Origin: Candidatus Saccharimonadota bacterium
GTDB taxonomy: Bacteria > Patescibacteriota > Saccharimonadia > Saccharimonadales > Saccharimonadaceae
NCBI GenBank assembly: GCA_028286395.1
Contig: JAQBRS010000003.1
Coordinates: forward strand, 1-64,000
Length of the DNA: 64,000 bases
Direction of reading: 5' to 3'
The position numbers and the translations under genes are program-made. Of this stretch, positions 1 to 64,000 are shown piece after piece (position 1 is the stretch's first letter; the number at the start of each line of letters is the position of its first letter). The notes under the pieces were generated by a model. It was not told where the DNA came from, searched no databases, and saw only the letters and a list, made by a program, of their open reading frames with translations.

Positions 1-143
1 GGGTCGTGGTTCTTTTGTGAGTTTGAACGACTGAAGAGCAGGGGCCTTCTTACTAGCGGTCTTCTTTTTGCTCACTGAGCGTTTCGCTGCCGATTTTACC
101 GGAACCTTTTTAGTCGATGTGGACGTACGAGCTTTTGTGGCCA
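1..143 (-). CDS. Partial CDS, Lys/Ala/Ser-rich basic N-terminus (MATKARTSTSTKKVPVKSAAKRSVSKKKTASKKAPALQ...), runs off left edge
   Basis: Open reverse frame starting ATG at 143, preceded by GGAG-like SD (rc of ctcctt). Confidence 0.55.
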
Positions 144-405
144 TATTTCTCCTTAATGAGCTGAAAAGATTAACTATTCTGTCAGTATGACGAAAGTGAA
201 GCTGAAACACAAGCATTATCTCTCCATATTTGATCTCATTCTTCACTTGGTTTACCGTCTATTAATTGACGCGTAACAGATAGTATGCTAAAGTTAGTCG
301 GTAACATTACGAATATAGTAACGATTCTTGGTGAATTGGTAAGTCCATGACTCAACACGAGTCTGAGGATACTGCCTCCCACCAAGAATTTTAAGTGGGA
401 GCAAA

Positions 406-1026
406 GTGGCAATGAAATCACTTCTCGGTACCAAAATTGGTATGACCCAAATCATCAGCGAGGATGGGAGAGCTGTTCCAGTAACACTCATCCAAGCTGG
501 CCCTATGACTGTGACTCAGGTTAAGTCTGTCGAAAAAGACGGCTACAACGCAGTTCAATTGGGGTTTGATTTAGGTAAGAACCTGAGCAAGGCCGTTGCT
601 GGACACGTAAAGTCCAGCTCTGTCACCCCGAAGTATATTCGGGAATTCCGCGTGGATACTCTTCCAGAAGAGTTGACTGTGGGAAGTACAATTGATGTCA
701 ACGCATTTGCAATTGGCGATATCGTCGATGCAACTGGTACAAGCAAGGGAAAAGGTTTTGCAGGTACTGTAAAACGACACAACTTTGCAACCAGCAAGAG
801 TACGCACGGTGGAAACGGAAACGTTCGTAAAGTGGGATCAATCGGTTCGATGTACCCACAAAAAGTCTTTAAAGGTAAGCGTATGGCTGGTCGTATGGGC
901 CACGACCAAGTTACCGTTAAGAACCTCATCGTCAGCTACATTGACATTGAGCACAATCTTATCGGTCTACGCGGCGCCGTTCCAGGTCCTAAAAAGGGTC
1001 TGATCGTTATCGGAGGGAAAGCATAA
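406..1026 (+). CDS. rplC: 50S ribosomal protein L3
   Basis: MKSLLGTKIGMTQI...GHMG-like core (MAGRMGHDQVTVKNL); position in operon. Confidence 0.97.
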   Translation: MAMKSLLGTKIGMTQIISEDGRAVPVTLIQAGPMTVTQVKSVEKDGYNAVQLGFDLGKNLSKAVAGHVKSSSVTPKYIREFRVDTLPEELTVGSTIDVNAFAIGDIVDATGTSKGKGFAGTVKRHNFATSKSTHGGNGNVRKVGSIGSMYPQKVFKGKRMAGRMGHDQVTVKNLIVSYIDIEHNLIGLRGAVPGPKKGLIVIGGKA

Positions 1027-1649
1027 TGGCTGACGTTAAAACACCAGCAACAACAAAAGCAACCGTACTTCCAAAAGAAGTATTCAACGTGGAAGTTAAA
1101 AACCACGAGCTCTTGAAGCTTGCCTACGATGCATACCTTGCAAATAGCCGTAAGGCATCTGCGACAACCTTAACCCGTGGCCTCGTTCGCGGTGGTGGTA
1201 AGAAACCTTGGGCCCAAAAGGGAACTGGTCGTGCACGATTTGGTTCATCACGTAACCCAATCTGGCGCGGTGGTGGTATCGTTTTCGGTCCTCTTGGTAT
1301 CGAAAACTACAAACTAAAGATCTCTACCCAGTCAAAGCGACAGGCGATTCGCCAAGCGCTGACGCTTGCAAGCCAAGAAGGTAAAGTTTCTATCCTTGAT
1401 TTCAAGACAACTGGTAAAACAGCTGAAACAATCAAGTTCCTCGAAGCAAACAAGTTAACTCGAAACGTTCTTATGGTCGTCGAAGAGAAAACTCCTGAAT
1501 TGCTTCGTGCAACGAACAACGTCCAGAACGTATTACTCGTCAGTACTAAGTACTTGAGCGTTTACTACCTACTGAACGCTGATGCGATTGTGATTTCTAA
1601 GGATTCACTGCCCACTCTTAAGAGCTGGCTAGTAAAGGAAGAGGCATAA
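1026..1649 (+). CDS. rplD: 50S ribosomal protein L4
   Basis: TRGLVRGGGKKPWAQKGTGRARFGSSRNPIWRGGG motif; synteny. Confidence 0.96.
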   Translation: MADVKTPATTKATVLPKEVFNVEVKNHELLKLAYDAYLANSRKASATTLTRGLVRGGGKKPWAQKGTGRARFGSSRNPIWRGGGIVFGPLGIENYKLKISTQSKRQAIRQALTLASQEGKVSILDFKTTGKTAETIKFLEANKLTRNVLMVVEEKTPELLRATNNVQNVLLVSTKYLSVYYLLNADAIVISKDSLPTLKSWLVKEEA

Positions 1650-1651
1650 TT

Positions 1652-1981
1652 ATGACTACCATGACTGCGCCAATCCTTGTTACACCAGTAACAACTGAAA
1701 AGGCTTACGGACAGAGCCAGAAGAATATTTATGTCTTCAACGTTCCTATGACTGCTAACAAGCAACAAGTCAAGGGAACGGTCCAAAAAGAATATGGTGT
1801 CACGATCGTTGCGATCAAAACCCTTGTTCAAAGTGGTAAAGCAATTCGTTTCTCACGCGGTAAGAACAAATACCCTGGAACAACGAAGCGCACTGACAGC
1901 AAGAAGGCATATGTCACACTTGCTGCTGGTAACACGATTAACGTCTTCGACCAAGAAGTGGTAGAAGAGGAGAAGAAGTAA
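1652..1981 (+). CDS. rplW: 50S ribosomal protein L23
   Basis: PVTTEKAYGQSQ...YVFNVPMTANK; synteny. Confidence 0.93.
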   Translation: MTTMTAPILVTPVTTEKAYGQSQKNIYVFNVPMTANKQQVKGTVQKEYGVTIVAIKTLVQSGKAIRFSRGKNKYPGTTKRTDSKKAYVTLAAGNTINVFDQEVVEEEKK

Positions 1982-2820
1982 TGGCTATTAAACTCTATAA
2001 CCCAACTACTCCTGCCCGCCGTGGTATGACAACTCAGGATATGAGCGAAGTCACGACACGCAAGCCGCTTAAATCTCTCTTGAAGAGCAAAAAGCAAAAT
2101 GCAGGTCGTAACAACTCTGGTCGTATCACTGTTCGTCACCGTGGTGGTGGTGTCAAACGTCACTATCGTTTGATGAACCACAACTTGGCTGCAGGCTCAA
2201 CTGCGACTGTTGAAGAAATTGAATACGATCCAAACCGAAGCGCGCGTATTGCTCGTATCAAGGATCAAAACAATGACTACCACTACGTACTTGCCGACAC
2301 GTCTATGACGAAGGGCAAAGTGATCACGAGTGGTCCAGATGCTGCCGTTGAAGCTTCAAACCGCATGCCACTGTCTAAGATTCCTGTTGGTACTCAGATC
2401 TACGCGATCGAGCTCCACCCAGGAAAGGGTGCACAGATGGTTCGTTCTGCAGGAACAAAAGCGCAACTTATGGCTAAAGAAGGTGACTACGCTCAAGTAC
2501 GTCTTCCTTCTGGTGAAGTCCGTAAGTTCCGACTTGAAGTGACTGCTGCAATCGGTGTTGTTGGAAACGTTCAACACCAAAATATTAAGATTGGTTCTGC
2601 TGGTCGTAACCGACGTAAGGGTATTCGCCCATCTGTCCGTGGTGTTGTTATGAACGCCGCAGATCACCCACATGGTGGTGGTGACGGTGGACGACATGGT
2701 CCTGGTAAAGCGCCTCGTACTCCTTGGGGTCAATTGACGCTTGGGTACCGAACACGTCGTCGTAAAGACGTTGCCGGATTAATTGTAAGGTCGCGCCATG
2801 ACGCGAAGAGGAAGCGATAA
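1981..2820 (+). CDS. rplB: 50S ribosomal protein L2
   Basis: [16 protein letters not shown]...[15 protein letters not shown] signature. Confidence 0.98.
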
Positions 2821-3083
2821 TGAGTAGATCACTTAAAAAGGGTCCTTTCATTGACTTCAAGCTAGCTAAAAAAGTAGCTGCTCTTAGTCTGGAAGACCGA
2901 ACTATTATTAAGACTTGGGCTCGTTCAAGTACTATTACCCCTGAAATGGTCGGTCGTACGATCGCCGTTCACAATGGTAAGGTACACGTACCTGTCCTTG
3001 TTTCAGAGAACATGGTTGGCCACAAGCTCGGTGAGTTTAGTCCAACTCGTAAGTTCCGTAAACACGGAGGCAAGACGAAGTAA
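2820..3083 (+). CDS. rpsS: 30S ribosomal protein S19
   Basis: [12 protein letters not shown]...[17 protein letters not shown]. Confidence 0.97.
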
Positions 3084-3085
3084 TC

Positions 3086-3517
3086 ATGGCTAACACGACT
3101 AAAAACCGAGTAGCTGATGCTGACAAAGTACGCGCATACGCTAAAGGCGTTGACCAAGCACCTCGTAAGGTAAGTTTGGTTGCTAGCCTTGTGCGTAACC
3201 GTACTGTCGCTGATGCACTTGTCATCCTAAACCACACGCCAAAGCGTGCGGCTCGACCACTTATTAAGGTGATCGAAAGCGCACAGGCTAATGCAGTAAA
3301 CAACCACGGATATGATGCAAAGACGCTCACTATCACGACACTATCAGTTACTACTGGTACGCGTTTGAAGCGATTCGTTCCTGCGAGCCGTGGACGTGCA
3401 CTACCTTTCCAAAAGAAATCTTCAAACATTTTGATTGAAGTGACTGGCGCTCTGAAACCTAAAAAAGCACCTGTGAAAGCAGTTGCTGACAAAGCCGAGA
3501 AAGAGGAGACCAAATAA
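3086..3517 (+). CDS. rplV: 50S ribosomal protein L22
   Basis: AYAKGVDQAPRKVSLVASLVRNRTVADAL...; synteny. Confidence 0.93.
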   Translation: MANTTKNRVADADKVRAYAKGVDQAPRKVSLVASLVRNRTVADALVILNHTPKRAARPLIKVIESAQANAVNNHGYDAKTLTITTLSVTTGTRLKRFVPASRGRALPFQKKSSNILIEVTGALKPKKAPVKAVADKAEKEETK

Positions 3518-4152
3518 TGGGACAGAAAGTAAATCCAATTAGCTTCCGTCTTCAGCTCACTAAGAACTGGGACTCTCGCTGGTTTGCAAGCAAGAAAGAT
3601 TTCTCACGCCTATTGATTGAGGACATCAAGATCCGCGAACACGTTGAAAAGCGTTTCGAATCTCGTCCAACTATCGCTCGTGTAGAGATCGAACGTTCTG
3701 CTAACCTCGTTACCGTCACCATCCACACTGCAAAAGCTGGTGTTGTGATCGGTCGTGGTGGGGCCGGTGTCACAGAACTAAAGAACGAACTTGAAAAGAT
3801 CGCAAGTCTGCCAGTTCGTATTAACATTGAAGAAGTAAAGCGTCCTGACATGTCAGCGAAGCTCGTTGCTGAAAACATCGCTCACCAACTTATGCGACGT
3901 GCAAACTTCCGTCGTGCAACCAAAATGGCTGCACAAAACACTATGAATGCAGGTGCTAAAGGCATCCGTATCCAAGTTGCTGGTCGTTTGAACAACGCTG
4001 AAATGGCGCGACGAGAGAAAACTATTGAAGGTTCTGTACCACTTCACACACTACGTGCTGATGTTGACTTCCACACCGCTCGAGCGAAAACTCCTGCCGG
4101 TATCATCGGAGTCAAGGTATGGATCTACAAGGGCGAGAGGATTGATAAGTAA
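3517..4152 (+). CDS. rpsC: 30S ribosomal protein S3
   Basis: [13 protein letters not shown]...[13 protein letters not shown] motif. Confidence 0.97.
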
Positions 4153-4565
4153 TGTTATTGCCAAAGAAACTGAAGTACCGAAAAGTACGAAAAGGTAAAA
4201 ACGAAGGTATCGCGACTCGCGGTAACTACGTTGCCTTTGGCGACTACGGTCTTCAATCACAAGACAACAATGACGTCACGTCACGTCAAATCGAGGCGTC
4301 AAGGCAAGCGATGACTCGTCACATTAAGCGTGGTGGTAAGATTTGGATTCGAATCTTCCCTCACACACCTCGTACTCGTAAACCACAGGACGTCAAAATG
4401 GGTAGCGGTAAGGGTAACCCTGAATTCTACGTCGCCAAGGTAAAAGCTGGAACTGTATTGTTCGAAATGGCCGGTGTTGAGGAATCAGTAGCTCGTGAGG
4501 CAATGCGCCTTGCAGGTCACAAGCTTCCTGTGAAGACTAAGTTCATCATTAAGGAGCAAGCATAA
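4152..4565 (+). CDS. rplP: 50S ribosomal protein L16
   Basis: [16 protein letters not shown]...; synteny. Confidence 0.97.
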
Positions 4566-4816
4566 TGGCTGCTAAAGAAACCACAACCAAGAAAACTGTT
4601 TCAAAGAAGGCAACAGAAGTGAAAACACTCGCTGAACTTCAAGAAGAACTCGTGAAGCTTCATGCTGACAACCTTGAGTCTCGCAAGAGTCACAAACAAG
4701 GTGAACTCGTGAACCCACACGTTCTAACCGTCCAACGCAAAGCTATCGCTCGTATTCATACGGCAATAGCGGCTGCAATTAAAGCTGAAACATCAACCTT
4801 AAAGGAGGAAAAATAA
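4565..4816 (+). CDS. rpmC: 50S ribosomal protein L29 with extended basic N-terminus
   Basis: LAELQEELVKLHADNLESRKSHKQGELVNPHVLTVQRKAIARIHT; synteny. Confidence 0.9.
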   Translation: MAAKETTTKKTVSKKATEVKTLAELQEELVKLHADNLESRKSHKQGELVNPHVLTVQRKAIARIHTAIAAAIKAETSTLKEEK

Positions 4817-4817
4817 G

Positions 4818-5099
4818 ATGGCTAAGACACTTACAGGCATTGTTACCTCTAATAAGGCTGACAAGACAATCACTATTACGGTCACAAGCCGTGAAACTCA
4901 CCCTATTTACGGAAAGCAGTATTCTGTTTCTCGTAAGTACACCGCTCATGATGAAAAGAATGAAGCAAACGAAGGTGACAAGGTAACGATTTCGGAAGTA
5001 CGTCCGATCTCTAAGACCAAATCTTTCACTTTGGTAACAATCAACGAGAAGGCTCGTGGTTCTATCGAATTGAAGGAAGAGGAAGTAGAGGCTAAATAA
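4818..5099 (+). CDS. rpsQ: 30S ribosomal protein S17
   Basis: [18 protein letters not shown]...HPIYGKQ; synteny. Confidence 0.95.
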
Positions 5100-5100
5100 C

Positions 5101-5469
5101 ATGATTCAACAAGAAACTCGACTAAAAGTTGCTGACAACAGTGGCGCAAAGGAAATCCTTTGTATCCGTGTTCTCGGTGGTACTCGTCGTCGTTACGCCC
5201 ACGTCGGTGACATCATTGTCGCCAGTGTGAAGGTTGCTAACCCGACTGGTACAGTGAAGAAGAAATCTGTGGTGAAGGCAGTTATTGTTCGTACTCGTAA
5301 CCAAATCCGCCGAAAAGACGGCAGCACAATCGTCTTTGACGACAACGCAGCTGTAATTATTAATGATGACAAGACTCCTAAGGGTACTCGCGTCTTCGGT
5401 CCAGTTCCACGCGAACTTCGTGACCAAGGATACGCAAAGATCATTAGCCTTGCGCCGGAGGTTCTATAA
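5101..5469 (+). CDS. rplN: 50S ribosomal protein L14
   Basis: [27 protein letters not shown]. Confidence 0.98.
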
Positions 5470-5470
5470 T

Positions 5471-5785
5471 ATGGCACGTATCATTAAAGGTGACACAGTA
5501 AAACTTATCAGCGGTGCTCAAAAGGGCACGACTGGAAAAGTTGTTGGCGTCACTAAGGAAGGTATCCTCATTGAAGGTATCGGCCAAAAGCACCGCCACA
5601 TCAAACCAAGCCAACTTAACCCACGTACAACGCACAAAGACATTCATGTCGCTGTGCCTGCACACAAGGTTGCACTTGTTATCGATGAAAAAACCGGTAA
5701 AACAAGTCGCGTTGGATACATCAAGAACGCTGACGGTGGCAAGACTCGTCTTGCACGTCAAGCTAATAGTAAGGAGATCAAATAA
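5471..5785 (+). CDS. rplX: 50S ribosomal protein L24 (ATG at 5471 preferred over track start 5363)
   Basis: MARIIKGDTVKLISGAQKGTTGKVVGV KOW motif; follows rplN. Confidence 0.95.
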   Translation: MARIIKGDTVKLISGAQKGTTGKVVGVTKEGILIEGIGQKHRHIKPSQLNPRTTHKDIHVAVPAHKVALVIDEKTGKTSRVGYIKNADGGKTRLARQANSKEIK

Positions 5786-6369
5786 TGGCTACTAAAACAG
5801 CTGTTGTTACCACTCCTCGCCTGAAAGCCTTATATGCGTCAGCATATGCCAAGGAACTACAAGCCGAACTCGGTCTTTCGAACATTAACGAAGTGCCAAA
5901 ACTCGAAAAAATTGTAGTCAGCGTTGGAATCGGTAAGAACAAAGATGACAAGCACCACTACGAAGTTGTTCGTAACACTATCGTTAAAGTAACAGGGCAA
6001 GTTCCTGTTGACCGTATGGCTAAGAAATCTATCGCCGGATTCAAAATTCGTGCTGGTATGAACCGAGTTGGCCTCAGCGTCACACTTCGTGGTTCTCGTA
6101 TGTACGAGTTCCTCGATCGCCTCGTTAACATTTCATTACCACGTGTTCGTGACTTCCACGGCGTTGGCGCTAAAGCCTTCGACAAGGGTGGAAACTACAA
6201 CCTTGGTATTACTGATCAATCAATTTTCGCTGAACTTTCTTTCGAAGAAACACAGCACATTCACGGGCTTCAGGTTACCTTCGTTATGAAGAACGGAAGC
6301 AAAGTGAACAGCCGTGCGTTACTTGAAAAATTCGGTGTTCCATTTGAGAAAGAAGGAGGCACACGCTAA
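5785..6369 (+). CDS. rplE: 50S ribosomal protein L5
   Basis: [12 protein letters not shown]...ITGQ-type core, [14 protein letters not shown]...LPRVRDF. Confidence 0.97.
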
Positions 6370-6638
6370 TGGCTAAAACATCAGCAGTCGCTCGCGACGA
6401 AAAACGCAAGAAAATGATTCTGAAGTTTGCCGCTAAGCGTGCCGAACTCAAAGAAATGGGTGACTTGGAAGGCCTACAGAAACTTCCAAAGAACAGTTCA
6501 CCATCACGTTGGAAGAACCGCGACGCCCTTCACGGACGTCCGCGTGGATACATGCGACGCTTCGGCCTTAGCCGTATCAACTTCCGTGAAAAAGCATCAA
6601 AGGGAGAAATTCCTGGTATTACTAAGAGTAGCTGGTAG
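6369..6638 (+). CDS. rpsN: 30S ribosomal protein S14 (zinc-free type)
   Basis: 89 aa, no Cxx[26 protein letters not shown]. Confidence 0.96.
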
Positions 6639-6653
6639 GAAAGGAAATAGATT

Positions 6654-7055
6654 ATGTCACTACAAACTACAGACCCAATCGCTGACCTCCTTACCCGCAT
6701 TCGAAATGCAGTAATGGTTGGCAAGAACGAAATCACTGTTCCTTCAAGTAAAATGAAGGTCACAGTTGCCAAAGAACTAAAGAAAGCTGGCTACCTGACT
6801 TCAGTGAAAGTTGAAGCAGCAAAACCACGCGACATCCTGGTTGTTACTATTAACGCTCCAGGTGAAACTTCTACGATCAATGAAATCACTCGTTTGTCTA
6901 AGCCTGGACGTCGTGTCTATGTTGGCGCAAACGAAATCCCAAAGATCAAAAGTGGTCGTGGAATTGTCCTCGTCAGTACAAGTAAAGGTGTTATCACCGG
7001 TCACGAAGCTCACAAGCAACGTCTCGGTGGTGAGCTTCTGCTAAAAGTTTATTAA
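6654..7055 (+). CDS. rpsH: 30S ribosomal protein S8
   Basis: TDPIADLLTRIRNAV...SKPGRRVYV...GIVLVSTSKGVITGHEA. Confidence 0.97.
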   Translation: MSLQTTDPIADLLTRIRNAVMVGKNEITVPSSKMKVTVAKELKKAGYLTSVKVEAAKPRDILVVTINAPGETSTINEITRLSKPGRRVYVGANEIPKIKSGRGIVLVSTSKGVITGHEAHKQRLGGELLLKVY

Positions 7056-7077
7056 TATTCTTAGAAAGGAATAGATT

Positions 7078-7611
7078 ATGAGTCGAATCGGAAAACTACC
7101 AATTCAAATCCCCTCAGGCGTGACAATCACGGTCGACACTGATGCTATTACTGTTGTTGGCCCTAAGGGTCAGCTCGTAGTGCCTCATTTGTCAGATGTA
7201 ACTGTTGCCCTTGAAGACGGTTTCGCTATTGTCACCCGTAAGGATGATGAGCGAATCGCCAAAGCACAGCACGGTTTGCAACGAGCACTCCTCAATAACG
7301 CAGTCGAAGGCGTTACTAAAGCTTATGAAAAGAAGCTTGAAGTAAACGGTGTCGGTTACCGCGTTGAAGGTGGTGGAAAAGAAATTAACATGGCGCTTGG
7401 TTTCTCTCACCCTGTGAAATATTCAGCAAAAGATGGAATCAACCTTGAAGTAAACAAGATGGAGATCACTGTATCCGGTATCGACAAGCAACTTGTCGGC
7501 CAAACTGCAGCTGAGATCCGTAGCCTCAAGAAACCTGAACCTTACAAGGGTAAAGGTATTAAGTATGCTGACGAAGTGATCCTTCGTAAGGCTGGAAAGG
7601 CAGGTAAATAA
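7078..7611 (+). CDS. rplF: 50S ribosomal protein L6
   Basis: MSRIGKLPIQIPSGV...KPEPYKGKGIKY. Confidence 0.97.
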   Translation: MSRIGKLPIQIPSGVTITVDTDAITVVGPKGQLVVPHLSDVTVALEDGFAIVTRKDDERIAKAQHGLQRALLNNAVEGVTKAYEKKLEVNGVGYRVEGGGKEINMALGFSHPVKYSAKDGINLEVNKMEITVSGIDKQLVGQTAAEIRSLKKPEPYKGKGIKYADEVILRKAGKAGK

Positions 7612-7613
7612 TC

Positions 7614-7967
7614 ATGAATACGCTCGCTAAAAAGCTACTCAACCGAAATCTACGTGCTGCTCGAGTACGTGCAAAGATCACTGGAACTGCTGAACGACCT
7701 CGTCTCACAGTTACTATTAGCAACAAGCATGTCAGCGCACAACTTATCGACGACGTCGCTAAGAAAACGATCGTTGCCGCAACAACCGTTGGTACCAAGC
7801 AAACTGGTACACTTGTTGAACAAGCTGCAATCGTCGGTGCTGATATCGCCAAGAAAGCAAAGAAGAGCAAGATCACTGCTGTTGTTTTCGATCGTAATGG
7901 TCGTCAATATGCACAGCGCCTATCAGCATTAGCTGACGCTGCTCGCAAAGAAGGATTGGAGTTCTAA
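7614..7967 (+). CDS. rplR: 50S ribosomal protein L18
   Basis: RVRAKITGTAERPRLTVTISNKHVSAQLIDD. Confidence 0.95.
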   Translation: MNTLAKKLLNRNLRAARVRAKITGTAERPRLTVTISNKHVSAQLIDDVAKKTIVAATTVGTKQTGTLVEQAAIVGADIAKKAKKSKITAVVFDRNGRQYAQRLSALADAARKEGLEF

Positions 7968-7968
7968 T

Positions 7969-8604
7969 ATGGCTGATCAACCAACAACTACTGCTCAGAC
8001 TCAGAATGCGCGCCCACAAGGCGGACAAGGTGCTGGACGTAACAATGGTCCACGTCAACGACGTGACCAAGCTCCGGCAGAACCAAAGCAATTTGAAGAA
8101 CTCGTTATCAACATTGACCGTGTGTCACGTGTTGTAAAGGGTGGACGTCGTTTCCGATTTAAGGCACTTGTTGTCGTCGGTGACCACAAAACGAAAATTG
8201 GTGTCGGTGTGGCAAAGGGTGCGGACGTTCAGGCTGCAATCGCAAAAGCGACTGATGTTGCCAAGAAGAACCTCATCGTTATCCCTGTCGTTAACGAAAC
8301 GATTCCTCACGAAAATGAAGTGAAGTTCTCTGGTGCGCAAGTGCTTCTTAAGCCAGCTGCTCCAGGTACCGGTATTATCGCCGGTGGTGTTGTCCGATCA
8401 ATCATCGGTATGACAGGAATTCGTAACCTTCTTTCAAAGTCACTTAACTCTACGAACAAAGTGAACATCGCGTATGCAACGATTGAAGCGCTTCGTACAC
8501 TTGTTCCACGAGACGAATGGACAACAACGAAGAACCAACACCCTAAAAAGGCAGCTAAGGCTGAAAAAGTTGAAGAAGCGGTTGCTGTAGAGGAGACAAA
8601 ATAA
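7969..8604 (+). CDS. rpsE: 30S ribosomal protein S5
   Basis: VVKGGRRFRFKALVVVGDHKTKIGVGVAKGADV. Confidence 0.97.
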   Translation: MADQPTTTAQTQNARPQGGQGAGRNNGPRQRRDQAPAEPKQFEELVINIDRVSRVVKGGRRFRFKALVVVGDHKTKIGVGVAKGADVQAAIAKATDVAKKNLIVIPVVNETIPHENEVKFSGAQVLLKPAAPGTGIIAGGVVRSIIGMTGIRNLLSKSLNSTNKVNIAYATIEALRTLVPRDEWTTTKNQHPKKAAKAEKVEEAVAVEETK

Positions 8605-9086
8605 TGAAGTATAACGATTTACAAGTCGCAGCCAACAAAGATCGCAAACGTGTTGGCCGTGGTATTGCAGCCGGACAAGGTAAAACTGCCGGACGTGGTA
8701 CTAAAGGTCAAGGCGCACGTACTGGTAAAAAGCTCGGTGCTACTTTCCAGGGTGGTCAACGAACACTTGTTCGCGCAGTGCCTAAGGCTCGCGGATTCAA
8801 GAGTCTTCGTACTCCAGCGCAAGTTGTGTACCTTGACACTTTGAACGCGCTAAAGGGCAAGACGATCGATAACTTCGTTCTTTTCGAAGAAGGATACATC
8901 GAAAACGCTTTCCATGCCGTCAAAGTTATTGTTCGTGGTGAAATTACCGAAAAGGTAACACTCCACGTTGCGGGCATCAGTAAGACTGCAGAAGTTGCCG
9001 TTATCAAAGCTGGTGGCGCATACGTCAAAACTCCCGTTCCGCTTCGTCAGAGTACGAAGGAAGCCGAAGCAGCTGACAAAAAATAA
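8604..9086 (+). CDS. rplO: 50S ribosomal protein L15 (directly after S5; no L30 gene)
   Basis: RVGRGIAAGQGKTAGRGTKGQGARTGKK. Confidence 0.96.
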   Translation: MKYNDLQVAANKDRKRVGRGIAAGQGKTAGRGTKGQGARTGKKLGATFQGGQRTLVRAVPKARGFKSLRTPAQVVYLDTLNALKGKTIDNFVLFEEGYIENAFHAVKVIVRGEITEKVTLHVAGISKTAEVAVIKAGGAYVKTPVPLRQSTKEAEAADKK

Positions 9087-9104
9087 GATAATCTTGTCTT
9101 TACG

Positions 9105-9132
9105 AAAACCTCGGTTAACGCCGAGGTTTTTT
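9105..9132 (+). terminator. Intrinsic terminator after rplO
   Basis: AAAACCTCGG-TTAACG-CCGAGGTTTTTT hairpin plus T-run. Confidence 0.88.
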
Positions 9133-9147
9133 GTTTACCTTTTTTCA

Positions 9148-9176
9148 TTGACTGAGAGAGGTTATTATTGTACTAT
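9148..9176 (+). promoter_or_regulatory. Sigma70-type promoter for the downstream non-coding transcript
   Basis: TTGACT - exactly 17 nt - TACTAT. Confidence 0.6.
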
Positions 9177-9182
9177 TACACA

Positions 9183-9522
9183 CTCCTTATCAGCCAGATA
9201 AGGGTCCGTGCGTGATGTGAAAAGCGGATCGACTCGTTAGTAGCACAGCCCTAGTGAGAGTCGTTAAAATGTCTCTCGGTCGTGATAGGCAACTTCGGTG
9301 AATACGAAACGAGTCAGTTGCGGAAGGTAGGAGGTGCTTCCTCTTAGACCACTCAACAGGTAGGGGACTCTCTTGATACAATATGAGAGAATTCCCAAAA
9401 AAATGTTCCATTCGCTTGGCAAGCGAAACCGAGAAGATCTCGGTAAGTCCGTGATGGGCTAGACGCCCTTTGAGAGATAGGAGCGTCGCGGGGGCGGTGA
9501 GTTACATAACTCCCGCCCCCAC
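9183..9522 (+). ncRNA. Candidate orphan structured ncRNA between rplO and secY
   Basis: Own promoter; no credible ORF; dense perfect stems: CCTTATC/GATAAGG, long-range GACTCGTT/AACGAGTC, GAGAG/CTCTC, TTCGCTTG-G-CAAGCGAA, CCGAGA/TCTCGG, GGGC/GCCC, terminal ~14-bp GGGGGCGG(T)GAGTT/AACTCCCGCCCCC. Confidence 0.65.
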
Positions 9523-9541
9523 TTTCAACTTTGTTACTAAG

Positions 9542-9567
9542 CACTCATTATCTGAGTGTTTTTTCTT
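9542..9567 (+). terminator. Intrinsic terminator upstream of secY
   Basis: CACTCA-TTATC-TGAGTG followed by TTTTTTCTTT. Confidence 0.75.
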
Positions 9568-9639
9568 TATTCGCTATATCAACTGTAGTATAATAAGCCG
9601 TAATTGATCTGAAATACTTAAGGGACTGAAAGACATACA

Positions 9640-11052
9640 ATGAATTGGAAAACGATTTTTAAATCACTCAAAAACCGCGACATGCAGAAGCGGCTTATTA
9701 TCGTACTGGGTATTATTATTGCCTATCGCTTCTTGTCGCACATTCCGGTGCCTTTGGCTGCGCCAACACAACTTCGTGCAGTGATTAACAGTGTTGTGAG
9801 CAGTACCGATTTCGGTGGTTTCCTTAACCTCCTTTCTGGTGGTGCGCTTGCAAGCTTCTCGATTGTTCTCGTCGGGATGACACCGTTCATTACCGCCTCT
9901 GTGATTACACAGCTTTTGACAAAGGCGATTCCTCGTCTTGAAGAGCTTCACAAAGATGGTGAATCAGGGCGTCGCAAAATTAACCAGTGGACACGTGTTG
10001 CGACTATTCCGCTGGCGATCGTACAGTCAATTGCTTTCATCTTTATCCTTCGTCAGACCGTCTTAGCGGGCAACTCAACGATTCTTAACAGTGCAACGCC
10101 TATTGAGTGGATTGTGGCCGTTACGGCGATGACAGCGGGTTCTGTGCTGCTTATGTGGCTTGGTGAGCTTATTACCGAACAAGGTGTCGGTAACGGTATC
10201 AGCCTTATCATCTTTGCAGGTATTATCAGCCAGCTTCCGACGATGCTTTCAACGATCGGTTCAGGTTTGTTCGATACATCTGGCGGCTCAATGAGCGTCT
10301 TTGGCTGGTTTACGATTCCGGTGAATCCGACGGTCTTCTTTGTGACGATTGCCATTCTGGCGGTCTCGTTAGCGTTGCTGTATATATTGGTAAAGATCAA
10401 CGAAGCCCAGCGTATTATCACGATTAACTACGCGAAGCGCGTGCAGGGTAACAGTAACTACGGTGGCGTAAAGAGCATCCTTCCGGTCAAGCTCATTGCC
10501 GCTGGTGTGATCCCGGTGATCTTTGCTGTCGCATTCTTGTCACTACCGGCTTTCCTCGGACAAGTCTTAAAGGCGACTGGAAACGCTTCATTCCTTGATC
10601 TTGCGAATAACCTCATCCTTTGGTTCCAAGCGCCAACTCCGGGTAACTTTACTGGTTCAACACTGCAGGCCTTCATTTACCCAAGCGCCTACTTTGGCCT
10701 CGTTATCCTCTTTACCTACTTCTATACGGGTATTGTCTTTAACGCCAACGAAATCGCTGAAAACTTGCAAAAGCAAGGTGGCTTCATTGAAGGCATTCGT
10801 CCAGGAGCTACAACCGAGAAATATCTCTCCATGACCGTTAACCGTTTAATTCTGTTCGGATCAATCGTTCTTGGGCTTATTGCCGTCACGCCATTCATCG
10901 CTGAGTTCCTTCTGTATCACGTTGCAGGTATTTCTGGCACAAACCTCTCAATCGGCGGTACAGGGCTCCTCATCGTGGTCTCAGTGGGTCTAGAATCACT
11001 TCGTCAGATCAACTCACGTGCTCTTATGGTCACGTACGACGACTACAAGTAG
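9640..11052 (+). CDS. secY: Protein translocase subunit SecY
   Basis: 10-TM pattern; GGFIEGIRPGATTEKYL and QLLTKAIPRLEEL signatures. Confidence 0.98.
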   Translation: MNWKTIFKSLKNRDMQKRLIIVLGIIIAYRFLSHIPVPLAAPTQLRAVINSVVSSTDFGGFLNLLSGGALASFSIVLVGMTPFITASVITQLLTKAIPRLEELHKDGESGRRKINQWTRVATIPLAIVQSIAFIFILRQTVLAGNSTILNSATPIEWIVAVTAMTAGSVLLMWLGELITEQGVGNGISLIIFAGIISQLPTMLSTIGSGLFDTSGGSMSVFGWFTIPVNPTVFFVTIAILAVSLALLYILVKINEAQRIITINYAKRVQGNSNYGGVKSILPVKLIAAGVIPVIFAVAFLSLPAFLGQVLKATGNASFLDLANNLILWFQAPTPGNFTGSTLQAFIYPSAYFGLVILFTYFYTGIVFNANEIAENLQKQGGFIEGIRPGATTEKYLSMTVNRLILFGSIVLGLIAVTPFIAEFLLYHVAGISGTNLSIGGTGLLIVVSVGLESLRQINSRALMVTYDDYK

Positions 11053-11081
11053 TCTCCAACTCTGCCAACAGGGGTAGTATA

Positions 11082-11110
11082 TTGACTCTAATATATATTA
11101 GTGGTATAAT
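11082..11110 (+). promoter_or_regulatory. Near-consensus promoter upstream of ORF 11179
   Basis: TTGACT - 17 nt - TATAAT, followed by leader hairpin CCGATTG-TTCAC-CAATCGG. Confidence 0.8.
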
Positions 11111-11178
11111 ATACACGATTTAGTAATCCGATTGTTCACCAATCGGGTGAACGACGAACCTGGACAAAGGATATATAC

Positions 11179-11706
11179 ATGCCAAACGTCATTCTCGGCC
11201 GCATCGAAATGCTGGCCGATCTGCACGAACGCGCGGTGGACGGTGACCTCAAACGTCATCTCGCCGTGATTTATGCGGAGGAAGTACGCTTCACTGACGA
11301 AGTTGCAGCCGAGAACGCTCGTCGCGACACGTTGCTGGCTTTCGAGCTCGACAACCTCGTCTATAACATGGCTCAGCGCTGTAAGGCGCGAGGAGTCAAA
11401 GACCGTACTGAACGCTATATCTGGCTCCACACACTCAAGTTCGAGGATTCATTCCTTGACCTCAGTGACAGGGATCAGAAGGATGCTCGCGTGCGGGAAT
11501 ACTTCGATCCACTGCTGGTGCTGTGTGACGGCGATAAGAAGACCCTTCTGGACGCCTACATCAAGGCGCTCGATCGGTACTTCCCGATGGGACGTTCGGA
11601 TCGTACGTGGCGTCCTGAACTTCGCAAGGTGGATTTCACGCCTCGCAGAAAGACGGACACTCGGACGAAGACCTACACGATCGTTCACAACTGGAACCAC
11701 GTCTAG
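11179..11706 (+). CDS. Hypothetical protein, 175 aa, charged
   Basis: SD (AAAGGA), strong promoter, GC-richer codon usage than neighbours, terminator downstream; no family recognised. Confidence 0.75.
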   Translation: MPNVILGRIEMLADLHERAVDGDLKRHLAVIYAEEVRFTDEVAAENARRDTLLAFELDNLVYNMAQRCKARGVKDRTERYIWLHTLKFEDSFLDLSDRDQKDARVREYFDPLLVLCDGDKKTLLDAYIKALDRYFPMGRSDRTWRPELRKVDFTPRRKTDTRTKTYTIVHNWNHV

Positions 11707-11770
11707 AAGGTGGAGTAGACAATGTCTACGAAGAAATCTTCGGGATGGTGGCAGAGTTTATATTCTTTGT

Positions 11771-11818
11771 CCCCATCCTTGAACTGTTAAATAACACTTT
11801 AACGACTCAAGGATGGGG
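11771..11818 (+). terminator. Long inverted repeat / terminator after ORF 11179
   Basis: CCCCATCCTTGA...TCAAGGATGGGG, 12-bp perfect stem. Confidence 0.6.
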
Positions 11819-11966
11819 TAAAATAACTGATTAACATATTGACGGCACGTCTCTTTTTGCTACAATATTAATCATAAATACAATTACATGCCAAAAACGC
11901 GCTGTAATATTCTTGTAAGTGGTTTACGTGAGCGACCTGATAGTGTATAATTCACTACTGTAACTT

Positions 11967-12191
11967 ATGGTAGCTCAAAAAGAAGTCATTAAAATGCGAG
12001 GAAAGGTTGTGGAAGCACTGCCTAATACGCAATTTAAGATTGAATTGGAGAACAACCTAAGCATCATCGGGCACATTAGCGGAAAAATGCGTAAAAACTA
12101 TATCCGCCTCGTACCTGGTGATCAGGTGGACGTTGAGATGACCCCTTACGATCTTAGTAAGGGAAGAATCACGTATCGCCACAAAGATTAA
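11967..12191 (+). CDS. infA: Translation initiation factor IF-1
   Basis: [17 protein letters not shown]...[37 protein letters not shown]. Confidence 0.97.
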
Positions 12192-12219
12192 ATGTAATAA
12201 CTGGAGTTTTTAATCGTTC

Positions 12220-12336
12220 ATGAAAGTTCGTGCGAGCGTAAAAAAAATCAGTCCGGGTGACCAGATAGTTCGTCGTAAGGGCGTTCTTCGTGTCATCAAC
12301 AAGAAGAAACCTAAAAATAAGCAAAGGCAGGGTTAA
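12220..12336 (+). CDS. rpmJ: 50S ribosomal protein L36, cysteine-free (missed by supplied ORF track, 38 aa)
   Basis: Translation [38 protein letters not shown]. Confidence 0.93.
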
Positions 12337-12338
12337 GC

Positions 12339-12725
12339 ATGGCTCGAATTGCAGGGATTGTAATCCCAGCTGAAAAGCAAGTGCAGATCGCGTTGACGTA
12401 TATTTACGGCATCGGTCCACACTTCGCATCGACCATCCTTGCGGCGGTTAATATCGAACCGACCACTCGGGTGAAAGATCTCACCGAGGCTGAAGAGCAA
12501 CGACTTCGCGAAGTAATCGACCGTGATTACACCGTGGAAGGCGATCTACAACGTCTCGTAACTAACAATATTAAACGATTGAAAGACATTAACAGCTACC
12601 GTGGCCTTCGTCACAAGTCTGGTCTTCCAGTTCATGGTCAACGTACCCGAACAAATGCACGTACTCGTAAGGGTCGCGCAATTGCCGTCGGTGGCGCACA
12701 ACCTAAATCAGCAACTAAGACCTAG
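12339..12725 (+). CDS. rpsM: 30S ribosomal protein S13
   Basis: [26 protein letters not shown]...[26 protein letters not shown]. Confidence 0.97.
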
Positions 12726-12739
12726 GAAAGGAACAGATT

Positions 12740-13129
12740 ATGGCAGATTCATCTACTACAAAGAAGAAGCAAAAACGATCAGTTCCTTCTGGTCAGTTGC
12801 ACATTCAGGCAACGTTTAACAACACGATTGTTAGCTTTACTGATAAAAAAGGAAACGTTCTTACCCAAAGTAGCGCTGGCGCTACTGGCTTCCGTGGAAG
12901 TAAAAAGGGAACAGCATATGCAGCACAAGTTGCAGCCGAAAAAGCAGCGGAAGCTGCAAAAGGCCAATACGGCGTTGCCGCTGTTGACGTATTCGTTAAG
13001 GGTGTCGGCATGGGTCGTGACGCTGCAATCCGCGCGTTAGGTGCATTCGATATCACTATCGATAGTATTAAAGAGGTAACAGGCGTTCCACACGGTGGCG
13101 TTCGTCCTCGAAAGGCACGAAGGGGCTAA
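12740..13129 (+). CDS. rpsK: 30S ribosomal protein S11
   Basis: HIQATFNNTIVSFTDKKGN...PHGGVRPRKARRG. Confidence 0.97.
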   Translation: MADSSTTKKKQKRSVPSGQLHIQATFNNTIVSFTDKKGNVLTQSSAGATGFRGSKKGTAYAAQVAAEKAAEAAKGQYGVAAVDVFVKGVGMGRDAAIRALGAFDITIDSIKEVTGVPHGGVRPRKARRG

Positions 13130-13132
13130 CAT

Positions 13133-13750
13133 ATGGCACGAGATACATCCCCAATTGTTAAACAATCTCGTCGCGAAGGGTATGCACTGCATCCTAAAGC
13201 GCACAAGGTTATGGCGAAAAAGACTGGAATTCCAGGTCAGCACGCTAATGGACGTCAGGGTAAGCCTAGTCTTTACCTGACACAACTTCGTGAAAAGCAA
13301 AAAGTTCGTCGTTTGTACGGTCTTCTTGAGAAGCAATTCGCAAAACTCATGGATGAAGCAATTCGTCGTGACGGTCTTGCCGGTGAAAACCTTCTTCAGA
13401 TGCTCGAACAACGAATGGACAATGCTGTGTACCGCGCTGGTTTTGCAACGAGCCGTCGCGCAGCTCGTCAACTTGTTGGACACGGACACTTTATGTTAAA
13501 CGGCCGTCGTGTTGATATTCCATCAATTCGTCTTAAAGCCGGTGACGAAATCGTTGTTCGTCCAAAAAGTACAAAATCAGGTTACTTTACCGTACTTGAT
13601 GATGTTGTGAAGAACTCTAGCCAGGTAGCACTTAGCTGGATCAAGAGCGACGCAAAGAAAATGACGATCTCAGTTACAGGTTTACCAACCCGTGCTGAAG
13701 CAGAGCCAGATATTAACGAACAACTAATCGTTGAGTATTACTCACGTTAA
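13133..13750 (+). CDS. rpsD: 30S ribosomal protein S4 (cysteine-free)
   Basis: QLREKQKVRRLYGLLEKQF...LLQMLEQRMDNAVYRAGFATSRRAARQLVGHGHF S4 domain. Confidence 0.97.
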   Translation: MARDTSPIVKQSRREGYALHPKAHKVMAKKTGIPGQHANGRQGKPSLYLTQLREKQKVRRLYGLLEKQFAKLMDEAIRRDGLAGENLLQMLEQRMDNAVYRAGFATSRRAARQLVGHGHFMLNGRRVDIPSIRLKAGDEIVVRPKSTKSGYFTVLDDVVKNSSQVALSWIKSDAKKMTISVTGLPTRAEAEPDINEQLIVEYYSR

Positions 13751-13769
13751 GGGTAAGGAGCCTACCACA

Positions 13770-14693
13770 ATGTCAAAAGTCATTCACAACCCAGCACTTG
13801 CAAGCGTCGAAGAGCACAGCGCGACTAGTGCGTCGTTCGTTATTGAGCCTCTACAAGCCGGTTACGGAAACACTCTCGGTAACAGTCTTCGTCGCGTACT
13901 TCTTTCAAGCATCAAAGGTGGCGCTATCGTTGCCTTCCGTATTGAAGGATCGAGCCACGAATTCACGACCGTTCCAGGTGTAAAAGAAGATGTCGTTGAC
14001 ATCATGCTTAACCTCAAGAACATTAAAGTTAAGGTAAGTACTGACGAACCTGTTGAACTACGTCTTGAGAAAAAGGGAACTGGCGTTATTACTGCCGGTG
14101 ATATCAAAACTTCTGGTGATGTTGAAATCATCAACAAAGACCAAATTATCGCAACCATTGATGACCCTAAAAAGTCTATTGTTATCGACTTCGTTGTCGA
14201 AGCTGGTCGTGGATATGAAACTATCGAAGACTCAAGTGTTAATCGTCTCCACAGTGACATGATTGCACTCGACGCTATCTTTAGTCCAGTACTCCGTGTG
14301 CGTTACAAGGTTGACTCAACTCGTGTTGGTCAAGAAACAAACCTCGACAAGCTTCAGCTTAATGTTGAAACTGACGGTTCTATCACTCCTCGTGAAGCAT
14401 TCGAAGAAGCCGCTGCTATCTTGGTAAACCAATACACTGCACTCGCTGGTTCAACAACTGTTGAAGCTGCTCCTGCACTTGGTCAAGATACTGAAGAAGA
14501 ATCAAACGAACTCAACACACCAATTGAAGAGTTAAACCTCAGCGCGCGCACCGCTAACGCTCTCACAAACAACGAAATCCGTACTGTCCGTGACCTTGTC
14601 ACTCTTTCAGAACAAGACCTTCGTGAGTTAAAGGGATTCGGAAGCAAAGCGCTTGATGAAGTTAAAGATAAATTGGCTGAACTGGAAATCTAG
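13770..14693 (+). CDS. rpoA: DNA-directed RNA polymerase subunit alpha (ATG 13770 preferred over track start 13731)
   Basis: GYGNTLGNSLRRVLLSSIKGGAI; C-terminal alphaCTD LSARTANALTNNEIRTVRDL. Confidence 0.97.
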   Translation: MSKVIHNPALASVEEHSATSASFVIEPLQAGYGNTLGNSLRRVLLSSIKGGAIVAFRIEGSSHEFTTVPGVKEDVVDIMLNLKNIKVKVSTDEPVELRLEKKGTGVITAGDIKTSGDVEIINKDQIIATIDDPKKSIVIDFVVEAGRGYETIEDSSVNRLHSDMIALDAIFSPVLRVRYKVDSTRVGQETNLDKLQLNVETDGSITPREAFEEAAAILVNQYTALAGSTTVEAAPALGQDTEEESNELNTPIEELNLSARTANALTNNEIRTVRDLVTLSEQDLRELKGFGSKALDEVKDKLAELEI

Positions 14694-14695
14694 AC

Positions 14696-15121
14696 ATGCA
14701 CCGACACGGATATAAAGGACGTAAATTTGGACGAGAACGCGATCAACGACGCGCTCTGCTTAAGGGACTTGCAACAAGTCTCGTTGAGCACGGCAAAATC
14801 GAGACCACGCACCCTAAAGCCAAAGAACTCGTCCGCTACATTGAAAAGCTTATCACCAAAGCTAAAAAAGGTGATCTTGCGAACCGACGCCGCGTTATTG
14901 CTGGCCTCTCAACCCAAGCTGCTGCTTTCCGTCTTGTTGACGTGATTGCACCACAGTTGACTGGTCGTACAAGCGGACACGTTCGTGTAGAGCGAACTCG
15001 ACTTCGAATCGGTGACGGTGCCCAAATGGCCACTATCGCTTTCGTCGACGAGATTTCAGAAACTCCAGTGCCTGCTAAAGCGGTTACTGCAAAGAAAACT
15101 GCTGCAAAGGAGACTAAGTAA
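14696..15121 (+). CDS. rplQ: 50S ribosomal protein L17
   Basis: [46 protein letters not shown]-type. Confidence 0.97.
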   Translation: [141 protein letters not shown]

Positions 15122-15564
15122 TGGTTGTTAACTCAAAAACTTTCAGTCTACGAACTGAAGACACGAGCCGTGAATGGTTCTTGATTGATGCTGCAGAAAT
15201 TCCACTCGGACGTACTGCAACAAAGATTGCTAACCTTCTTATCGGTAAATCTAAGGTAACTTACACCCCTCACGTTGATAACGGTGACTACGTTGTTGTC
15301 ATCAACGCTGACAAGCTTGTTGTTACTGGTGATAAAGAAATCGGTAAAGTATACTACCGACACAGTGGATTCCCAGGTGGAATTAGCGACGCAACTCTTA
15401 AAGAAGTGCGTGCTAAGCACCCTGAACGAATCATCGAAGAAGCTGTGAAGGGTATGATCCCTAAAAACAAGCTTGCCGCTGGTCGTATGGCACGCCTTCG
15501 TGTGTTCCCTGGGGAAACTCATACACACACTGCACAAACCCCTAAGAAAGTGGAGATGAAATAA
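15121..15564 (+). CDS. rplM: 50S ribosomal protein L13
   Basis: REWFLIDAAEIPLGRTATKIANLLIGK...YRHSGFPGG. Confidence 0.97.
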   Translation: MVVNSKTFSLRTEDTSREWFLIDAAEIPLGRTATKIANLLIGKSKVTYTPHVDNGDYVVVINADKLVVTGDKEIGKVYYRHSGFPGGISDATLKEVRAKHPERIIEEAVKGMIPKNKLAAGRMARLRVFPGETHTHTAQTPKKVEMK

Positions 15565-15971
15565 TGGCTACAACACCTGCTGGAACCTATTTCTACGGAC
15601 TTGGACGACGCAAGAGTGCCACTGCACGTGCACGCCTCTATGCTGGTAAAGGTTCAATTGTGATTAACGATAAGACTGCTACTGAATACTTTTCAGATAA
15701 CAAGACTATGGTTGCTGAAATCACTGATCCACTTGCCCTTGTTGGCAAGCAAAAAGACTACGATATCACTATCCTTGTTCAAGGTGGTGGTACTGCCGGC
15801 CAAGTTGACGCAATCAAGCTTGCGATCGCGAAAGCGCTCACAACTGCACACTCTGACCTACGTTCAACTCTTAAGAAAGCCGAGTTCCTAAAACGTGACT
15901 CTCGTGAGAAAGAACGTAAGAAGTACGGACTTCGTTCTGCTCGTAAGAAAGAACAGTTCTCAAAGCGTTAA
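15564..15971 (+). CDS. rpsI: 30S ribosomal protein S9
   Basis: YGLGRRKSATARARLYAGKG...KKYGLRSARKKEQFSKR. Confidence 0.97.
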   Translation: MATTPAGTYFYGLGRRKSATARARLYAGKGSIVINDKTATEYFSDNKTMVAEITDPLALVGKQKDYDITILVQGGGTAGQVDAIKLAIAKALTTAHSDLRSTLKKAEFLKRDSREKERKKYGLRSARKKEQFSKR

Positions 15972-15985
15972 TTCGCTTATTGTAC

Positions 15986-16019
15986 AAAAAGAGCTCCAAT
16001 CAATGGAGCTCTTTTTTTG
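15986..16019 (+). terminator. Intrinsic terminator after rpsI
   Basis: AAAAAGAGCTCCA-ATCAA-TGGAGCTCTTTTTTT. Confidence 0.9.
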
Positions 16020-16058
16020 TATGCATTTTATGGGGGTAAGTAAGCTATAATAGAGGCA

Positions 16059-17096
16059 ATGAGTAAATCAGTCATCTTAACTGGGCTTCGTGCCAACAAT
16101 AACCTGACGATCGGGAACTATTTTGGTGGCATGCTGCCAATTATCGATATGGCTAAGAACCGTTCGGCTGATTACCAGGTGAACATGTTTATTCCCGACC
16201 TTCACAGCATCACAACGCCGGTTGATTATAGTGCGATTAATGCACAGATTTTATTGACGGCTAAACACTTCGTTGCGGCCGGGCTCCCTTTGGATAATCC
16301 GGATATTCATTTATACCGCCAAAGCTACATTTCTGCACACTCAGAACTGACGTGGATTCTTGATTGCATGACCGGTATCGGTGAAATGAACCGTATGACG
16401 CAGTTTAAGGACAAATCAGGCACTATTGGTGACGAGAGGGTTAGTGTTGGGCTTTTCAATTACCCTGTCCTTATGGCGGCTGATATCCTGTTGTATGGCT
16501 CTGAATATGTCCCCGTTGGTGACGATCAGACGCAACACCTTGAGTTCACGCGTGATATTGGTGAACGGATGAACAAAAGCTTCGGTGATATCTTTATCAT
16601 TCCAAAAGCCGTCAAAGAACAACACAAGTTCTTCGGCAAAGAACAGGGACTTCGCATTAAAGACCTGCAAGATCCTTCAAAGAAGATGAGTAAGAGTGAT
16701 GAATCTGGAAAAGGTGTCATCTTCCTTAGTGATACGCCTGAAGCCGCAGCTCGCAAAGTGATGAGCGCCGTCACTGATGAAAAAGCATACGTTCGTTTTG
16801 ACCGCGAGAATCAACCGGGCATCAGTAACTTACTTGAAATCCTCGCACTGCTTCAAGGTCGCGACCTCAAAGAAGTAGTGGCTGAGTTCGAAGGTCACAC
16901 ACTTTACGGAGATTTTAAGGCTATTGTCGCCGAAGAAGTTCGTCGTTTCCTTATTAATTTCCAAAAGAAGTTACACGATGTCGATGACACTGCAGTTATG
17001 AAGAAACTCGAAGCATCTGAAAAAGCATTGACCGTGACGGCAAACGCCACCTTACTTCGCGCGCAACAAGCCGTCGGACTGCGTTCGGGGAAATAG
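16059..17096 (+). CDS. trpS: Tryptophanyl-tRNA synthetase
   Basis: TGLRANNNLTIGNYFGGM (HIGH-like), KMSKS; leaderless -10 TATAAT 7 nt upstream. Confidence 0.96.
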   Translation: MSKSVILTGLRANNNLTIGNYFGGMLPIIDMAKNRSADYQVNMFIPDLHSITTPVDYSAINAQILLTAKHFVAAGLPLDNPDIHLYRQSYISAHSELTWILDCMTGIGEMNRMTQFKDKSGTIGDERVSVGLFNYPVLMAADILLYGSEYVPVGDDQTQHLEFTRDIGERMNKSFGDIFIIPKAVKEQHKFFGKEQGLRIKDLQDPSKKMSKSDESGKGVIFLSDTPEAAARKVMSAVTDEKAYVRFDRENQPGISNLLEILALLQGRDLKEVVAEFEGHTLYGDFKAIVAEEVRRFLINFQKKLHDVDDTAVMKKLEASEKALTVTANATLLRAQQAVGLRSGK

Positions 17097-17097
17097 C

Positions 17098-18273
17098 ATG
17101 TCGAAGACCCTTACTCGAGATATCCGCGTCTTACTGCGACAATTTGAAATTGCCGGTGAATTAACTGCCAAGGCAGAGATTTCACAGTCAAAAGAGACAG
17201 AACTCCACCAAGGCGTGAACCTCATCACCTTTGTTTTTGAGAAGACTCGTTATTATATGTTGATCGATGGAAACGCCGATGACGACAAGCACTATATCTT
17301 AGAGCAGATCCAGTCACAGAACTCTGAGGTCATTGGGCACGTCGTCAAGAATCCACTCGATAACACGCAAACGACATACGGCATGCCATTTAAAGGTAAA
17401 GACGCGTACCTATTTAAGGTAACGACACCGAAACGACGACTTGACCTTGAACTTGCCACTCGTTACCCAAAAATTACTCGAAGTACATTACAGAAGTATA
17501 TTAAGGCTGGTCATGTAAAGGTTGACGGTATCGTTGTGACACGACCAAAGCAGGATGTGCTCGAGACCGATGATATTGCGATGGTTCCACCTGAATACAC
17601 TGACTTTAGTGCTCAAGAACTGCCAATTATCTATATTGACGACAATGTGATCGTGATCAACAAGCCTATAGGCGTTTTGACGCACTCTAAGGGCGTTTTG
17701 AACGATGAGTTTACGGTTGCCGACTTCTTCCGCCGTTATACCACCTTCGGCCTTGAAACAAGCCGTCCTGGTATTGTGCACCGCCTTGACCGCGACACAA
17801 GCGGCGTTATTATTGGTGCTCGTCACGATGAAGCCGCCGACATGCTAAAGAAACAATTTGCGGATCGAAAAGCGAAGAAAGAATACATCGCCGTGACAGA
17901 AGGTATTCCAAAGGTTGCTTCTGCAGTGATTGATCTTCCCATTGGACGAAATCCTTCCGCTCCAAGTACATTCCGTGTCGACCCTAGTGGCAAGATGGCG
18001 ATGACTACCTATGAAGTCGTCGATACAAACGAAACCCAAGCGCTTGTAAAATTGTGGCCAAAGACTGGCCGCACACATCAACTTCGTGTGCACATGCAGT
18101 ATCTTAACGCACCGATTGCTGGCGATAGAATGTATGGAAAGAAAAAAGCCGAACGCTTATTCCTTCATGCGCACAGCCTTGAAATCACGATCCCTGCCTC
18201 TAAGCGTGAAACGTTTGTTGCCCCCGTTCCTAAGGAATTTATCGATAAGTTCCCTGGATACAAGCATGCCTAA
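17098..18273 (+). CDS. RluA/RluD-family pseudouridine synthase with ~110-aa N-terminal extension, S4 domain
   Basis: PGIVHRLDRDTSGVIIGARH; GRTHQLRVHMQYLNAPIAGDRMYG. Confidence 0.93.
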   Translation: MSKTLTRDIRVLLRQFEIAGELTAKAEISQSKETELHQGVNLITFVFEKTRYYMLIDGNADDDKHYILEQIQSQNSEVIGHVVKNPLDNTQTTYGMPFKGKDAYLFKVTTPKRRLDLELATRYPKITRSTLQKYIKAGHVKVDGIVVTRPKQDVLETDDIAMVPPEYTDFSAQELPIIYIDDNVIVINKPIGVLTHSKGVLNDEFTVADFFRRYTTFGLETSRPGIVHRLDRDTSGVIIGARHDEAADMLKKQFADRKAKKEYIAVTEGIPKVASAVIDLPIGRNPSAPSTFRVDPSGKMAMTTYEVVDTNETQALVKLWPKTGRTHQLRVHMQYLNAPIAGDRMYGKKKAERLFLHAHSLEITIPASKRETFVAPVPKEFIDKFPGYKHA

Positions 18274-19096
18274 TGCGTATATTCATCCTCATACACAGCA
18301 ACATCTAGATCTTATTGCTCACAATTTACCGCAGTCGATGGTGTTTACAGGCTCGGACGGTATCGGACTTTTATCTATAGTTTCATATGTTGCTGATTTG
18401 GCGCATACCAAGCCAATCTATGTACTTCCTGAAAAAGACGACAAAGTAGATATCGAAAAAGGAGTCATTACGGTGGATGTCATCCGACGACTCTATTCGA
18501 TGACAAAAACGATCGAGACGGGAACACGCCTAATTGTGGTTGATTATGCCGAACGAATGGGCGTGCAGGCGCAAAATGCTTTCTTGAAACTCCTTGAAGA
18601 GCCAGGAGTTAATACGCATTTCATCTTGTTGACGCATACTGTCTCTAAGCTGCTTCCAACGATTCGATCTCGGGTTCAGATTACAGAGGTACATCCGATT
18701 ACTTTAGCGCAATCCGAACAGCTTCTCGATGAGCTACAGGTCACGGATACTCAGAAACGTGCGCAACTTTTGTTTATCGCGACTGGATTACCCGCACAGC
18801 TAACAGTGCTTGCAAATGATGAAAAGCTATTTGATGCACGAGCTCAGGTGATTCGTGATGCGCGAACGTATCTTCAAGGTACGATGTATGATCGCCTAAA
18901 GCTTTCCTTGCAATATAAAGATGATAGGGCAGGGGCGTTGATTCTCCTTTTGGACGCGATGAAGCTCTTGCAGGGATCTTTAAAGACGGGCAAGAACCCG
19001 GAACAAGTCAAAAAGATTAGTATTTTGTTAAAAGCGCACGAACGCATCGAAGCCAACGGCAACGTTCGACTACAACTCGCCTCAGTTATGCTATAA
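18266..19096 (+). CDS. holB: DNA polymerase III delta'-like subunit (ATG 18266)
   Basis: RLIVVDYAERMGVQAQNAFLKLLEEPGVNTHFILLTHTVSKLLPTIRSR. Confidence 0.88.
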   Translation: MPNAYIHPHTQQHLDLIAHNLPQSMVFTGSDGIGLLSIVSYVADLAHTKPIYVLPEKDDKVDIEKGVITVDVIRRLYSMTKTIETGTRLIVVDYAERMGVQAQNAFLKLLEEPGVNTHFILLTHTVSKLLPTIRSRVQITEVHPITLAQSEQLLDELQVTDTQKRAQLLFIATGLPAQLTVLANDEKLFDARAQVIRDARTYLQGTMYDRLKLSLQYKDDRAGALILLLDAMKLLQGSLKTGKNPEQVKKISILLKAHERIEANGNVRLQLASVML

Positions 19097-19104
19097 TAAA
19101 GGCA

Positions 19105-19758
19105 ATGCTAGGCCTTATCATTATTGCCTTAATCGGTGCCTGGGCACTGTATCAGCGACAAACTATTAGTGAAGTCGTCAGTGATTTGCCCTCAAAACTT
19201 TCTGACAAGCTCGATCAACTATGGTCAATTGCTCAGACGTCACTTCAGGATCGTAAGTATCTTCGTGCTGAAAAAGCGCTCCTCACGATTCTTCGTGTTG
19301 ATGAACGAAATGCCAGCGCGTATAACCGACTGGGTATCCTCTACGCGAAACAGCAGCAATACAAGGAGGCAATCGAATGTTTCGAGATCGCTCAATCACT
19401 CGAACCAAGTGCCAGTAGTCTTCATAACGTCGGCCTTATCTACTATGAAACAAAGACGTATGAAAAAGCAGCACTCGCCTTCGAACAAGCGCTTGCGATG
19501 GACAGTGACCTCTCTTCGCGCCACATTGCCTACGCAAAGGTACAAGAGAAGCTCGGTAACGATCGTAAGATGATCGACTCTCTTGAGCGTGCAATTGAAC
19601 TCGATCCAATCCCTCAGACACTTACCATCCTTGCTGACGCATACGAACGTGTCGGTGAATCTCTTCTTGCGCTTGACCTTCGCGAACGAGCAGCCAAAAT
19701 GATCATTCCACAGGGCCAGCCAAAGCAAGTAAAACAGCCACGTCGCGTGGTAATGTAA
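19105..19758 (+). CDS. Membrane-anchored TPR-repeat protein
   Basis: N-terminal TM; tandem TPRs (AYNRLGILYAKQQQYKEAIECFEIAQSLEP). Confidence 0.85.
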   Translation: MLGLIIIALIGAWALYQRQTISEVVSDLPSKLSDKLDQLWSIAQTSLQDRKYLRAEKALLTILRVDERNASAYNRLGILYAKQQQYKEAIECFEIAQSLEPSASSLHNVGLIYYETKTYEKAALAFEQALAMDSDLSSRHIAYAKVQEKLGNDRKMIDSLERAIELDPIPQTLTILADAYERVGESLLALDLRERAAKMIIPQGQPKQVKQPRRVVM

Positions 19759-19774
19759 CGATAAGGAGTAGCAT

Positions 19775-20200
19775 ATGTCTGAAGTTGTAGATTACGAAAA
19801 ATTACTATACGCCCGCTCTGCGAGTACACTCAAAGTTCACGGTATTCTTTCAATTGTTTTTGGTGGACTAGGGACGCTTGCTGCAATTGTATTTATGGGT
19901 ATTCTTGCGTTAGGCAACTTTAGTGATAGTGCTTATACCGCGGATGGCTCGGCATTGGGGGTGTTCTTCGTTGGGATTATTGTATTTATCTTTTGGACAC
20001 TTCCACACATCTATCTCATTGTTTCTGGCACATACCTCATTCGTGAGCCTGCTCCGAAGATCGTCAAGACACTTGTCATCATTAACTTAGTTATTGGCGT
20101 GTTCTGGAACCTTGTGCTTCTTATCTTCGCTATCATAAACCTCACTGAGGTTGGCGATTATGAACGCGGGTACCACGTCCATCGAAAAACGAACCGATAA
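19775..20200 (+). CDS. Hypothetical membrane protein
   Basis: AAGGAG SD; several hydrophobic segments. Confidence 0.75.
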   Translation: MSEVVDYEKLLYARSASTLKVHGILSIVFGGLGTLAAIVFMGILALGNFSDSAYTADGSALGVFFVGIIVFIFWTLPHIYLIVSGTYLIREPAPKIVKTLVIINLVIGVFWNLVLLIFAIINLTEVGDYERGYHVHRKTNR

Positions 20201-20210
20201 GTTCCTAAAC

Positions 20211-20242
20211 AAAAAAGAGTTGTCGGCGAGGACAACTCTTTT
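20211..20242. terminator. Bidirectional-looking intrinsic terminator
   Basis: AAAAAAGAGTTGTC-GGCGAG-GACAACTCTTTT between convergent gene and tRNA. Confidence 0.85.
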
Positions 20243-20245
20243 ATA

Positions 20246-20330
20246 TGGTGCTGGAAGTAGGACTCGAACCTACGGAGCCTTACGGCGGGAGATTTACAGT
20301 CTCCTGTGATTGCCACTACACGATTCCAGC
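20246..20330 (-). tRNA. tRNA-Tyr (GTA), class II variable arm, CCA encoded
   Basis: rc GCTGGAA...GACTGTAAATC...GGTTCGAGTCC...TTCCAGCACCA. Confidence 0.96.
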
Positions 20331-20352
20331 ATGTTAATTCAGTACAATATCA

Positions 20353-20429
20353 TGGAGCCGCCTCACGGATTCGAACCGTGGACCCCCTGTTTACAAAACA
20401 GGTGCTCTAACCAACTGAGCTAAGGCGGC
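20353..20429 (-). tRNA. tRNA-Thr (TGT)
   Basis: rc GCCGCCTTAGCTCAGTTGGTTAGAGCACCTGTTTTGTAAACAGG...GGTTCGAATCC...GGCGGCTCCA. Confidence 0.96.
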
Positions 20430-20483
20430 GTACGTAGATACTGAACTATTCTATCTGATATTCATCAGCTTTTCAAGGTGTTA

Positions 20484-20559
20484 TGGAGCCGCGATCGGGA
20501 TTTGAACCCGAGACCTCATCCTTACCATGGATGCGCTCTACCAACTGAGCTATCGCGGC
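20484..20559 (-). tRNA. tRNA-Thr (GGT)
   Basis: rc GCCGCGATAGCTCAGTTGGTAGAGCGCATCCATGGTAAGGATG...GGTTCAAATCCCGATCGCGGCTCCA. Confidence 0.96.
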
Positions 20560-20626
20560 ACAACTGTGAACACTCGGTTGATTTTAGCATAATCGTTGGT
20601 CATCTTCAATCTGTTATACTGGTAGT

Positions 20627-21121
20627 ATGCCTACATTTAGTTTTGATATTGTATCTACTTATGACAAAGCGGAAATGAATAACGTCTTTTCGCAAACAGA
20701 AAAAGAAATTGATAATCGTTTCGATTTTAAAGGAACGCCTGCAGCTATTGAATGGATTGGCGACAAGACAGGTATCAAAGTGACTGGCGCTGGTGATTGG
20801 CAGATTGAAAACATCATTGATATCCTGCGTAAGAAGCTTGCGGCTCGTAATCAATCAAGTAAATCTCTTGATCTGACAAAAGAGATTGTCACCGCAAACT
20901 TAAAATCAACGAAAGAGATTTTATTTATTGCTGGTTTGACACAAGATAAGGCGAAGCTGATCACGGCCGTTATCCGTGAACATGCACCAAAAGCAAAGGG
21001 ACTCATTCAGGGCGATGTTGTTCGTGTCACGAGTGCGAGTAAGGATGAGCTACAGAACGTGATGCGTTTAGTACAGTCTCAAGACTTTGATTTTCCTGTT
21101 AACTTTGAGAATTATCGATAA
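20627..21121 (+). CDS. yajQ: YajQ-family nucleotide-binding protein
   Basis: MPTFSFDIVSTYDKAEMNNVFSQTEKEIDNRFDFKGT. Confidence 0.95.
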   Translation: MPTFSFDIVSTYDKAEMNNVFSQTEKEIDNRFDFKGTPAAIEWIGDKTGIKVTGAGDWQIENIIDILRKKLAARNQSSKSLDLTKEIVTANLKSTKEILFIAGLTQDKAKLITAVIREHAPKAKGLIQGDVVRVTSASKDELQNVMRLVQSQDFDFPVNFENYR

Positions 21122-21199
21122 CAGATACGAAGCCTTGATCTTACTCTAGTAATTTGTTATAGTAGACCACTGAAATACGATATCATTTAAGGAATCCTA

Positions 21200-21406
21200 A
21201 TGGCTAAAAAGAACACCAAGCGCAAACTCGTCGGACTCGTCAGCGAATTAACTGGACACCGTACGTATTACACGACCAAGAATACTCAAAACACGACTGA
21301 AAAGATCGTTCTAAAGAAGTATGACCCGATCGCTCGTAAGCACGCTACGTACACCGAGACAAAGAAAAACCTCGGTCGTAACGAAGTTAAAAAGCGCCAG
21401 AGTTAA
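21200..21406 (+). CDS. rpmG: 50S ribosomal protein L33 (cysteine-free)
   Basis: [35 protein letters not shown]. Confidence 0.93.
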
Positions 21407-22077
21407 TCCTCTTTTTTATCCAGGATGCTTGCAAGCCATGTTGTGGCCTGTAGCGTCGCACCAAGCACCGTCTCGCTGAGGCGGTGTTCTGTTATGTAGA
21501 CGTATAGTTTACCCTCGTAGACTTCGATTGCATGTGGCCAAAATCGAGCGGCGATTGTTTGTGTGACGTAGGGTGTCAGTGTCTCTTCTAGCGCGAGAGC
21601 ATGGGTCGCTAGCCCAAATAATTCGTATCGGGCATGAAATTCTTGTGAATGAGTATCGTTAAAGACATCGTTAATAGCGTGAAGGTGATTGAAGGCGGTA
21701 AAGAATTTGTTGTACGCAGCCGGACTGTGGCCAAGTGGCTTAAAAAAAAGGTGCGGTAAAGACTCGTCCTGGAGGTTCGCCTGGAAAATAAGCCATGAAT
21801 GTTCGGTTGGTTCGCGATGTGCGTCGACGATGACATCAAATCGATCAACAATACTTATATCGTAGCCGTCAAACGATCCAACGGCGTAATGCGCGTCACG
21901 GTGCGTCGTAGAGACCGTGAGGCCACGAATGACCTCGTGTTCATCTTCGTGCTGATCAACCGTTCCGAAGTACACCAGACCTATCTTAGACGCAAATCGA
22001 CGAATCGCCACGCCTCGTGATCGAATCAGCGGCGAGTAGTGGCGAAGCATACGTTGAAGAACTCCACCAACCTTCAT
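21403..22077 (-). CDS. Hypothetical protein, last gene of the GT4/GH57/GH15 operon
   Basis: 225-codon ORF abutting GH15 gene in same strand. Confidence 0.75.
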
Positions 22078-24023
22078 TATTTTTTCGTTTTCTCTATGTA
22101 ATCTAAGAGTGTCGAGACATATTCGGCATGAGACCAGGTAAGCGGGGCAGGTGAAATTACTTGGTCGTTGACAGGGTCGATCTGTTCAGAGAGCATGCCC
22201 GTGTTCAAGGCATGTTTGAGTGTCCAGTCGAGGATAAACTTGGCTTCCTTTGAGTTATCTTTCTCAAGTAAGTACTGTGCGTGCCAAAGAGTCGTGATAA
22301 ACCACCAGTTACCATTAACGGCTGGGTCGGACCGACGGTAGAAGTCATTTTCGTAGCGTGGGATACCTGGCTCGTCATCAAGTAGTTTAAAAGTCGAGAC
22401 CATTACTTCAATCGATGAATTCATTTCTGGCCCATTTGAGTCAAAGAGTCCATACATAAAGGCACCAAAGATGCTCGAAGCGTCGATAATTGGATCTTTA
22501 GTTATTTCACCATCGACAACAGTAATACTTTTATAGAAGACGCCACGCTCTTCGTTGTAGAGGTGTTTTGCGGCTGCGGCTTTAATATCATCTGCTGAAC
22601 TGCGCCATTTGACGGCACTATCGTTATCACCGGCGATCGTTGCTAGCTCAGATGCGGCAAGAAGTGCTCCATATGTTACGGCAGTCGTGTAGGTAAACGT
22701 CGCAAAGATTTCTTCCCAGAGGTCATAACTAGGCTTTGGAAGCCCCGTATGTACGTCGATGTAATCAGCTAAGAAGTTAGCCATTGGCTGCACTAACGAA
22801 ACATAGAACTCTTTGATAAGTTTGCTATCCTTATGGATGTTATAGAACTGCGCAAACATGAATAGCACGGTCGCCGTCTCGTCGGTTTGAATAGGTGGCG
22901 CAACAACATTATCGTGTACATAAGGATGCCAGCTGCTTCCTAGTGCTCCGTCAGCGCGGTATTTATGCATGAGGTAGCCATCGGTGTGTAGTCCACGTTT
23001 GGTGAACTCAAAGAAGCGATATGGCTCGTCAACATAGCCAAGACGAATCAGCGGCCACATTGTATATCCGCCGTCACGTGGCCAGCTGTAGCCGTAAGCA
23101 TCACGAGAGTAGTTCAACATTGTACTGTCAGTACTCGCGATGACTGCGCCGCGCTTGTCCATCTGTGATTTCATAATCATCATGCTATTAATAAATAGTT
23201 GTCGATGATCTTGTGGCGTGTTCGGAAGCAGTTTCAGGACTGGTTCAAGCCATTTGTGCCACCAATCGGCGGTCATGTGAAGTCGCTTTGAAATACCATC
23301 TTCTTCAGTTTGCTTGTGAATATATAATGCCTCACGAATAGACATGCCCGCGGAGACCCAGTAGTGTACTCGTTCCGAGCTGTGTGCACCGACTTGTAGT
23401 ATAAAGCCAAGAATGGAGTCGACACGTCCGTGCTCTACATTGTTGGAACTGAGGATACCGTCTTCGGCATCACGGAAGCTTCCCTCGTGACCTTCAATAC
23501 CAAACAAACCAATCGTGTACTGATCAAATGGTTTGCTGTCATGTTGTCCAGAAATAACGAAAGCACGACGCCCGCGGTAATGAAGAATCGCATTGCTATC
23601 AGGTAAGTACTGAGCAGTGTCAGTATTACTTCGTGAGTCACCGATTGCGAAGGCTTGGTGCATGTACAGCTTGATCTCACGAGGGTGATCATAAAGGTTG
23701 ACGACGTGGACGTTACGTATAAAAACACTAAATTCAGCGTCAACGGCGTCATCGAACTCTAAAATAATACCAATTTTCGTGTTCTTTGCGAGGGTATGAC
23801 CGATCAAAGCGGTATGTGGGTAGCGGAAGGTGAATTCCCAGTCTTTGTCGTCATCAAGCCAACTCATCTTACCATCAGCTAATACGCCAACTTTGTGACG
23901 GAGGTTTGCACCGGCAGCATGATTCTCGAAGCCAACATATGGATAGTAGAAGTCGTGAACAAGGCCAAATTTGTTCAATCCGACGTGTAATTCACCATTA
24001 CTAAGAACTATCGGCCTAGCCAC
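22077..24023 (-). CDS. GH15-like glucoamylase/glucodextranase family protein (GTG 24023 preferred; overlaps GH57 stop)
   Basis: YSRDAYGYSWPRDGGYTMWPLIRLGY; PSYDLWEEIFATFTYTTAVTYGAL; GTGGCTAG start/stop overlap. Confidence 0.9.
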   Translation of the reverse strand: MARPIVLSNGELHVGLNKFGLVHDFYYPYVGFENHAAGANLRHKVGVLADGKMSWLDDDKDWEFTFRYPHTALIGHTLAKNTKIGIILEFDDAVDAEFSVFIRNVHVVNLYDHPREIKLYMHQAFAIGDSRSNTDTAQYLPDSNAILHYRGRRAFVISGQHDSKPFDQYTIGLFGIEGHEGSFRDAEDGILSSNNVEHGRVDSILGFILQVGAHSSERVHYWVSAGMSIREALYIHKQTEEDGISKRLHMTADWWHKWLEPVLKLLPNTPQDHRQLFINSMMIMKSQMDKRGAVIASTDSTMLNYSRDAYGYSWPRDGGYTMWPLIRLGYVDEPYRFFEFTKRGLHTDGYLMHKYRADGALGSSWHPYVHDNVVAPPIQTDETATVLFMFAQFYNIHKDSKLIKEFYVSLVQPMANFLADYIDVHTGLPKPSYDLWEEIFATFTYTTAVTYGALLAASELATIAGDNDSAVKWRSSADDIKAAAAKHLYNEERGVFYKSITVVDGEITKDPIIDASSIFGAFMYGLFDSNGPEMNSSIEVMVSTFKLLDDEPGIPRYENDFYRRSDPAVNGNWWFITTLWHAQYLLEKDNSKEAKFILDWTLKHALNTGMLSEQIDPVNDQVISPAPLTWSHAEYVSTLLDYIEKTKK

Positions 24024-25245
24024 GGAGCCCACCAGTACGATGTGTTTCGTGAAGTCTCCAACGGAGGTCACGGATCACGTTCATATAATACAGAAAGGCA
24101 TCATATGGAGACTCGTACGGGCTAAAGTAGGCGTGAACATCGCCATCACTAAACCATTTGGTGCACATATAGTAGGCGTGGTCGGACGTCTGTAGTTTTC
24201 GCCAGTCAGAGATAAGATCGAGATCATTGGTACGTAAAATATCAGCTTCAAGTGCATAAAGGTGTCCCATCGCTTCTTGCTGCATGCTATTACCGAGCCA
24301 CGCCGTCAAATCGCGCTCTGCATCAGCCCATGTCACTGTATTTGGCATACTGAGTGTCCCAACAGGTTTGTTGGCTTCGATTGCACCAGAAACAGTGTAG
24401 AATGTGTTGTCTGGGTTCTTGAGCCAACGACCAACGAAGTCTTCGAAGAAGTTAAAGATACCAGTTTCCTGCCATTGGTGCTCACCAAATGTTTCGTAGT
24501 CCATGAACAAATTAATAAGCGGAGCGTCATCAATAGAAGCATTTGCCCATTCAGTGTACTTGTCAGCGGTTAATGGCCATTCTTGCCACTCTTTATTGCT
24601 AAAACGGAATGCAAGGTCGTCGCTTAGTTTGTAGTTCTTGAGAAGGAGTGCAATGTTTTCAGTACCTTCTGGCTGGTAGACAAAGTTAGGACTGCGCCAG
24701 TCAAGAATTGGGTCCCATCCTTCAGCGAGAATACCTTTAAAACCGTACCCGTCAGCCCATTGTGCCAACGAGTCATTGTATGACAGCTCAGTATTACGGA
24801 AGACGCTCGTCTCGACACCGAACAGATCACGGATCTTTGTTTTGTGTGCTTCAACCTGTGCTTCAAATTCAGTCCGACTATAAAAGAAGGCGAGTGAGTG
24901 ATAATAGGTTTCAGCGACAATCTCAACACGACCAGTTTTCACCAGTCGCTGGAAGCTTTCAATAACATCTGGTGCCCATAGCTCTGCTTGTTCGAGGAAT
25001 GTTCCCGTAATGCTCAGTGATACTTTAAATTCTTCGTGGTCGTTCAAAAGCTTTTCAAGGAGTGCATTCATTGGCCTGTATGACTTCTCGGCAACTTTAT
25101 CGAAGACTTTTTTGTTGTTACGATCGCTCAGTGGATCTGGTTCGTTGAAATAATTGTGGTCGTTTGCAGTATCGAACACACTGTAATCACGTACACGGAG
25201 TGGCTGGTGAACGTGAAGATAAAGGGTTATCCCGCGCTGACTCAT
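24016..25245 (-). CDS. GH57-family alpha-amylase-like protein
   Basis: YLHVHQPLRVRDYSVFD; GILAEGWDPILDWRSPNFVYQP; LFMDYETFGEHQW. Confidence 0.92.
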   Translation of the reverse strand: MSQRGITLYLHVHQPLRVRDYSVFDTANDHNYFNEPDPLSDRNNKKVFDKVAEKSYRPMNALLEKLLNDHEEFKVSLSITGTFLEQAELWAPDVIESFQRLVKTGRVEIVAETYYHSLAFFYSRTEFEAQVEAHKTKIRDLFGVETSVFRNTELSYNDSLAQWADGYGFKGILAEGWDPILDWRSPNFVYQPEGTENIALLLKNYKLSDDLAFRFSNKEWQEWPLTADKYTEWANASIDDAPLINLFMDYETFGEHQWQETGIFNFFEDFVGRWLKNPDNTFYTVSGAIEANKPVGTLSMPNTVTWADAERDLTAWLGNSMQQEAMGHLYALEADILRTNDLDLISDWRKLQTSDHAYYMCTKWFSDGDVHAYFSPYESPYDAFLYYMNVIRDLRWRLHETHRTGGLRG

Positions 25246-26462
25246 GCGTACACCCCGATTTGCGATGTTTTATAGAGATTCATACATTTGGTAGCGACGT
25301 CATTCCAAGAAAGACGAGCGTACTCGTTTGTGACGTTCACTTTCAGCTCATTTTTGAGTGAATCAGAGGTCGCAATACCAACAATTTGATCAGCGAGACG
25401 TTGCACATCCCAGAAATCATATCTAAAGATACTGCTCAGTACTTCCGCAACGCCTGATTGCTTCGTAAGGATGAGCGCATTATCATGGTGAGCTGCTTCA
25501 AGTGCCGTTAAACCAAACGGTTCACTGACGGAACTCATGACAAAAATATCGGATACACTGTATGCGTCACGCCACTGTTTACCTCTGACAAACCCTGTAA
25601 AGAAAAGCCTGTCTGATACGCCAAGTTCTGATGCCAGCTTGATTAACTCATCACGCTGTTCACCGTCACCAGCAAGAAGCAATGCAATACGGTCGTTCTT
25701 CTCTGATGCCATCGCAAAGGCGCGAACAAGGTATTCAAGCCCTTTTTGAATGGTAAAGCGAGTCACGGCGCTGATAATGGTGTACCCTTCGGTTTTTAGT
25801 CCCTCAAGGTATCTGTAGGTACGCCCGTCGTAGTTGTAGCCATCGTTAAGGCTTTCGACGTCGATAGCGTTATGCATGACTTCTATTTTATCCGCTGGAA
25901 TACCGTATTTGTTGACGATAATCTGTTTGGTAATGTCACTGACGGCGATGATACGATCGGCAATCATGAGTCCTTGATACTCAATCTCGTGAGCAATTGG
26001 GTTACCTGTGTTACCGCCGGCACGATCATACTCCGTTGAATGAACGTGAACGATCAGAGGAGCGTTCGTTAGTTGCTTGGCACGAATACCTGCTTCCATC
26101 GTCAGCCAGTCATGCGCGTGAATCGCATCGAACTTCTTCTTTGAAACAAGTCGCTCTACATACTTTGTATAATGTCGCTGGACGCCACGGATATCTTTCA
26201 CGTCTTCAATGTTTGAGCCAGGTTGGCTTTCAACAAGGAACTGACTATCGTAAGCGCCGAGGCCATAGCGATCGATAGGGGACAGTTTCGTTGCATTGTG
26301 TATCTTCATGAAGTCGATGTTTTCGTGCTTCGCAGAGTAGGGAACAACGAAATCAATGGAAGCACCCTCAAGTGCCAAAGCTTTCGACAAATGATAGCAG
26401 GCGACGCCTAGTCCGCCACTGTTATGTGGCGGCAACTCCCAGCCCAGCATTAATATCTTCAT
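25242..26462 (-). CDS. GT4-family glycosyltransferase / glycogen synthase-like (ATG 26462 preferred over track start 26636)
   Basis: MKILMLGWELPPHNSGGLGVACYHLSKAL; HAHDWLT; SVSEPFGLTALEAAHHDNALILT. Confidence 0.92.
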   Translation of the reverse strand: MKILMLGWELPPHNSGGLGVACYHLSKALALEGASIDFVVPYSAKHENIDFMKIHNATKLSPIDRYGLGAYDSQFLVESQPGSNIEDVKDIRGVQRHYTKYVERLVSKKKFDAIHAHDWLTMEAGIRAKQLTNAPLIVHVHSTEYDRAGGNTGNPIAHEIEYQGLMIADRIIAVSDITKQIIVNKYGIPADKIEVMHNAIDVESLNDGYNYDGRTYRYLEGLKTEGYTIISAVTRFTIQKGLEYLVRAFAMASEKNDRIALLLAGDGEQRDELIKLASELGVSDRLFFTGFVRGKQWRDAYSVSDIFVMSSVSEPFGLTALEAAHHDNALILTKQSGVAEVLSSIFRYDFWDVQRLADQIVGIATSDSLKNELKVNVTNEYARLSWNDVATKCMNLYKTSQIGVYA

Positions 26463-26758
26463 ACCCGTGTCATAACGAGAAATAACTCGTTGACTGCTCC
26501 CGTTTATTTTTGGCCAATTTTTCTGTCTCAAGTATAGATGTAAGCTTATGCTTTTACAACAACTTTCTATCTTAGAATGGACGTTTTTGACAACAAGCTG
26601 TGGAAGATGACGCATATCCCACACTGCGTTTATCATTAGTGTTTATGGTAACAGATAAGACAAAGATAAAATAGTTCATTTGCTTGAATATCAGAAACAT
26701 GATTATATATATGAATCGGAAAATTTCCGGTGAAAATGATCCATCGGAGTGGGTGATC

Positions 26759-27229
26759 ATGAACATTCTAGACAAGCTTGACGCACTGGTTTCGGCGTTG
26801 ATTCATCAGCTCGGATTGGCAGTTCAAATTCCAGGATTTGTTCTTGGAGTTGGGCTGGTCGTCCTGGCGATCGTCCTGTACCGAAATGTGCGGGACTCTC
26901 ACGGAAAAGGTAACCCTGCAATCGGGACGCGAATCGTGGCTGGAGCTGCGATAGTCATCGGGTTGCCGATCCTGTTGACAGCGATTGGCACTGGAGCGAC
27001 CGACTCGTTGCTGTGGAGCTTGATCGCGCTGACGGTGGCAGGTTTCTGGCTAGCCGGCGAGAAGGGTAAGATGATCACCTTTATCGGTATCGTCATCGGC
27101 TTTCTCGCTGTTGCAGCCGTCATCGGTATTTCACAGTCGGCACCCGCCGACTGTGTCATTGCGACAGCCGTGCGATCTATCACGCATCAAGCGTCCGTTG
27201 TCTGGACGAACCTGGTACATCACAATTGA
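26759..27229 (+). CDS. Small multi-TM membrane protein at start of T4SS-like locus
   Basis: SD GGAGTGGG; four hydrophobic segments; terminator downstream. Confidence 0.75.
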   Translation: MNILDKLDALVSALIHQLGLAVQIPGFVLGVGLVVLAIVLYRNVRDSHGKGNPAIGTRIVAGAAIVIGLPILLTAIGTGATDSLLWSLIALTVAGFWLAGEKGKMITFIGIVIGFLAVAAVIGISQSAPADCVIATAVRSITHQASVVWTNLVHHN

Positions 27230-27265
27230 TAGGTGCGTTTCGGGATTCGAGCCGTCTAGCAACTG

Positions 27266-27306
27266 CTACACCCCCGCCTCTCGTTTCGATCGAGGTGGGG
27301 GTGTAG
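27266..27306 (+). terminator. GC-rich hairpin/terminator
   Basis: CTACACCCCCGCCTC...GAGGTGGGGGTGTAG, 15-bp stem with one wobble. Confidence 0.65.
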
Positions 27307-27448
27307 CACGCAATATCGACCACTGTAGAGTGGTTGTTTTAATTTGATTTATTTGTAAAATCAGTGTATAAAATACTATTAGACTTTCAGTACCACTGTT
27401 TGTAGCGCGGAAATCCCGCATTTACATTGAACTTAGAGAAGGTGAACC

Positions 27449-28138
27449 ATGGAAAGTGATCGAGAGATCGAAGCACCAACAGTAACACCCGTTGCACCAC
27501 CTCGGTTTAGTGAGGCGGAAGAGCGCCACATCGAGGTCATGATGGAGGTTAATCGTCGTCTCAAGGACGAAGAGCGCGCACAGCATCAACTTACTGAAAA
27601 TGAGTTGGATGCTGACGTTGAGTTCTCCGATACCTATCGACCCCGAAAAAAGCATATCGTATCGTTTCTGCTTCAGTCGAAACGACGAATCGGCGGTGGC
27701 CTGCTGATCATCGTCGCTCTGTGGGCACTTGTTGCTTACGTTCCAAGCAACGCTTTTGATGTTCAATTCGGCTCTACGCTGAGTTGGGAGATCGGAGGGG
27801 TTGCCGTCTTGGCCACGTTGCTCGTCATCGCCGTCGTGTTTTTCTATGAAATCCACAACTTCATGCTGTGGAAGAATTGGAAGCTCGAAGTGACGACGAC
27901 CGAAGTGCTTATCGGGCAAAAAAGCTCCATTCTCGGAAGAGTCGACGAAGACAATCAAGGCCTCCGCAGGTCTAAAGTTGAATTCGTCGAAGTCAAACGG
28001 AAATGGTATTTATTTTTTCTCGATGCCTACACCGTTTCGTTCGATGCTCCCACGGAAAGCGACAGGGACTTCAACGACATGACATTCATCCGTGGAGGCA
28101 AACTTCTCAAACAGATGTTCAAAACCAGAAAGGGCTAG
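27449..28138 (+). CDS. Membrane protein with C-terminal bacterial-PH-like segment
   Basis: Two TM segments then NWKLEVTTTEVLIGQKSSILGRVDEDNQGL. Confidence 0.75.
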   Translation: MESDREIEAPTVTPVAPPRFSEAEERHIEVMMEVNRRLKDEERAQHQLTENELDADVEFSDTYRPRKKHIVSFLLQSKRRIGGGLLIIVALWALVAYVPSNAFDVQFGSTLSWEIGGVAVLATLLVIAVVFFYEIHNFMLWKNWKLEVTTTEVLIGQKSSILGRVDEDNQGLRRSKVEFVEVKRKWYLFFLDAYTVSFDAPTESDRDFNDMTFIRGGKLLKQMFKTRKG

Positions 28139-28142
28139 TCAA

Positions 28143-28189
28143 AGGGGCGGAAATTTGTACGTACGAGTATGAATTTCCGCCCCTGTTTT
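28143..28189 (+). terminator. GC-rich hairpin terminator
   Basis: AGGGGCGGAAATT...AATTTCCGCCCCT (13 bp perfect) then GTTTTAATT. Confidence 0.75.
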
Positions 28190-28264
28190 AATTGCAATTA
28201 AAATATATTATAAAATAATTATATGTATGTTAACAAAAAGATTGTAATATATGCGAAAAAGAGT

Positions 28265-28471
28265 ATAGTTTAACCTAAATCAAACGTTCAAAAAGTACGA
28301 CATTAAATTGTTGTTCGATTACAGATTTGACGTCAAAGACTTTAGCTTTGTAACCGGACAAGAATCCGGGTTTCTGCGTGCAGAAACGAGTGGTACCTTA
28401 ACATCACTGTGTTACATACACGCTCAAAATGGTTCTTGTTAAAGACAGAACACCTAGTAGATTGGAAAGTC
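28265..28471 (+). promoter_or_regulatory. Structured 5' leader of the ParA/MinD-like ATPase gene
   Basis: Promoter-like TTGTAA-N16-TATAGT followed by palindrome TTTGACGTCAAA, CCGGA/TCCGG and TTTCTGC/GCAGAAA stems. Confidence 0.45.
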
Positions 28472-29809
28472 ATGACAGAAACGGAAGGAGTGCAGGGCCG
28501 CCGTAGCGCAGCTCTGCCTTCCCACGAGATCACTCCGGCGGTCAAGGTGAAAACCGAGTCCAAGGAAAAGATCAAGCAAGTCCGCAAGACACCTCTCACA
28601 GACGACCCGAACGCTCCGACGCGAGGCCTGCCGGCTCTTAGCCATCAGACCAAGTACTGGACAAGTCGTGCCGTCAGCGAAGTGGGAATCCGTTATACCC
28701 CCAAGGAAACCATCCCGAACGCGTTCGAACGACGTGAACGGGCCGACGCCAAACTGTGCGCACTCAAGGAGGAGCTTTACGCGCTGATCGTTGCTGCCAA
28801 ACAGCATCGCATCATCGTGTGGCTCAACTCCAAGGGTGGCGGTGGCAAGACGCCTGGCTCGACCGTGTCATCGTGTGTGATCAGTTGGGCAACAAGAGGC
28901 GAGCAGATTCTGCTCGTCGACGCCAACGAGAGCACCGGAACGACCGCTGACCGGATGGGAGTGTCCAGTAGAACAACGCTCAAGCGAGTGGTGGGTATGG
29001 AACATCTCAGTAACTCCGAGATGACCGACCTGCTTCCCCGTCACGCGGACTACAACGTCCGTGTCATCGCTTCCGACCAGGCAGCGGCGACGTACATCAG
29101 AACCGATGACTTCATGAAGTTCATGGGCATGCTGATGCAGAACGTCACCTCCACCGTGATTGATACCGGCAACGGTATCTCTTACGCTAACATGGGAGGC
29201 GCACGGCTTGCTGACGCACTGGTTTTTCCTGCTCTGTGGGAGGATCAGTCCATTCAAGGTTCCGTTAATGCATCGATGAAGTCTCTGGCTTCGACGATGA
29301 ACGAGTACGCCAAGCAAGGCCTTGAGGAGAAGGTTCGACGAGCATTCATTGTCGTCAGCCGAGTCCGAGAAGCCAAAACCGAAAAGGAGGCGTTGCAGAT
29401 CAAGCAAGAAGTATGGGACACTCTCGAACACCATTTCAACATGGTGGATGATCTGGACTCCGAAGTGGAGACCGGTGAAGAGAGAAAGATGTCGTTGGCT
29501 GACCACGGAATGACGATCGATCAACTGATCGTCGTTCCGACCAGCAAGCACATCGCCTCAGGCTTGCCTGTCGATCTGGATGTCGACACAATCGGCATTA
29601 ACACGCTGATTGCGTACCTCGAACTGCTCGTTGCAATATACAAGCAGCCCGTTCTCAATGCCATGCCTGAGCCTTCAAAAGAGGCTTTGGCTCCGGTTAA
29701 CGCTCTTCATAGCATCGACTCGTTCGATGATGTGCCGAGCTACCTTCCGGAAGGCAGTGGGCACTTCCCCCAGCATGTCACTCGCACACCCGCGTATCCC
29801 CAACAGTAA
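28472..29809 (+). CDS. ParA/MinD-superfamily ATPase of T4SS locus
   Basis: Deviant Walker A WLNSKGGGGKTPGST; LLVDANESTGTTADRMG. Confidence 0.82.
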   Translation: MTETEGVQGRRSAALPSHEITPAVKVKTESKEKIKQVRKTPLTDDPNAPTRGLPALSHQTKYWTSRAVSEVGIRYTPKETIPNAFERRERADAKLCALKEELYALIVAAKQHRIIVWLNSKGGGGKTPGSTVSSCVISWATRGEQILLVDANESTGTTADRMGVSSRTTLKRVVGMEHLSNSEMTDLLPRHADYNVRVIASDQAAATYIRTDDFMKFMGMLMQNVTSTVIDTGNGISYANMGGARLADALVFPALWEDQSIQGSVNASMKSLASTMNEYAKQGLEEKVRRAFIVVSRVREAKTEKEALQIKQEVWDTLEHHFNMVDDLDSEVETGEERKMSLADHGMTIDQLIVVPTSKHIASGLPVDLDVDTIGINTLIAYLELLVAIYKQPVLNAMPEPSKEALAPVNALHSIDSFDDVPSYLPEGSGHFPQHVTRTPAYPQQ

Positions 29810-29820
29810 GGATTCAGGCA

Positions 29821-30291
29821 ATGCAAAACACGAAACAGCTGAGCAAGCTCAGTCGGATCCACCGTCTGCTGGCGAACACACGTTCGCTGGCGAATGCAGT
29901 TACAAAGCGGCTCGCAGTTCCTCTCGTCCTGACGGTCATCACCATCACGGCTCTGGACGCGACCGCCGCCAACGCTGCAGTTCCTGCGTCGGTTCCGACC
30001 GACACCAACGTCGGTCAGTTCTTCGGATGCCTCGACGTGGCGTTCCTGAAGCCACTGGCCCCGCTGTCGCAGAACTTCTCGGGCAAGCTGGTCACGATCG
30101 TCGTGGTTCTGGCGATGTTTTTCGTCCTCTTTCATGGCGCGAAACTGATCTTCGCCGGAAGCCGTATCGACAAGGCGCAGGACTCCATTGCGAGTCTGAA
30201 GAATGTCTTCATCGGCATCCTCGTCGTCACCGTCGGTTTCGCGATCATCCTGGTCGCGGTTCCGATTCTGTTCACGGGATACTGTTCCTGA
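29821..30291 (+). CDS. VirB2/TrbC-like pilin candidate
   Basis: Signal-like N-terminus ending AANAA, then two TM segments separated by short loop with KLIFAGSRIDKAQDSIAS; upstream of VirB6-like gene. Confidence 0.65.
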   Translation: MQNTKQLSKLSRIHRLLANTRSLANAVTKRLAVPLVLTVITITALDATAANAAVPASVPTDTNVGQFFGCLDVAFLKPLAPLSQNFSGKLVTIVVVLAMFFVLFHGAKLIFAGSRIDKAQDSIASLKNVFIGILVVTVGFAIILVAVPILFTGYCS

Positions 30292-30294
30292 CAC

Positions 30295-30330
30295 GTGTCG
30301 GCCGCGGAGGTAGTACTTCGCGGCCGACAC
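30295..30330. other. Perfect intergenic hairpin between pilin-like and VirB6-like genes
   Basis: GTGTCGGCCGCG-N12-CGCGGCCGACAC, no T-tract. Confidence 0.8.
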
Positions 30331-30349
30331 ATTAGTAAAAGGAGTTTAC

Positions 30350-31462
30350 ATGCCTTGGGATCTGTTTATTCAGTGGCTGACAAACTCCTGGAACGATTCA
30401 GGAGCACAGTCGCTGAAAGATGCCATCCAAATTCTGAGTGCAACACCGTGGCCGAATCTTACGAGTCACTGGTTTAAAGCGCTTTGGAATTCGATCTTTG
30501 GGTTGTCTGTGATCGTCGCATTTTTTGCGATCATGTTCCATTCACTGATCTTCATGTTCCGAAGTCGTCAGGGATATAGCCTTGTCGGCTCCCTGGCAAT
30601 TTTCGGACGAGCGATGTTCAGTGGCATGTTCGGTCTGTTGATCGTCTATGCCGTTATCGTGACATCAAGCTTCGCAATTCAAGGCTTGATGCTTCTCGGG
30701 AACATCGGCACGAGTACGCCTAACTGGATGACGCAGTTTGGTCTCGCAACAAACGGAGACCTGACAAATGCGTGGAATAAACTCGGTCTGGCATGGCTCG
30801 GAATGGCAAGTGGTCAACTCTTGTCGCTCCAGGCCGGAGTCCTTTCCGCGTCGGTCTACGTGTTCGCGCTGTATACACTGCTAACCTCGGGCCTCGGCCA
30901 ATCGAGGTTCATGCAGTGGATTCGCTCATTGTTTCAAGCTGCCCTTTGGACGGCCATCCTCTCGAGGGTGTTCCAAATTGGGTGGCTTGTCGTTATGAGC
31001 GTTGTCATTCACAACGAACCTCCTAACGATCCGAACGCAGCAGGGCAAATCCTGCTTGCGGTCGTCGTCGCTGGGTTGTTGCCAGTAGTTCTGTTCATTG
31101 GACTTACGGCCCGTGCTGTCATTGTTGAGGGAAGACTCGATGCTCGTCGCAAGATGCGTGAAAACGCGGATGCACGTGCGTCGGGAGCTACCGAAGCAGA
31201 GATCGCTGAAAGGCGTGCCCGGAAAGTCTCAGGACTGAAGGACGCGGCAATCGGCGCAGCAACAGCTGGAGCGATTATCGGAAGCGAGAAGCTGATTTCA
31301 AAAGCCATCGCCCCGATTATCACAAAGTTGTCAGGGCTTGCACATCCGGCGGCACCCTTCATTATCATGGGTGCTCAAGCGATTGCAACGGCCGCAACAA
31401 GAAAGATCCATCAGAAGATCCGCACGACGAGTGACCGAGTTGGTTCTCGTCGGACCACATAA
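30350..31462 (+). CDS. VirB6/TrbL-like polytopic membrane protein
   Basis: Multiple TM segments, Ala/Arg-rich cytoplasmic tail; synteny with VirB4-like genes. Confidence 0.72.
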   Translation: MPWDLFIQWLTNSWNDSGAQSLKDAIQILSATPWPNLTSHWFKALWNSIFGLSVIVAFFAIMFHSLIFMFRSRQGYSLVGSLAIFGRAMFSGMFGLLIVYAVIVTSSFAIQGLMLLGNIGTSTPNWMTQFGLATNGDLTNAWNKLGLAWLGMASGQLLSLQAGVLSASVYVFALYTLLTSGLGQSRFMQWIRSLFQAALWTAILSRVFQIGWLVVMSVVIHNEPPNDPNAAGQILLAVVVAGLLPVVLFIGLTARAVIVEGRLDARRKMRENADARASGATEAEIAERRARKVSGLKDAAIGAATAGAIIGSEKLISKAIAPIITKLSGLAHPAAPFIIMGAQAIATAATRKIHQKIRTTSDRVGSRRTT

Positions 31463-31474
31463 AAGGAGAGGGAA

Positions 31475-33067
31475 ATGGCGCTAGACACGCAGGTTCCTTC
31501 GCGGAACTTGGAAGAAAGGAAAGAACTTCGGCTCCACAGCTTTAACGTAAAGCGACAGGGCGGCTGGTTTATTGGCTGCCTGTTCGTCGCACTGAGTCTC
31601 ATCAGCCTCGACTCTTCGGTAACGAAGATCGTTGGGGTTGGCGTTATTGGAATCGGCTTGCTTGGTGCAAGAAAGTTCCAAGACGGACTCGGGTATCGAA
31701 TCATGCTGGTTATCGTCGGAAGTCTGCGCCACCGTGCAAAGGCGAAAGGCGTGACAAGTATCGAACAGCTGAGGGTGACCGAAAAGGCACCGATCGACAT
31801 TTCAGCTATGTCGTATCCGGCAGTCGACGACGAAGGGAGAAGCTTTCGAATCGGGGTGTTCTATAACCCTGAGGACAACTGTGATACTTTCGTCGTCGTC
31901 GGAAGCGGCGTGAAACATCCAGGTGCAGATGCGCTTGACCTCATGAGGCAAGAGGATCTGTACATCGATGGTATTGCTGAGGTACTGGCAAACTACGACG
32001 GTCGCGTCGGAGTTGCACTGCCGTACATCAGTCGTCCCGTTAACATGCTTCGTCAGGAGCTGTGGGAGGGTCTGAACCTAGATCCTGCCGTACTGGATGC
32101 GGAACCGTTCGATTCAGATGACGATTTCCTCTATGCGAACGCATCTGTGGAAGAACGACAAGCTACGGCACTCATGCAGTCACGAGCTGCAGCCGAGCTT
32201 TACGAAGCAGATGTCGTTCGTGCGGTGGCAATGACCGTCCCCAGGCCATCAAGTTGGCCGAAGGTGAAAAACGGTCTCATCGGAGGAAGTTTGACACCGG
32301 AGCAACTCGAAGAGGCACCAGTCGTGAAGCTCGCCCTCTTGCTTGAGAGCGAGCTGCGGTCAAGAGGCATTGAAGATGCCGCAATTCTTGATCGAATCGA
32401 CATCGCGAAGTATGTCCGAAGTGGTTGGGATATGGTGAACATTCAGGACTGGTACGTCCAGCTTGAAACCGCCGATCCCCTCAACAACCCGGACGTCATC
32501 AGCGAGGGACTCGACGAGTGGCCTTCACACGAGATCGTGACTGGGAAGTCACGGCGTGGAGGCTACTACTCGCAGACTGATGGAACGTTTCATCGGCCAC
32601 TGCAAGCCAAGCGCTTCCTTACCTCGGAAGCTGCTGTCGGGGAGTTCGACCAAATCTTTGACACCCATGACCTTGGTTTTCCGAGGGACGTGGGCATAGC
32701 GGTGACGCTGTGCGGAGATGCGGTCAATCCCTACACCGAACGAAACTTGCTGAGACGCCAGATGGTGATTCAGTCGGCAGTCCAAAACCAGAAGAAAGGT
32801 GAAAGCCTGGAAACTGACGAGGACTACGAACGTTCGCAGAACAAGAAGAGAAGGGAGTCGGCGCTCTACCGAAGCAAGTCGATCGCACTCAGCTACAACG
32901 TGTTCGTCGTCGTTTCGGCAACCAGCCTCAAGGCGTTGGACGTGGCTACTGAGAAGGTGATCAAGCGCGCCAAGCGCAACCACATCGCCCTCAGGACAGT
33001 CAAGTGGGAGTTGCGGCAAATACGCGCGCTCTTCACTACCCTTCTTGGGGTGAGCATGTTCAACTAG
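31475..33067 (+). CDS. SCO6880-like T4SS protein (actinobacterial conjugation type)
   Basis: N-terminal TM pair; long soluble part ending YRSKSIALSYNVFVVVSATSLKALDVATEKVIKRAKRNHIALRTVKWELRQIRALFTTLLG. Confidence 0.72.
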   Translation: MALDTQVPSRNLEERKELRLHSFNVKRQGGWFIGCLFVALSLISLDSSVTKIVGVGVIGIGLLGARKFQDGLGYRIMLVIVGSLRHRAKAKGVTSIEQLRVTEKAPIDISAMSYPAVDDEGRSFRIGVFYNPEDNCDTFVVVGSGVKHPGADALDLMRQEDLYIDGIAEVLANYDGRVGVALPYISRPVNMLRQELWEGLNLDPAVLDAEPFDSDDDFLYANASVEERQATALMQSRAAAELYEADVVRAVAMTVPRPSSWPKVKNGLIGGSLTPEQLEEAPVVKLALLLESELRSRGIEDAAILDRIDIAKYVRSGWDMVNIQDWYVQLETADPLNNPDVISEGLDEWPSHEIVTGKSRRGGYYSQTDGTFHRPLQAKRFLTSEAAVGEFDQIFDTHDLGFPRDVGIAVTLCGDAVNPYTERNLLRRQMVIQSAVQNQKKGESLETDEDYERSQNKKRRESALYRSKSIALSYNVFVVVSATSLKALDVATEKVIKRAKRNHIALRTVKWELRQIRALFTTLLGVSMFN

Positions 33068-33089
33068 TAACACAGTGGAGGAACCGCTC

Positions 33090-33122
33090 CGGCCCGGGTA
33101 GCTTAAAACACTACCCGGGCCG
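33090..33122. other. Perfect GC-rich intergenic hairpin
   Basis: CGGCCCGGGTAG-CTTAAAACA-CTACCCGGGCCG. Confidence 0.85.
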
Positions 33123-33173
33123 AGCACTTCAATTATGCTGCCGAGAATACTCAGCATTGTAATCGAGGTGCTC
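33122..33173. other. Second, longer imperfect hairpin in tandem
   Basis: GAGCACTTCAATTATGCTG...CAGCATTGTAATCGAGGTGCTC. Confidence 0.7.
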
Positions 33174-33226
33174 ATTTATTGAGCAACTCGCCCGCACCTT
33201 AACATCCATCAGACCTTAGGAGAAAC

Positions 33227-34564
33227 ATGTACAACGATCAAACGACATCGTTCACGGCCCCAATCCGTGACGCGATCGGCCCGTTTTCGGGCTTCAGTCG
33301 TAATTATCCGAAAGACAGATCAGGCATCCGACTCGGGCCCATGCTCGATGTTCGCGAAGGCTTGTACTTCGACATGCCCAGAATGCGATCAGAGGGACGC
33401 TGCGGCGGCCCACTCGTTGGTATTCTCGGCGACAAGGACAAAGGAAAAAGCACGGTTGGCAAAATCCTCGCAACCGAGGATGGCGCAGTCTACAACGGCA
33501 TGAAGCAGAAACGCATTTATGCCGACAACCACCGCCACACGGAGTACGCAGAACTTGCGCGCTACTACAACAACAAGATGATCGGCCTCGACGAGAAGAT
33601 TAACGTCTTCGACCTCGAAGTCGGCTTCACGATTGCTGACCACCAGATCACGGGCGAGACACTGTTCGTTATCGCTAACGACGGTACCCGCCCGGTCAAC
33701 CACCAACAGTTTGTCATCGAGACAGCCGTCTTCAAAATGTTCGCTGATACCGAGCGTGAGAAGTCGGCCGAAAGTTTTGCGCGAATCCTCTTGGGACTTA
33801 CAGAACAGGACGGGTATAACTACCTTCTTGCTTCTGTGGATTTCAAAGACAAGACGCAGAACATCGACTGGGAGCAGTTCAAGCAAGATGCCGGCTACGT
33901 CGCTCAACGTGTCGTGCGATTCCTCAACGGATCGTTCGGTAAGACGATTGGCGGTACCGGCTCGATAGCAAAGCACCTGACAGGTGAGAACCTGCAAGGA
34001 GCCTCGCTTGGCCAGGACAAGCTCAGTCGGGCTACGGTGATAAACTTCTACCGGAAGGACGAAGCAACAACTGCATTCCTGATCAACTACCTCAACCGCA
34101 TCAGAACATCTGCGGAGGAGCGCGGAGATCGTCGTTTCATGTACGACACGGAATTGCATGACGAGAACTACGGCATGTGGGACTATTTCGAATACTCTGA
34201 CGACACGGTCAAGCGGAACAAGCGCAGCCGAACTTTGGAGAATGCTCCTCTGTTCGTGTTCACAACGCACAGTCTGCTGGACTACGGATCGGCAAAATAC
34301 AGCGAGTTGGCGTTTACGAACGCTCGCGGTATCGATGTGTGGTTCTTCTTCGGTATGGAGAAGTCTGCTGATCGCGAAGCGACCAGAGATTTCTTCAAGC
34401 TGTCGCCCATGGAAACGGAACGCCTGGCAAATTTGCAGGTGGGACAATTCGGATTCAAGGTCGGCAACGAAGATGTCCGATTCGCAGAGATCGTCCTGAC
34501 GCCCATGCGCAGACGACTCAGTTACACCAACAAGGCAAACGACGACGCACTCGTCCGCCGCTAA
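33227..34564 (+). CDS. VirB4/TraC-like T4SS ATPase
   Basis: P-loop GILGDKDKGKSTVGKIL; RRFMYDTELHDE Walker-B-like; APLFVFTTHSLLD. Confidence 0.78.
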   Translation: MYNDQTTSFTAPIRDAIGPFSGFSRNYPKDRSGIRLGPMLDVREGLYFDMPRMRSEGRCGGPLVGILGDKDKGKSTVGKILATEDGAVYNGMKQKRIYADNHRHTEYAELARYYNNKMIGLDEKINVFDLEVGFTIADHQITGETLFVIANDGTRPVNHQQFVIETAVFKMFADTEREKSAESFARILLGLTEQDGYNYLLASVDFKDKTQNIDWEQFKQDAGYVAQRVVRFLNGSFGKTIGGTGSIAKHLTGENLQGASLGQDKLSRATVINFYRKDEATTAFLINYLNRIRTSAEERGDRRFMYDTELHDENYGMWDYFEYSDDTVKRNKRSRTLENAPLFVFTTHSLLDYGSAKYSELAFTNARGIDVWFFFGMEKSADREATRDFFKLSPMETERLANLQVGQFGFKVGNEDVRFAEIVLTPMRRRLSYTNKANDDALVRR

Positions 34565-34578
34565 AGAGAGGAACTACC

Positions 34579-35175
34579 GTGTGGACTAACCTCCGCAAGT
34601 GGCTCCCCGCAGTGGTCGTAGTGCTTCTCATTCTCGTGATCTTTCTCGTCGTCCGTCCTCTGGTTGAAACACACCAGGGTTCGGACGGCGGAAAGACTGC
34701 GTCTACAAGCACACCATCACCCGCGAAGGGAACTGCTCAGCCCACGCCGTCACCCGACGCGTTGACTGGCCCAGAAGATTCAAGTCCTCCCATTCCCACC
34801 TGTAACCAGGAGTGGAGTGTGGGGGATTACGCACAGTTCGTCACGACACTCGAGAAGTACGAGGGTTTGTTTCAACAGCAGGCCCCCAGCGACTCGTTCA
34901 AGGGAATGGCGACCACGACGTACATCGCAAATCATCATGCTGAAATAGCTGAAGATCAAGGTGGTATCGAAGTGGTTGTTGATCCTGCGAAAACAGTGGT
35001 CACGTGTACGATACTCAGCGGGACTGAAATTCTCGCAGTGATCCAGCCGACAATCACTGTCTATCAGACAGGCGGCAACGATCGCACCCTTCTCAACGGG
35101 CCATTCCTGTCAAACTCACACGCAACGCGGTGGGTAAGGCAAGGTGGAAAATGGCTCATCGATAGTGAGTATTAA
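34579..35175 (+). CDS. Single-TM extracytoplasmic T4SS accessory protein (GTG start)
   Basis: TM anchor, Pro/Ser/Thr linker, small soluble domain ending RWVRQGGKWLIDSEY. Confidence 0.7.
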   Translation: MWTNLRKWLPAVVVVLLILVIFLVVRPLVETHQGSDGGKTASTSTPSPAKGTAQPTPSPDALTGPEDSSPPIPTCNQEWSVGDYAQFVTTLEKYEGLFQQQAPSDSFKGMATTTYIANHHAEIAEDQGGIEVVVDPAKTVVTCTILSGTEILAVIQPTITVYQTGGNDRTLLNGPFLSNSHATRWVRQGGKWLIDSEY

Positions 35176-35185
35176 GGAGTAAGTC

Positions 35186-36424
35186 ATGAGAATGAGGCCA
35201 GTGCTTTTTGGCGGCCTCGCTTTCGTGGTCGTCATTGCACTCGTTGTCGTGTTCTTCGTGTCCATTGGCATCGGAGCAGCTAACTTCATTACGGCTTGCG
35301 GTATCAATCCCGCTCTCGTACTGATACCGCCTGCTTCGGAACCAAAAACGACCGTCAACCCGACGCCCAGTGCATCGGCAACTTCAACGACGTCGCCCAC
35401 AGCGACGTCGACTCCTCAGCCCGGAACGTTGTTCGCAGCATTTCAGGCACAGCCATCGTTCACTCCCGCTAACCAAGCGGAACAGCGGAAGAATGCGGCA
35501 ACCATTGTTGCGATCGGCCTGCAGCGTCCCGAGAAGTTTTCTGACCGGGACATTGCAGTAGCAGTCGCAACGGCGATTCAGGAGTCGAACTTGATCAACA
35601 AGCCGTACCTCGGGAAGAACAATGACCACACGAGTCTGGGGCTGTTCCAGCAACAGACATCGGTGGGCACCTACGGTTCGGCAAGTGACATCATGAACAT
35701 CAATCACAGTATCAACGCGTTTTACGACCGGCTTGCCGGTGTTGCGAATAGAAACCAGATGTCCATGATCGATATCGCGATCAAAATCCAGATCCCCAAC
35801 CTGAAGGCGTATCACGCCAGATGGAAGTGGGATGACCTTGCAAAAGAGATCGTCGGCATTTACCACAGCGGTTCGTCATCATCATCGGGCAACGATAACA
35901 TTTGCTCGTTGGCGGCTGGCGTTTCATCGAGTGGTGACGTACATCTTCCACTCGATCCGGGTTATCACGTATCCGACGGGTTTAACGACCCGCGACCGAA
36001 CCTCAATATCGGATCGAAGCCTCATATCGGCATCGACCTGGTCTATGGTTCAAACACGCTTGGGAGACCGGTGTATGCCGCTTTCTCAGGTACTGTCGTG
36101 CAATCTGGCTACGGAGGTGGCTGCAACAAGTCGAGTAACAATCCTGTCATGATTCTGTCGGCAGACGGACTCGAAACGGGGTACCTGCATATGAACGGAC
36201 AACAGATCCTCGTGAAAAAAGGGGATACCGTCGTTTCAGGACAAAGGATCGGTTCGATTGGAAGCTGCGGCCAGGCAACCGGCCCACATCTTCACTTCGA
36301 AGTTACCTCTGTTAGTGATCACGAAGCATGGTTGAGCACTTTGACAACCGTCAACAAGTACGGTTCCGTCTGGCTTGACCCAAACGCCATCATGGCACAT
36401 TACGGCGTCAAGCTTCTGCCGTGA
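35186..36424 (+). CDS. Bifunctional cell-wall hydrolase: lysozyme/transglycosylase-like domain + M23 metallopeptidase
   Basis: AIQESNLINKPYLGKNNDHTSLGLFQQQTSVGTYG; HIGIDLVYG...GYLHMNGQQILVKKGDTVVSGQRIGSIGSCGQATGPHLHFEV. Confidence 0.9.
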   Translation: MRMRPVLFGGLAFVVVIALVVVFFVSIGIGAANFITACGINPALVLIPPASEPKTTVNPTPSASATSTTSPTATSTPQPGTLFAAFQAQPSFTPANQAEQRKNAATIVAIGLQRPEKFSDRDIAVAVATAIQESNLINKPYLGKNNDHTSLGLFQQQTSVGTYGSASDIMNINHSINAFYDRLAGVANRNQMSMIDIAIKIQIPNLKAYHARWKWDDLAKEIVGIYHSGSSSSSGNDNICSLAAGVSSSGDVHLPLDPGYHVSDGFNDPRPNLNIGSKPHIGIDLVYGSNTLGRPVYAAFSGTVVQSGYGGGCNKSSNNPVMILSADGLETGYLHMNGQQILVKKGDTVVSGQRIGSIGSCGQATGPHLHFEVTSVSDHEAWLSTLTTVNKYGSVWLDPNAIMAHYGVKLLP

Positions 36425-36480
36425 CCAAAAAACAGCGCAAGACTGCCTTCTTGCAACGGTCATGAACCGTCATTCATACG

Positions 36481-36539
36481 CCTGCCCCGTGTCGGCGAGT
36501 CCTCCAGCAATGTGAGTTGACTCGCCGACGCGAGCAGGC
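36481..36539. other. GC-rich hairpin closing T4SS locus
   Basis: CCTGC..CGTGTCGGCGAGTC...GACTCGCCGACGCG..GCAGG. Confidence 0.7.
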
Positions 36540-36540
36540 T

Positions 36541-36571
36541 GAGCACCCTTGTCGGGTGCTCGTTTCATTTT
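36541..36571 (+). terminator. Intrinsic terminator at end of T4SS locus
   Basis: GAGCACCC-TTGTC-GGGTGCTC-GTTTCATTTTT. Confidence 0.75.
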
Positions 36572-38595
36572 TGCGTATCGGTCAATGAAAATACCCATGC
36601 GTCCATATACGTCCGCGAATTACCGTCATCGATATAGGCATCTTGTTGACCAGAAACCAACTGGGCTGCTTTATCGGGCTGAGCCAGCGCAAAATACATG
36701 AGGACGTAATCACCAAGCGCAACATTATAGTTGTCATTTCGAATTGAAGCGTTAATAACCGAGGTGATCGATGTACCGTCAGTAGCATATTGAAGCATCG
36801 CAGGACTCATAGGAATCAGCTGAATACCTAGTTTTGCGTTTGCCTCATCGCTAAAGAACGTTGAGTAGGTTCGTTTTCCGCCGAAACTAAGTGACGTCAG
36901 TGGGCTTGTGAAGTTTTTTAAGTATGCAGGTGAAGTATCAACCGTTCGCCAAGCCGCTTTTGCCGTGGCTGCTTCGTTTGAGAGCATCCACGACGCAGAG
37001 GACTGTAATTCAGTGTTATTCGTCAGTTGCGCCCACAATGCGACGCCATTCCAGGCATTAATTGCCTCTGAACTTGATTCCTGATTATTTCCGTCAGCAA
37101 ACGGTGACAATCCCGCCGCCCAAGAGTGGCCTGCGTAGGCATCATAATAGCGTTGAACAGGAAAGTTTGACGACGGTGCGTATGAAGCAATATCTGCGAC
37201 TAGGAGGTTAATCTTTTTTTGGGAATTATTTAGGAAATCTGCATCATATTTACCAAGAATACTTGCCGCATAAATGAAATATCCGTAATGAAAATGGTGA
37301 TCATTAAAGTCTTCTGATCCAAAAGCTTTTGTCTGCGCGGCGATGCCTTTTAGCGTTGGATCATAGTAAAAATATTGTCCATTGAGACGAGTAGAAAACC
37401 CGTCTTTTAAGATCGAGATCAGTTGGCTACTTTCCTTCTTTTGACCAAGTTGCTCCGCAATATCGAGGAGTGTAGCTGCTCTTGCAAGTTGTTTGCCGGC
37501 ATAATAGCTATCATTTGCGGTAATTGAAGTCTTTGCAACATCTGCAGGGAGGCTTGCGATCAGTTGTTGCTTGTGCGCATCACTAATACGTGACAGATCG
37601 AGCGCGTTCGACGGCTTCAGCGTCGAGACTGATGTTATGAAGGTATTACCCTTAACCGCCTTCATAGGTCCGTAAACACTGTCATACGTCGAAATGGCAC
37701 CATCATTCGAAGTGAGGCTACTATAGCTCATAGGAACAAACACAGTTGGTTGTAGATTTGCAGTTTTATATTCATAAGTGGTTTGTATTGTATCGTTTGT
37801 ACCCGCTGCATCAGAAGTCGAAGCACTCACCAGCTGGTTGCTCGCAAAGTTCTTCAAACCGTCTTTACTACTGCTATCAGGAAGTGCATAGAATGTCACT
37901 AAACTCTTGTTTGAAGCTTTAATCGTTGCCCTAGAGCCACTTGTCGTGATGCTAGCGCCACCACTCGCAGTAGCCACGTAGTCATGACCTGCTTTTGTAT
38001 AGCGAAGATACGTTGATGAACTGTCCTTCGTGGCTGTACTTATATCGCTGAGTGCCAGACTTGTGTCAGTACTTGAAGCGTAAAAAACGTACGGTGACCC
38101 CTCGGCTATTGTTAGCTTTGCTAACTCCTTTGAGCCGTTCTTATAGGTCAGTGTCGCCGAAAACTTATCGAAACGCGTCAACATAAAGTTAGTTGCGCCG
38201 TCTATGCTAGCTACTATGCCGGGTGTGTGTTCGCCCGTAATGACCGTTGGCTGAGACTGGACAGTGGGGAGTCCTATCTCAAAACCTACATCTTTCGCAA
38301 GAAAGCTGAGTGGCATTGGATACACAGGCAGTGGTGTTTTTTGTAAAACCATACCGCTGATCCATGAGTTTGTTGGAGGAATGATACTTTTATCAATACG
38401 GTCAGTGAATGCTGATGACCCACTCTTCTTCGGTAACGTATTCAGCGTCGCTTGATCGACCAACGGCGCGTGAGTAATAGCGAGTGGGTTCTTGATAACA
38501 TGCTTACCCACCAGTAGTGCGACCGTACCTACCGCGACGACACTGATAACGAGAATACTTCCCGCAATGATGCCGAGCTTTTTTCGATTCACCAT
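36565..38595 (-). CDS. GH81 endo-beta-1,3-glucanase, membrane-anchored
   Basis: PTNSWISGMVLQKTPLPVYPMPLSFLA; NDHHFHYGYFIYAASILGKYD; GHSWAAGLSPFADGNNQESSSEAINAW. Confidence 0.9.
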   Translation of the reverse strand: MVNRKKLGIIAGSILVISVVAVGTVALLVGKHVIKNPLAITHAPLVDQATLNTLPKKSGSSAFTDRIDKSIIPPTNSWISGMVLQKTPLPVYPMPLSFLAKDVGFEIGLPTVQSQPTVITGEHTPGIVASIDGATNFMLTRFDKFSATLTYKNGSKELAKLTIAEGSPYVFYASSTDTSLALSDISTATKDSSSTYLRYTKAGHDYVATASGGASITTSGSRATIKASNKSLVTFYALPDSSSKDGLKNFASNQLVSASTSDAAGTNDTIQTTYEYKTANLQPTVFVPMSYSSLTSNDGAISTYDSVYGPMKAVKGNTFITSVSTLKPSNALDLSRISDAHKQQLIASLPADVAKTSITANDSYYAGKQLARAATLLDIAEQLGQKKESSQLISILKDGFSTRLNGQYFYYDPTLKGIAAQTKAFGSEDFNDHHFHYGYFIYAASILGKYDADFLNNSQKKINLLVADIASYAPSSNFPVQRYYDAYAGHSWAAGLSPFADGNNQESSSEAINAWNGVALWAQLTNNTELQSSASWMLSNEAATAKAAWRTVDTSPAYLKNFTSPLTSLSFGGKRTYSTFFSDEANAKLGIQLIPMSPAMLQYATDGTSITSVINASIRNDNYNVALGDYVLMYFALAQPDKAAQLVSGQQDAYIDDGNSRTYMDAWVFSLTDTQK

Positions 38596-38600
38596 GCGTT

Positions 38601-39329
38601 TTAATGACCAAGCGGCTTAAATAGTTGCTGAATTGAAGTGAATAAACCTTGGAATATATTATCCTGATTTAGCTGAAGTGTCGCTTCTACCGGAGTACCG
38701 ACAGAGAATCGGAAGTCGCTAATATCGGCATTACTAATACGCGCTTTGACGACGGTATCAACGATATCTCCATTACTCACAAGTGCTACGGAGAAGATAG
38801 TTGCGGTCTGTGTACTATTATCTGGCAAACGGAGGCTGACCTTATTGGTTTTACTGATACGAGCATAGTCGGGAGGCGAAAGATGAAAATGAGCAACAAC
38901 GTAGAGCGAACCAACGGTATCAACGCTCGCAACAATTGCTCCGGCAGGTACGTATGATCCTGCGCGATAATCAATTTTTTCAATCACCCCCGCGTCATTT
39001 GCTTTGAGTTGAATGTAATTGGTCGTGGAGTCGACGCTAAAGGAGAGTGACGATGTCGTAATAAGACCCTTTGTAAGCGCATCATTTAGCTGGGTACTTT
39101 GAATCTCGAACAGCACTTGGCCTTTCGTTACTTTGTCACCTTCTTCAATGTTTTGCTTAACGATGAGTCCTGGATAGTCAGTGCCGACCGTGGTTGAGTC
39201 AGCGGCAAGCTCGGCTTTTGATGATTGCGAAACTGACATAATACCGTTGAGGTACATAGACAATGCGCCGACGATAAAAATGACGACTAATATACCGAAG
39301 ATGAAACGGACTCTACTTGTAAATTTCAT
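38601..39329 (-). CDS. HlyD/biotinyl-lipoyl-like membrane-fusion protein
   Basis: Single TM; DYPGLIVKQNIEEGDKVTKGQVLFEIQS and VIEKIDYRAGSYVPAGAIVASV half-motifs. Confidence 0.82.
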   Translation of the reverse strand: MKFTSRVRFIFGILVVIFIVGALSMYLNGIMSVSQSSKAELAADSTTVGTDYPGLIVKQNIEEGDKVTKGQVLFEIQSTQLNDALTKGLITTSSLSFSVDSTTNYIQLKANDAGVIEKIDYRAGSYVPAGAIVASVDTVGSLYVVAHFHLSPPDYARISKTNKVSLRLPDNSTQTATIFSVALVSNGDIVDTVVKARISNADISDFRFSVGTPVEATLQLNQDNIFQGLFTSIQQLFKPLGH

Positions 39330-41008
39330 TATAGTGCTCCTTCCGTGATGACTGTCGTTTTTGAACGTTTTGCTTCTCGCTTCTGTTCGCGTTTTTGCTT
39401 TCGACGCTGCTTCTTCAAACCTCTTGCTTCGGATAAAGCCATGTAAACGAAATACCCGAATACGAACGTATTAAGCGCGTTCCAGGCAAGAGAGATTGAG
39501 AATTGATCAGTGTAGAGGGCTTTTATTGCGCCGACAACACTCGTCAGAAGCAAGAATATGAATACGTACACCTGAATACGAACATAATTAAACGGCGAGT
39601 CATACGAAACGGTGTTCGTTGCGTGCCATGCTTGGTCGCGTCGCGTCAGTGCGTTGAGAAACGCCTTGATGTAAATAGGGAATGATACGTTTGAAAGCAT
39701 CAATGTCTTAAACTTGAATCCACCCATTGTGTAAAAGGCGAGGACGAGTTGCGAAACATAGAATCCGCTATACATAAGCCCCCATTGCCAGATAGGAATT
39801 GTCGTTGCAATTGGTGACAGGTTAAAGAAAATCTGTAGGGGAGGGAGGAGTAAAAGAAGCAGTACAGAAAAACCGATGAAATAGTAAGACGTGGTCGCAA
39901 AGTACTGAAGTCGCTGATCAATCGTCAAATGACGTCGAGTAAGCGGGTTGGCGCGAAGGAAGATCTCGAAGCTACCCGTTGCCCAACGAAGTTGTTGTTT
40001 TGAGTAAGCCATTAAGGTCTCTGGAGTTTTTCCAACAGCAAGAACGGTCGGAATGTACACCGAATCGTATCCTTTTTCGTGAAGGTGCAGTGATGTCCAT
40101 ATATCTTCCGATTTAGACTTTGTGACCATGCCGCCAATTGACTCGACTGCTTTTCGACGGAAGACAACGTTTGTCCCTACACAGAATGCGGCGTTGAAAC
40201 GGTTTTTACCTGATTGAATCAGTGAGTAGAAAACGTTTTGCATAAAGTTTGCCGCCGTCGACACAAAATTGTTCTGATTGTCGTAAAACTGTGGAGTCTG
40301 AACAAAAGCTAGGTTATCATTCTCAAAAAAGGGAATTGTTTCATATAAAATTGTTGGGTCAGCGACAAAGTCTGCATCAAGTATTAGATAAAAATCACCA
40401 TCAGTAACGCTGAGACCATAGTTAATATTTCCCGCTTTAGCATTATTGTGAACCGGTCGTCGAATGTATCCTACCCCAACTTGCTTTGCGAGGGCTTTGA
40501 CTTCATCAGAATCACCGTCGTCAAGAATGAGCGTCTTGTGCTTTCCGTAAATATTCTTTGCCGCAATAGCTGTTGCCTTAATCTCTTCAAGAGGCTCACC
40601 ATATACGGGTATATAGACATCAACTTTAATAGCCCTTCGATGAACGTACATTGGCACAGTTCGAGATATCTCAGCATCTTGTTTCTTTAAAATGCTAATA
40701 GCCGATTTACCAACTGCTTCGTTGTATAGTTTTGCCTGAGCACTGTGATACTCGTAGTTTCGCGGATTCATTCGACCACTAAGAATTGTCCAAAATGAGA
40801 GTAACCCCTGAATAATAATGAAAATCTCGGCAATAAGCGCTAATGTATATGGGAGCGGATCACCACGGTAGGCCGGCTGAAGCAGATAATTAAGATATAT
40901 GAACGCACCAATTGTTGCACCCGTAAGTATAAGCGTCACCGTCGGGGACGTTAACTGCTTTTCAATGCGATTAGCAGAATCCTGCAAGTTCTCTGTAGGT
41001 TTTGGCAC
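39329..41008 (-). CDS. GT2 processive glycan synthase, cellulose/curdlan-synthase-like
   Basis: DVYIPVYGEP; DADFVADPTI; QTPQFYDNQ; QQLRWATGSFEIF (QxxRW); multiple TM. Confidence 0.92.
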   Translation of the reverse strand: MPKPTENLQDSANRIEKQLTSPTVTLILTGATIGAFIYLNYLLQPAYRGDPLPYTLALIAEIFIIIQGLLSFWTILSGRMNPRNYEYHSAQAKLYNEAVGKSAISILKKQDAEISRTVPMYVHRRAIKVDVYIPVYGEPLEEIKATAIAAKNIYGKHKTLILDDGDSDEVKALAKQVGVGYIRRPVHNNAKAGNINYGLSVTDGDFYLILDADFVADPTILYETIPFFENDNLAFVQTPQFYDNQNNFVSTAANFMQNVFYSLIQSGKNRFNAAFCVGTNVVFRRKAVESIGGMVTKSKSEDIWTSLHLHEKGYDSVYIPTVLAVGKTPETLMAYSKQQLRWATGSFEIFLRANPLTRRHLTIDQRLQYFATTSYYFIGFSVLLLLLLPPLQIFFNLSPIATTIPIWQWGLMYSGFYVSQLVLAFYTMGGFKFKTLMLSNVSFPIYIKAFLNALTRRDQAWHATNTVSYDSPFNYVRIQVYVFIFLLLTSVVGAIKALYTDQFSISLAWNALNTFVFGYFVYMALSEARGLKKQRRKQKREQKREAKRSKTTVITEGAL

Positions 41009-41189
41009 TCAACACCTCCATTAAATCTATAGCACTGTATCCATTTTACCCTAGATTTGTGCTCCGACGTAATGTTGATGGTTTATCGGGATTGTTATTC
41101 GACAATTATCTATGCAGTTTTCTAGCACTTTAAGCAAAGCTCCTCATCTGTTACAATGTGAAAGCTATAGAGTAATCTATATCAATCAA

Positions 41190-41264
41190 AGGGGCATAGT
41201 ACAACGGTTAGTACATAGGTCTCCAAAACCTGAGATCGTGGTTCGATTCCACGTGCCCCTGCCA
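41190..41264 (+). tRNA. tRNA-Trp (CCA)
   Basis: AGGGGCATAGTACAACGGTTAGTACATAGGTCTCCAAAACCTG...GGTTCGATTCC...TGCCCCTGCCA. Confidence 0.96.
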
Positions 41265-41280
41265 AGCTTAAGCACTATTA

Positions 41281-41307
41281 AAAAAGTCTCCGAAATGGGG
41301 GCTTTTT
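41281..41307 (+). terminator. AAAAAGTCTCC-type terminator overlapping next promoter
   Basis: AAAAAGTCTCC-GAAAT-GGGGGCTTTTT, followed by TATGAT 41310-41315. Confidence 0.75.
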
Positions 41308-41321
41308 GTTATGATATCAAT

Positions 41322-41642
41322 ATGACAAAAAATACGAAGCCTAAAGAAAAACTTGTAATTGGTCAGCGGCTTGGCCAAGTGATGCTATTAGCTGCTCCGA
41401 TAACAATTCTTTTAGGTTTAGTAACCGGCAATCAGTTCTGGCTTCTTTATCCCGTACCACTCATATTCTTTGGAGTAATATTTAGGGCCTGGTTTACCAG
41501 ACGAGTTTTCGGTAGCAATGTACGGTACCGATGGAACGAAGATGACACAGTATGGGAACGCCTAGCGGTGGTGTTCTGGTGGATTTTTTTGGTAGGAATC
41601 GTCATTTGGTTAATTTGGTTCATCGTGTCAAAATTCATCTAA
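41322..41642 (+). CDS. Hypothetical membrane protein (ATG 41322)
   Basis: TATGAT 6 nt upstream of ATG; TM segments. Confidence 0.65.
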   Translation: MTKNTKPKEKLVIGQRLGQVMLLAAPITILLGLVTGNQFWLLYPVPLIFFGVIFRAWFTRRVFGSNVRYRWNEDDTVWERLAVVFWWIFLVGIVIWLIWFIVSKFI

Positions 41643-41731
41643 AGCAGCCGTATTTGTTCTAAGCTCTTCCACTAGGGGCTGCCCCAGAGCTTATGCTTGA
41701 ATAGACTACAGAAATGTGGTCTATTTTATAT

Positions 41732-42298
41732 ATGAGATTATCAATTGTGAGCTATTTAGATCCATCAGCCACTCGATCAGTGCGTAGTATTCAGAAAGAG
41801 TTGAGTGATCTAACGGGATCATTAGCTTCACTTACTACATGGGAGCCACACGTAACGATAGGTGATGGTGTTGAAGTAGAGCCCGAAAATTTGGATAAGT
41901 TTCTTGAAACAATTAGAAACATATCCAGCGACACAAATTCATTTCAGCTTGAGTTACGTGATATAGGCACGATGGATGATTGGGTAGGAGGCGAAGGCGA
42001 GACGTTTACTCCTTATGTCATCTATTTAGACGTAAAGATAAATGACAATCTAATGAACATTGTCAGTAAACTTAATGGCGCAACGAACAAAGAAAAGAAA
42101 TGGTATTTAATGCCAAGACCATTTCGTCCTCACTGTACCCTGGCTTTTAGGGATCTTACAGAAGAAGGATATGAGAAGGGCATTAAATACTTAAATAAAT
42201 TAGACCTTAGTATATCGACTTTAATAGATCATATCGCATTAGTTGAAATGCTTCCCGAGCACGATCGCGAACTTATACGATTTGATTTAGCGAAATAG
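41732..42298 (+). CDS. 2H phosphoesterase / 2'-5' RNA ligase-like protein
   Basis: Two HxT motifs: PHVTIGDG and RPHCTLAF. Confidence 0.75.
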   Translation: MRLSIVSYLDPSATRSVRSIQKELSDLTGSLASLTTWEPHVTIGDGVEVEPENLDKFLETIRNISSDTNSFQLELRDIGTMDDWVGGEGETFTPYVIYLDVKINDNLMNIVSKLNGATNKEKKWYLMPRPFRPHCTLAFRDLTEEGYEKGIKYLNKLDLSISTLIDHIALVEMLPEHDRELIRFDLAK

Positions 42299-42358
42299 TT
42301 TAAAGTATTGCACGTTCTTCATCCAGAGAGATCCGTGAAATGACGGAGAACCGACTGA

Positions 42359-42781
42359 TTATTCTGCTTTACTACCGGCAATATTGACCATCCAGAAAAC
42401 ACCGAACTTATCGATACACATACCGAAAGTGTCTCCCCATGGAGCTTTAGTAAGCGGCTGTTCAACCTGACCGCCCTCGACGAGTTTGTTGTAGTAACCA
42501 GTCAGCTCTTCCTCGTTGTCTCCACTTAGGGATACGCTCATATTTGTTCCTGCTACATACTCACGCATTCCCGTCGCCGAATCGGCAGCCATGATCGTAA
42601 TGCCGTTATCCGCGATAAGCATCGCGTGCATAATCTCATCGGGTTTTACACCGTGTTCGGTCATGCCGGCCTCACCAAAGGTTGATAGCGTTAACTCTCC
42701 GCCAAAGACACTTTTGTAAAATTCCATAGCTTCACGAGCTGTACCCTGAAAACTGATATACGGATTGAGTTTAGATTGCAT
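42359..42781 (-). CDS. VOC-family (PhnB/glyoxalase-like) protein
   Basis: LNPYISFQGTAREAMEFYKSVFGGEL...KAPWGDTFGMCIDKFGVFWMVNI. Confidence 0.92.
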   Translation of the reverse strand: MQSKLNPYISFQGTAREAMEFYKSVFGGELTLSTFGEAGMTEHGVKPDEIMHAMLIADNGITIMAADSATGMREYVAGTNMSVSLSGDNEEELTGYYNKLVEGGQVEQPLTKAPWGDTFGMCIDKFGVFWMVNIAGSKAE

Positions 42782-42817
42782 AGATTCCTCTGATTAATGA
42801 TACCCTTATTGTATTCC

Positions 42818-42845
42818 AAAAAGTCTCCAAAGAGGAGGCTTTTTG
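42818..42845 (+). terminator. AAAAAGTCTCC-type terminator overlapping next promoter
   Basis: AAAAAGTCTCC-AAAGA-GGAGGCTTTTT then TATGAT 42847-42852. Confidence 0.75.
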
Positions 42846-42858
42846 GTATGATGACTAT

Positions 42859-43137
42859 ATGAGCTTAACAAAGCAACAGAAGATAATTCGTATCGTTATA
42901 TTGATACTTGTATTTATAACGCCCCTCACATGCATGTTTTTGGCTAGTCTCAAACACGACACATCAGGATTACTGGCACTTGTTGGATTTTTCACAGGCG
43001 TACTTGCCCTAATCGGCAGTGCAATACTTGGGCCGATTAACAGTCACCTTGTTAGATATCAAGAAAAACCGTACCTTTCACTGCTTGGGTACATTGCCCC
43101 TGCAGTTGTGGCGATCCTCTATACGATCATGGCTTAA
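42859..43137 (+). CDS. Small membrane protein
   Basis: Three hydrophobic segments; leaderless -10 upstream. Confidence 0.6.
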   Translation: MSLTKQQKIIRIVILILVFITPLTCMFLASLKHDTSGLLALVGFFTGVLALIGSAILGPINSHLVRYQEKPYLSLLGYIAPAVVAILYTIMA

Positions 43138-43217
43138 ACCCAAGGCTCTTAGCTCCTCGGTTACTCATTACTCCGCCTATGTTTTAGCTATTGCCTTATG
43201 TATGGTATAAACGACAG

Positions 43218-43964
43218 ATGAAAACAAAAGTTATTATCCCGGCATATAATGAAGGTCGCCACCTTGAACGGACGCTTAATAGTCTTCCGAACGACCTTGT
43301 CGAGCCTATAGTGGCTATTAATGGATCAAGCGACAATACGTTAGAAATTGCTGAAAAGTTTGGTGCAGAAGTGCACGTTACGGCTGAACAAGGCAAGATG
43401 CTTGCTATACAACATGTCCTACATTCGTTAGGGGAACAAGCGCTAGATCCACTTATCATTCTCGATGCAGACACCAGACCACTGTTCCCAACAAGATGGC
43501 ACAATGGCATAGTAAAACTTCTTAGGCAACAAGAGAGACCCGCCGTCATAGGTGGCCCAATCTGGTATACAGGAAAGCCGCTGGGGGAAACGGTGCTCCG
43601 TACGGCGTATCGTGCAGCTAGGACAGCTTTACACAAAAACGATACTGGCGCGAAACATGCCGTGCAGTTTGGGCCAAACATGGCACTAAAGATACAAAAT
43701 ACGGATCTTTTAGAGATAGTCATGAATATACCAAACTTCTGGCCAGGTGAAGACAGGGCTTTGACGCATGCAGTACTCGACCAAGATGGCGTATATCACA
43801 CGCCGATAAACGTAGGTCTTGTTACGACAACGCCAAGATCGATTTCTTCTATCTCGCTAAAAGACAGACTGCAACTCGGCGCTGAAGCTTCTTTTAACGA
43901 AGTCGAGCAACGGTACACGTTAAGGGGTAACCCAAGCTCGGAACCATACCGGGATCCTAGCTAA
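43218..43964 (+). CDS. GT2-family glycosyltransferase (ATG 43218)
   Basis: KVIIPAYNEGRHLERTLNSL; LDADTRPLFPTRW. Confidence 0.88.
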   Translation: MKTKVIIPAYNEGRHLERTLNSLPNDLVEPIVAINGSSDNTLEIAEKFGAEVHVTAEQGKMLAIQHVLHSLGEQALDPLIILDADTRPLFPTRWHNGIVKLLRQQERPAVIGGPIWYTGKPLGETVLRTAYRAARTALHKNDTGAKHAVQFGPNMALKIQNTDLLEIVMNIPNFWPGEDRALTHAVLDQDGVYHTPINVGLVTTTPRSISSISLKDRLQLGAEASFNEVEQRYTLRGNPSSEPYRDPS

Positions 43965-43976
43965 TTTATATTGTTT

Positions 43977-45725
43977 CTATCGCGCCATTTGTGTTTGTAT
44001 CTGACGGGCGGTATCGGCTATCTGCGACCAGCTGCTGTTATTTGTTAGGATTACCAAGACATAGGTCGAGGAAGGACTGTAGACGATAGCGGCATCGTTC
44101 AGGTAGCCCCACAAGAAGCCAACTTTATCAGATACAGGTACTCCAGCACCGGCCGGGATGCCCTGACGGTATATTTGCTGACTCATAAGATTCAACAGAA
44201 GCGCCTGATCAGTTGAGGTAAGGATCTCACCAGCTGAAAGTTTCTGTAGAAATAATGATTCGTCATTTGCAGTTGAGTGAAATGTATCACTCCCTTGATA
44301 CGTACTGCCCAATCCGAGGCTATTTGCTTCACTAAACACCGTATCCCACCCAATCCTAACGCCTAATGCTTGTGCACAGTCATTGTCGGAGTTAACAATC
44401 ATACGTGAAAAACAAGTTGCCATATCGGTATTACCCGTCGGGTCGCTCCAGTGGAATGTTCCGTTTTCAATACGAAGCAAGGTACTGTAGGCCACAAATA
44501 GCTTATATGTACTTGCTGTAACGAAATCTTTCGTCCCATTCGAACTTGCTGTCCATCCACGAGTACTCATTTCGTGAACCGAAATACCGTACTCCCCTTT
44601 GCTTGATACTAGATAATCAAGAAGTGCTTGTAGCCCAGCCTGGCCATTTGAGTATGTGCGTACATAACTTATCGGTGATGCCACTGGTTTCATGGCAACA
44701 CTAAGACTTCTTTGATCACTCGTAATAGAGGTACCTACAGATGTAGCAGTTGTCGTCGTATCGAGGTAGCTACCGGTAGCACCGGTCTGACGAGCAATCT
44801 CTTGATTATCAAGTAGTGTCAGAGTTGTTGCCGTTGGTGCTCGATATAGTTTTTTCGCAATTGTATCTAAATATGACTTTGTTGCAATGACATCAGTGCC
44901 AATCGTGATCTTTTTTGTTGTCGGATCAGCAGTGAATTGTAACCATGATCCGATAGTATCCGCGGGTATCGTGAAGTCCATACCGCTCACCGTCAGAACG
45001 AAGGGCTTGATGAATGACGTCGCCTGGGTTGCGGCAACATGAACCGCATCAGCTGTATATATCGGCGCAATGCTATGGCCCGAAACTGTCACATTAACGG
45101 GAATTGACGCTGTCATATCTTTCAGAGGAATCGTAATCTCATCAGCGGTAAATTCACGACCTGGTTGTGGCGGATGCTCCGTCACTTTACCATTTTCGAT
45201 AGTAATGACGCCTTCGATAGGTTTTGCGTTATTCTTTAGTGCCAATGTGGATGCGTATGTCTGTAACGTACTCGTTTTTATCGTTGGCCTCAAGCTACTT
45301 TGGATAAATGCCTTGTTTTGAAAGAAAAGAGAGAAAGGAATGAGGCGCATAACAAAAGGGTATGAAAATACCTGATGAACATTATCGTCACTCACAAATG
45401 TCATGCCAACTTTAGCGGGTGTTATCGTTTCCTTATCGGTACCAACAGTAAGGGTGAACGCCTGCTGATCATAGAGAGCAAGCTGTTGTTTCACGGCAGT
45501 AGTGTCCTGAAAAGTTAAAAGCTTCCCCGCCAACCTTGTTGCAGGCAAGGAACGATCGTTAGGGTAGATAAGTTGCACCACGACAGAGACGACACAAATG
45601 GTGATAATGACCCCAACAAGGATCAGTAATGCTTTTTTATGATGACGTTTCGCAAAATGAAGAGATCGACGCATATGCGAGGAGTGGGATACCTCATTCG
45701 AACTGCCAAAGGCGTTGTCTTTCAT
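43977..45725 (-). CDS. Membrane-anchored class A beta-lactamase-fold serine hydrolase with N-terminal PG-binding-like repeats
   Basis: FVTASTYKLFVAYS (SxxK), MIVNSDNDCAQ (SDN), SDKVGF (KxG). Confidence 0.85.
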   Translation of the reverse strand: MKDNAFGSSNEVSHSSHMRRSLHFAKRHHKKALLILVGVIITICVVSVVVQLIYPNDRSLPATRLAGKLLTFQDTTAVKQQLALYDQQAFTLTVGTDKETITPAKVGMTFVSDDNVHQVFSYPFVMRLIPFSLFFQNKAFIQSSLRPTIKTSTLQTYASTLALKNNAKPIEGVITIENGKVTEHPPQPGREFTADEITIPLKDMTASIPVNVTVSGHSIAPIYTADAVHVAATQATSFIKPFVLTVSGMDFTIPADTIGSWLQFTADPTTKKITIGTDVIATKSYLDTIAKKLYRAPTATTLTLLDNQEIARQTGATGSYLDTTTTATSVGTSITSDQRSLSVAMKPVASPISYVRTYSNGQAGLQALLDYLVSSKGEYGISVHEMSTRGWTASSNGTKDFVTASTYKLFVAYSTLLRIENGTFHWSDPTGNTDMATCFSRMIVNSDNDCAQALGVRIGWDTVFSEANSLGLGSTYQGSDTFHSTANDESLFLQKLSAGEILTSTDQALLLNLMSQQIYRQGIPAGAGVPVSDKVGFLWGYLNDAAIVYSPSSTYVLVILTNNSSWSQIADTARQIQTQMAR

Positions 45726-45818
45726 GTTTGTTTTCCACTTAACCTGCTCTTAGTATACCACCGTCCAGCCTATTTAAGCATAGGCGCTACGGTCAGCTTG
45801 AGTTAAAAACCTATAGGT

Positions 45819-47066
45819 CTATAGGTCGATTGGCATCGGGATAACTTTTCGCGTCGGCTTGCCAGTGATAGTTGCCGTGAAGTTATCAAGCCCAATACCG
45901 ATACCATACATTGGCGGTAGTCCCATTTCACAGGCATCAATCAGACGTGTGTCATTTCGGAATGCATCTTCAACATCTTCACCCGCTTGGCGAATGAGCT
46001 TCGCGCGTAGTTTATTAGGATTAACTTCTTCTTGGTAAGCTTTCACCATTTCAGCTGTCTTTAGCATGACTTGGAAAGCATCAGCAAAGCGTTCATCTGA
46101 CTTTAACGATGCGGCGAGCGGTAATTGATCGGAAAGGTATCCATCAACGATAAGCGGTGCATCAACAGTAGGGCGAACTCTTCGCTTGATGATAGCATCG
46201 ATGATACCACTAGCGCCTTTACTGTCAGCATCTTCGATTCCTACCGTTACTGCATACGCACGAAGGCCTTCAATATCATCTGCATCAATAAAGCTAAGGA
46301 TCTTGTCAAAGTTAACATCGTGCGCATGAAATAGTTCAGCGACTGATGCTTTTGGAATGTTCGTAAAATCGTAGTTTGCGCCTTGTGCAGAGGCAATACC
46401 GTTGAGCAAACGCTCTGTAAGATCTACTGCTTCGTCGCGTGTCTGATAGGCAGTATATGCCTCGATGTTCGTAAACTCTGGGTGATGGCGCGTGTCGATG
46501 CCTTCATTGCGGAATAGGCGTCCAAGTTCATAGACTCGTTCAAGTCCAGACAGTGCCATGACGACCTTTAGATCAATCTCGGGTGCAATACGTAGGTGTC
46601 GTGCACGTCCATCAAAGTTTGCGACTGTATCAAAAGTTCGAGCAGCAGCGCCCGAAGCGGTTTTTTGAAGAATACTTGTATCAACAGATACGTATCCATC
46701 GTTATCGAGAGTATCGTGAAGATTTCTTTGCATCGTATGTCGTCGCCGGAGCATATCAATATATTCGGCTTGAGCTTCATATCGCTCTTGTGTGTCGGCT
46801 CCAGGCCAACGAGGACGATCATTCGTTGCTACCGTTTGAACGGAGTCGGCGAATAGTGAGATCTGGCCAAGTCCACGACGAACACTTAACTCTGTTTCAC
46901 CAAGTTCACCAGTCGCTTCAACAATGTCACCAGTTTTAGTTGGCTGCTCAAGTCCATTCTTTGAAACAACTTGAGTAGAAGCTTCACCGGGGAGGCCAAT
47001 GTCCAAAAAAGTCACATTGCGTGATTCTCGGAGAGCCGTTACTTGTCCTCTGATGACCTCTGTCAT
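45819..47066 (-). CDS. lysS: Class II lysyl-tRNA synthetase
   Basis: YVSVDTSILQKTASGAAARTF; LRIAPEIDLKVVMALSGLERVYELGRLFRNEGIDTRHHPEFTNIEAY; start MTEVIRGQV about 47066. Confidence 0.93.
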   Translation of the reverse strand: MTEVIRGQVTALRESRNVTFLDIGLPGEASTQVVSKNGLEQPTKTGDIVEATGELGETELSVRRGLGQISLFADSVQTVATNDRPRWPGADTQERYEAQAEYIDMLRRRHTMQRNLHDTLDNDGYVSVDTSILQKTASGAAARTFDTVANFDGRARHLRIAPEIDLKVVMALSGLERVYELGRLFRNEGIDTRHHPEFTNIEAYTAYQTRDEAVDLTERLLNGIASAQGANYDFTNIPKASVAELFHAHDVNFDKILSFIDADDIEGLRAYAVTVGIEDADSKGASGIIDAIIKRRVRPTVDAPLIVDGYLSDQLPLAASLKSDERFADAFQVMLKTAEMVKAYQEEVNPNKLRAKLIRQAGEDVEDAFRNDTRLIDACEMGLPPMYGIGIGLDNFTATITGKPTRKVIPMPIDL

Positions 47067-47135
47067 AATATCTATGACTATACTATAAAGTCGGATAAAT
47101 GCAATATGCAAACGACTATTTAACAGATAAGAAGC

Positions 47136-48185
47136 TTACGCTAAGAAGACTCTTCCGAGCTTTCCGTCTATAAAAAGTGGCGTGGCATGTTGGATTTTTT
47201 CTATATCAACACCAACGACGCAGGCCTTTCCAAGTTCACGACAGACAACGGCTGAGTGAGATAGCATTCCTCCCATCCTTGTTACTACACCTTCAGCGGT
47301 CATGATATACATCATATCTGCAGGTGAAGTCGCACGAGCGATGAGGATTTTACCTGATGCCCAACCAGCTCCGTGTTCCTGGTCTAGTCGATATGCAGCA
47401 CCAGACGCGCTGTAAGGACTCGCTGCTTCACCGTTTATAACGCTTTCTTCGGATGTAACAACTTCTATGCCGCTTTGTTCACCGATTGCTTTTGTCACTT
47501 TCCTTAGCTGTAGCCATTGAATGCCATCTTCAGTGATACAAAATTCTAGATCAACATCGTAGCCTAGTTTTTCTTGGATCTCTTTACAGACCTCGGCAAC
47601 TGATTTTCCGTTCTTATCTCGTAGGATAGATGCTGCATCCATATTTACGATTAGGCCATCTTTGTCGTAAGTCTCATGGTATGGTTTAACTGTCCCGTCA
47701 ACAACGGCATCACCGCGTCCCTCGGTCCACTCTAGACGACCGCCAGAAGCGCCAGTACCCATCCAAACCCCACCAGCAGAAGGCTCTTTGAAACTTTGAA
47801 CGATAACGTTCATCTTAATATCTTCAAACGGAATACCCATTGCTTCACAATATTCTCTGACGTTAGCAAGTTCAACAGATCGTCGAACATCATTGATTCT
47901 GCCCGGGACTTGCTCGGCAGAGACATCAAGAAAACTATCAAATTGACCAGCAAAAGAGGAGTTTGCGCCATCTTCAATATTCGCTGAACTTCTTAATGCA
48001 ACTTTTCCAAATGAGGTGACGAATTCGTTTACGCGACCAAGAACCTCTGGGTCAGTAACGTCTGTGTTAAATGGGATCACAAAGTATTCTGGTACTTGAT
48101 ACCCCATTTCGCGCAGAATATTTAAGCCGATAGCTTTTCCACCTTGCTCCTCGGGATTTGTGGTATCATGTCTCAAATCATCCAT
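47136..48185 (-). CDS. PEP synthase/PPDK-like protein: ATP-grasp + phosphohistidine swivel domain only
   Basis: GKAIGLNILREMGYQVPEYFVIP; VALRSSANIEDGANSSFAGQFDS; TRMGGMLSHSAVVCRELGKACVVGV. Confidence 0.88.
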   Translation of the reverse strand: MDDLRHDTTNPEEQGGKAIGLNILREMGYQVPEYFVIPFNTDVTDPEVLGRVNEFVTSFGKVALRSSANIEDGANSSFAGQFDSFLDVSAEQVPGRINDVRRSVELANVREYCEAMGIPFEDIKMNVIVQSFKEPSAGGVWMGTGASGGRLEWTEGRGDAVVDGTVKPYHETYDKDGLIVNMDAASILRDKNGKSVAEVCKEIQEKLGYDVDLEFCITEDGIQWLQLRKVTKAIGEQSGIEVVTSEESVINGEAASPYSASGAAYRLDQEHGAGWASGKILIARATSPADMMYIMTAEGVVTRMGGMLSHSAVVCRELGKACVVGVDIEKIQHATPLFIDGKLGRVFLA

Positions 48186-48221
48186 TGCGGTTACTATACC
48201 ACGACAACCGTATAATGCAAC

Positions 48222-48752
48222 TTAGTGTTTTAAGCTAAATGCTTCAGCAATTAGCTTCACAGCCGCCTCTGGATCTAGTTCTGATGTGTTGATCTTTAAA
48301 GATTCGACAAATGGAATAGAATATATGTCCATCTTTTCTGTAATTTTCGCCATCTTTACAGGATCGGTAAGTTTTTTGTATTGCTTTCGAGAATCGCTAT
48401 CTACGCGTTTGATCAGATCTTCACGATTAGCCGTGAGCTCTACAAAATGCACTTCACCATGATTGCTCTCTATGATATCGATAAATCGTCGTATGTCGCG
48501 GTCGTCGTCTGTACCTTCGTAGACATATGTAAAGATAAGGTCGGTGTCGTGTTTTGCGCAGTAATCAAGAACTTCAAAGCGGATTGTATCAACAAGTGCA
48601 TAGTGTTGCCTTAGTGCATCTTTATAAATATTTTGGACAAGGTCACGAGAGAGGTGATTATGAAATAGTGGAATATCAGTACTCGCAGATAGCTTTTCTG
48701 CGATCGTGAGCTTACCCGAAGCAGGAGGTCCGTATAAGAATAGTAGTTTCAT
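48222..48752 (-). CDS. P-loop kinase-like (AAA) protein (ATG 48752)
   Basis: MKLLFLYGPPASGKLTIAEKLSAS Walker A. Confidence 0.85.
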   Translation of the reverse strand: MKLLFLYGPPASGKLTIAEKLSASTDIPLFHNHLSRDLVQNIYKDALRQHYALVDTIRFEVLDYCAKHDTDLIFTYVYEGTDDDRDIRRFIDIIESNHGEVHFVELTANREDLIKRVDSDSRKQYKKLTDPVKMAKITEKMDIYSIPFVESLKINTSELDPEAAVKLIAEAFSLKH

Positions 48753-48839
48753 GTCCGTCATTATAGCAAAATTTTATAAAATGCCACTACTGTTCCGGTA
48801 TTTACGTTACTCCGATTTCATGCTATAGTTTCTTCTAAT

Positions 48840-49997
48840 TTGTTATCGCTATTAATGGGGATGGCAGAGAGGACAATCGATCGTATGAGCAATGGGCCAA
48901 CGCCTGCACGAATCAACTCTCCGGAAACACTTACCGCGACGAATACAGCACGCGTAAACTTTCCGCCTTCTAATCATGAGCCAACGATCTTCTTTATTAG
49001 CGCAGACAAGCCTGGCTTACGCTGGGACGGTGCGCCACTTCGTATCATTACGGGGGTGGAGCAACACACAGACGTTCACCCGTCTTCACAATTTCTTGAT
49101 CAGCCATTATTTACGGTTCAGGACGGTGCTATTGTCTCGGCAGGCAATCGACTTGTAAATGCGGATGACTGTGACCCTATCTTCCTTACGAATCTTGCGG
49201 ATAGGTTAGCGGACGGAGATATGCCGTATCCCGAAGAAATTCGAGGGACCGTCATTGAACATATACGAGCCGCATTCTTGAAAGAGGGAACACCCCGAAT
49301 GTTCCACGACAGCCTTACGCCTTATACGAACGTCGTATTCAAGGATGACGAACGACCCGAAACGTACCGCGTCACGGGTAAACTGTTTTTTGAGAGTATG
49401 GCAACAAAAAACGTTCTTGCCTTTGATATTCACGATCTACTTCATCACCCGGTACAGCTTGCCGCCTGGCCTGAACAGTTCGAGTTTATTAGCAGAGCAG
49501 GTGCTGTTGCGCACGCATTACCAAAAGAAGTTGAGTACGCAGCTCGATTGAAAAAACTTACTCAACTGACATGGCTAGCTGGGTTTGAAGAATCTTTGAT
49601 CACAATGGACGAACAACTAGTAAGCTTCGGATGCCTGAACTGGCTATCGCCATCTGAAACTCCTTTAGATAAGAAGCCCGATATACGAACATTATCTATC
49701 GAGGAACAAAAGATTGCCTATCGTTGGCATTACTTGGATGCACTAAAAGACATGTTTAGAATTCAGACGGCCAATTCAGAACAGTTTGGCGAAAACCTTG
49801 ATTGGTTAGAGAAGCTTGGTTACAGTATGGATGCTAAGCTTAAGGCGCTTGTTGATAGTGATCATCCTCGTCCCTTCGAAGACCTTGACTACTTCGATGC
49901 GCTGTCATTTCATATAACAACCCCTGCGTCGCCCGAAGAACTATTTGCAAACGCCATACGACTTATTGAAGAGGAGTTTCAGCGTGTACAAAGGTGA
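48840..49997 (+). CDS. Hypothetical protein, first gene of ALDH-LysRS operon (start uncertain: 48840/48858/48885)
   Basis: Long ORF overlapping downstream gene; -10-like TATAGT upstream. Confidence 0.75.
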   Translation: MLSLLMGMAERTIDRMSNGPTPARINSPETLTATNTARVNFPPSNHEPTIFFISADKPGLRWDGAPLRIITGVEQHTDVHPSSQFLDQPLFTVQDGAIVSAGNRLVNADDCDPIFLTNLADRLADGDMPYPEEIRGTVIEHIRAAFLKEGTPRMFHDSLTPYTNVVFKDDERPETYRVTGKLFFESMATKNVLAFDIHDLLHHPVQLAAWPEQFEFISRAGAVAHALPKEVEYAARLKKLTQLTWLAGFEESLITMDEQLVSFGCLNWLSPSETPLDKKPDIRTLSIEEQKIAYRWHYLDALKDMFRIQTANSEQFGENLDWLEKLGYSMDAKLKALVDSDHPRPFEDLDYFDALSFHITTPASPEELFANAIRLIEEEFQRVQR

Positions 49998-52914
49998 TGC
50001 GATAGAGTTTGCTTTAGTAAACAAGCAGTCTCTTAAGATTGCGAATACGATAAAAGCAAAAAAAGGTGAGTTGATCGCAGCGCTGACAAAATACGAGACA
50101 TATAAAACCGCTGAAGATGAAATAGAACGAACACTCGACCTATTGACGAGCCTTGGAGAGAACAAACTGTACTTCAAAGAAATAGTAGGTCCTGTCGCGG
50201 TATTTATGCCCAGCAATCAACCACTGTACTCACTTGCGTGTTTTGCAATTGTTCCCGCATTCATGTCAAAAAAAGTGAGCGTAAAACCACCAGAAATTAT
50301 GAATGGTTTTTATGAAGAAATGTTAGCGATTTTAGACATTAAGAATACTGTGCCAAATATTGAGTACATGAAACTTTCTCGAAAAGAATGCCTCAGTATT
50401 TTCACGGCTACAAAACTAGATAAGCACACAAACCGACGACACCCACTATACGAGGCGGTGATATTCACAGGGACTACACAAAATGCGGATAAGCTAAGAA
50501 AGAAGTTTCATAGTTCGACACTATTTATTACAAACGGATCTGGGCATAACCCGATTGTCGTTACTGAGTCAGCAGATACCGATAAAGCAGTCGCCGGCAT
50601 CATGAGCGTACGCACGTATAATCAAGGGCAAGATTGTGCTGCGCCCAACTCAGTACTCGTGCATGCATCCGTCTACGATACTGTCCTCGAGCAACTCAGA
50701 AAAGCTATTGCTGCACTAAAAGTAGGGGAATACAGTTCACCTGAAACCGATATAGGCCCGATTAGCAGACCCGAAACACTATCTGCCGTAAAAGACTTCC
50801 TTTTAAGAAACAGCGTATACATCGACGAGACAACCGATGGCATTATTCGTGCACGCACCTTGATTATCGAACCAACAATAGTCACAAAACCTCTCAAGGA
50901 TGGCGCAAATTTCGAAGAACTATTCGCTCCAGTGTTTGTCATACAAAAATATGAAGATGATACTGATTTAAATAATTACTTCGAAGATAAACAGTATGCG
51001 GACAACGAAATGTATACCACTGTTTACGGAGCGAGCACCTACGTGACCAATTTTGTCACTAGAAAAGAAATGATCATTCATGATACCGATTTACATGCGC
51101 CAGGTATTGAGCGCGGCGTTAAGCCTTATGGTGGCTACGGACGTGGGGCATCGTGTATTAGTAAAGACGGCAGTATCGTTAGTTGTCCAACATTGCCACA
51201 AAGAGACCTATTCGAATATCTTGTTTTAAAAAAGAAAATCGATCCAGGCGAAAAACGTAGTGAAAAGAAACCTGACTTTCAAAAATCAAATCGAAGTATT
51301 CTCAAAAAAAATATGCACTGGAGTGAACGTCTCGCAGATCGTGTCATTAAGCAATTCCCGGATCAAGCCGTGTACACTTGTGCCGCCGGGATTAGTCCAT
51401 CTGGTGTTGTTCACTTTGGTAACTTTAGAGACCTGTTTACATCGCATGTCGTCTCGGAATCACTTATCAAGAAAGGCAAGAAAACAAGGCTTGTACTATA
51501 TTGGGATGACTTTGATAGTTTCAGAGAAGTACCCGCAGATATTGATCCAACTTTCGAAAAATATATAGGAATGCCCTATAGCCAAATTCCTTCTCCGGAT
51601 GGTACGTATGCGTCATATGCAGAAAAGTTTGAAAAAGAGTTTGAAGCCAGCATCAAAGACATGGGTATCGAAACCGAATATGTCTATCAAACAGTCGAAT
51701 ACAAATCGGGTACCTACGATGACCTTATCATCCATAGCCTCAAGAATCGGAAAGCTATCGCCGATATCCTTCTATCGTTCATGTCAGAACAAGCCAAAAT
51801 TGAAAAAAGCATCGATGACGCAACATATAGAGAAGACTACTATCCTATCGTCCTTTACTCACGATTTACGGGCAAAGATAACACAAGGATCTTGGGCTAC
51901 GATGGCACATCAATTATTACTTACAAATGTTTCGATACGGGTAAAACCGAGTCAGTTGATATAACGAAAGATCATATCGTAAAACTTTCGTGGAAGATTG
52001 ACTGGGCAATGCGTTGGAGCAAAGATCGTATTGCCTTTGAACCTGCTGGATCGGATCATGCTTCTCCAGGAGGTAGTTTTGATACTTCAAGTACTATTGC
52101 GACAAAAATATTTAGTTCAATTCCACCAGTACTCGAAGAATATAAGTTTGTCGGTATTCAGGGTGTTGGTGGTAAAATGTCTAGCGTGAAAGGTGGTGTT
52201 GTTTCGCTTAATAACTTACTCGATATATACACTCCGGAGATGCTGAAGTGGCTGTACGCAGACAAGCCTCCAGCGCATTCATTTGAGCTTTCTTTCGGTA
52301 AAGATATATTCAGGCAGTACGATGAGTTTGATAAGGCTACAGCAGGTCTTAATAGCGGTACGATCGACAATGCGCTTATCACCGCATTAGATTTATCGGG
52401 CGTAGCGGCATCAAGTACCCACGCACCTATTTCCTTCAGACAACTTTTAGGATTAGGTCAAATAGTCCAGTGGGATAAGAAAAAGCTAAAAACAATCCTC
52501 GATAATCAAGAGCTAGTATTTGATTCTAAGCTTATCGACACAAGACTGGCGCGAACAAGAGCTTGGCTAGAACGATATAACGAAGACGAGGCGATTACTA
52601 TCCAGTCTGACTTTAATCACGACTATGTCTCGTGTATGACTGTTGAACAAATTGCACTAGTGAACCACCTCTATGAGTATCTTGCAGATAATAAAACTAC
52701 GTCTATTGATGAAATCAATGTTGCGATCTATGACATTCCCAAGGTAGAGGGAATCGGCATGAACGAACTAAAAACTCGACAAAAAGCCTTTTTTAAAGAT
52801 ATCTATAATTTACTCATCAATGATACTACCGGCCCAAGATTATCAACGTTCTTATGGGCCGCAAACCGCAAGAAAGTGCTACAACTTCTTGATATTAAGG
52901 AGTACTCGTCATGA
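49984..52914 (+). CDS. Fusion: aldehyde-dehydrogenase-superfamily domain + class I lysyl-tRNA synthetase (GTG 49984 with SD GAGGAG preferred over TTG 49945)
   Basis: ALDH: VGPVAVFMPSNQPL, IFTGTTQNADKL, NQGQDCAAPNSVLV, EELFAPVFV. LysRS-I: CAAGISPSGVVHFGNFRD (HIGH-type), DWAMRWSKDRIAFEPAGSDHASPGGSFDTS, GVGGKMSSVKGGVVSLNNLLDIYTPEMLKWLYA. Confidence 0.92.
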   Translation: MYKGDAIEFALVNKQSLKIANTIKAKKGELIAALTKYETYKTAEDEIERTLDLLTSLGENKLYFKEIVGPVAVFMPSNQPLYSLACFAIVPAFMSKKVSVKPPEIMNGFYEEMLAILDIKNTVPNIEYMKLSRKECLSIFTATKLDKHTNRRHPLYEAVIFTGTTQNADKLRKKFHSSTLFITNGSGHNPIVVTESADTDKAVAGIMSVRTYNQGQDCAAPNSVLVHASVYDTVLEQLRKAIAALKVGEYSSPETDIGPISRPETLSAVKDFLLRNSVYIDETTDGIIRARTLIIEPTIVTKPLKDGANFEELFAPVFVIQKYEDDTDLNNYFEDKQYADNEMYTTVYGASTYVTNFVTRKEMIIHDTDLHAPGIERGVKPYGGYGRGASCISKDGSIVSCPTLPQRDLFEYLVLKKKIDPGEKRSEKKPDFQKSNRSILKKNMHWSERLADRVIKQFPDQAVYTCAAGISPSGVVHFGNFRDLFTSHVVSESLIKKGKKTRLVLYWDDFDSFREVPADIDPTFEKYIGMPYSQIPSPDGTYASYAEKFEKEFEASIKDMGIETEYVYQTVEYKSGTYDDLIIHSLKNRKAIADILLSFMSEQAKIEKSIDDATYREDYYPIVLYSRFTGKDNTRILGYDGTSIITYKCFDTGKTESVDITKDHIVKLSWKIDWAMRWSKDRIAFEPAGSDHASPGGSFDTSSTIATKIFSSIPPVLEEYKFVGIQGVGGKMSSVKGGVVSLNNLLDIYTPEMLKWLYADKPPAHSFELSFGKDIFRQYDEFDKATAGLNSGTIDNALITALDLSGVAASSTHAPISFRQLLGLGQIVQWDKKKLKTILDNQELVFDSKLIDTRLARTRAWLERYNEDEAITIQSDFNHDYVSCMTVEQIALVNHLYEYLADNKTTSIDEINVAIYDIPKVEGIGMNELKTRQKAFFKDIYNLLINDTTGPRLSTFLWAANRKKVLQLLDIKEYSS

Positions 52915-53486
52915 TAGGTGGCATTGAAGACCGTCACAAACAGCAAATACATGATGCTATTAACGATATCTATGGCTCTACGAACATAGAGGCGGCATTT
53001 ATCACCGGAAGTGTTGCAGCAGCGAAAGCAAGACCTGATAGCGATGTGGATATATTCGTCTGTCACGGTGACGCAATCGATTCACCTGAAGATAAAAAAC
53101 AAAAATTCACTGATTTCTATTTTGATCTTCATGCGCAACTGGGTCGAGAACCAGACCCAATTTCACCCGGTGAGGTATTGTCACTTTCTGGCCTTACCTT
53201 GGCGACACGGAGAATACAAAATGTTATGCCAAGCACGGTATTATATGAGCGCGACGATTTTGATGCAATCTGTTGGGCTGGCATGCTAGTAAGTAAGCGA
53301 GACATATTGATGCCATATTCCGAACATATGGAATCACTACGAAAAATATCTCGATTGGTCGTTTATAAATGGGCATCCGCCCTCACGGTCGGTGAATCAC
53401 TGACAGAAGAAGCAGGTGAGTATTCGGACGTCGACAAGGTCCTACGTAGAACAATTAGTAGCCCTGGCTACTATGATGCACACTAA
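52911..53486 (+). CDS. Minimal nucleotidyltransferase (MNT/pol-beta superfamily)
   Basis: AAFITGSVAAAKARPDSDVDIFV (GSxAx..DxD); ATGA overlap with fusion gene. Confidence 0.85.
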   Translation: MIGGIEDRHKQQIHDAINDIYGSTNIEAAFITGSVAAAKARPDSDVDIFVCHGDAIDSPEDKKQKFTDFYFDLHAQLGREPDPISPGEVLSLSGLTLATRRIQNVMPSTVLYERDDFDAICWAGMLVSKRDILMPYSEHMESLRKISRLVVYKWASALTVGESLTEEAGEYSDVDKVLRRTISSPGYYDAH

Positions 53487-54553
53487 AAGTTAAATTCTCT
53501 TTGTGCATTGTCGTGAAATATGGCTTGAACATGCGCGTCTACTTTTCTTGCCGAAACAAGGCCACGGATTGCAACCAAAAGTGCGTCTTCTTGCTGTAGC
53601 TCACAGTACATAAGGTTTTCTGGTAAAAGATGCTTATAGGCATCATACTCTTGCGGGTCTACCCAATGATAAGGATAGTCCGTTAAAAGACGCGGGCCTT
53701 TGACGGGATTAACATATGTAAATTCTCGTAGTAAATTTAGTGGTTCATCTGAGCCATATAACACTCTCTGAGGCCCAAGATGCGCCAGTGTCGCCCGTAT
53801 GATTGCACTATTCGTCACGCCAGATGTATCAACAGTGATGTTCTTATAGCCGGCAATCTCTGCCATTGTGGTGTCGAAATCAGTGGGTAGAGTCCATGTA
53901 ACTCCAGCGTGCGCAAGCATAATCCTCAAATTTGGGTAATCCTGTACAAGCATTCGTATCTCGTCCATCGACTTCGATACGGTCTTCGGCAAGTGCAATA
54001 TGATCGGCACAGCAACTTTTTCAGCTATTTCTAGCACTTGGGGAGGGAAGTATTCGTATAAATTTTTCTTTTCTTCAGCAGTAGAGCAGTAATACATTTT
54101 TAAAGCGGAATATTTTCCAGACAGTAATTCTTCTCTGGTATATTCAATCTCTTCATCATTTTCAGATACACCGAACAGCGCAACCCTGTCCTGAACGGGT
54201 GATTGCTCGATCAAGTAGTCATTTACCGCCTTGTGGTCTATTCCTCTGAATGCGTGAGCAAAACGTAACTTTCGTACACTCATACCTGGATGTAGCAGTG
54301 CGTCTATTTGTTGTGACTGTTCGATTGTCGTTTCTGGAAATGTACTTGCCGACTTATCTAAGATAGTTTGGGCCTTAGTGATATCAAAATGATCCTCTTC
54401 ACTTGCATGGACATGTGCATCAATGATAGACGAAGGAAGTTCCTTATTAAGTTCGTCTATAAATGCGACCTCGTAGTCCATCGGCTTCATACTATGCGCA
54501 AAATATGCAGCAAAATCAGGAGATGGTAATTGTTCCACTGTACTCATAATCAT
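53483..54553 (-). CDS. Amidohydrolase (amidohydrolase_2 / metal-dependent TIM-barrel hydrolase)
   Basis: IDAHVHASEEDHFD; IILHLPKT; IMLAHAGVTW; VLYGSDEPL. Confidence 0.85.
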   Translation of the reverse strand: MIMSTVEQLPSPDFAAYFAHSMKPMDYEVAFIDELNKELPSSIIDAHVHASEEDHFDITKAQTILDKSASTFPETTIEQSQQIDALLHPGMSVRKLRFAHAFRGIDHKAVNDYLIEQSPVQDRVALFGVSENDEEIEYTREELLSGKYSALKMYYCSTAEEKKNLYEYFPPQVLEIAEKVAVPIILHLPKTVSKSMDEIRMLVQDYPNLRIMLAHAGVTWTLPTDFDTTMAEIAGYKNITVDTSGVTNSAIIRATLAHLGPQRVLYGSDEPLNLLREFTYVNPVKGPRLLTDYPYHWVDPQEYDAYKHLLPENLMYCELQQEDALLVAIRGLVSARKVDAHVQAIFHDNAQREFNF

Positions 54554-54652
54554 TAATATACGACATTATTTATTGATCTGCAAAAACAGTTTATAAATAA
54601 TAACTGCTCGTGCTTGCTAAACCACAACCTACCACCGATAATATACATACAT

Positions 54653-55969
54653 ATGAGCACCCAGCAGATACCATCCGGAGAACTGCAAACAGGTAAAAAC
54701 CTTCTTTCTTACCTAAGTCCTGAAGAAAAACACAAATTAGTCGGTAGTTTTGTCATTGAAGATTTCTGGGATACTTTCAATGAAGAGAACAGCGACCCGA
54801 TTGACAGGTTTAGACAACTTGCAAAAGAATCTATCCCAGAATTCATTGAAGCGTACCAAGATGTCTGGGATTATGTAGTCGACATAAATGAACTCGATGA
54901 TACTTTCTTAACTGAGAGTATTGAAAAGAATACAGTATTTAACGGGCTGAGTCTTGAAGAACTACAGATCGCAGGTAACCTCTTGAGTCTATCTCTCTAC
55001 TCTGAGCTTGAAAAAGACTGTCTCATGGCACTCAACAAGACCATTCTTGGTGAGCTTACTGACGGCTTAAGAGCAAAGTACGGTTTTAGTGATGACGAAT
55101 ACCAGTTACTCATGACGCCATCCTTTGAAACCTTCTTTACGAAGTATCACTTTGATCACCTTGAATATGCGATTAATGAAGATCCTGAATCAAAAGCCGA
55201 ACAAAGAGAAGCGTTAATACGTAACTTCCATGCTAATGACCCCGCATTATTCGAACTAAGATTTGCAGATATGCATTTCCCAGTTGTCGACAACATGGGA
55301 GAGATGCTTGCAATGCAAAAAGGTATGCTTGCACAAAGGGCCGCGAAAAAAGTAGCATTCATTGGCGAAAGAGAAGATCTTACCGCATTCGAGAAACTGC
55401 TTGAATATGATAATTTTCTAGACTTTGAGTATCGATACAACCTGGAAGCTTGTCCAGAGTATTATCTCAGAAAGAAGCTATTTGCCGCCTGCCAAGAAAA
55501 CGGCATATTCACAGACCTTACCAGCCCTATGGCGTTGAAAGACCCTGAGTTCATTGACGGCGTTAATAAATTGATCAATATACGATCGACAAAATATATT
55601 ATCGATGCTCATCCAACACTCGACACCGATGAAGTTAGTATCGATGGCTCAAAAGAAACAATCTTGAAATATCTAAAAAAAGGTTCACCCGTACTCGCTC
55701 GACGAAAAGGACAAGATCAATCAGATGAAGTCATCACAATCGTTGGATATGAGAATAAAAGTATCATCGCCAAGAACAGTGACGATCAGTATTCTGAATT
55801 GAGCGATACGGAACTTGCATCTTACCAGTTATTCTCTGCTTTACAGAAGTACGATGAGCTGGTGACAGAAGGCTTAAAAGCTTCGATTAGAGTATTTAAC
55901 AAACGTACTCCGTACCTCAACCGCGCGGACTACGAACATGGCTTTCAGGTTTTGCCTTTAGCAAGTTAG
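54653..55969 (+). CDS. Hypothetical protein, ~438 aa (ATG 54653)
   Basis: Long ORF; segment KYGFSDDEYQLLMTPSFETFF loosely resembles linker of PEP-mobile-domain proteins. Confidence 0.75.
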   Translation: MSTQQIPSGELQTGKNLLSYLSPEEKHKLVGSFVIEDFWDTFNEENSDPIDRFRQLAKESIPEFIEAYQDVWDYVVDINELDDTFLTESIEKNTVFNGLSLEELQIAGNLLSLSLYSELEKDCLMALNKTILGELTDGLRAKYGFSDDEYQLLMTPSFETFFTKYHFDHLEYAINEDPESKAEQREALIRNFHANDPALFELRFADMHFPVVDNMGEMLAMQKGMLAQRAAKKVAFIGEREDLTAFEKLLEYDNFLDFEYRYNLEACPEYYLRKKLFAACQENGIFTDLTSPMALKDPEFIDGVNKLINIRSTKYIIDAHPTLDTDEVSIDGSKETILKYLKKGSPVLARRKGQDQSDEVITIVGYENKSIIAKNSDDQYSELSDTELASYQLFSALQKYDELVTEGLKASIRVFNKRTPYLNRADYEHGFQVLPLAS

Positions 55970-56022
55970 CCTTCTTCAGAAGACTAAGTGCTATAATCAA
56001 GCCATAAATAAGGAGTCAATCA

Positions 56023-56436
56023 ATGATTGAGTTTAGTGGTCTTAATATCTGGGCAGTTCTCGTCGCATGGGTCATTAGTGTCGTTCTCGGTTCATTTTGG
56101 TATTCCCCAGCCGGGTTTGGCAAACTGTGGTCTAAATTAAGTAGTGTCGACATGATGAAGACACCAAAAGACGAGGCAACGCGTGCGATTCTCTTTGTTG
56201 TCATCGCAAGTCTATTACAAGCATTGGCGCTCGGACTTGTCCTAAATAGCCTTCACGTCAGTGGCATGGATCAAGGAATTGTCGCATCACTTGTCTTGTG
56301 GTTTGGATTTACAGCCCTTACGACAGTCGGAAATACACTGTATCAACGTCAAAGTTGGAAGTTTTGGTGGCTAAACGCCAGCTTCTTCTTGATCGTTATG
56401 GTCATTAACGGTATTATTCTTTCCGTCTGGAAGTAA
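56023..56436 (+). CDS. DUF1761-like membrane protein
   Basis: VAWVISVVLGSFWYSPAGFGKLW; SD AAGGAG. Confidence 0.8.
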   Translation: MIEFSGLNIWAVLVAWVISVVLGSFWYSPAGFGKLWSKLSSVDMMKTPKDEATRAILFVVIASLLQALALGLVLNSLHVSGMDQGIVASLVLWFGFTALTTVGNTLYQRQSWKFWWLNASFFLIVMVINGIILSVWK

Positions 56437-56438
56437 GC

Positions 56439-56831
56439 TTATTGAACTGCAATAAGTTCAATGTCAAAGACGAGGTCACTATTAGGCCCGATTGTTGATG
56501 AGGCACGGCGCTGGCCATACGCTAAATCAGAGGGGATGACGAGACGACGCGTCCCGCCAACTTTCATGCCAGGAACGCCTTGTGTCCAACCATCAATCAC
56601 TTGATTAAGTCCAAAGGTCGCAGGACGTCCTGAGTCGAGACTACTTTCAAAGATAGTACCGTCAGTGACAAGTGCGCCCGTATAGTGGGCGGTAATCGTT
56701 GCATCAGCAGGGACTTCTTCACCCTCGCCAACGACAAGATCGATAATCTCTAGTTCTGTTACTTTGCTTTTTTTGCCTAACGGGGTGAAGTCTTGTAGGG
56801 TTGTACCCTTCAATTTTTGGAAATTACTCAT
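56439..56831 (-). CDS. FKBP-type peptidyl-prolyl isomerase (ATG 56831)
   Basis: ITAHYTGALVTDGTIFESSLDSGRPATFGLNQVIDGWTQGVPGMKVGGTRRLVIPSDLAYG. Confidence 0.95.
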   Translation of the reverse strand: MSNFQKLKGTTLQDFTPLGKKSKVTELEIIDLVVGEGEEVPADATITAHYTGALVTDGTIFESSLDSGRPATFGLNQVIDGWTQGVPGMKVGGTRRLVIPSDLAYGQRRASSTIGPNSDLVFDIELIAVQ

Positions 56832-56882
56832 ACCTCCATTGTAGCAAGGTATGGATATAAAGATGAGGCGTATACTGAAACT

Positions 56883-58235
56883 ATGAAAACTCGCCAACGA
56901 CTGATCCTGCTTATTGCCATCCTTGCGTCGTTCGTTGCCTTCCTAGACGGCTCGGTTGTCGGTGTTGCGCTTCCTCAGATGAGCGAACAACTTGGTGGGG
57001 GATTGCTCATTCAGCAGTGGGTGAATGATGCCTACTTGATTACTCTCGGAACATTGATTCTTGCAGCGGGATCTCTTTCGGATATATTTGGGCGTAAAAA
57101 GATTATCACGATTGGGCTCATCGGCTTTCTTGTAACATCGCTTCTATGTGCCATTGCGCCAACTGGTGAAATATTAATTATTTCAAGAGGGCTACAGGGG
57201 ATTGCGGGCGCACTCTTGGTACCAAGTTCACTTGCACTGATCATTAGCGCGTTTACAGGTAAAGAGCAGTCAAAGGCAATCGGTCAATGGACGGCATGGA
57301 CAGGAATTGCCTTTATCGTTGGTCCACTTGTTGGTGGCTTATTAGTTGACCTTCTATCATGGCGATGGGTATTCATTATCAATATTATTCCGATTTCTGT
57401 CGCGCTTATCCTTCTGAAACGACTCGAGTTTGAAGAAGAAATGAAGATACGAAAACGCGTGGACATGACAGGAATTGTACTTGGTGCGGTCGGCCTTGGT
57501 GGGATTGTCTATGCGCTTATTGAACAAGGCCATTACGGATGGCGGAGTCCTATCATTTGGGGGAGCTTCGCCGTAGGTCTGTTATCAATGATCACGTTTA
57601 TCATCCATGAACGTCGAACGAAAGAGCCAATGCTTCCACTTGAGCTGTTCAGTGTTCGAAACTTCAGTGTCGGCAACTTTGCGACGCTCATGATCTACGC
57701 CGCACTTTCGCTACAAGGTTTCTTGATGGTTATATTTTTACAGCAGGTGGCTGGATACCCGGCAACCATCGCAGGACTCGTATCACTACCGATTACATTC
57801 ATTATGTTTTTCTTGTCATCGCGATTCGGTGCTTTATCGGGAAAGTACGGCCCACGACTATTCATGGGTGTCGGACCGATCATCGCAGGGCTTGGCACGT
57901 TATATATGCTAAACGTAAAGCTTCCGACTGACTACTGGACACAGCTCTTGCCAGGGATTATCTTGTTCGGACTCGGGCTTTCCGTTACTGTTGCGCCTCT
58001 TACGTCCGCAATTCTTGGGTCTATTAAATCATCTCAAGCCGGGATAGGGTCTGCGGTGAATAATGCCGTTGCCCGAATCGCAGGACTCTTATCGATTGCG
58101 GTTATCGGCATCTTTGTCGGGACAAGCGTGACATTAGATGGCTTCCATATCGGCATTCTGCTTTGTTCCGCACTCCTTATCATTGGTGGTATTATCTCTG
58201 CGATTGGCATTCAAAACCCCAAGAAAGGTGAGTAG
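56883..58235 (+). CDS. MFS transporter, DHA2/EmrB-QacA type (ATG 56883)
   Basis: FLDGSVVGVALPQM; WVNDAYLITLGTLILAAGSLSDIFGRKK; 14-TM-like. Confidence 0.93.
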   Translation: MKTRQRLILLIAILASFVAFLDGSVVGVALPQMSEQLGGGLLIQQWVNDAYLITLGTLILAAGSLSDIFGRKKIITIGLIGFLVTSLLCAIAPTGEILIISRGLQGIAGALLVPSSLALIISAFTGKEQSKAIGQWTAWTGIAFIVGPLVGGLLVDLLSWRWVFIINIIPISVALILLKRLEFEEEMKIRKRVDMTGIVLGAVGLGGIVYALIEQGHYGWRSPIIWGSFAVGLLSMITFIIHERRTKEPMLPLELFSVRNFSVGNFATLMIYAALSLQGFLMVIFLQQVAGYPATIAGLVSLPITFIMFFLSSRFGALSGKYGPRLFMGVGPIIAGLGTLYMLNVKLPTDYWTQLLPGIILFGLGLSVTVAPLTSAILGSIKSSQAGIGSAVNNAVARIAGLLSIAVIGIFVGTSVTLDGFHIGILLCSALLIIGGIISAIGIQNPKKGE

Positions 58236-58238
58236 CGT

Positions 58239-59006
58239 ATGAAGAACGCACACAGATCCGCACTCTCACGTTTCATACGCTGGAATAATATTTCACTTCC
58301 AACCAGGCAACCTGACATTCAACTTCTCACAGGACTTGCTGCAACGGCAGCAGCACTACTTATCATCAGTGAGTTCTTAATTAAGCTGTTGATGGGCTCA
58401 CGACCAGGCCTGGATCAAAGTGAGGCACTGATTGCATACATGGTACAGAATACGACACCAACCATCGTCGTGATTATCATCGACACAACGCTCATGGCCT
58501 GCCTTATCATTTTCTTCGCTTGTTTCCGTCAACTGATCGTCCGAGCACGGCACGACTTAAACTGGCTTGTCGACATCGCATTTGGAGCAAGCCTTGTGTT
58601 CGTTGCCGTCACACTTGTTGGCGACTCGATGGACGCAGGAACCGTCCTTGATACGGTTAGGCTCACTCCTGACGCATCGGTCATACGAGCGCTTACTGAA
58701 GGCCACATGTTGCTGTTTGGTACTATCGGTTGTGTCCTCACGTCACTTATTACTGCAATTTTTGCCTATGCAACATTTGCATCAGGAGCAGTGCCGAAAT
58801 GGACAGGCTGGATTGCCTATGTCGTTGCACTCCTTAACATTCTGGCAATCCCAACCGCCTTTGGCGGAACGAGTGCGACGTCGTTTTTCTCGGCCGGCGG
58901 AGCGGGTGTTGCACTGTTTGCGATCTTTCCGTTTCTTGCCTGGGTCATCGCCGTTGGCATCGTTACCTTCGGGAGCAAATATAACACCCCGATCTCTCAC
59001 TTTTAA
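58239..59006 (+). CDS. DUF4386-like membrane protein
   Basis: Hydrophobic segments; co-directional, 3 nt after MFS gene. Confidence 0.7.
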   Translation: MKNAHRSALSRFIRWNNISLPTRQPDIQLLTGLAATAAALLIISEFLIKLLMGSRPGLDQSEALIAYMVQNTTPTIVVIIIDTTLMACLIIFFACFRQLIVRARHDLNWLVDIAFGASLVFVAVTLVGDSMDAGTVLDTVRLTPDASVIRALTEGHMLLFGTIGCVLTSLITAIFAYATFASGAVPKWTGWIAYVVALLNILAIPTAFGGTSATSFFSAGGAGVALFAIFPFLAWVIAVGIVTFGSKYNTPISHF

Positions 59007-59048
59007 GCGCTAGCCTTTCTCCGTTAAAAAGCTTATACTTATGGCAAT

Positions 59049-59981
59049 ATGTTGCACTATTTTGTCAAAAACTCTTTGCTTGGGGAATTCCAGAGAATTA
59101 CCGTCCCAAGATATAAAGACGTCTGGATCCATGCAGGCAACGCAACCGTCGATGACATTGAAGCAATAAGCAAGAATGCGGGTCTCAACAAAAACATCGT
59201 CCACGACGTCACTGATGCGAACGAACTTCCTCGTGTCGAGTATGATAATGGTGACCTCTACGTCTTTACGCGTATTCCAACCAAAGATAAACACGGACAT
59301 GTGACTGCAAGTCCGTTACTATCTATCGTGACTAAAGACGCGTTTATTACGTTATCTCATGACGGAAGTCTTAACCCCTCAGAACTAGTGAAAATTAAGC
59401 TGAAAGCAAAGCAGGATCAATCGATTAACTTACTGATTAATTCTTTGGCGCATGTTATACAGACATATGAAACGCTCATTCAAGAAACTGGCCATAACGT
59501 AAACGATATTGGCAAAAGGCTTCGAACACACGAAGTCACCAATAGTGACTTTGTGCATTTTGTGACGATTGAAGATAACTTGAACGTTTACAGGATGAAC
59601 TTGAACGGACTGCATGTTATTACACAGCGCTTAACTGAAAATATTCACCGATCTTTCCACAATTCAGATACAGAGGCACTCGGTGACATCAGCCTCCACG
59701 TCCAACAGCTTGTTGCGGCGGTTGAAGGCTATAGCCAAACGGTGATTAGCATCCGCAACGCCTACAGTACCATTGCAAATAACACATTGAACCAACGTAT
59801 GAAGATATTAACACTCCTGACGGTACTGGTGGCGCTCCCGAATGTCTTCTACGGTATGTATGGTATGAATGTTGACTTACCATTCCAACACGAGCCATGG
59901 ATGTATTCTGTGATTACAGGGGTTACTATCTTCGTTGTTATTCTTGTCATCACAATGGTACGGAAGTTCAAGGTCTTTTAG
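59049..59981 (+). CDS. corA: CorA-family divalent-cation transporter
   Basis: YGMYGMNVDLP (GMN motif) between C-terminal TMs. Confidence 0.93.
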   Translation: MLHYFVKNSLLGEFQRITVPRYKDVWIHAGNATVDDIEAISKNAGLNKNIVHDVTDANELPRVEYDNGDLYVFTRIPTKDKHGHVTASPLLSIVTKDAFITLSHDGSLNPSELVKIKLKAKQDQSINLLINSLAHVIQTYETLIQETGHNVNDIGKRLRTHEVTNSDFVHFVTIEDNLNVYRMNLNGLHVITQRLTENIHRSFHNSDTEALGDISLHVQQLVAAVEGYSQTVISIRNAYSTIANNTLNQRMKILTLLTVLVALPNVFYGMYGMNVDLPFQHEPWMYSVITGVTIFVVILVITMVRKFKVF

Positions 59982-60018
59982 ACCACCATTTATCGATATA
60001 ACGTCCTATACTTAAATT

Positions 60019-60447
60019 ATGATTATTCTCATCAATGAGTACGCGAGGAAACACCCAAAACCTCGTTACGGATTGGGTGTTCGTGTTGTGATAGCAATCG
60101 TCGGACTCATCATGAGTGTTGTTCTGCATGAACTATTTCACATACTTGTTCACTGGGGACATATTACGAGTATTGGATTCTTTACTGATGCGCATACTAT
60201 TGTTGAAGTTATCGTCGATGTTCCTAATGGCTACAATGTTAATTCCGAAGAGCTCGTTGCATATATGATTACGGGGATTGTTATCTTGATTACCACGATT
60301 ATTGTGTGGCACTTAACCGACGTAAATGATAAACGAACATTAAGTCAAACGCTTGATATGGGCGATGATGGGTTAGATGATATCAACGTTGATGAGGTCT
60401 TGAATGTGACACCTCATCGCAAGACGACAAAGACCCCTACTCCTTAG
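60019..60447 (+). CDS. Hypothetical membrane protein
   Basis: Two TM segments; -10 TATACT 6 nt upstream. Confidence 0.65.
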   Translation: MIILINEYARKHPKPRYGLGVRVVIAIVGLIMSVVLHELFHILVHWGHITSIGFFTDAHTIVEVIVDVPNGYNVNSEELVAYMITGIVILITTIIVWHLTDVNDKRTLSQTLDMGDDGLDDINVDEVLNVTPHRKTTKTPTP

Positions 60448-60632
60448 GTACTATTGCCATTATGCCAAGTACCGCAATACTCACAGACGTACTGCTGCAA
60501 TGTTTTAGCTGGCGCAGCTAACTCCGCATCAAACCTGGTTGGATATTTACGCTTCTTTTTATCACCAACCAAGCAATATTCAGCCGGATTCGGAAGAAGA
60601 GGGAAGGCAGGACTCCGTTTAACATGTTTCAT
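60444..60632 (-). CDS. Small protein with CxxC..H zinc-binding-like tail
   Basis: KRKYPTRFDAELAAPAKTLQQYVCEYCGTWHNG. Confidence 0.5.
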   Translation of the reverse strand: MKHVKRSPAFPLLPNPAEYCLVGDKKKRKYPTRFDAELAAPAKTLQQYVCEYCGTWHNGNST

Positions 60633-60641
60633 TACATTCTA

Positions 60642-61184
60642 TTATGCCTTAAAACAATACGGCTCGTGATCATTTATCATGCCCATCGCCTGCATAAAGG
60701 CGTAGCAAATGGTCGACCCAACAAATTTAAAGCCTCTTTTTTTCATTTCTTTGCTCATGACTTCACTGATAGCGACCGCTTCGGCGTACTGTTTATGGGT
60801 AAGCTGCTTATTATTAACGAATTGCCATATATACGCATCAAAGCTTCCGTATTCTTTTTGAACTTGTAAGTACGCCTTCGCATTCTCGATTGTTGCGTTA
60901 ATCTTCAACCGATTACGAACTATCCCTGCATCACTCATCAGCTCGGCACGTTTCGTGTCGTCATATGCAACTATTTTCTTTGCATCAAAGTTATCAAAAG
61001 CCTGTATATACGTTGCACGCTTTCGGAGTACCGTCAGCCAACTTAGTCCGGCTTGTGCGCCTTCTAAGTTGAGCATCTCAAAGAGTAATCGGTCATCATG
61101 AACGACTTCGCCCCACTCGTCATCGTGATAAGGAATAAATAGTTCGTTCGTGTCAGCCCAATGGCATCTCTGTAAGCTCTTCAT
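60642..61184 (-). CDS. tag: DNA-3-methyladenine glycosylase I (ATG 61184)
   Basis: RCHWADTNELFIPYHDDEWGEVVHDDRLLFEMLNLEGAQAGLSWLTVLRKR. Confidence 0.96.
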   Translation of the reverse strand: MKSLQRCHWADTNELFIPYHDDEWGEVVHDDRLLFEMLNLEGAQAGLSWLTVLRKRATYIQAFDNFDAKKIVAYDDTKRAELMSDAGIVRNRLKINATIENAKAYLQVQKEYGSFDAYIWQFVNNKQLTHKQYAEAVAISEVMSKEMKKRGFKFVGSTICYAFMQAMGMINDHEPYCFKA

Positions 61185-61275
61185 ATCCCTATGATACCCC
61201 ATGGTTATTACGAAACTCTTAAATGATGTAGGTAATGTTCAGGAAACGTTCAGATTTAGTTGCTATACTAAATAT

Positions 61276-62097
61276 ATGGGAATTTTAACTGATACTTACA
61301 CATTGAATACGGGTGCAACAATACCAAAAATAGGCTTTGGGACATGGCAAATTCCAAACGGCGAGGAAGCCTATAACGCAACCGCCTTTGCGCTACAGTC
61401 TGGCTACCGCCACATTGATACGGCAAGGGTATATGGCAACGAAGAGAGTGTCGGAAAAGCTATCCGAGACAGTGGCATTGCCCGCGCGGAAATTTTCTTA
61501 ACAACGAAGCTTCCGGCTGAAGTAAAAAATTACGAAGAAGCGCTCGAAAAATTTGAAACATCCATTAAGACCCTGGGAGTCGAATATGTCGACCTCTATC
61601 TCATACACGCACCATGGCCTTGGTCAGATAGGGGAGGTGACTACACTGAAGGCAACATTCAGGCTTGGAAAGCCCTTGAAGAGATCTACAAAAGCGGTCG
61701 TGCAAAAGCGATTGGTGTTTCAAACTTTAATAGTACTCAGCTCCAATCGATTCTGGATAACGGCACCGTTGTTCCTGCCGCTAACCAAATTCGTTTCTTT
61801 ATTGGCTTTACGCAAGAAGAGACTACGCAGTTCAGCCAAGATCAAGGGATCTTAATCGAGGCCTACTCACCGCTTGCGACTGGTCGAATTCTTAACAATC
61901 CGGACGTCAAAAAGATTGCCGAAAAATATGACAAAACGGTGGCGCAAGTATCAATCCGCTACACACTACAGCGCGGCACCGTCAGTTTGCCGAAATCGAC
62001 GCACGAAGAGTACATCTTACAAAATGCCGATGTTGATTTTGAGATCGACGCTGAAGATATGACATTCCTCGACGGCTTAACGGATACTGAAGAATAA
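61276..62097 (+). CDS. Aldo/keto reductase (ATG 61276)
   Basis: IPKIGFGTWQIPNGEEAYNATAFALQSGYRHIDTARVYGNEESVGKAI. Confidence 0.95.
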   Translation: MGILTDTYTLNTGATIPKIGFGTWQIPNGEEAYNATAFALQSGYRHIDTARVYGNEESVGKAIRDSGIARAEIFLTTKLPAEVKNYEEALEKFETSIKTLGVEYVDLYLIHAPWPWSDRGGDYTEGNIQAWKALEEIYKSGRAKAIGVSNFNSTQLQSILDNGTVVPAANQIRFFIGFTQEETTQFSQDQGILIEAYSPLATGRILNNPDVKKIAEKYDKTVAQVSIRYTLQRGTVSLPKSTHEEYILQNADVDFEIDAEDMTFLDGLTDTEE

Positions 62098-62114
62098 AAC
62101 GTTAATCTTTATAC

Positions 62115-62141
62115 AAAGGGTCTCCGTTATGGAGGCTTTTT
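62115..62141 (+). terminator. GTCTCC-type terminator overlapping next promoter
   Basis: AAAGGGTCTCC-GTTAT-GGAGGCTTTTT then TATGAT 62144-62149. Confidence 0.75.
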
Positions 62142-62157
62142 GGTATGATTGAATGAG

Positions 62158-62865
62158 ATGACAAGCGAACTTATAAGTCCCCATGAAGAAAAACACAGAT
62201 CACACCGTTCGCCGTGGCTTCGCGCTGCAGTGCTTGGTGTTAACGACGGTATTGTTTCAACCTCAAGTCTGATGCTCGGTGTACTTGCTGCTTCCGCAAA
62301 CCAAACGGCTATATTAACGGCCGGAATCGCAGGTCTTGTTGCAGGGGCTATTTCTATGGGCGTTGGCGAATACGTGTCCGTTAGCTCACAGAAAGATTCA
62401 GAGAAAGCAGATATAGCGATTGAGGAACGATCACTTGCGATGCACCCGGAAGAAGAGTTGGCGGAACTTGCATTAATCTATGAACGTCGCGGCGTTGAAA
62501 AAGAGCTGGCGCTAACGGTCGCAAAACAACTGCAGGCACACGATGCCGTCGACGCTCATGCGAAAGATGAACTTAATATTAACCAAGCCGTACTCGCTAA
62601 TCCAATCCAAGCTGCAATTGCTTCAATTGCAGCATTTTCTTTAGGGGCCATCGTTCCTATTATTGCGACGCTCCTTCCGACAGGTTCGAATAGGGTATAT
62701 ATGATCGTTGGATTCTCGATCGTCGGATTGGCAATTTCTGGCACAGTTGGCGCATATATTGGTGGGGGAAATCGACTTACCGCATCTCTACGGGTACTTA
62801 TTGGCGGTATTATCGGTATGGCAATTACGTACGGTATCGGGCTTTTGATTGGACATGCGATTTAG
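62158..62865 (+). CDS. VIT1/CCC1-family transporter-like protein (ATG 62158)
   Basis: HRSPWLRAAVLGVNDGIVSTSSLMLGV; AISMGVGEYVSVSSQKDSEKAD. Confidence 0.93.
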   Translation: MTSELISPHEEKHRSHRSPWLRAAVLGVNDGIVSTSSLMLGVLAASANQTAILTAGIAGLVAGAISMGVGEYVSVSSQKDSEKADIAIEERSLAMHPEEELAELALIYERRGVEKELALTVAKQLQAHDAVDAHAKDELNINQAVLANPIQAAIASIAAFSLGAIVPIIATLLPTGSNRVYMIVGFSIVGLAISGTVGAYIGGGNRLTASLRVLIGGIIGMAITYGIGLLIGHAI

Positions 62866-63230
62866 TGGATAGCGCCAAAAAACTAGCAAAAAAGACCTAT
62901 GCCGGTCTTGATGGTATTTTCTCTGATAAAGAAGCGTGGATGCTGTTTCGACTGGCTGCTTTTGTCGAGACTTTTGGCTGGACGTGTTTAATTTTCGCAA
63001 TCATTGCCATTAAGCTCAATTGGCCATACGCCGATACCTACATCGCCATAGGAGGGAGTATTCACGGCATCTTATATTTGTTCTACGTCTTTATCGTGAT
63101 TTTTGCACATCGATCACTCAAGTGGAGCCCATGGCGATTCGCCTTTGCTGAACTTATTAGTGTCGTTCCTTATGGAGCACTAGGATTTGAATTGTGGGTT
63201 TCGCATCGTCGCAATCATGGTAAAGTCTAA
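62865..63230 (+). CDS. DUF3817-like membrane protein
   Basis: LFRLAAFVETFGWTCLIFAI...GSIHGILYLFYV; start overlaps previous stop (TAGTGG). Confidence 0.8.
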   Translation: MDSAKKLAKKTYAGLDGIFSDKEAWMLFRLAAFVETFGWTCLIFAIIAIKLNWPYADTYIAIGGSIHGILYLFYVFIVIFAHRSLKWSPWRFAFAELISVVPYGALGFELWVSHRRNHGKV

Positions 63231-63231
63231 G

Positions 63232-63642
63232 TTATTGAACTTGGAACGTGCCCGCGACTTCGTCGTGCATATGGTCATGAAATTTGAAACTTCCTGTTTG
63301 AATAAGCGTAATGGTAAATTCTTGATTGCCAAGTAATTCGCGTTCTTCAACACCATCATAAGGAGTGTGCATTTCGTGAACACCAAAAGCCATCATACGA
63401 TCAACGTCATCAAGATTCTTAATCGTGAGCGTGTCACACTTTGACGCAACCGTATTTTCTGGCGATACGACAGCATCCTTAATAGTGACGAGATGACTGG
63501 CATAATGAGGAGAGCATCCTTGATGCAGACTTACGTATTGCTGGTCATTATATGCATTCACACCAACGATTGATCCGTAGGTTGCCGCACCACCAAGCAC
63601 GATGACTAAAAGAGTGATTCCTACCGTTTTTATGCGACTCAT
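63232..63642 (-). CDS. Cupredoxin-like secreted/anchored protein
   Basis: VSPENTVASKCDTLTIKNLDDVDRMMAFGVHEMHTPY...GSFKFHDHMHDEVAGTFQV. Confidence 0.8.
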   Translation of the reverse strand: MSRIKTVGITLLVIVLGGAATYGSIVGVNAYNDQQYVSLHQGCSPHYASHLVTIKDAVVSPENTVASKCDTLTIKNLDDVDRMMAFGVHEMHTPYDGVEERELLGNQEFTITLIQTGSFKFHDHMHDEVAGTFQVQ

Positions 63643-63755
63643 TGAGGCGATTATACCACGGAAGCATAAGGAGATTGATTCTAAAACGAAATATTCTCAG
63701 TATCACTTCAGGAAAATTCCAGCGTCCTTACTGCATCTTCGTATATCGTGTGTAA

Positions 63756-64000
63756 GTGCCCACAGTATATTCGACCTATCGACCGACTCCGCCGAAACAA
63801 AAAAAGCGAAAAACAAAAGCTCTGTTGTTCGGCTTACTTGTGACCGCCATTATTCTCATTACTGTCATTATTATTAATAAACCAGAGACAACGCAAGCAA
63901 CAACCGAAGTAACTCCCGTCGCCACAACGACCACAACACCAATCACCAAGCAAGTCCAAACCCCGACACAATCAACGCAACTCGAAAGTGCCTGGAAGGG
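63756..64000 (+). CDS. Partial CDS: single-TM anchored protein, GTG start (VPTVYSTYRPTPPKQKKRKTKALLFGLLVTAIILITVIIINKPETTQATTEV...)
   Basis: In-frame TAA immediately upstream, open frame to right edge. Confidence 0.6.
   Translation, partial: MPTVYSTYRPTPPKQKKRKTKALLFGLLVTAIILITVIIINKPETTQATTEVTPVATTTTTPITKQVQTPTQSTQLESAWK

Follow-up and report, generated by a model that had tools for sequence, protein, structure and literature searches.

A putative operon for beta-1,3-glucan synthesis, export and trimming in a Saccharibacteria-like bacterium

The GT2-HlyD-GH81 operon

Three adjacent genes of a Saccharibacteria-like bacterium probably make up a self-contained operon for the synthesis, export and trimming of a linear beta-1,3-glucan. 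The genes encode a GT2 synthase, an HlyD-type adaptor and a GH81 hydrolase, and lie within the window, i.e., the whole stretch of 64,000 nucleotides that was analysed. This reading draws on the families and catalytic motifs of the three genes, their operon arrangement, their co-conservation and their correlated divergence. The host is a tiny bacterium of parasitic type with a genome of 852 kb (99% complete). The features of the locus are:

39329..41008, minus strand: putative GT2 processive glucan synthase (559 aa), with a BcsA-like GT domain and a TM channel
38601..39329, minus strand: HlyD/membrane-fusion-type adaptor (242 aa), with one N-terminal TM helix
36565..38595, minus strand: putative GH81 endo-beta-1,3-glucanase (676 aa), with an N-terminal TM helix anchor
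39327..39331, minus strand: TAATG stop/start overlap from GT2 to HlyD, seen in the sequence
41015..41019, minus strand: GGAGG ribosome-binding site ahead of the GT2 GTG start, read directly from the sequence

The first-pass annotation had described three consecutive minus-strand genes with minimal spacing, and all three open reading frames were found at the positions it gave. The GT2 gene starts with GTG. The HlyD-like gene does overlap it, by one base that the HlyD ATG has in common with the GT2 stop codon (TAATG), and translation of the two is likely coupled through this motif. The gap from the HlyD stop to the GH81 start is 5 nt. Given this overlap and this gap, the three genes are very probably carried on a single transcript. 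In a promoter scan, sites were no more common than in shuffled sequence.

The GT2 would polymerise glucose from UDP-glucose into beta-1,3-glucan and, by way of its own TM channel, extrude the chain across the single membrane. In the same membrane, the HlyD-type protein may cap the channel at its outer mouth or extend it there. The GH81, anchored in the membrane, would cut the emerging chain and thereby set its length, release it or clear blocked chains, a role that may be likened to that of BcsZ (GH8) on cellulose. The polymer itself could serve in adhesion, at the surface or as storage. A GalU-like protein is encoded in the genome (276 bits, under the curated cut-off). Cellulose synthesis and BgsA are controlled by c-di-GMP. 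Because we did not find a GGDEF domain in the genome, such control of the cassette seems unlikely.

Conservation and distribution

The same three-gene order occurs in Patescibacteria and Actinomycetota, and GH81 accompanies the GT2 elsewhere, two points on which the first-pass annotation had proposed that its reading be checked. Among 379 sampled Patescibacteria genomes, six carry GH81, and in all six a BcsA-like GT2 lies within ~3 kb of it. Five have the order GT2-HlyD-GH81, and in the sixth (G108) the GT2 and GH81 genes stand back to back without HlyD. A GT2 scan with one genome per species recovered 80 loci. The downstream order GT2-HlyD-GH81 is present at all 22 of the best loci (L042-L063; the HlyD of L062 was recognised through Pfam), and GH81 at none of the remaining 58. 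Judged by the tree, two of the 22 are of Saccharibacteria type and 20 belong to Actinomycetota, whose carriers include Cellulomonas, Sanguibacter, Demequina, Microbacterium, Nocardioides and an Acidimicrobiales. Among named organisms, the closest relative of the cassette comes from a Saccharibacterium (L043). The cassette GT2 was found in 40 of 60 Cellulomonas genomes, with a same-strand GH81 downstream in 39; in the lone exception, the GT2 is 1.4 kb from the contig start.

Flanking genes vary between carriers, and a gene set that recurs in many genomes with differing flanks is therefore not a product of chance. The flanking M23 gene had no match in four relatives used for an empty-site comparison. 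Pairwise divergence is correlated between GT2 and GH81 (Mantel r 0.90) and between GT2 and HlyD (r 0.91; p 0.001). The Saccharibacteria and Actinomycetota cassettes form sister clades with deep branches in the GT2 tree, and the GC content of the operon is ordinary (44.5% vs 46.3 +/- 3.2%). Thus, a recent transfer from an actinobacterial host is unsupported.

The GH81 hydrolase

The hydrolase is a member of GH81. It matches Glyco_hydro81C in a profile search (1e-58), its residues 73-671 align with the solved GH81 structure 6fop (5e-57), and its conserved acidic motifs, NDHHFHYG and DGNNQESSSEA, vary little or not at all across 31 aligned sequences. PF03639, the GH81 N-terminal domain, had no match in the protein's own genome; since PF17652, the C-terminal model, does find this GH81, the PF03639 model is simply insensitive here. 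That the enzyme is membrane-anchored was borne out by a single N-terminal TM helix ahead of intact catalytic motifs. The anchor is kept among the aligned sequences though its type varies, with a TM helix in 20/31 and a lipobox in 8/31 (at least 28/31 in all); the other three could be assigned to neither type. Most operon GH81s fall in one clade (100 support), apart from secreted GH81s. Outside that clade are the large separate GH81s of the same Cellulomonas genomes and three divergent operon GH81s (L010, L011, L062).

The only activity recorded for GH81 is that of a beta-1,3-endoglucanase, and a tested member cuts neither barley mixed-linkage glucan nor CMC/cellulose (PMC9609564). Hydrolase specificity has served to infer the polymer in synthase operons, where linked hydrolases match the polymer (PMC7710045); here it would point to beta-1,3-glucan.

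The GT2 synthase

In profile searches the GT2 matches Glyco_trans_2_3 (2e-28) and the CelA model (1e-70), the latter far under the CelA cut-off. Against solved structures its best match is to the bacterial cellulose synthases (BcsA, 2e-47), and the predicted model (pLDDT 84) has a BcsA-like fold, closest to 9b8v and 4p00, with 9b8v best. The DxD and QxxRW motifs reported by the first-pass annotation are located at D211/D213 (DAD, 211-213) and at QQLRW 338-342. With SED (300-302, with D302), they complete the D, D, D, QxxRW signature of processive beta-glycan synthases. QTPQ (237-240) and FCVGT (275-279) are further motifs of the protein. GT2 enzymes with QxxRW polymerise and translocate.

Among 146 aligned GT2s the combination of xVGT with SED is found in 27/27 cassette GT2s, in CrdS and in two others only (L033 and L035), which are related and have no GH81 nearby. 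BcsA has FFCGS with TED, BgsA has FCCGS with TED, and the GH8-linked relatives of the cassette GT2s have xCGT with TED or AED. VGT also occurs in plant CesA, an enzyme of beta-1,4 linkage, and CVGT was therefore rejected as a stand-alone marker for the beta-1,3 linkage. At the active-site and channel positions taken for comparison from PMC6821405, Q240, Q257 and K268 of the window GT2 correspond to Q237, Q259 and K270 of CrdS, where BcsA has H, N/G and L/T. Five other CrdS residues (H374, K382, W422, E439 and H442) are all absent from the window GT2.

The gating motif FxVTxK is fully conserved across BcsA, CrdS and BgsA (PMC6821405). The window GT2 has WHATNT where this motif is expected, and all 27 cassette GT2s have W-x-x-[TS]-[NG]-x in its place. 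The motif is intact or nearly so in the GH8-linked relatives. We did not find a PilZ domain in a domain search of the GT2.

Phylogenetic placement

References of known function were CrdS (L155), BgsA (L154, L156), BcsA (L122, L123, L158), NodC and PgaC. The CrdS reference, from Agrobacterium pAt1, agrees with AtumCrdS at 13/13 published residues besides the anchor W344; it is flanked by an HlyD gene of 1455 bp (the published crdA is 1458 bp) and a gene for 426 aa. Each BgsA reference is preceded by an HlyD gene. S. meliloti H11 was rejected as a BgsA reference and reassigned to BcsA, having a PilZ-type tail and BcsB/BcsZ-like neighbours.

The cassette GT2s form one group in the tree, outside the group of Bcs, Bgs and Crd synthases. 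They do not join NodC or PgaC, which places them away from chitin and PNAG synthases in a tree built without hyaluronan synthase. Forcing them together with CrdS was rejected (AU p 6.9e-5, lnL 153 worse). The comparison with CrdS and BcsA that the first-pass annotation called for thus returned a synthase of the BcsA-like kind that is not of the CrdS clade. As the GT2 falls outside that clade, "curdlan-like" is to be taken as a functional analogy and not as descent; the broader reading of beta-1,3-glucan synthesis, export and trimming was supported, the GT2 lying apart from NodC and PgaC and co-occurring with GH81 elsewhere.

The nearest relatives of the cassette GT2s are from other Patescibacteria, Chloroflexi and Actinomycetota, and a GH8 gene adjoins the GT2 in 12/12 of the nearest-relative cases tested. 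Both arrangements occur within the same Saccharibacteria genus, with a GH81 cassette in one genome (G209) and GH8 beside the GT2 in another (G236). A search of the latter genome gave no GH81 match, and none of the four cassette genomes tested carries GH8.

The adaptor and comparison with known systems

The HlyD-like protein matches HlyD_3 in a profile search (9e-11) and has the TM anchor, split lipoyl domain and beta-barrel of HlyD/MFP adaptors. The long alpha-helical hairpin of such adaptors reaches the outer-membrane partner. Here it is replaced by a linker of ~25 residues, in which the model shows a single short helix. The best structural matches are ZneB and MexA, with other adaptors including BesA, which lacks the hairpin. 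As an adaptor without the hairpin, the protein suits a single-membrane cell and is not an equivalent of BcsB. Of the cellulose-operon logic to which the first-pass annotation appealed, the pairing of a synthase with its cognate hydrolase stands and the likeness of the envelope proteins does not.

HlyD proteins also adjoin CrdS and BgsA. The crdASC cluster of Agrobacterium has a BcsA-like GT2 beside an HlyD-family protein (CrdA), and CrdS has QxPQ, FCVGT and SED, as do the cassette GT2s. However, the synthases belong to separate clades (AU p 7e-5), the gene order is HlyD-GT2-CrdC rather than GT2-HlyD-GH81, the cassette lacks CrdC, no hydrolase gene was seen in the crd cluster, and its adaptor has 484 aa as against 242 aa. 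The rhizobial bgsBA genes, for mixed-linkage glucan, are likewise a pair of HlyD protein and GT2, but BgsA has FCCGS/TED and an arginine at the K268 position, belongs to another clade and has no GH81. The bcsABZ (GH8) and clostridial ccsZABHI (GH5) operons share with the cassette a processive synthase and its cognate hydrolase. They differ in that the cassette hydrolase is a GH81, that BcsB, BcsC and PilZ are missing from the cassette operon, and that its GT2 has lost the FxVTxK gate. Other features of Bcs systems are also lacking, with neither GH8 nor GGDEF found in the genome.

A possible second family of beta-1,3-glucan synthases

We lean, with some reserve, towards the view that these GT2s are a second bacterial family of beta-1,3-glucan synthases, which evolved independently and is common to Actinomycetota and Patescibacteria. 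The family would have split from GH8-linked cellulose-type synthases, replaced GH8 by GH81, gained the HlyD adaptor, lost the FxVTxK gate and converged on CrdS in its acceptor and catalytic motifs. The motifs would have changed from xCGT/xCGS to CVGT and from TED/AED to SED, alongside the change from GH8 to GH81. Because these motifs are shared and the AU test rejects a common clade, convergence is the best reading of the likeness between the GT2 and CrdS, and since the clade is separate from CrdS, its beta-1,3 specificity would have an independent origin. What is new is a synthase clade that is apparently separate and has another hydrolase partner; the parts and the logic are known. We found no description of a GT2-HlyD-GH81 operon, or of beta-1,3-glucan synthesis in Saccharibacteria, in the open-access literature, which is weak evidence, as most subscription journals fall outside that scope.

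The GT2 may conceivably make mixed-linkage (1,3;1,4) glucan or cellulose, with the GH81 editing beta-1,3 stretches only or guarding against foreign glucan. Such a product would suit the GT2-HlyD pair of bgsBA, the top scores of the GT2 against cellulose synthases, the GH8 linkage of its nearest clades and the loss of most CrdS channel residues. We consider it unlikely, as the tested GH81 acts on neither polymer (PMC9609564), GH8 is missing from all four of the cassette genomes tested, and the motifs are unlike those of BcsA (QxPQ, FCVGT, SED) and BgsA (FCVGT, SED).

For the way in which a GT2 chooses between beta-1,4 and beta-1,3 linkage, CrdS is the main bacterial example. If the cassette GT2s do make beta-1,3-glucan, they add another clade in which the same motifs have changed, next to relatives that are GH8-linked, and offer a natural test of linkage choice in which named residues can be compared.

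Possible roles of the polymer

The cassette also offers, at the level of genes, a candidate for how Cellulomonas makes and turns over curdlan. C. flavigena produces large amounts of curdlan, and other members of the genus produce some (PMC3544764). Cellulomonas gelida carries the cassette (L048), despite a report that it makes no curdlan (PMC3035266). Cellulomonas GT2s that are 35-39% identical to curdlan synthase have been described (PMC3544764), and many actinobacterial cassettes are from the same genus. These GT2s, which may correspond to the cassette GT2, are named there by locus tag only, and the passages on them report no HlyD-GH81 linkage.

The same beta-1,3-glucan could be a carbon reserve, which the GH81 would mobilise rather than trim. 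Curdlan has been proposed as a reserve of C. flavigena, its re-use being called unclear (PMC3544764), a second GH81 lies directly behind the operon in eight Cellulomonas genomes, and the cassette of one Patescibacteria genome (G009) adjoins GT4 and GH57 genes. This variant seems improbable: in the window the GH81 is membrane-held and encoded together with the synthase, and a search of the genome for GH3 beta-glucosidases found none.

It is very improbable that the GH81 scavenges fungal or plant beta-1,3-glucan and adjoins the GT2 incidentally. In favour of scavenging, GH81 enzymes are widely secreted and degradative, Cellulomonas genomes encode large GH81s elsewhere as well, and earlier work took the genes for beta-1,3-glucan hydrolysis in a soil Saccharibacterium to be degradative (PMC6031116). 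Against it, gene order and linkage are kept across two phyla, the clade that holds most operon GH81s lies away from the secreted ones, a TM helix or lipobox is present in at least 28 of the 31 aligned sequences, and the window GH81 has no CBM (domain search) and no GH3 in its genome. The cassette suggests that some Saccharibacteria build a beta-glucan surface of their own, beyond degrading that of others.

Related GT2 operons and their hydrolases

A relative of the cassette GT2 adjoins a GH8 gene in place of GH81 in the genome G236 (G236:C8:232084-234605), which is congeneric with G209, a Saccharibacteria genome carrying the GH81 cassette. Cellulose-type and beta-1,3-type operons would both occur within one Saccharibacteria genus. 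GH8-GT2 gene pairs are present in many Patescibacteria (loci L064-L083), often with another membrane protein after them, which is of the PMT_2 type in L066. These pairs are candidate cellulose-like operons. In the genome G048 (L166:2429-7003), a GT2 with the CVGT/SED active-site motifs is preceded by a secreted, weakly GH26-like protein (30 bits), perhaps another pairing of linkage and hydrolase.

A second, large GH81 lies immediately behind the GH81 operon in eight Cellulomonas genomes (G799, G803, G805, G810, G831, G834, G835, and G839). The cassette GT2 of another Cellulomonas genome is broken across two frames (G819:C1:360112-361646), and is either a pseudogene or a sequencing error. In G009, which belongs to the same genus as the window genome, the cassette (L007:3889-8328) has alpha-glucan-type GT4 and GH57 genes beside it.

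Flanks of the operon in the window

The following features lie on either side of the operon:

35186-36424, plus strand, M23 peptidase gene, convergent to the operon
41190-41264, plus strand, tRNA-Trp gene (CCA), immediately upstream of the operon
43977-45725, minus strand, membrane-anchored protein with a beta-lactamase-family and a PG_binding_4 domain

The tRNA-Trp gene is a possible insertion site. No counterpart of the flanking M23 gene was found in four relatives. The ORFs ahead of the M23 gene (31475-34564) may be an ATPase set for secretion or conjugation.

Follow-up and report, generated by a model that had tools for sequence, protein, structure and literature searches.

In the LuxE/LuxC fatty acid reductase of the lux operon, an acyl-AMP-forming enzyme feeds a reductase of the aldehyde dehydrogenase (ALDH) superfamily, which yields the aldehyde via a Cys thioester. 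Glutamyl-tRNA reductase (HemA) turns an aminoacyl-tRNA into an amino-aldehyde, also through a Cys thioester. Reductases of activated acyl groups in the ALDH superfamily do without the general-base Glu, in the absence of which hydrolysis of the acyl-enzyme is disfavoured. As regards lysyl-tRNA synthetases (LysRS), the original prediction for the locus described here had considered the co-occurrence of class I and class II enzymes to be known from a few methanogens only, which was too narrow, since PMC2916919 also describes both in Bacillus cereus/thuringiensis. The present genome (852 kb, 99% complete), with a gene content resembling that of Saccharibacteria/Patescibacteria, encodes a protein in which an ALDH-family domain is fused to a class I LysRS. 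The gene lies in the window, by which we mean the whole stretch of DNA analysed, namely 64 kb at the start of a contig of 248 kb. On the basis of sequence, we consider it on balance probable that the fused protein acts as a specialised aminoacyl reductase within a horizontally spread biosynthetic cluster, which would activate lysine and reduce the lysyl group to an α-amino-aldehyde.

The fusion gene (49984-52914, + strand, 976 aa) starts with a GTG codon preceded by GAGGAG. Its first part (49984-51240, +) encodes the ALDH-family domain at residues about 13-410, recognised by PF00171 (E about 1e-33 to 1e-34) and by alignments, and its second part (51313-52911, +) a complete class I LysRS at residues about 440-976, with the catalytic core (HFGN, KMSS) and the C-terminal anticodon-binding domain. 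This half scores 335 bits against PF01921 and 366 bits against TIGR00467 (cut-off 148), the latter over its full length at aa 457-972 of the open frame. The motifs HFGN, KMSS, DWAMRW, PAGSDH and GPRLSTFLWA are intact, lysine-pocket motifs included. By sequence, the C-terminal half is a class I LysRS (LysRS1), and aminoacylation of tRNA-Lys is predicted for it. The original prediction had correctly placed a class I LysRS domain within this gene; it overlooked the ALDH fusion and the cluster around it. A congeneric genome (G152) carries a counterpart on its single contig that is 63% identical over the whole length (66% in the ALDH half), in the same gene order, so that the fusion is neither due to chance nor to misassembly, the latter being ruled out by this synteny on one contig.

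The two LysRS-type genes of the window belong to a cluster of eight genes (45819-55969), which is complete in G152, with the same gene order, protein identities of 62-81% and different flanking genes. The fusion gene is overlapped at its start, by 14 nt, by a gene for a protein without family match (48885-49997, +; 67% identical in G152), and at its stop, by 4 nt, by a nucleotidyltransferase gene (52911-53486, +; PF18765/PF01909) with a relative in G152; these overlaps suggest that the three genes probably form one unit. From a short gap upstream of 48885, a second unit runs in the opposite direction and comprises a small P-loop kinase-like protein (48222-48761, -; weak AAA_18 match; 68% in G152), a PEP-synthase/PPDK-like protein with the ATP-grasp and phospho-His domains only (47136-48185, -; PF01326, PF00391; 67%) and a class II LysRS-like protein (45819-47066, -). 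An amidohydrolase (53483-54553, -; PF04909; 76%) and a protein with no family match in Pfam or NCBIfam (54653-55969, +; 62%) complete the cluster. The protein at 48885-49997 has no match in Pfam, NCBIfam or PDB and, apart from the copy in G152, is absent from the 379 other sampled genomes of the phylum (380 searched, with a match in the source genome only). The predicted structures of the two family-less proteins, computed from 2-sequence alignments, have a mean pLDDT of 44 and 42. No NRPS domain was seen in the cluster, and no Rfam element except one tRNA in its surroundings. A defence system was considered and rejected, as the only PADLOC matches, on the nucleotidyltransferase and on the small kinase, were weak and generic. 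Elsewhere in the window, a cellulose-synthase-like GT2, an HlyD-like protein and a GH81-type (endo-1,3-beta-glucanase family) protein are encoded consecutively (36565-41008), possibly as a unit for beta-1,3-glucan synthesis or export, next to a possible type IV secretion-like block (31475-36424) of large ATPase-like proteins without Pfam match followed by an M23 peptidase.

The source genome encodes three LysRS-type proteins, namely the class I fusion, a divergent class II protein in the window and a housekeeping class II enzyme on another contig, C3. The last of these (C3, 52717-54162, 503 aa) is intact and scores 426 bits against TIGR00499, just below the cut-off of 428, as in the congener; it is the housekeeping LysRS of this genome. 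It had escaped the original prediction because contig C3 lies outside the window, and the gene at 45819-47066 had been taken instead for a standard class II LysRS. That gene is real, and its product of 415 aa, with a truncated N-terminal part, is 81% identical in G152, but it reaches 200 bits against NF001756 (cut-off 468) and 189 bits against TIGR00499 (cut-off 428). Motif 2 is kept, whereas motif 3 reads GIGIGLDN (GxGxGLDN) in place of the usual ending in DR or ER, the Arg being replaced by Asn; GLDN is found in both carrier genomes. This motif 3, together with an identity of only 26% to the enzyme on C3, indicates an accessory paralogue rather than a housekeeping enzyme. The two classes are thus present together, with the class I enzyme as first described and its close neighbour not a standard class II LysRS.

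The proposal that the class I copy is specialised rather than housekeeping holds, in view of the separate intact class II LysRS, the fusion to ALDH and the sporadic occurrence (two genomes of the genus), although not for the reason first given: many families elsewhere in the order appear to use class I as their housekeeping LysRS, so that genome reduction is no argument against such a role. This latter distribution could favour a simple replacement of class II by class I, the outcome against which the original prediction was set. Such a replacement is extremely unlikely, as it is contradicted by the intact enzyme on C3, by a normal class II LysRS in both carriers, by the sporadic fusion and by a LysRS1 half that does not derive from the order's own LysRS1. 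It is also very unlikely that the system is a reserve or stress LysRS in the manner of B. cereus LysRS1, in which LysRS1 and the class II paralogue would together serve to charge either tRNA-Lys or an RNA resembling a tRNA, with the ALDH as an incidental part. The LysRS1 half is indeed intact, and LysRS1 and LysRS2 are described together in B. cereus and Methanosarcina (PMC2916919); however, none of the 37 tRNA genes of the genome is a dedicated extra tRNA-Lys, the paralogue is without the motif 3 Arg, and the ALDH half is conserved in the congener and paired elsewhere with other activating enzymes. In the same tRNA set, as given by ARAGORN, those for Ala and for Ile (GAT) are missing, possibly owing to introns or assembly gaps.

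Within a partial sampling of genomes, the cluster is absent from about ten other genomes of the genus, G152 being the only other carrier. The fusion is sporadic in the genus. Other families of the order have a standalone LysRS1, about 30% identical to the fusion half; two such genomes were checked and contained no class II LysRS over cut-off. The phylogeny called for in the original prediction places the LysRS1 half of the fusion far from the LysRS1 of its own order, as sister to that of Yanofskybacteria (97/89) and then Clostridia (100/100), and the Yanofskybacteria and Clostridia genomes of this tree have no class II LysRS over cut-off. Since its nearest LysRS1 is that of Yanofskybacteria, the half was probably acquired, and the tree is consistent with a housekeeping-type LysRS1 from another lineage having probably been recruited into the fusion. 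Two clostridial LysRS1 (L038, L039), from genomes without a class II LysRS over cut-off, bear an extra C-terminal region of ~130 aa. A phage or viral origin was rejected, as no relatives were found in viral contigs and the matches to phage records were weak, the annotated ones being ordinary ALDHs.

The ALDH half keeps Asn78, Cys218 and Glu312, and its general-base Glu is replaced (ELGG to NGSG). It is therefore not a hydrolytic aldehyde dehydrogenase by sequence, having the Cys and not the Glu of such enzymes. The same holds for its relatives, which keep the oxyanion Asn, the catalytic Cys (GQDC or GEDC), the Glu of the nicotinamide-ribose site and a TG motif. In all 13 aligned members the general-base Glu is missing, with Asn, Ser, Phe or Leu at its position (NGSG, NGAG, NGGG, SGVG, FGSG or LGSG, against ELGG in ordinary ALDHs). 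These proteins are monophyletic with respect to ordinary ALDHs (support 100/100), and a profile of the ALDH half gives more than 400 bits for members and less than 100 bits for ordinary ALDHs. The ALDH of the fusion thus belongs to a distinct family, delimited here by sequence, in which Cys and Asn are kept and the general-base Glu is lost. Pfam LuxC (PF05893) matches the window ALDH at E=0.06, against about 1e-34 for PF00171, which places it outside LuxC; two of nine family members match LuxC weakly (best E=5.6e-5). The glutamyl-tRNA reductase family gave no match to the fusion in Pfam or among the NCBIfam matches listed. Members are rare. At 1e-15, the ALDH half matched 5 of 380 genomes of the phylum, one of the five with an ordinary ALDH. 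Matches occurred in 4 of 74 genomes of the taxonomic family f99, again with one ordinary ALDH; no member was found in 398 genomes of the phylum of a Clostridia genome of the comparison (G864), which is an uncontrolled negative. It could be argued that the protein is an ordinary ALDH that oxidises a lysine-derived or other aldehyde, with the fused LysRS merely sensing or channelling lysine. The ALDH fold, the aminobutyraldehyde dehydrogenases among the nearest NCBIfam matches and the precedent of SbzJ, a true oxidising ALDH in a cluster containing an aminoacyl-tRNA synthetase (PMC6331615), are in line with this explanation, which we nevertheless regard as quite unlikely given the uniform loss of the general base and NCBIfam scores at about 10-15% of the cut-off.

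The partners of the Glu-less ALDH differ between genomes of Patescibacteria and give the best clue to its function. The source genome and G152 have it fused to a whole LysRS1, and G512 to the C-terminal (tRNA-binding) part of LysRS1 only (NF001968 E=8e-6; tblastn E=8e-11). The class II LysRS of G512 is normal, and none of class I scores over cut-off in that genome. In G780, a complete extra ArgRS is encoded on the strand facing the ALDH gene, the other ArgRS of this genome being on another contig. ArgRS-like proteins also lie beside the ALDH in G046 and G043; they have no recognisable HIGH/KMSKS but do have the N-terminal domain, outside of which the similarity to ArgRS is weak. The ALDH locus of G674 runs into a contig end, and no synthetase is near the ALDH in the stretches read of G595 and G398; in G398, a nucleotidyltransferase related to that of the window lies near the ALDH, with a transposase between them. 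Thirteen Streptomyces plasmids encode ALDH homologues (E 1e-36 to 1e-43 among the matches listed). Four of these proteins group inside the Glu-less family, and in those three of the four regions read that are annotated, genes for a TPP enzyme and an adenylate-forming (ANL) ligase come after the ALDH gene, with no aminoacyl-tRNA synthetase in the annotated stretches, which argues that tRNA is not a universal partner of the family. Judging from these gene neighbourhoods, the Glu-less ALDH is coupled across lineages to an acyl-adenylate-making enzyme or to a remnant of one. The Streptomyces plasmid loci L138 (14884-19956), L140 and L141 are biosynthetic clusters that contain, besides these three genes, GNAT and ATP-grasp genes. 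Related putative membrane proteins (E=1e-32) are encoded in the ALDH regions of G046 (L045, 8889-9860) and G398 (L054, 14312-15154). A sensor region (ADSxxPxAxxDxD) is shared near the ALDH of G512, G595 and G674 (L052, 5806-7323; L053, 9459-10919; L069, 1555-7012), carried by histidine kinases in G512 and G595 and by TrmB-like regulators in G674; matches between these two kinds of protein reach E=1e-58. This shared membrane sensor gives a hint of a signalling link; histidine kinases are common there, and the three genomes belong to one family.

As to substrate, reaction direction, product and role, we infer the following as the most economical scheme. The LysRS1 half would activate L-lysine to lysyl-AMP, and probably to lysyl-tRNA, and the lysyl group would pass to Cys218 of the ALDH half as a thioester. 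In place of the hydrolysis of an ordinary ALDH, NAD(P)H would reduce this thioester to lysinal, an alpha-amino-aldehyde. A reductase of activated acyl groups is what would be expected of a family that keeps the Cys, the oxyanion Asn and the nicotinamide-ribose Glu without the general base. It can further be hypothesised that the nucleotidyltransferase, the phosphotransfer enzyme, the kinase, the amidohydrolase and the class II LysRS paralogue tailor or conjugate the product, and that lysinal or argininal would lead to protease-inhibitor-like compounds or signals. The retention of the tRNA-binding part without the catalytic core in G512, G046 and G043 suggests that the ALDH may there act on charged tRNA supplied by the housekeeping enzyme. 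The intact LysRS with its lysine-pocket motifs, the separate housekeeping LysRS and the sporadic occurrence with the same gene order in G152 speak for a reductase; the G595 and G398 ALDHs without a nearby synthetase and the limited ArgRS similarity in G046 and G043 speak against it, as does the lack of an extra tRNA-Lys, since tRNA used as a carrier would be in competition with translation. Another explanation is that no aldehyde is made, the Cys acting as an acyl carrier only, or the ALDH as a scaffold, while the lysyl group is handed to another molecule of the cluster. Such transfer by paralogues of aminoacyl-tRNA synthetases is known from biosynthetic clusters (SbzA, PMC6331615) and would agree with the missing base for thioester hydrolysis, but the family retains Glu312 of the nicotinamide site as well as the TG motif, which suggests that the cofactor is still used, and we hold this explanation to be unlikely. 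Returning to the reductase, we put forward more tentatively that the family may be a new one of ALDH fold, with lysinal or argininal formed by reduction of lysyl- or arginyl-tRNA, and so a second kind of aminoacyl-tRNA reductase next to HemA, whose products may serve Patescibacteria as signals or as protease inhibitors.

In the open-access literature, we found no published fusion of an aminoacyl-tRNA synthetase with an ALDH and no aminoacyl-tRNA reductase of such a kind. Should the proposal be correct, the activation of amino acids for translation would be linked directly to a reductase, and this in bacteria regarded as poor in biosynthesis; the family would also help to find amino-aldehyde products where NRPS genes are absent. 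It predicts Cys218-dependent formation of lysinal, testable with one purified protein. Among the known systems, B. cereus resembles the present genome in having both LysRS classes in one bacterium, and differs by T-box regulation and, in the excerpt of PMC2916919, by no reported ALDH fusion. The biosynthesis of SB-203208 likewise involves an aminoacyl-tRNA synthetase-like enzyme and an ALDH in one cluster; SbzA and SbzJ are, however, two separate enzymes with separate steps, and SbzJ oxidises an aldehyde (PMC6331615). Peptide aldehydes made by NRPS reductase domains (leupeptin, livipeptin; PMC10548850) share the product class, with a C-terminal basic amino-aldehyde (argininal), whereas activation here would be by an aminoacyl-tRNA synthetase. 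HemA is alike in the proposed chemistry only, as its fold is unrelated, its amino acid is glutamate rather than lysine or arginine, and here the synthetase is fused or adjacent. The LuxE/LuxC system follows the same logic as that proposed for the fusion, the difference being that the activating partner is here a fused aminoacyl-tRNA synthetase, and that its ALDH half matches PF00171 far better than LuxC.

Follow-up and report, generated by a model that had tools for sequence, protein, structure and literature searches.

Described routes from activated amino acids to aldehydes

To our knowledge, HemA is the only known aminoacyl-tRNA reductase. In HemA, a cysteine attacks glutamyl-tRNA and the thioester formed is reduced by NADPH (PMC6399207). 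The protein described here, an aldehyde dehydrogenase (ALDH) fused to a class I lysyl-tRNA synthetase (LysRS-I), would resemble HemA in using a cysteine on an aminoacyl-tRNA and NADPH to generate an amino aldehyde. However, its fold and family are unrelated to those of HemA, whose domains are not found in the fusion by Pfam, the amino acid would be lysine (or arginine) and the synthetase belongs to the same chain. Carboxylic acid reductases and the alpha-aminoadipate reductase Lys2 likewise lead from an adenylate via a thiol to an aldehyde on one polypeptide, but they do so with AMP-binding, carrier and thioester-reductase domains, none of which Pfam detects in the fusion. The LuxC-type acyl reductases and the CoA-acylating ALDHs share the thioester chemistry of the ALDH superfamily, whereas the acyl donor of the fusion would be an aminoacyl ester or an adenylate. 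Moreover, the accessory synthetase paralogue SbzA of the SB-203208 cluster channels a charged tRNA into small-molecule formation (PMC6331615); in this case, the acceptor is a sulfonamide nitrogen and SbzA has no ALDH domain. Finally, class I and class II LysRSs act together in some organisms (PMC2916919). The genomic island that encodes the fusion also holds a class II LysRS-like protein, but here the class I enzyme forms part of an ALDH fusion, the motif-3 arginine of the class II partner has been lost and translation relies on a separate class II LysRS.

Neither an ALDH-synthetase fusion nor a reductase for lysyl- or arginyl-tRNA is described in the open-access library that was searched; the first-pass annotation of the locus had also known of no such fusion. 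The fusion and its synthetase-linked relatives suggest an undescribed kind of enzyme that would form aldehydes by reducing activated amino acids. If so, it would be a second, unrelated solution for reducing aminoacyl-tRNAs, assembled from ALDH and synthetase parts, and a new exit route for charged tRNA from translation. Moreover, it would illustrate the reuse of a synthetase that has been freed from housekeeping, in this case by a class II enzyme replacing LysRS-I.

The ALDH-LysRS fusion gene

Patescibacteria form a reduced and largely host-dependent phylum, for which few specialised metabolic pathways are known. The window analysed here is a stretch of 64,000 nucleotides from a Candidatus Saccharimonadota bacterium. 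The fusion is encoded at 49984..52914 on the plus strand by a single stop-free frame of 976 amino acids. Its GTG start codon at 49984 overlaps the stop codon of the preceding gene and is preceded, 7 nt upstream, by AGGAG (49972-49976), and its own stop codon overlaps with the following start codon in the sequence ATGA. Residues 1-422 (49984..51249, plus strand) constitute the ALDH half, as delimited by Pfam Aldedh and by our family alignment A2. A disordered linker (residues 423-441; 51250..51306, plus strand), with AlphaFold2 pLDDT values below 50, leads to the LysRS half (residues 443-976; 51310..52911, plus strand), which comprises a catalytic domain and a C-terminal anticodon/helical domain and is covered by TIGR00467. 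Pfam assigns Aldedh (E 1e-33) and tRNA-synt_1f (E 4.5e-100) and no other domains. The protein contains the motifs VGPVAVFMPSNQPL, NQGQDCAAP, EELFAPVF, GISPSGVVHFGN, FEPAGSDHASPGGSFDTS and GGKMSSVKGG. The AlphaFold2 model shows two well-predicted domains (mean pLDDT 89.7) on either side of this linker but does not fix their relative placement (pTM 0.58).

By profile and signatures, the synthetase half is a class I LysRS. It scores 366 bits against the NCBIfam equivalog TIGR00467 (cut-off 147.6) and aligns with the Pyrococcus horikoshii class I LysRS (1irx) over the whole length of the latter. The alignment with 1irx and the signature comparison place the HIGH-type motif GISPSGVVHFGN at 51388..51423 and the KMSKS-type motif KMSS at 52174..52185 (both plus strand). 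A role of the fusion as the housekeeping LysRS was ruled out by a separate class II LysRS that is encoded elsewhere in the genome (L085, G000:C3 around 53155-54153; NF001756, 471.5 bits vs 468).

The fusion is confirmed as real. A second full-length fusion with 63% identity is present in Candidatus Saccharibacteria bacterium 49-20 (G105, MKSN01000001.1), where it lies in a matching eight-gene island. The flanks of the island differ between the two genomes, so the fusion is no assembly join. An assembly or frameshift join was ruled out by this full-length relative together with the saturated synonymous change: in both halves, pS is 0.85-0.87 and pN 0.20-0.25, which indicates that both are under purifying selection. 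The region around the linker (residues 421-442) is only 18% identical to that of G105. Thus, the uninterrupted frame claimed by the first-pass annotation holds, being open to 52914, and the independent genome shows the opposite of the separate reading frames in relatives that would have spoken against it. The claim of intact LysRS-I signatures also stands, as both fusions keep all catalytic signature residues as defined over 29 genomes (HIGH- and KMSKS-type motifs, WDDFD and EPxGxDH). Loss of the lysine- and ATP-binding residues and of the ALDH cysteine in homologues did not occur.

The active site of the ALDH half

The ALDH half matches Aldedh with 117 bits (cut-off 23) over profile positions 73-395 of 461 and lacks the N-terminal segment of about 70 residues that is present in ordinary ALDHs. 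A Foldseek search assigned it to the ALDH fold, with probability 1.00 to many ALDHs; the best matches were PHBDD variants, for which the PDB titles report amide products. The LuxC profile PF05893 does not match the window fusion, and the family member L122 reaches 22.0 bits (cut-off 21), which is far below its Aldedh score.

The following residue counts cover eight aligned members of a nine-member ALDH family. The catalytic cysteine, which had been predicted to be intact, is Cys218 in the GQDC motif (50635..50637, plus strand); it is equivalent to Cys302 of ordinary ALDHs and, like Asn78 and Glu312 (equivalents of Asn169 and Glu399), invariant in alignment A2. The FTG motif is kept across the family. 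The position of Lys192 is occupied by arginine in six of the eight members and by lysine in the window fusion. By contrast, Glu268 of ordinary ALDHs is replaced by Asn184 (50533..50535, plus strand), the motif reading NGSGHNP for ELGGKNP; seven of the eight members have asparagine and one has serine at this position, as opposed to a retained glutamate in 42 of 45 other ALDHs from Patescibacteria. Glu268 is the residue required for thioester hydrolysis in ALDHs (PMC8160307); the eight aligned members lack this general base, which marks a hydrolytic, oxidising ALDH.

Synthetase partners of the ALDH family

The nine-member family is monophyletic (100/100) and scattered through the Patescibacteria, and all of its members keep the catalytic cysteine. 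Two members, i.e. the two fusions, have a full LysRS-I as partner. The member from G750 is fused to the C-terminal tRNA-binding domain of a LysRS-I only, and the closest relatives of this part are the LysRS halves of the two fusions. Three further members, from three GTDB families, lie tail-to-tail with adjoining ArgRS-like genes. Each of these three genomes has another ArgRS for housekeeping, and two of the three neighbouring ArgRS-like proteins lack the HIGH and KMSKS ATP-binding motifs. Since a C-terminal domain alone and ArgRS-like proteins without ATP-binding motifs occur as partners, the main role of the synthetase part may be the supply of a charged tRNA rather than of an adenylate. No synthetase-derived part was found near the members L122 and L124.

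A proposed reaction and its alternatives

Judged from sequence, the chances are about even that the fusion acts as an aminoacyl reductase turning activated lysine into lysinal. In this scheme, the LysRS half would activate lysine and probably also charge and hold tRNA-Lys. The lysyl group would then cross the flexible linker to form a thioester on Cys218, which would be reduced by NAD(P)H because the hydrolytic glutamate is missing. The product, lysinal (2,6-diaminohexanal, expected to cyclise), would be released to other enzymes of the island. Lysine as the substrate, the reductive direction, lysinal as the product and any downstream pathway are what we infer. The recurrent fusion, the two conserved active sites, the loss of Glu268 and the partners derived from LysRS-I and ArgRS argue for the aminoacyl reductase; L122 and L124 without a synthetase part, the arginine at position 192 in six of eight members and the 46% identity of the C-terminal domain count against it. 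With a probability just short of even, the family as a whole may be a new group of ALDH-fold aminoacyl(-tRNA) reductases of Patescibacteria, which would use LysRS-I and ArgRS parts to convert lysine or arginine to amino aldehydes as the start of small-molecule pathways encoded on mobile islands.

The form in which lysine would be delivered is a question of its own, and the evidence splits: the family pattern points to the tRNA ester and the constraint pattern in the fusion pair to the adenylate. The tRNA ester appears slightly favoured. Cys218 could also take the lysyl group directly from Lys-AMP in the LysRS site with the tRNA uninvolved, a sub-case of the reductase reading that differs in the delivered form. 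This direct channelling, which is rather unlikely though by no means negligible, agrees with the conservation of every signature residue of the ATP and lysine sites. Moreover, the catalytic domains of the two fusions are 69% identical and the C-terminal domains 46%. The latter value is lower than in any of the standalone LysRS-I pairs with comparable catalytic domains (mean 55-59%; lowest value 49%) and counts against the tRNA route in the fusion lineage. However, the G750 member with its C-terminal domain only cannot make an adenylate, and two of the ArgRS-like neighbours have neither HIGH nor KMSKS.

A cysteine without the glutamate is also compatible with acyl transfer lacking reduction. 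Cys218 might take up the lysyl group of Lys-tRNA or Lys-AMP and pass it to another island product, at an amine or a hydroxyl group, in a manner comparable to the IleRS-like SbzA, which moves isoleucine from Ile-tRNA to a metabolite (PMC6331615). The loss of Glu268 would shield the thioester from water, and the amide products of the PHBDD variants fit as well. We nevertheless consider such a transfer improbable, since the family retains its NAD(P) site throughout (Asn169, Glu399, FTG and Lys/Arg 192), which would be unexpected if the cofactor were unused. Still less probable is an accidental or regulatory fusion, in which a spare or stress LysRS, as the cereus example might suggest (PMC2916919), is joined to an ALDH half with an unrelated job: the two are kept joined, and the same ALDH family is separately tied to ArgRS-like genes and to a C-terminal LysRS-I fragment. 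The first-pass annotation had allowed the fusion to make lysinal or to run the other way and produce the acid for the synthetase. In the second case, the ALDH would turn an aldehyde into a carboxylic acid, a lysine analogue, for activation by the LysRS. This is the usual direction of ordinary ALDHs, whose fold is found here, but it has the lowest probability of all: a residue required for thioester hydrolysis (PMC8160307) is lost in eight of eight aligned members, and neither an ArgRS-like protein without ATP-binding motifs nor a LysRS fragment could activate the acid. The same loss favours the direction from activated lysine to lysinal; overall, the first-pass interpretation is partly supported.

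The genomic island

The fusion belongs to a discrete island of eight genes (45819-55969). The left arm encodes, on the minus strand, the extra class II LysRS-like protein (45819..47111), which is not the housekeeping LysRS and keeps motif 2 with the motif-3 arginine replaced by asparagine (GLDNF), a PPDK/PEP-synthase-like protein with an ATP-grasp part and a phosphohistidine mobile domain (47136..48185), and a small P-loop kinase-like protein with a weak AAA_18 match (48222..48761). Between the arms lies a divergent pair of promoter-like sequences (48760..48829), which is a consensus match only. On the plus strand, the fusion is preceded by gene X (48885..49997), an orphan of 370 amino acids for which the only homologues found were those of G105 and G270 (27% for the latter); a PDB search revealed no relative and the AlphaFold2 model was unusable (pLDDT 39.6).

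No RNA element or tRNA-like gene was detected in the island by Rfam or ARAGORN, and it has no terminal repeats of at least 18 bases. The matches obtained with PADLOC, to nucleotidyltransferase and ATPase, were all weak, and the island was rejected as a defence system; a viral origin or spread was rejected after two IMG/VR scans without any relative. Downstream of the fusion, the island continues with a Pol-beta-type nucleotidyltransferase (52911..53486, plus strand) and an amidohydrolase (Amidohydro_2; 53483..54553, minus strand), both assigned by Pfam, and ends with an orphan of 451 amino acids (54614..55969, plus strand). In G637, a relative of the nucleotidyltransferase is encoded close to the ALDH family member.

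The fusion protein

An aldehyde dehydrogenase (ALDH) joined to a class I lysyl-tRNA synthetase (LysRS-I) is encoded on the forward strand from the GTG codon at 49984 to the stop codon at 52914, and an AGGAG motif lies 7 nt upstream of the GTG. The single uninterrupted frame described in the first-pass annotation is real and its coordinates are correct, with 976 open codons. The presence of both domains in one chain was also borne out by Pfam (Aldedh, 117 bits; tRNA-synt_1f, 335 bits) and NCBIfam (TIGR00467 for class I LysRS, 366 bits at a cut-off of 147.6). The AlphaFold2 model contains two confident domains (mean pLDDT 89.7) connected by a disordered linker (residues 423-441), and their placement relative to each other is not fixed by the model (pTM 0.58). 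A Foldseek comparison matched the model to the class I LysRS structure 1irx, along the whole of which the LysRS half aligns, and to many ALDHs. Moreover, the LysRS half retains the catalytic signature residues that 29 standalone class I enzymes from related genomes have in common.

The fusion is also present, at full length and with 63% identity, in Candidatus Saccharibacteria bacterium 49-20 (G105; MKSN01000001.1), which rules out an artefact. It was found in 2 of 17 genomes of its genus. Between the two proteins, synonymous sites are saturated (pS 0.85-0.87), pN is 0.20 for the ALDH half and 0.25 for the LysRS half, and the linker is only 18% identical. Judged from the saturated pS and the low pN, selection keeps both halves as parts of one chain. 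We know of no described ALDH-synthetase fusion; likewise, none was found in the open literature searched, in agreement with the first-pass annotation.

The ALDH family and its synthetase partners

A search of about 900 Patescibacteria genomes (numbered up to G896) identified nine close family members, which form a single clade (support 100/100); the member in G869 runs off its contig end. The residue comparison covers the eight members with a full-length alignment. The equivalents of Cys302, Asn169 and Glu399 of ordinary ALDHs are kept in all eight, and the position of Glu268 is occupied by Asn in seven and by Ser in one, whereas 42 of the 45 other ALDHs of the phylum possess Glu. In oxidising ALDHs, Glu268 serves thioester hydrolysis (PMC8160307). 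Its loss favours a role of the family as a reductase or in acyl transfer. The ALDH of G831 has a 158-residue N-terminal extension (L122 7674-8130) belonging to no recognised family, and a tRNA-Lys gene (CTT; L122 10934-11007, minus strand) is located 1.5 kb from this ALDH.

Most of the family share two features: the ALDH is without the hydrolytic Glu, and a Lys or Arg synthetase-derived part is fused to it or encoded beside it. In the window and G105, the partner is a full LysRS-I. In G750, the ALDH is followed by about 150 residues whose match is confined to the C-terminal part of LysRS-I, on the anticodon side, with the two fusions as best matches (E 5e-13 and 6e-13), followed by the G028 enzyme (2e-10). 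In G145, G290 and G287, representing three GTDB families, a standalone ALDH gene lies tail-to-tail with an ArgRS-like gene, and all three genomes possess a second, housekeeping ArgRS. The G145 neighbour is a full ArgRS with an altered HIGH motif (GINH). The divergent neighbours in G290 and G287 carry the N-terminal domain of ArgRS (E 0.0014 in G287 and only 0.087 in G290 by Pfam) without the ATP-binding motifs HIGH or KMSKS, and hhalign related the pair to ArgRS (P 2e-5). It is very unlikely, by our estimate for random neighbours among some 900 genes, that three ArgRS-like neighbours arose by chance, although those of G290 and G287 may go back to a single event. No synthetase part was found at the family loci of G637 and G831. 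In G290, an NNMT/PNMT-type methyltransferase gene is located 4 bases ahead of the ArgRS-like gene (L059 6555-8709). The ALDH contig of G287 also encodes, about 15 kb off, a 307-aa class II synthetase-like protein (PF00152; L088, G287:C10:20127-20897).

Proposed reaction and origin of the LysRS half

The Glu-less ALDH together with the Lys or Arg synthetase part in most members points to a charged tRNA as the family substrate. The aminoacyl group would pass from the tRNA to the ALDH Cys, where NAD(P)H would reduce it to an amino aldehyde, in the manner of the glutamyl-tRNA reductase HemA, which catalyses the same type of reaction for glutamate (PMC6399207). Between the window and G105, however, the catalytic domain of the LysRS half is 69% identical and the C-terminal domain only 46%, less than in any comparable pair of standalone LysRS-I (49-69%), and the fusion lineage may therefore use Lys-AMP directly. 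That the fusion reduces activated lysine we consider about an even chance, with the tRNA-borne form slightly ahead.

The nearest LysRS-I enzymes (about 37-44%) belong to G028 and G006, two relatives in the host's family where a class II LysRS was not seen; the remaining enzymes of class I in the order are distant (25-29%). For housekeeping, the host itself has a different LysRS, of class II. Thus, the LysRS half appears to be a LysRS-I that was released from translational duty and then reused.

HemA illustrates how the fusion could work, but the fusion stands outside the HemA family, as Pfam detected no HemA domain. Similarly, it may act like a carboxylic acid reductase but is no member of that group, lacking AMP-binding, carrier and thioester-reductase domains (Pfam). 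A precedent for a synthetase paralogue diverting charged tRNA into a small molecule is SbzA (PMC6331615), and the DPO autoinducer is also fed by synthetase-made aminoacyl adenylates (PMC12930378). If the chemistry is as proposed, the fusion and HemA would be analogues that arose by convergence.

The eight-gene island

The fusion gene belongs to eight genes (45819-55969) that are collinear between the window and G105 (62-81% identity); within the stretches compared, no gene matches on either side, and no terminal repeats were seen at the island ends. The class II LysRS-like protein (45819-47111, minus strand; 81% identical in G105) keeps the lysine-type motif 2, and the motif-3 Arg is replaced by Asn in both genomes. 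The PPDK/PEP-synthase-like protein (47136-48185, minus strand) has only 349 aa and comprises ATP-grasp and phosphohistidine (PEP mobile) domains; the prodigiosin ligase PigC and rifamycin phosphotransferases are among its weaker matches in NCBIfam. A small P-loop kinase gene and gene X precede the fusion gene, and genes for a nucleotidyltransferase, an amidohydrolase and a 451-aa orphan follow it. Gene X (48885-49997, plus strand) encodes an orphan protein with conserved His, Asp and Glu residues (FDIHDLLHHP, FEESLI), and relatives were found only in G105 and, at 27%, in G270 (L125 8455-9606). In G637 (L124 5843-7764), a nucleotidyltransferase gene related to that of the window (27%) is located 1.3 kb from the ALDH gene, and a transposase-like ORF pair separates the two.
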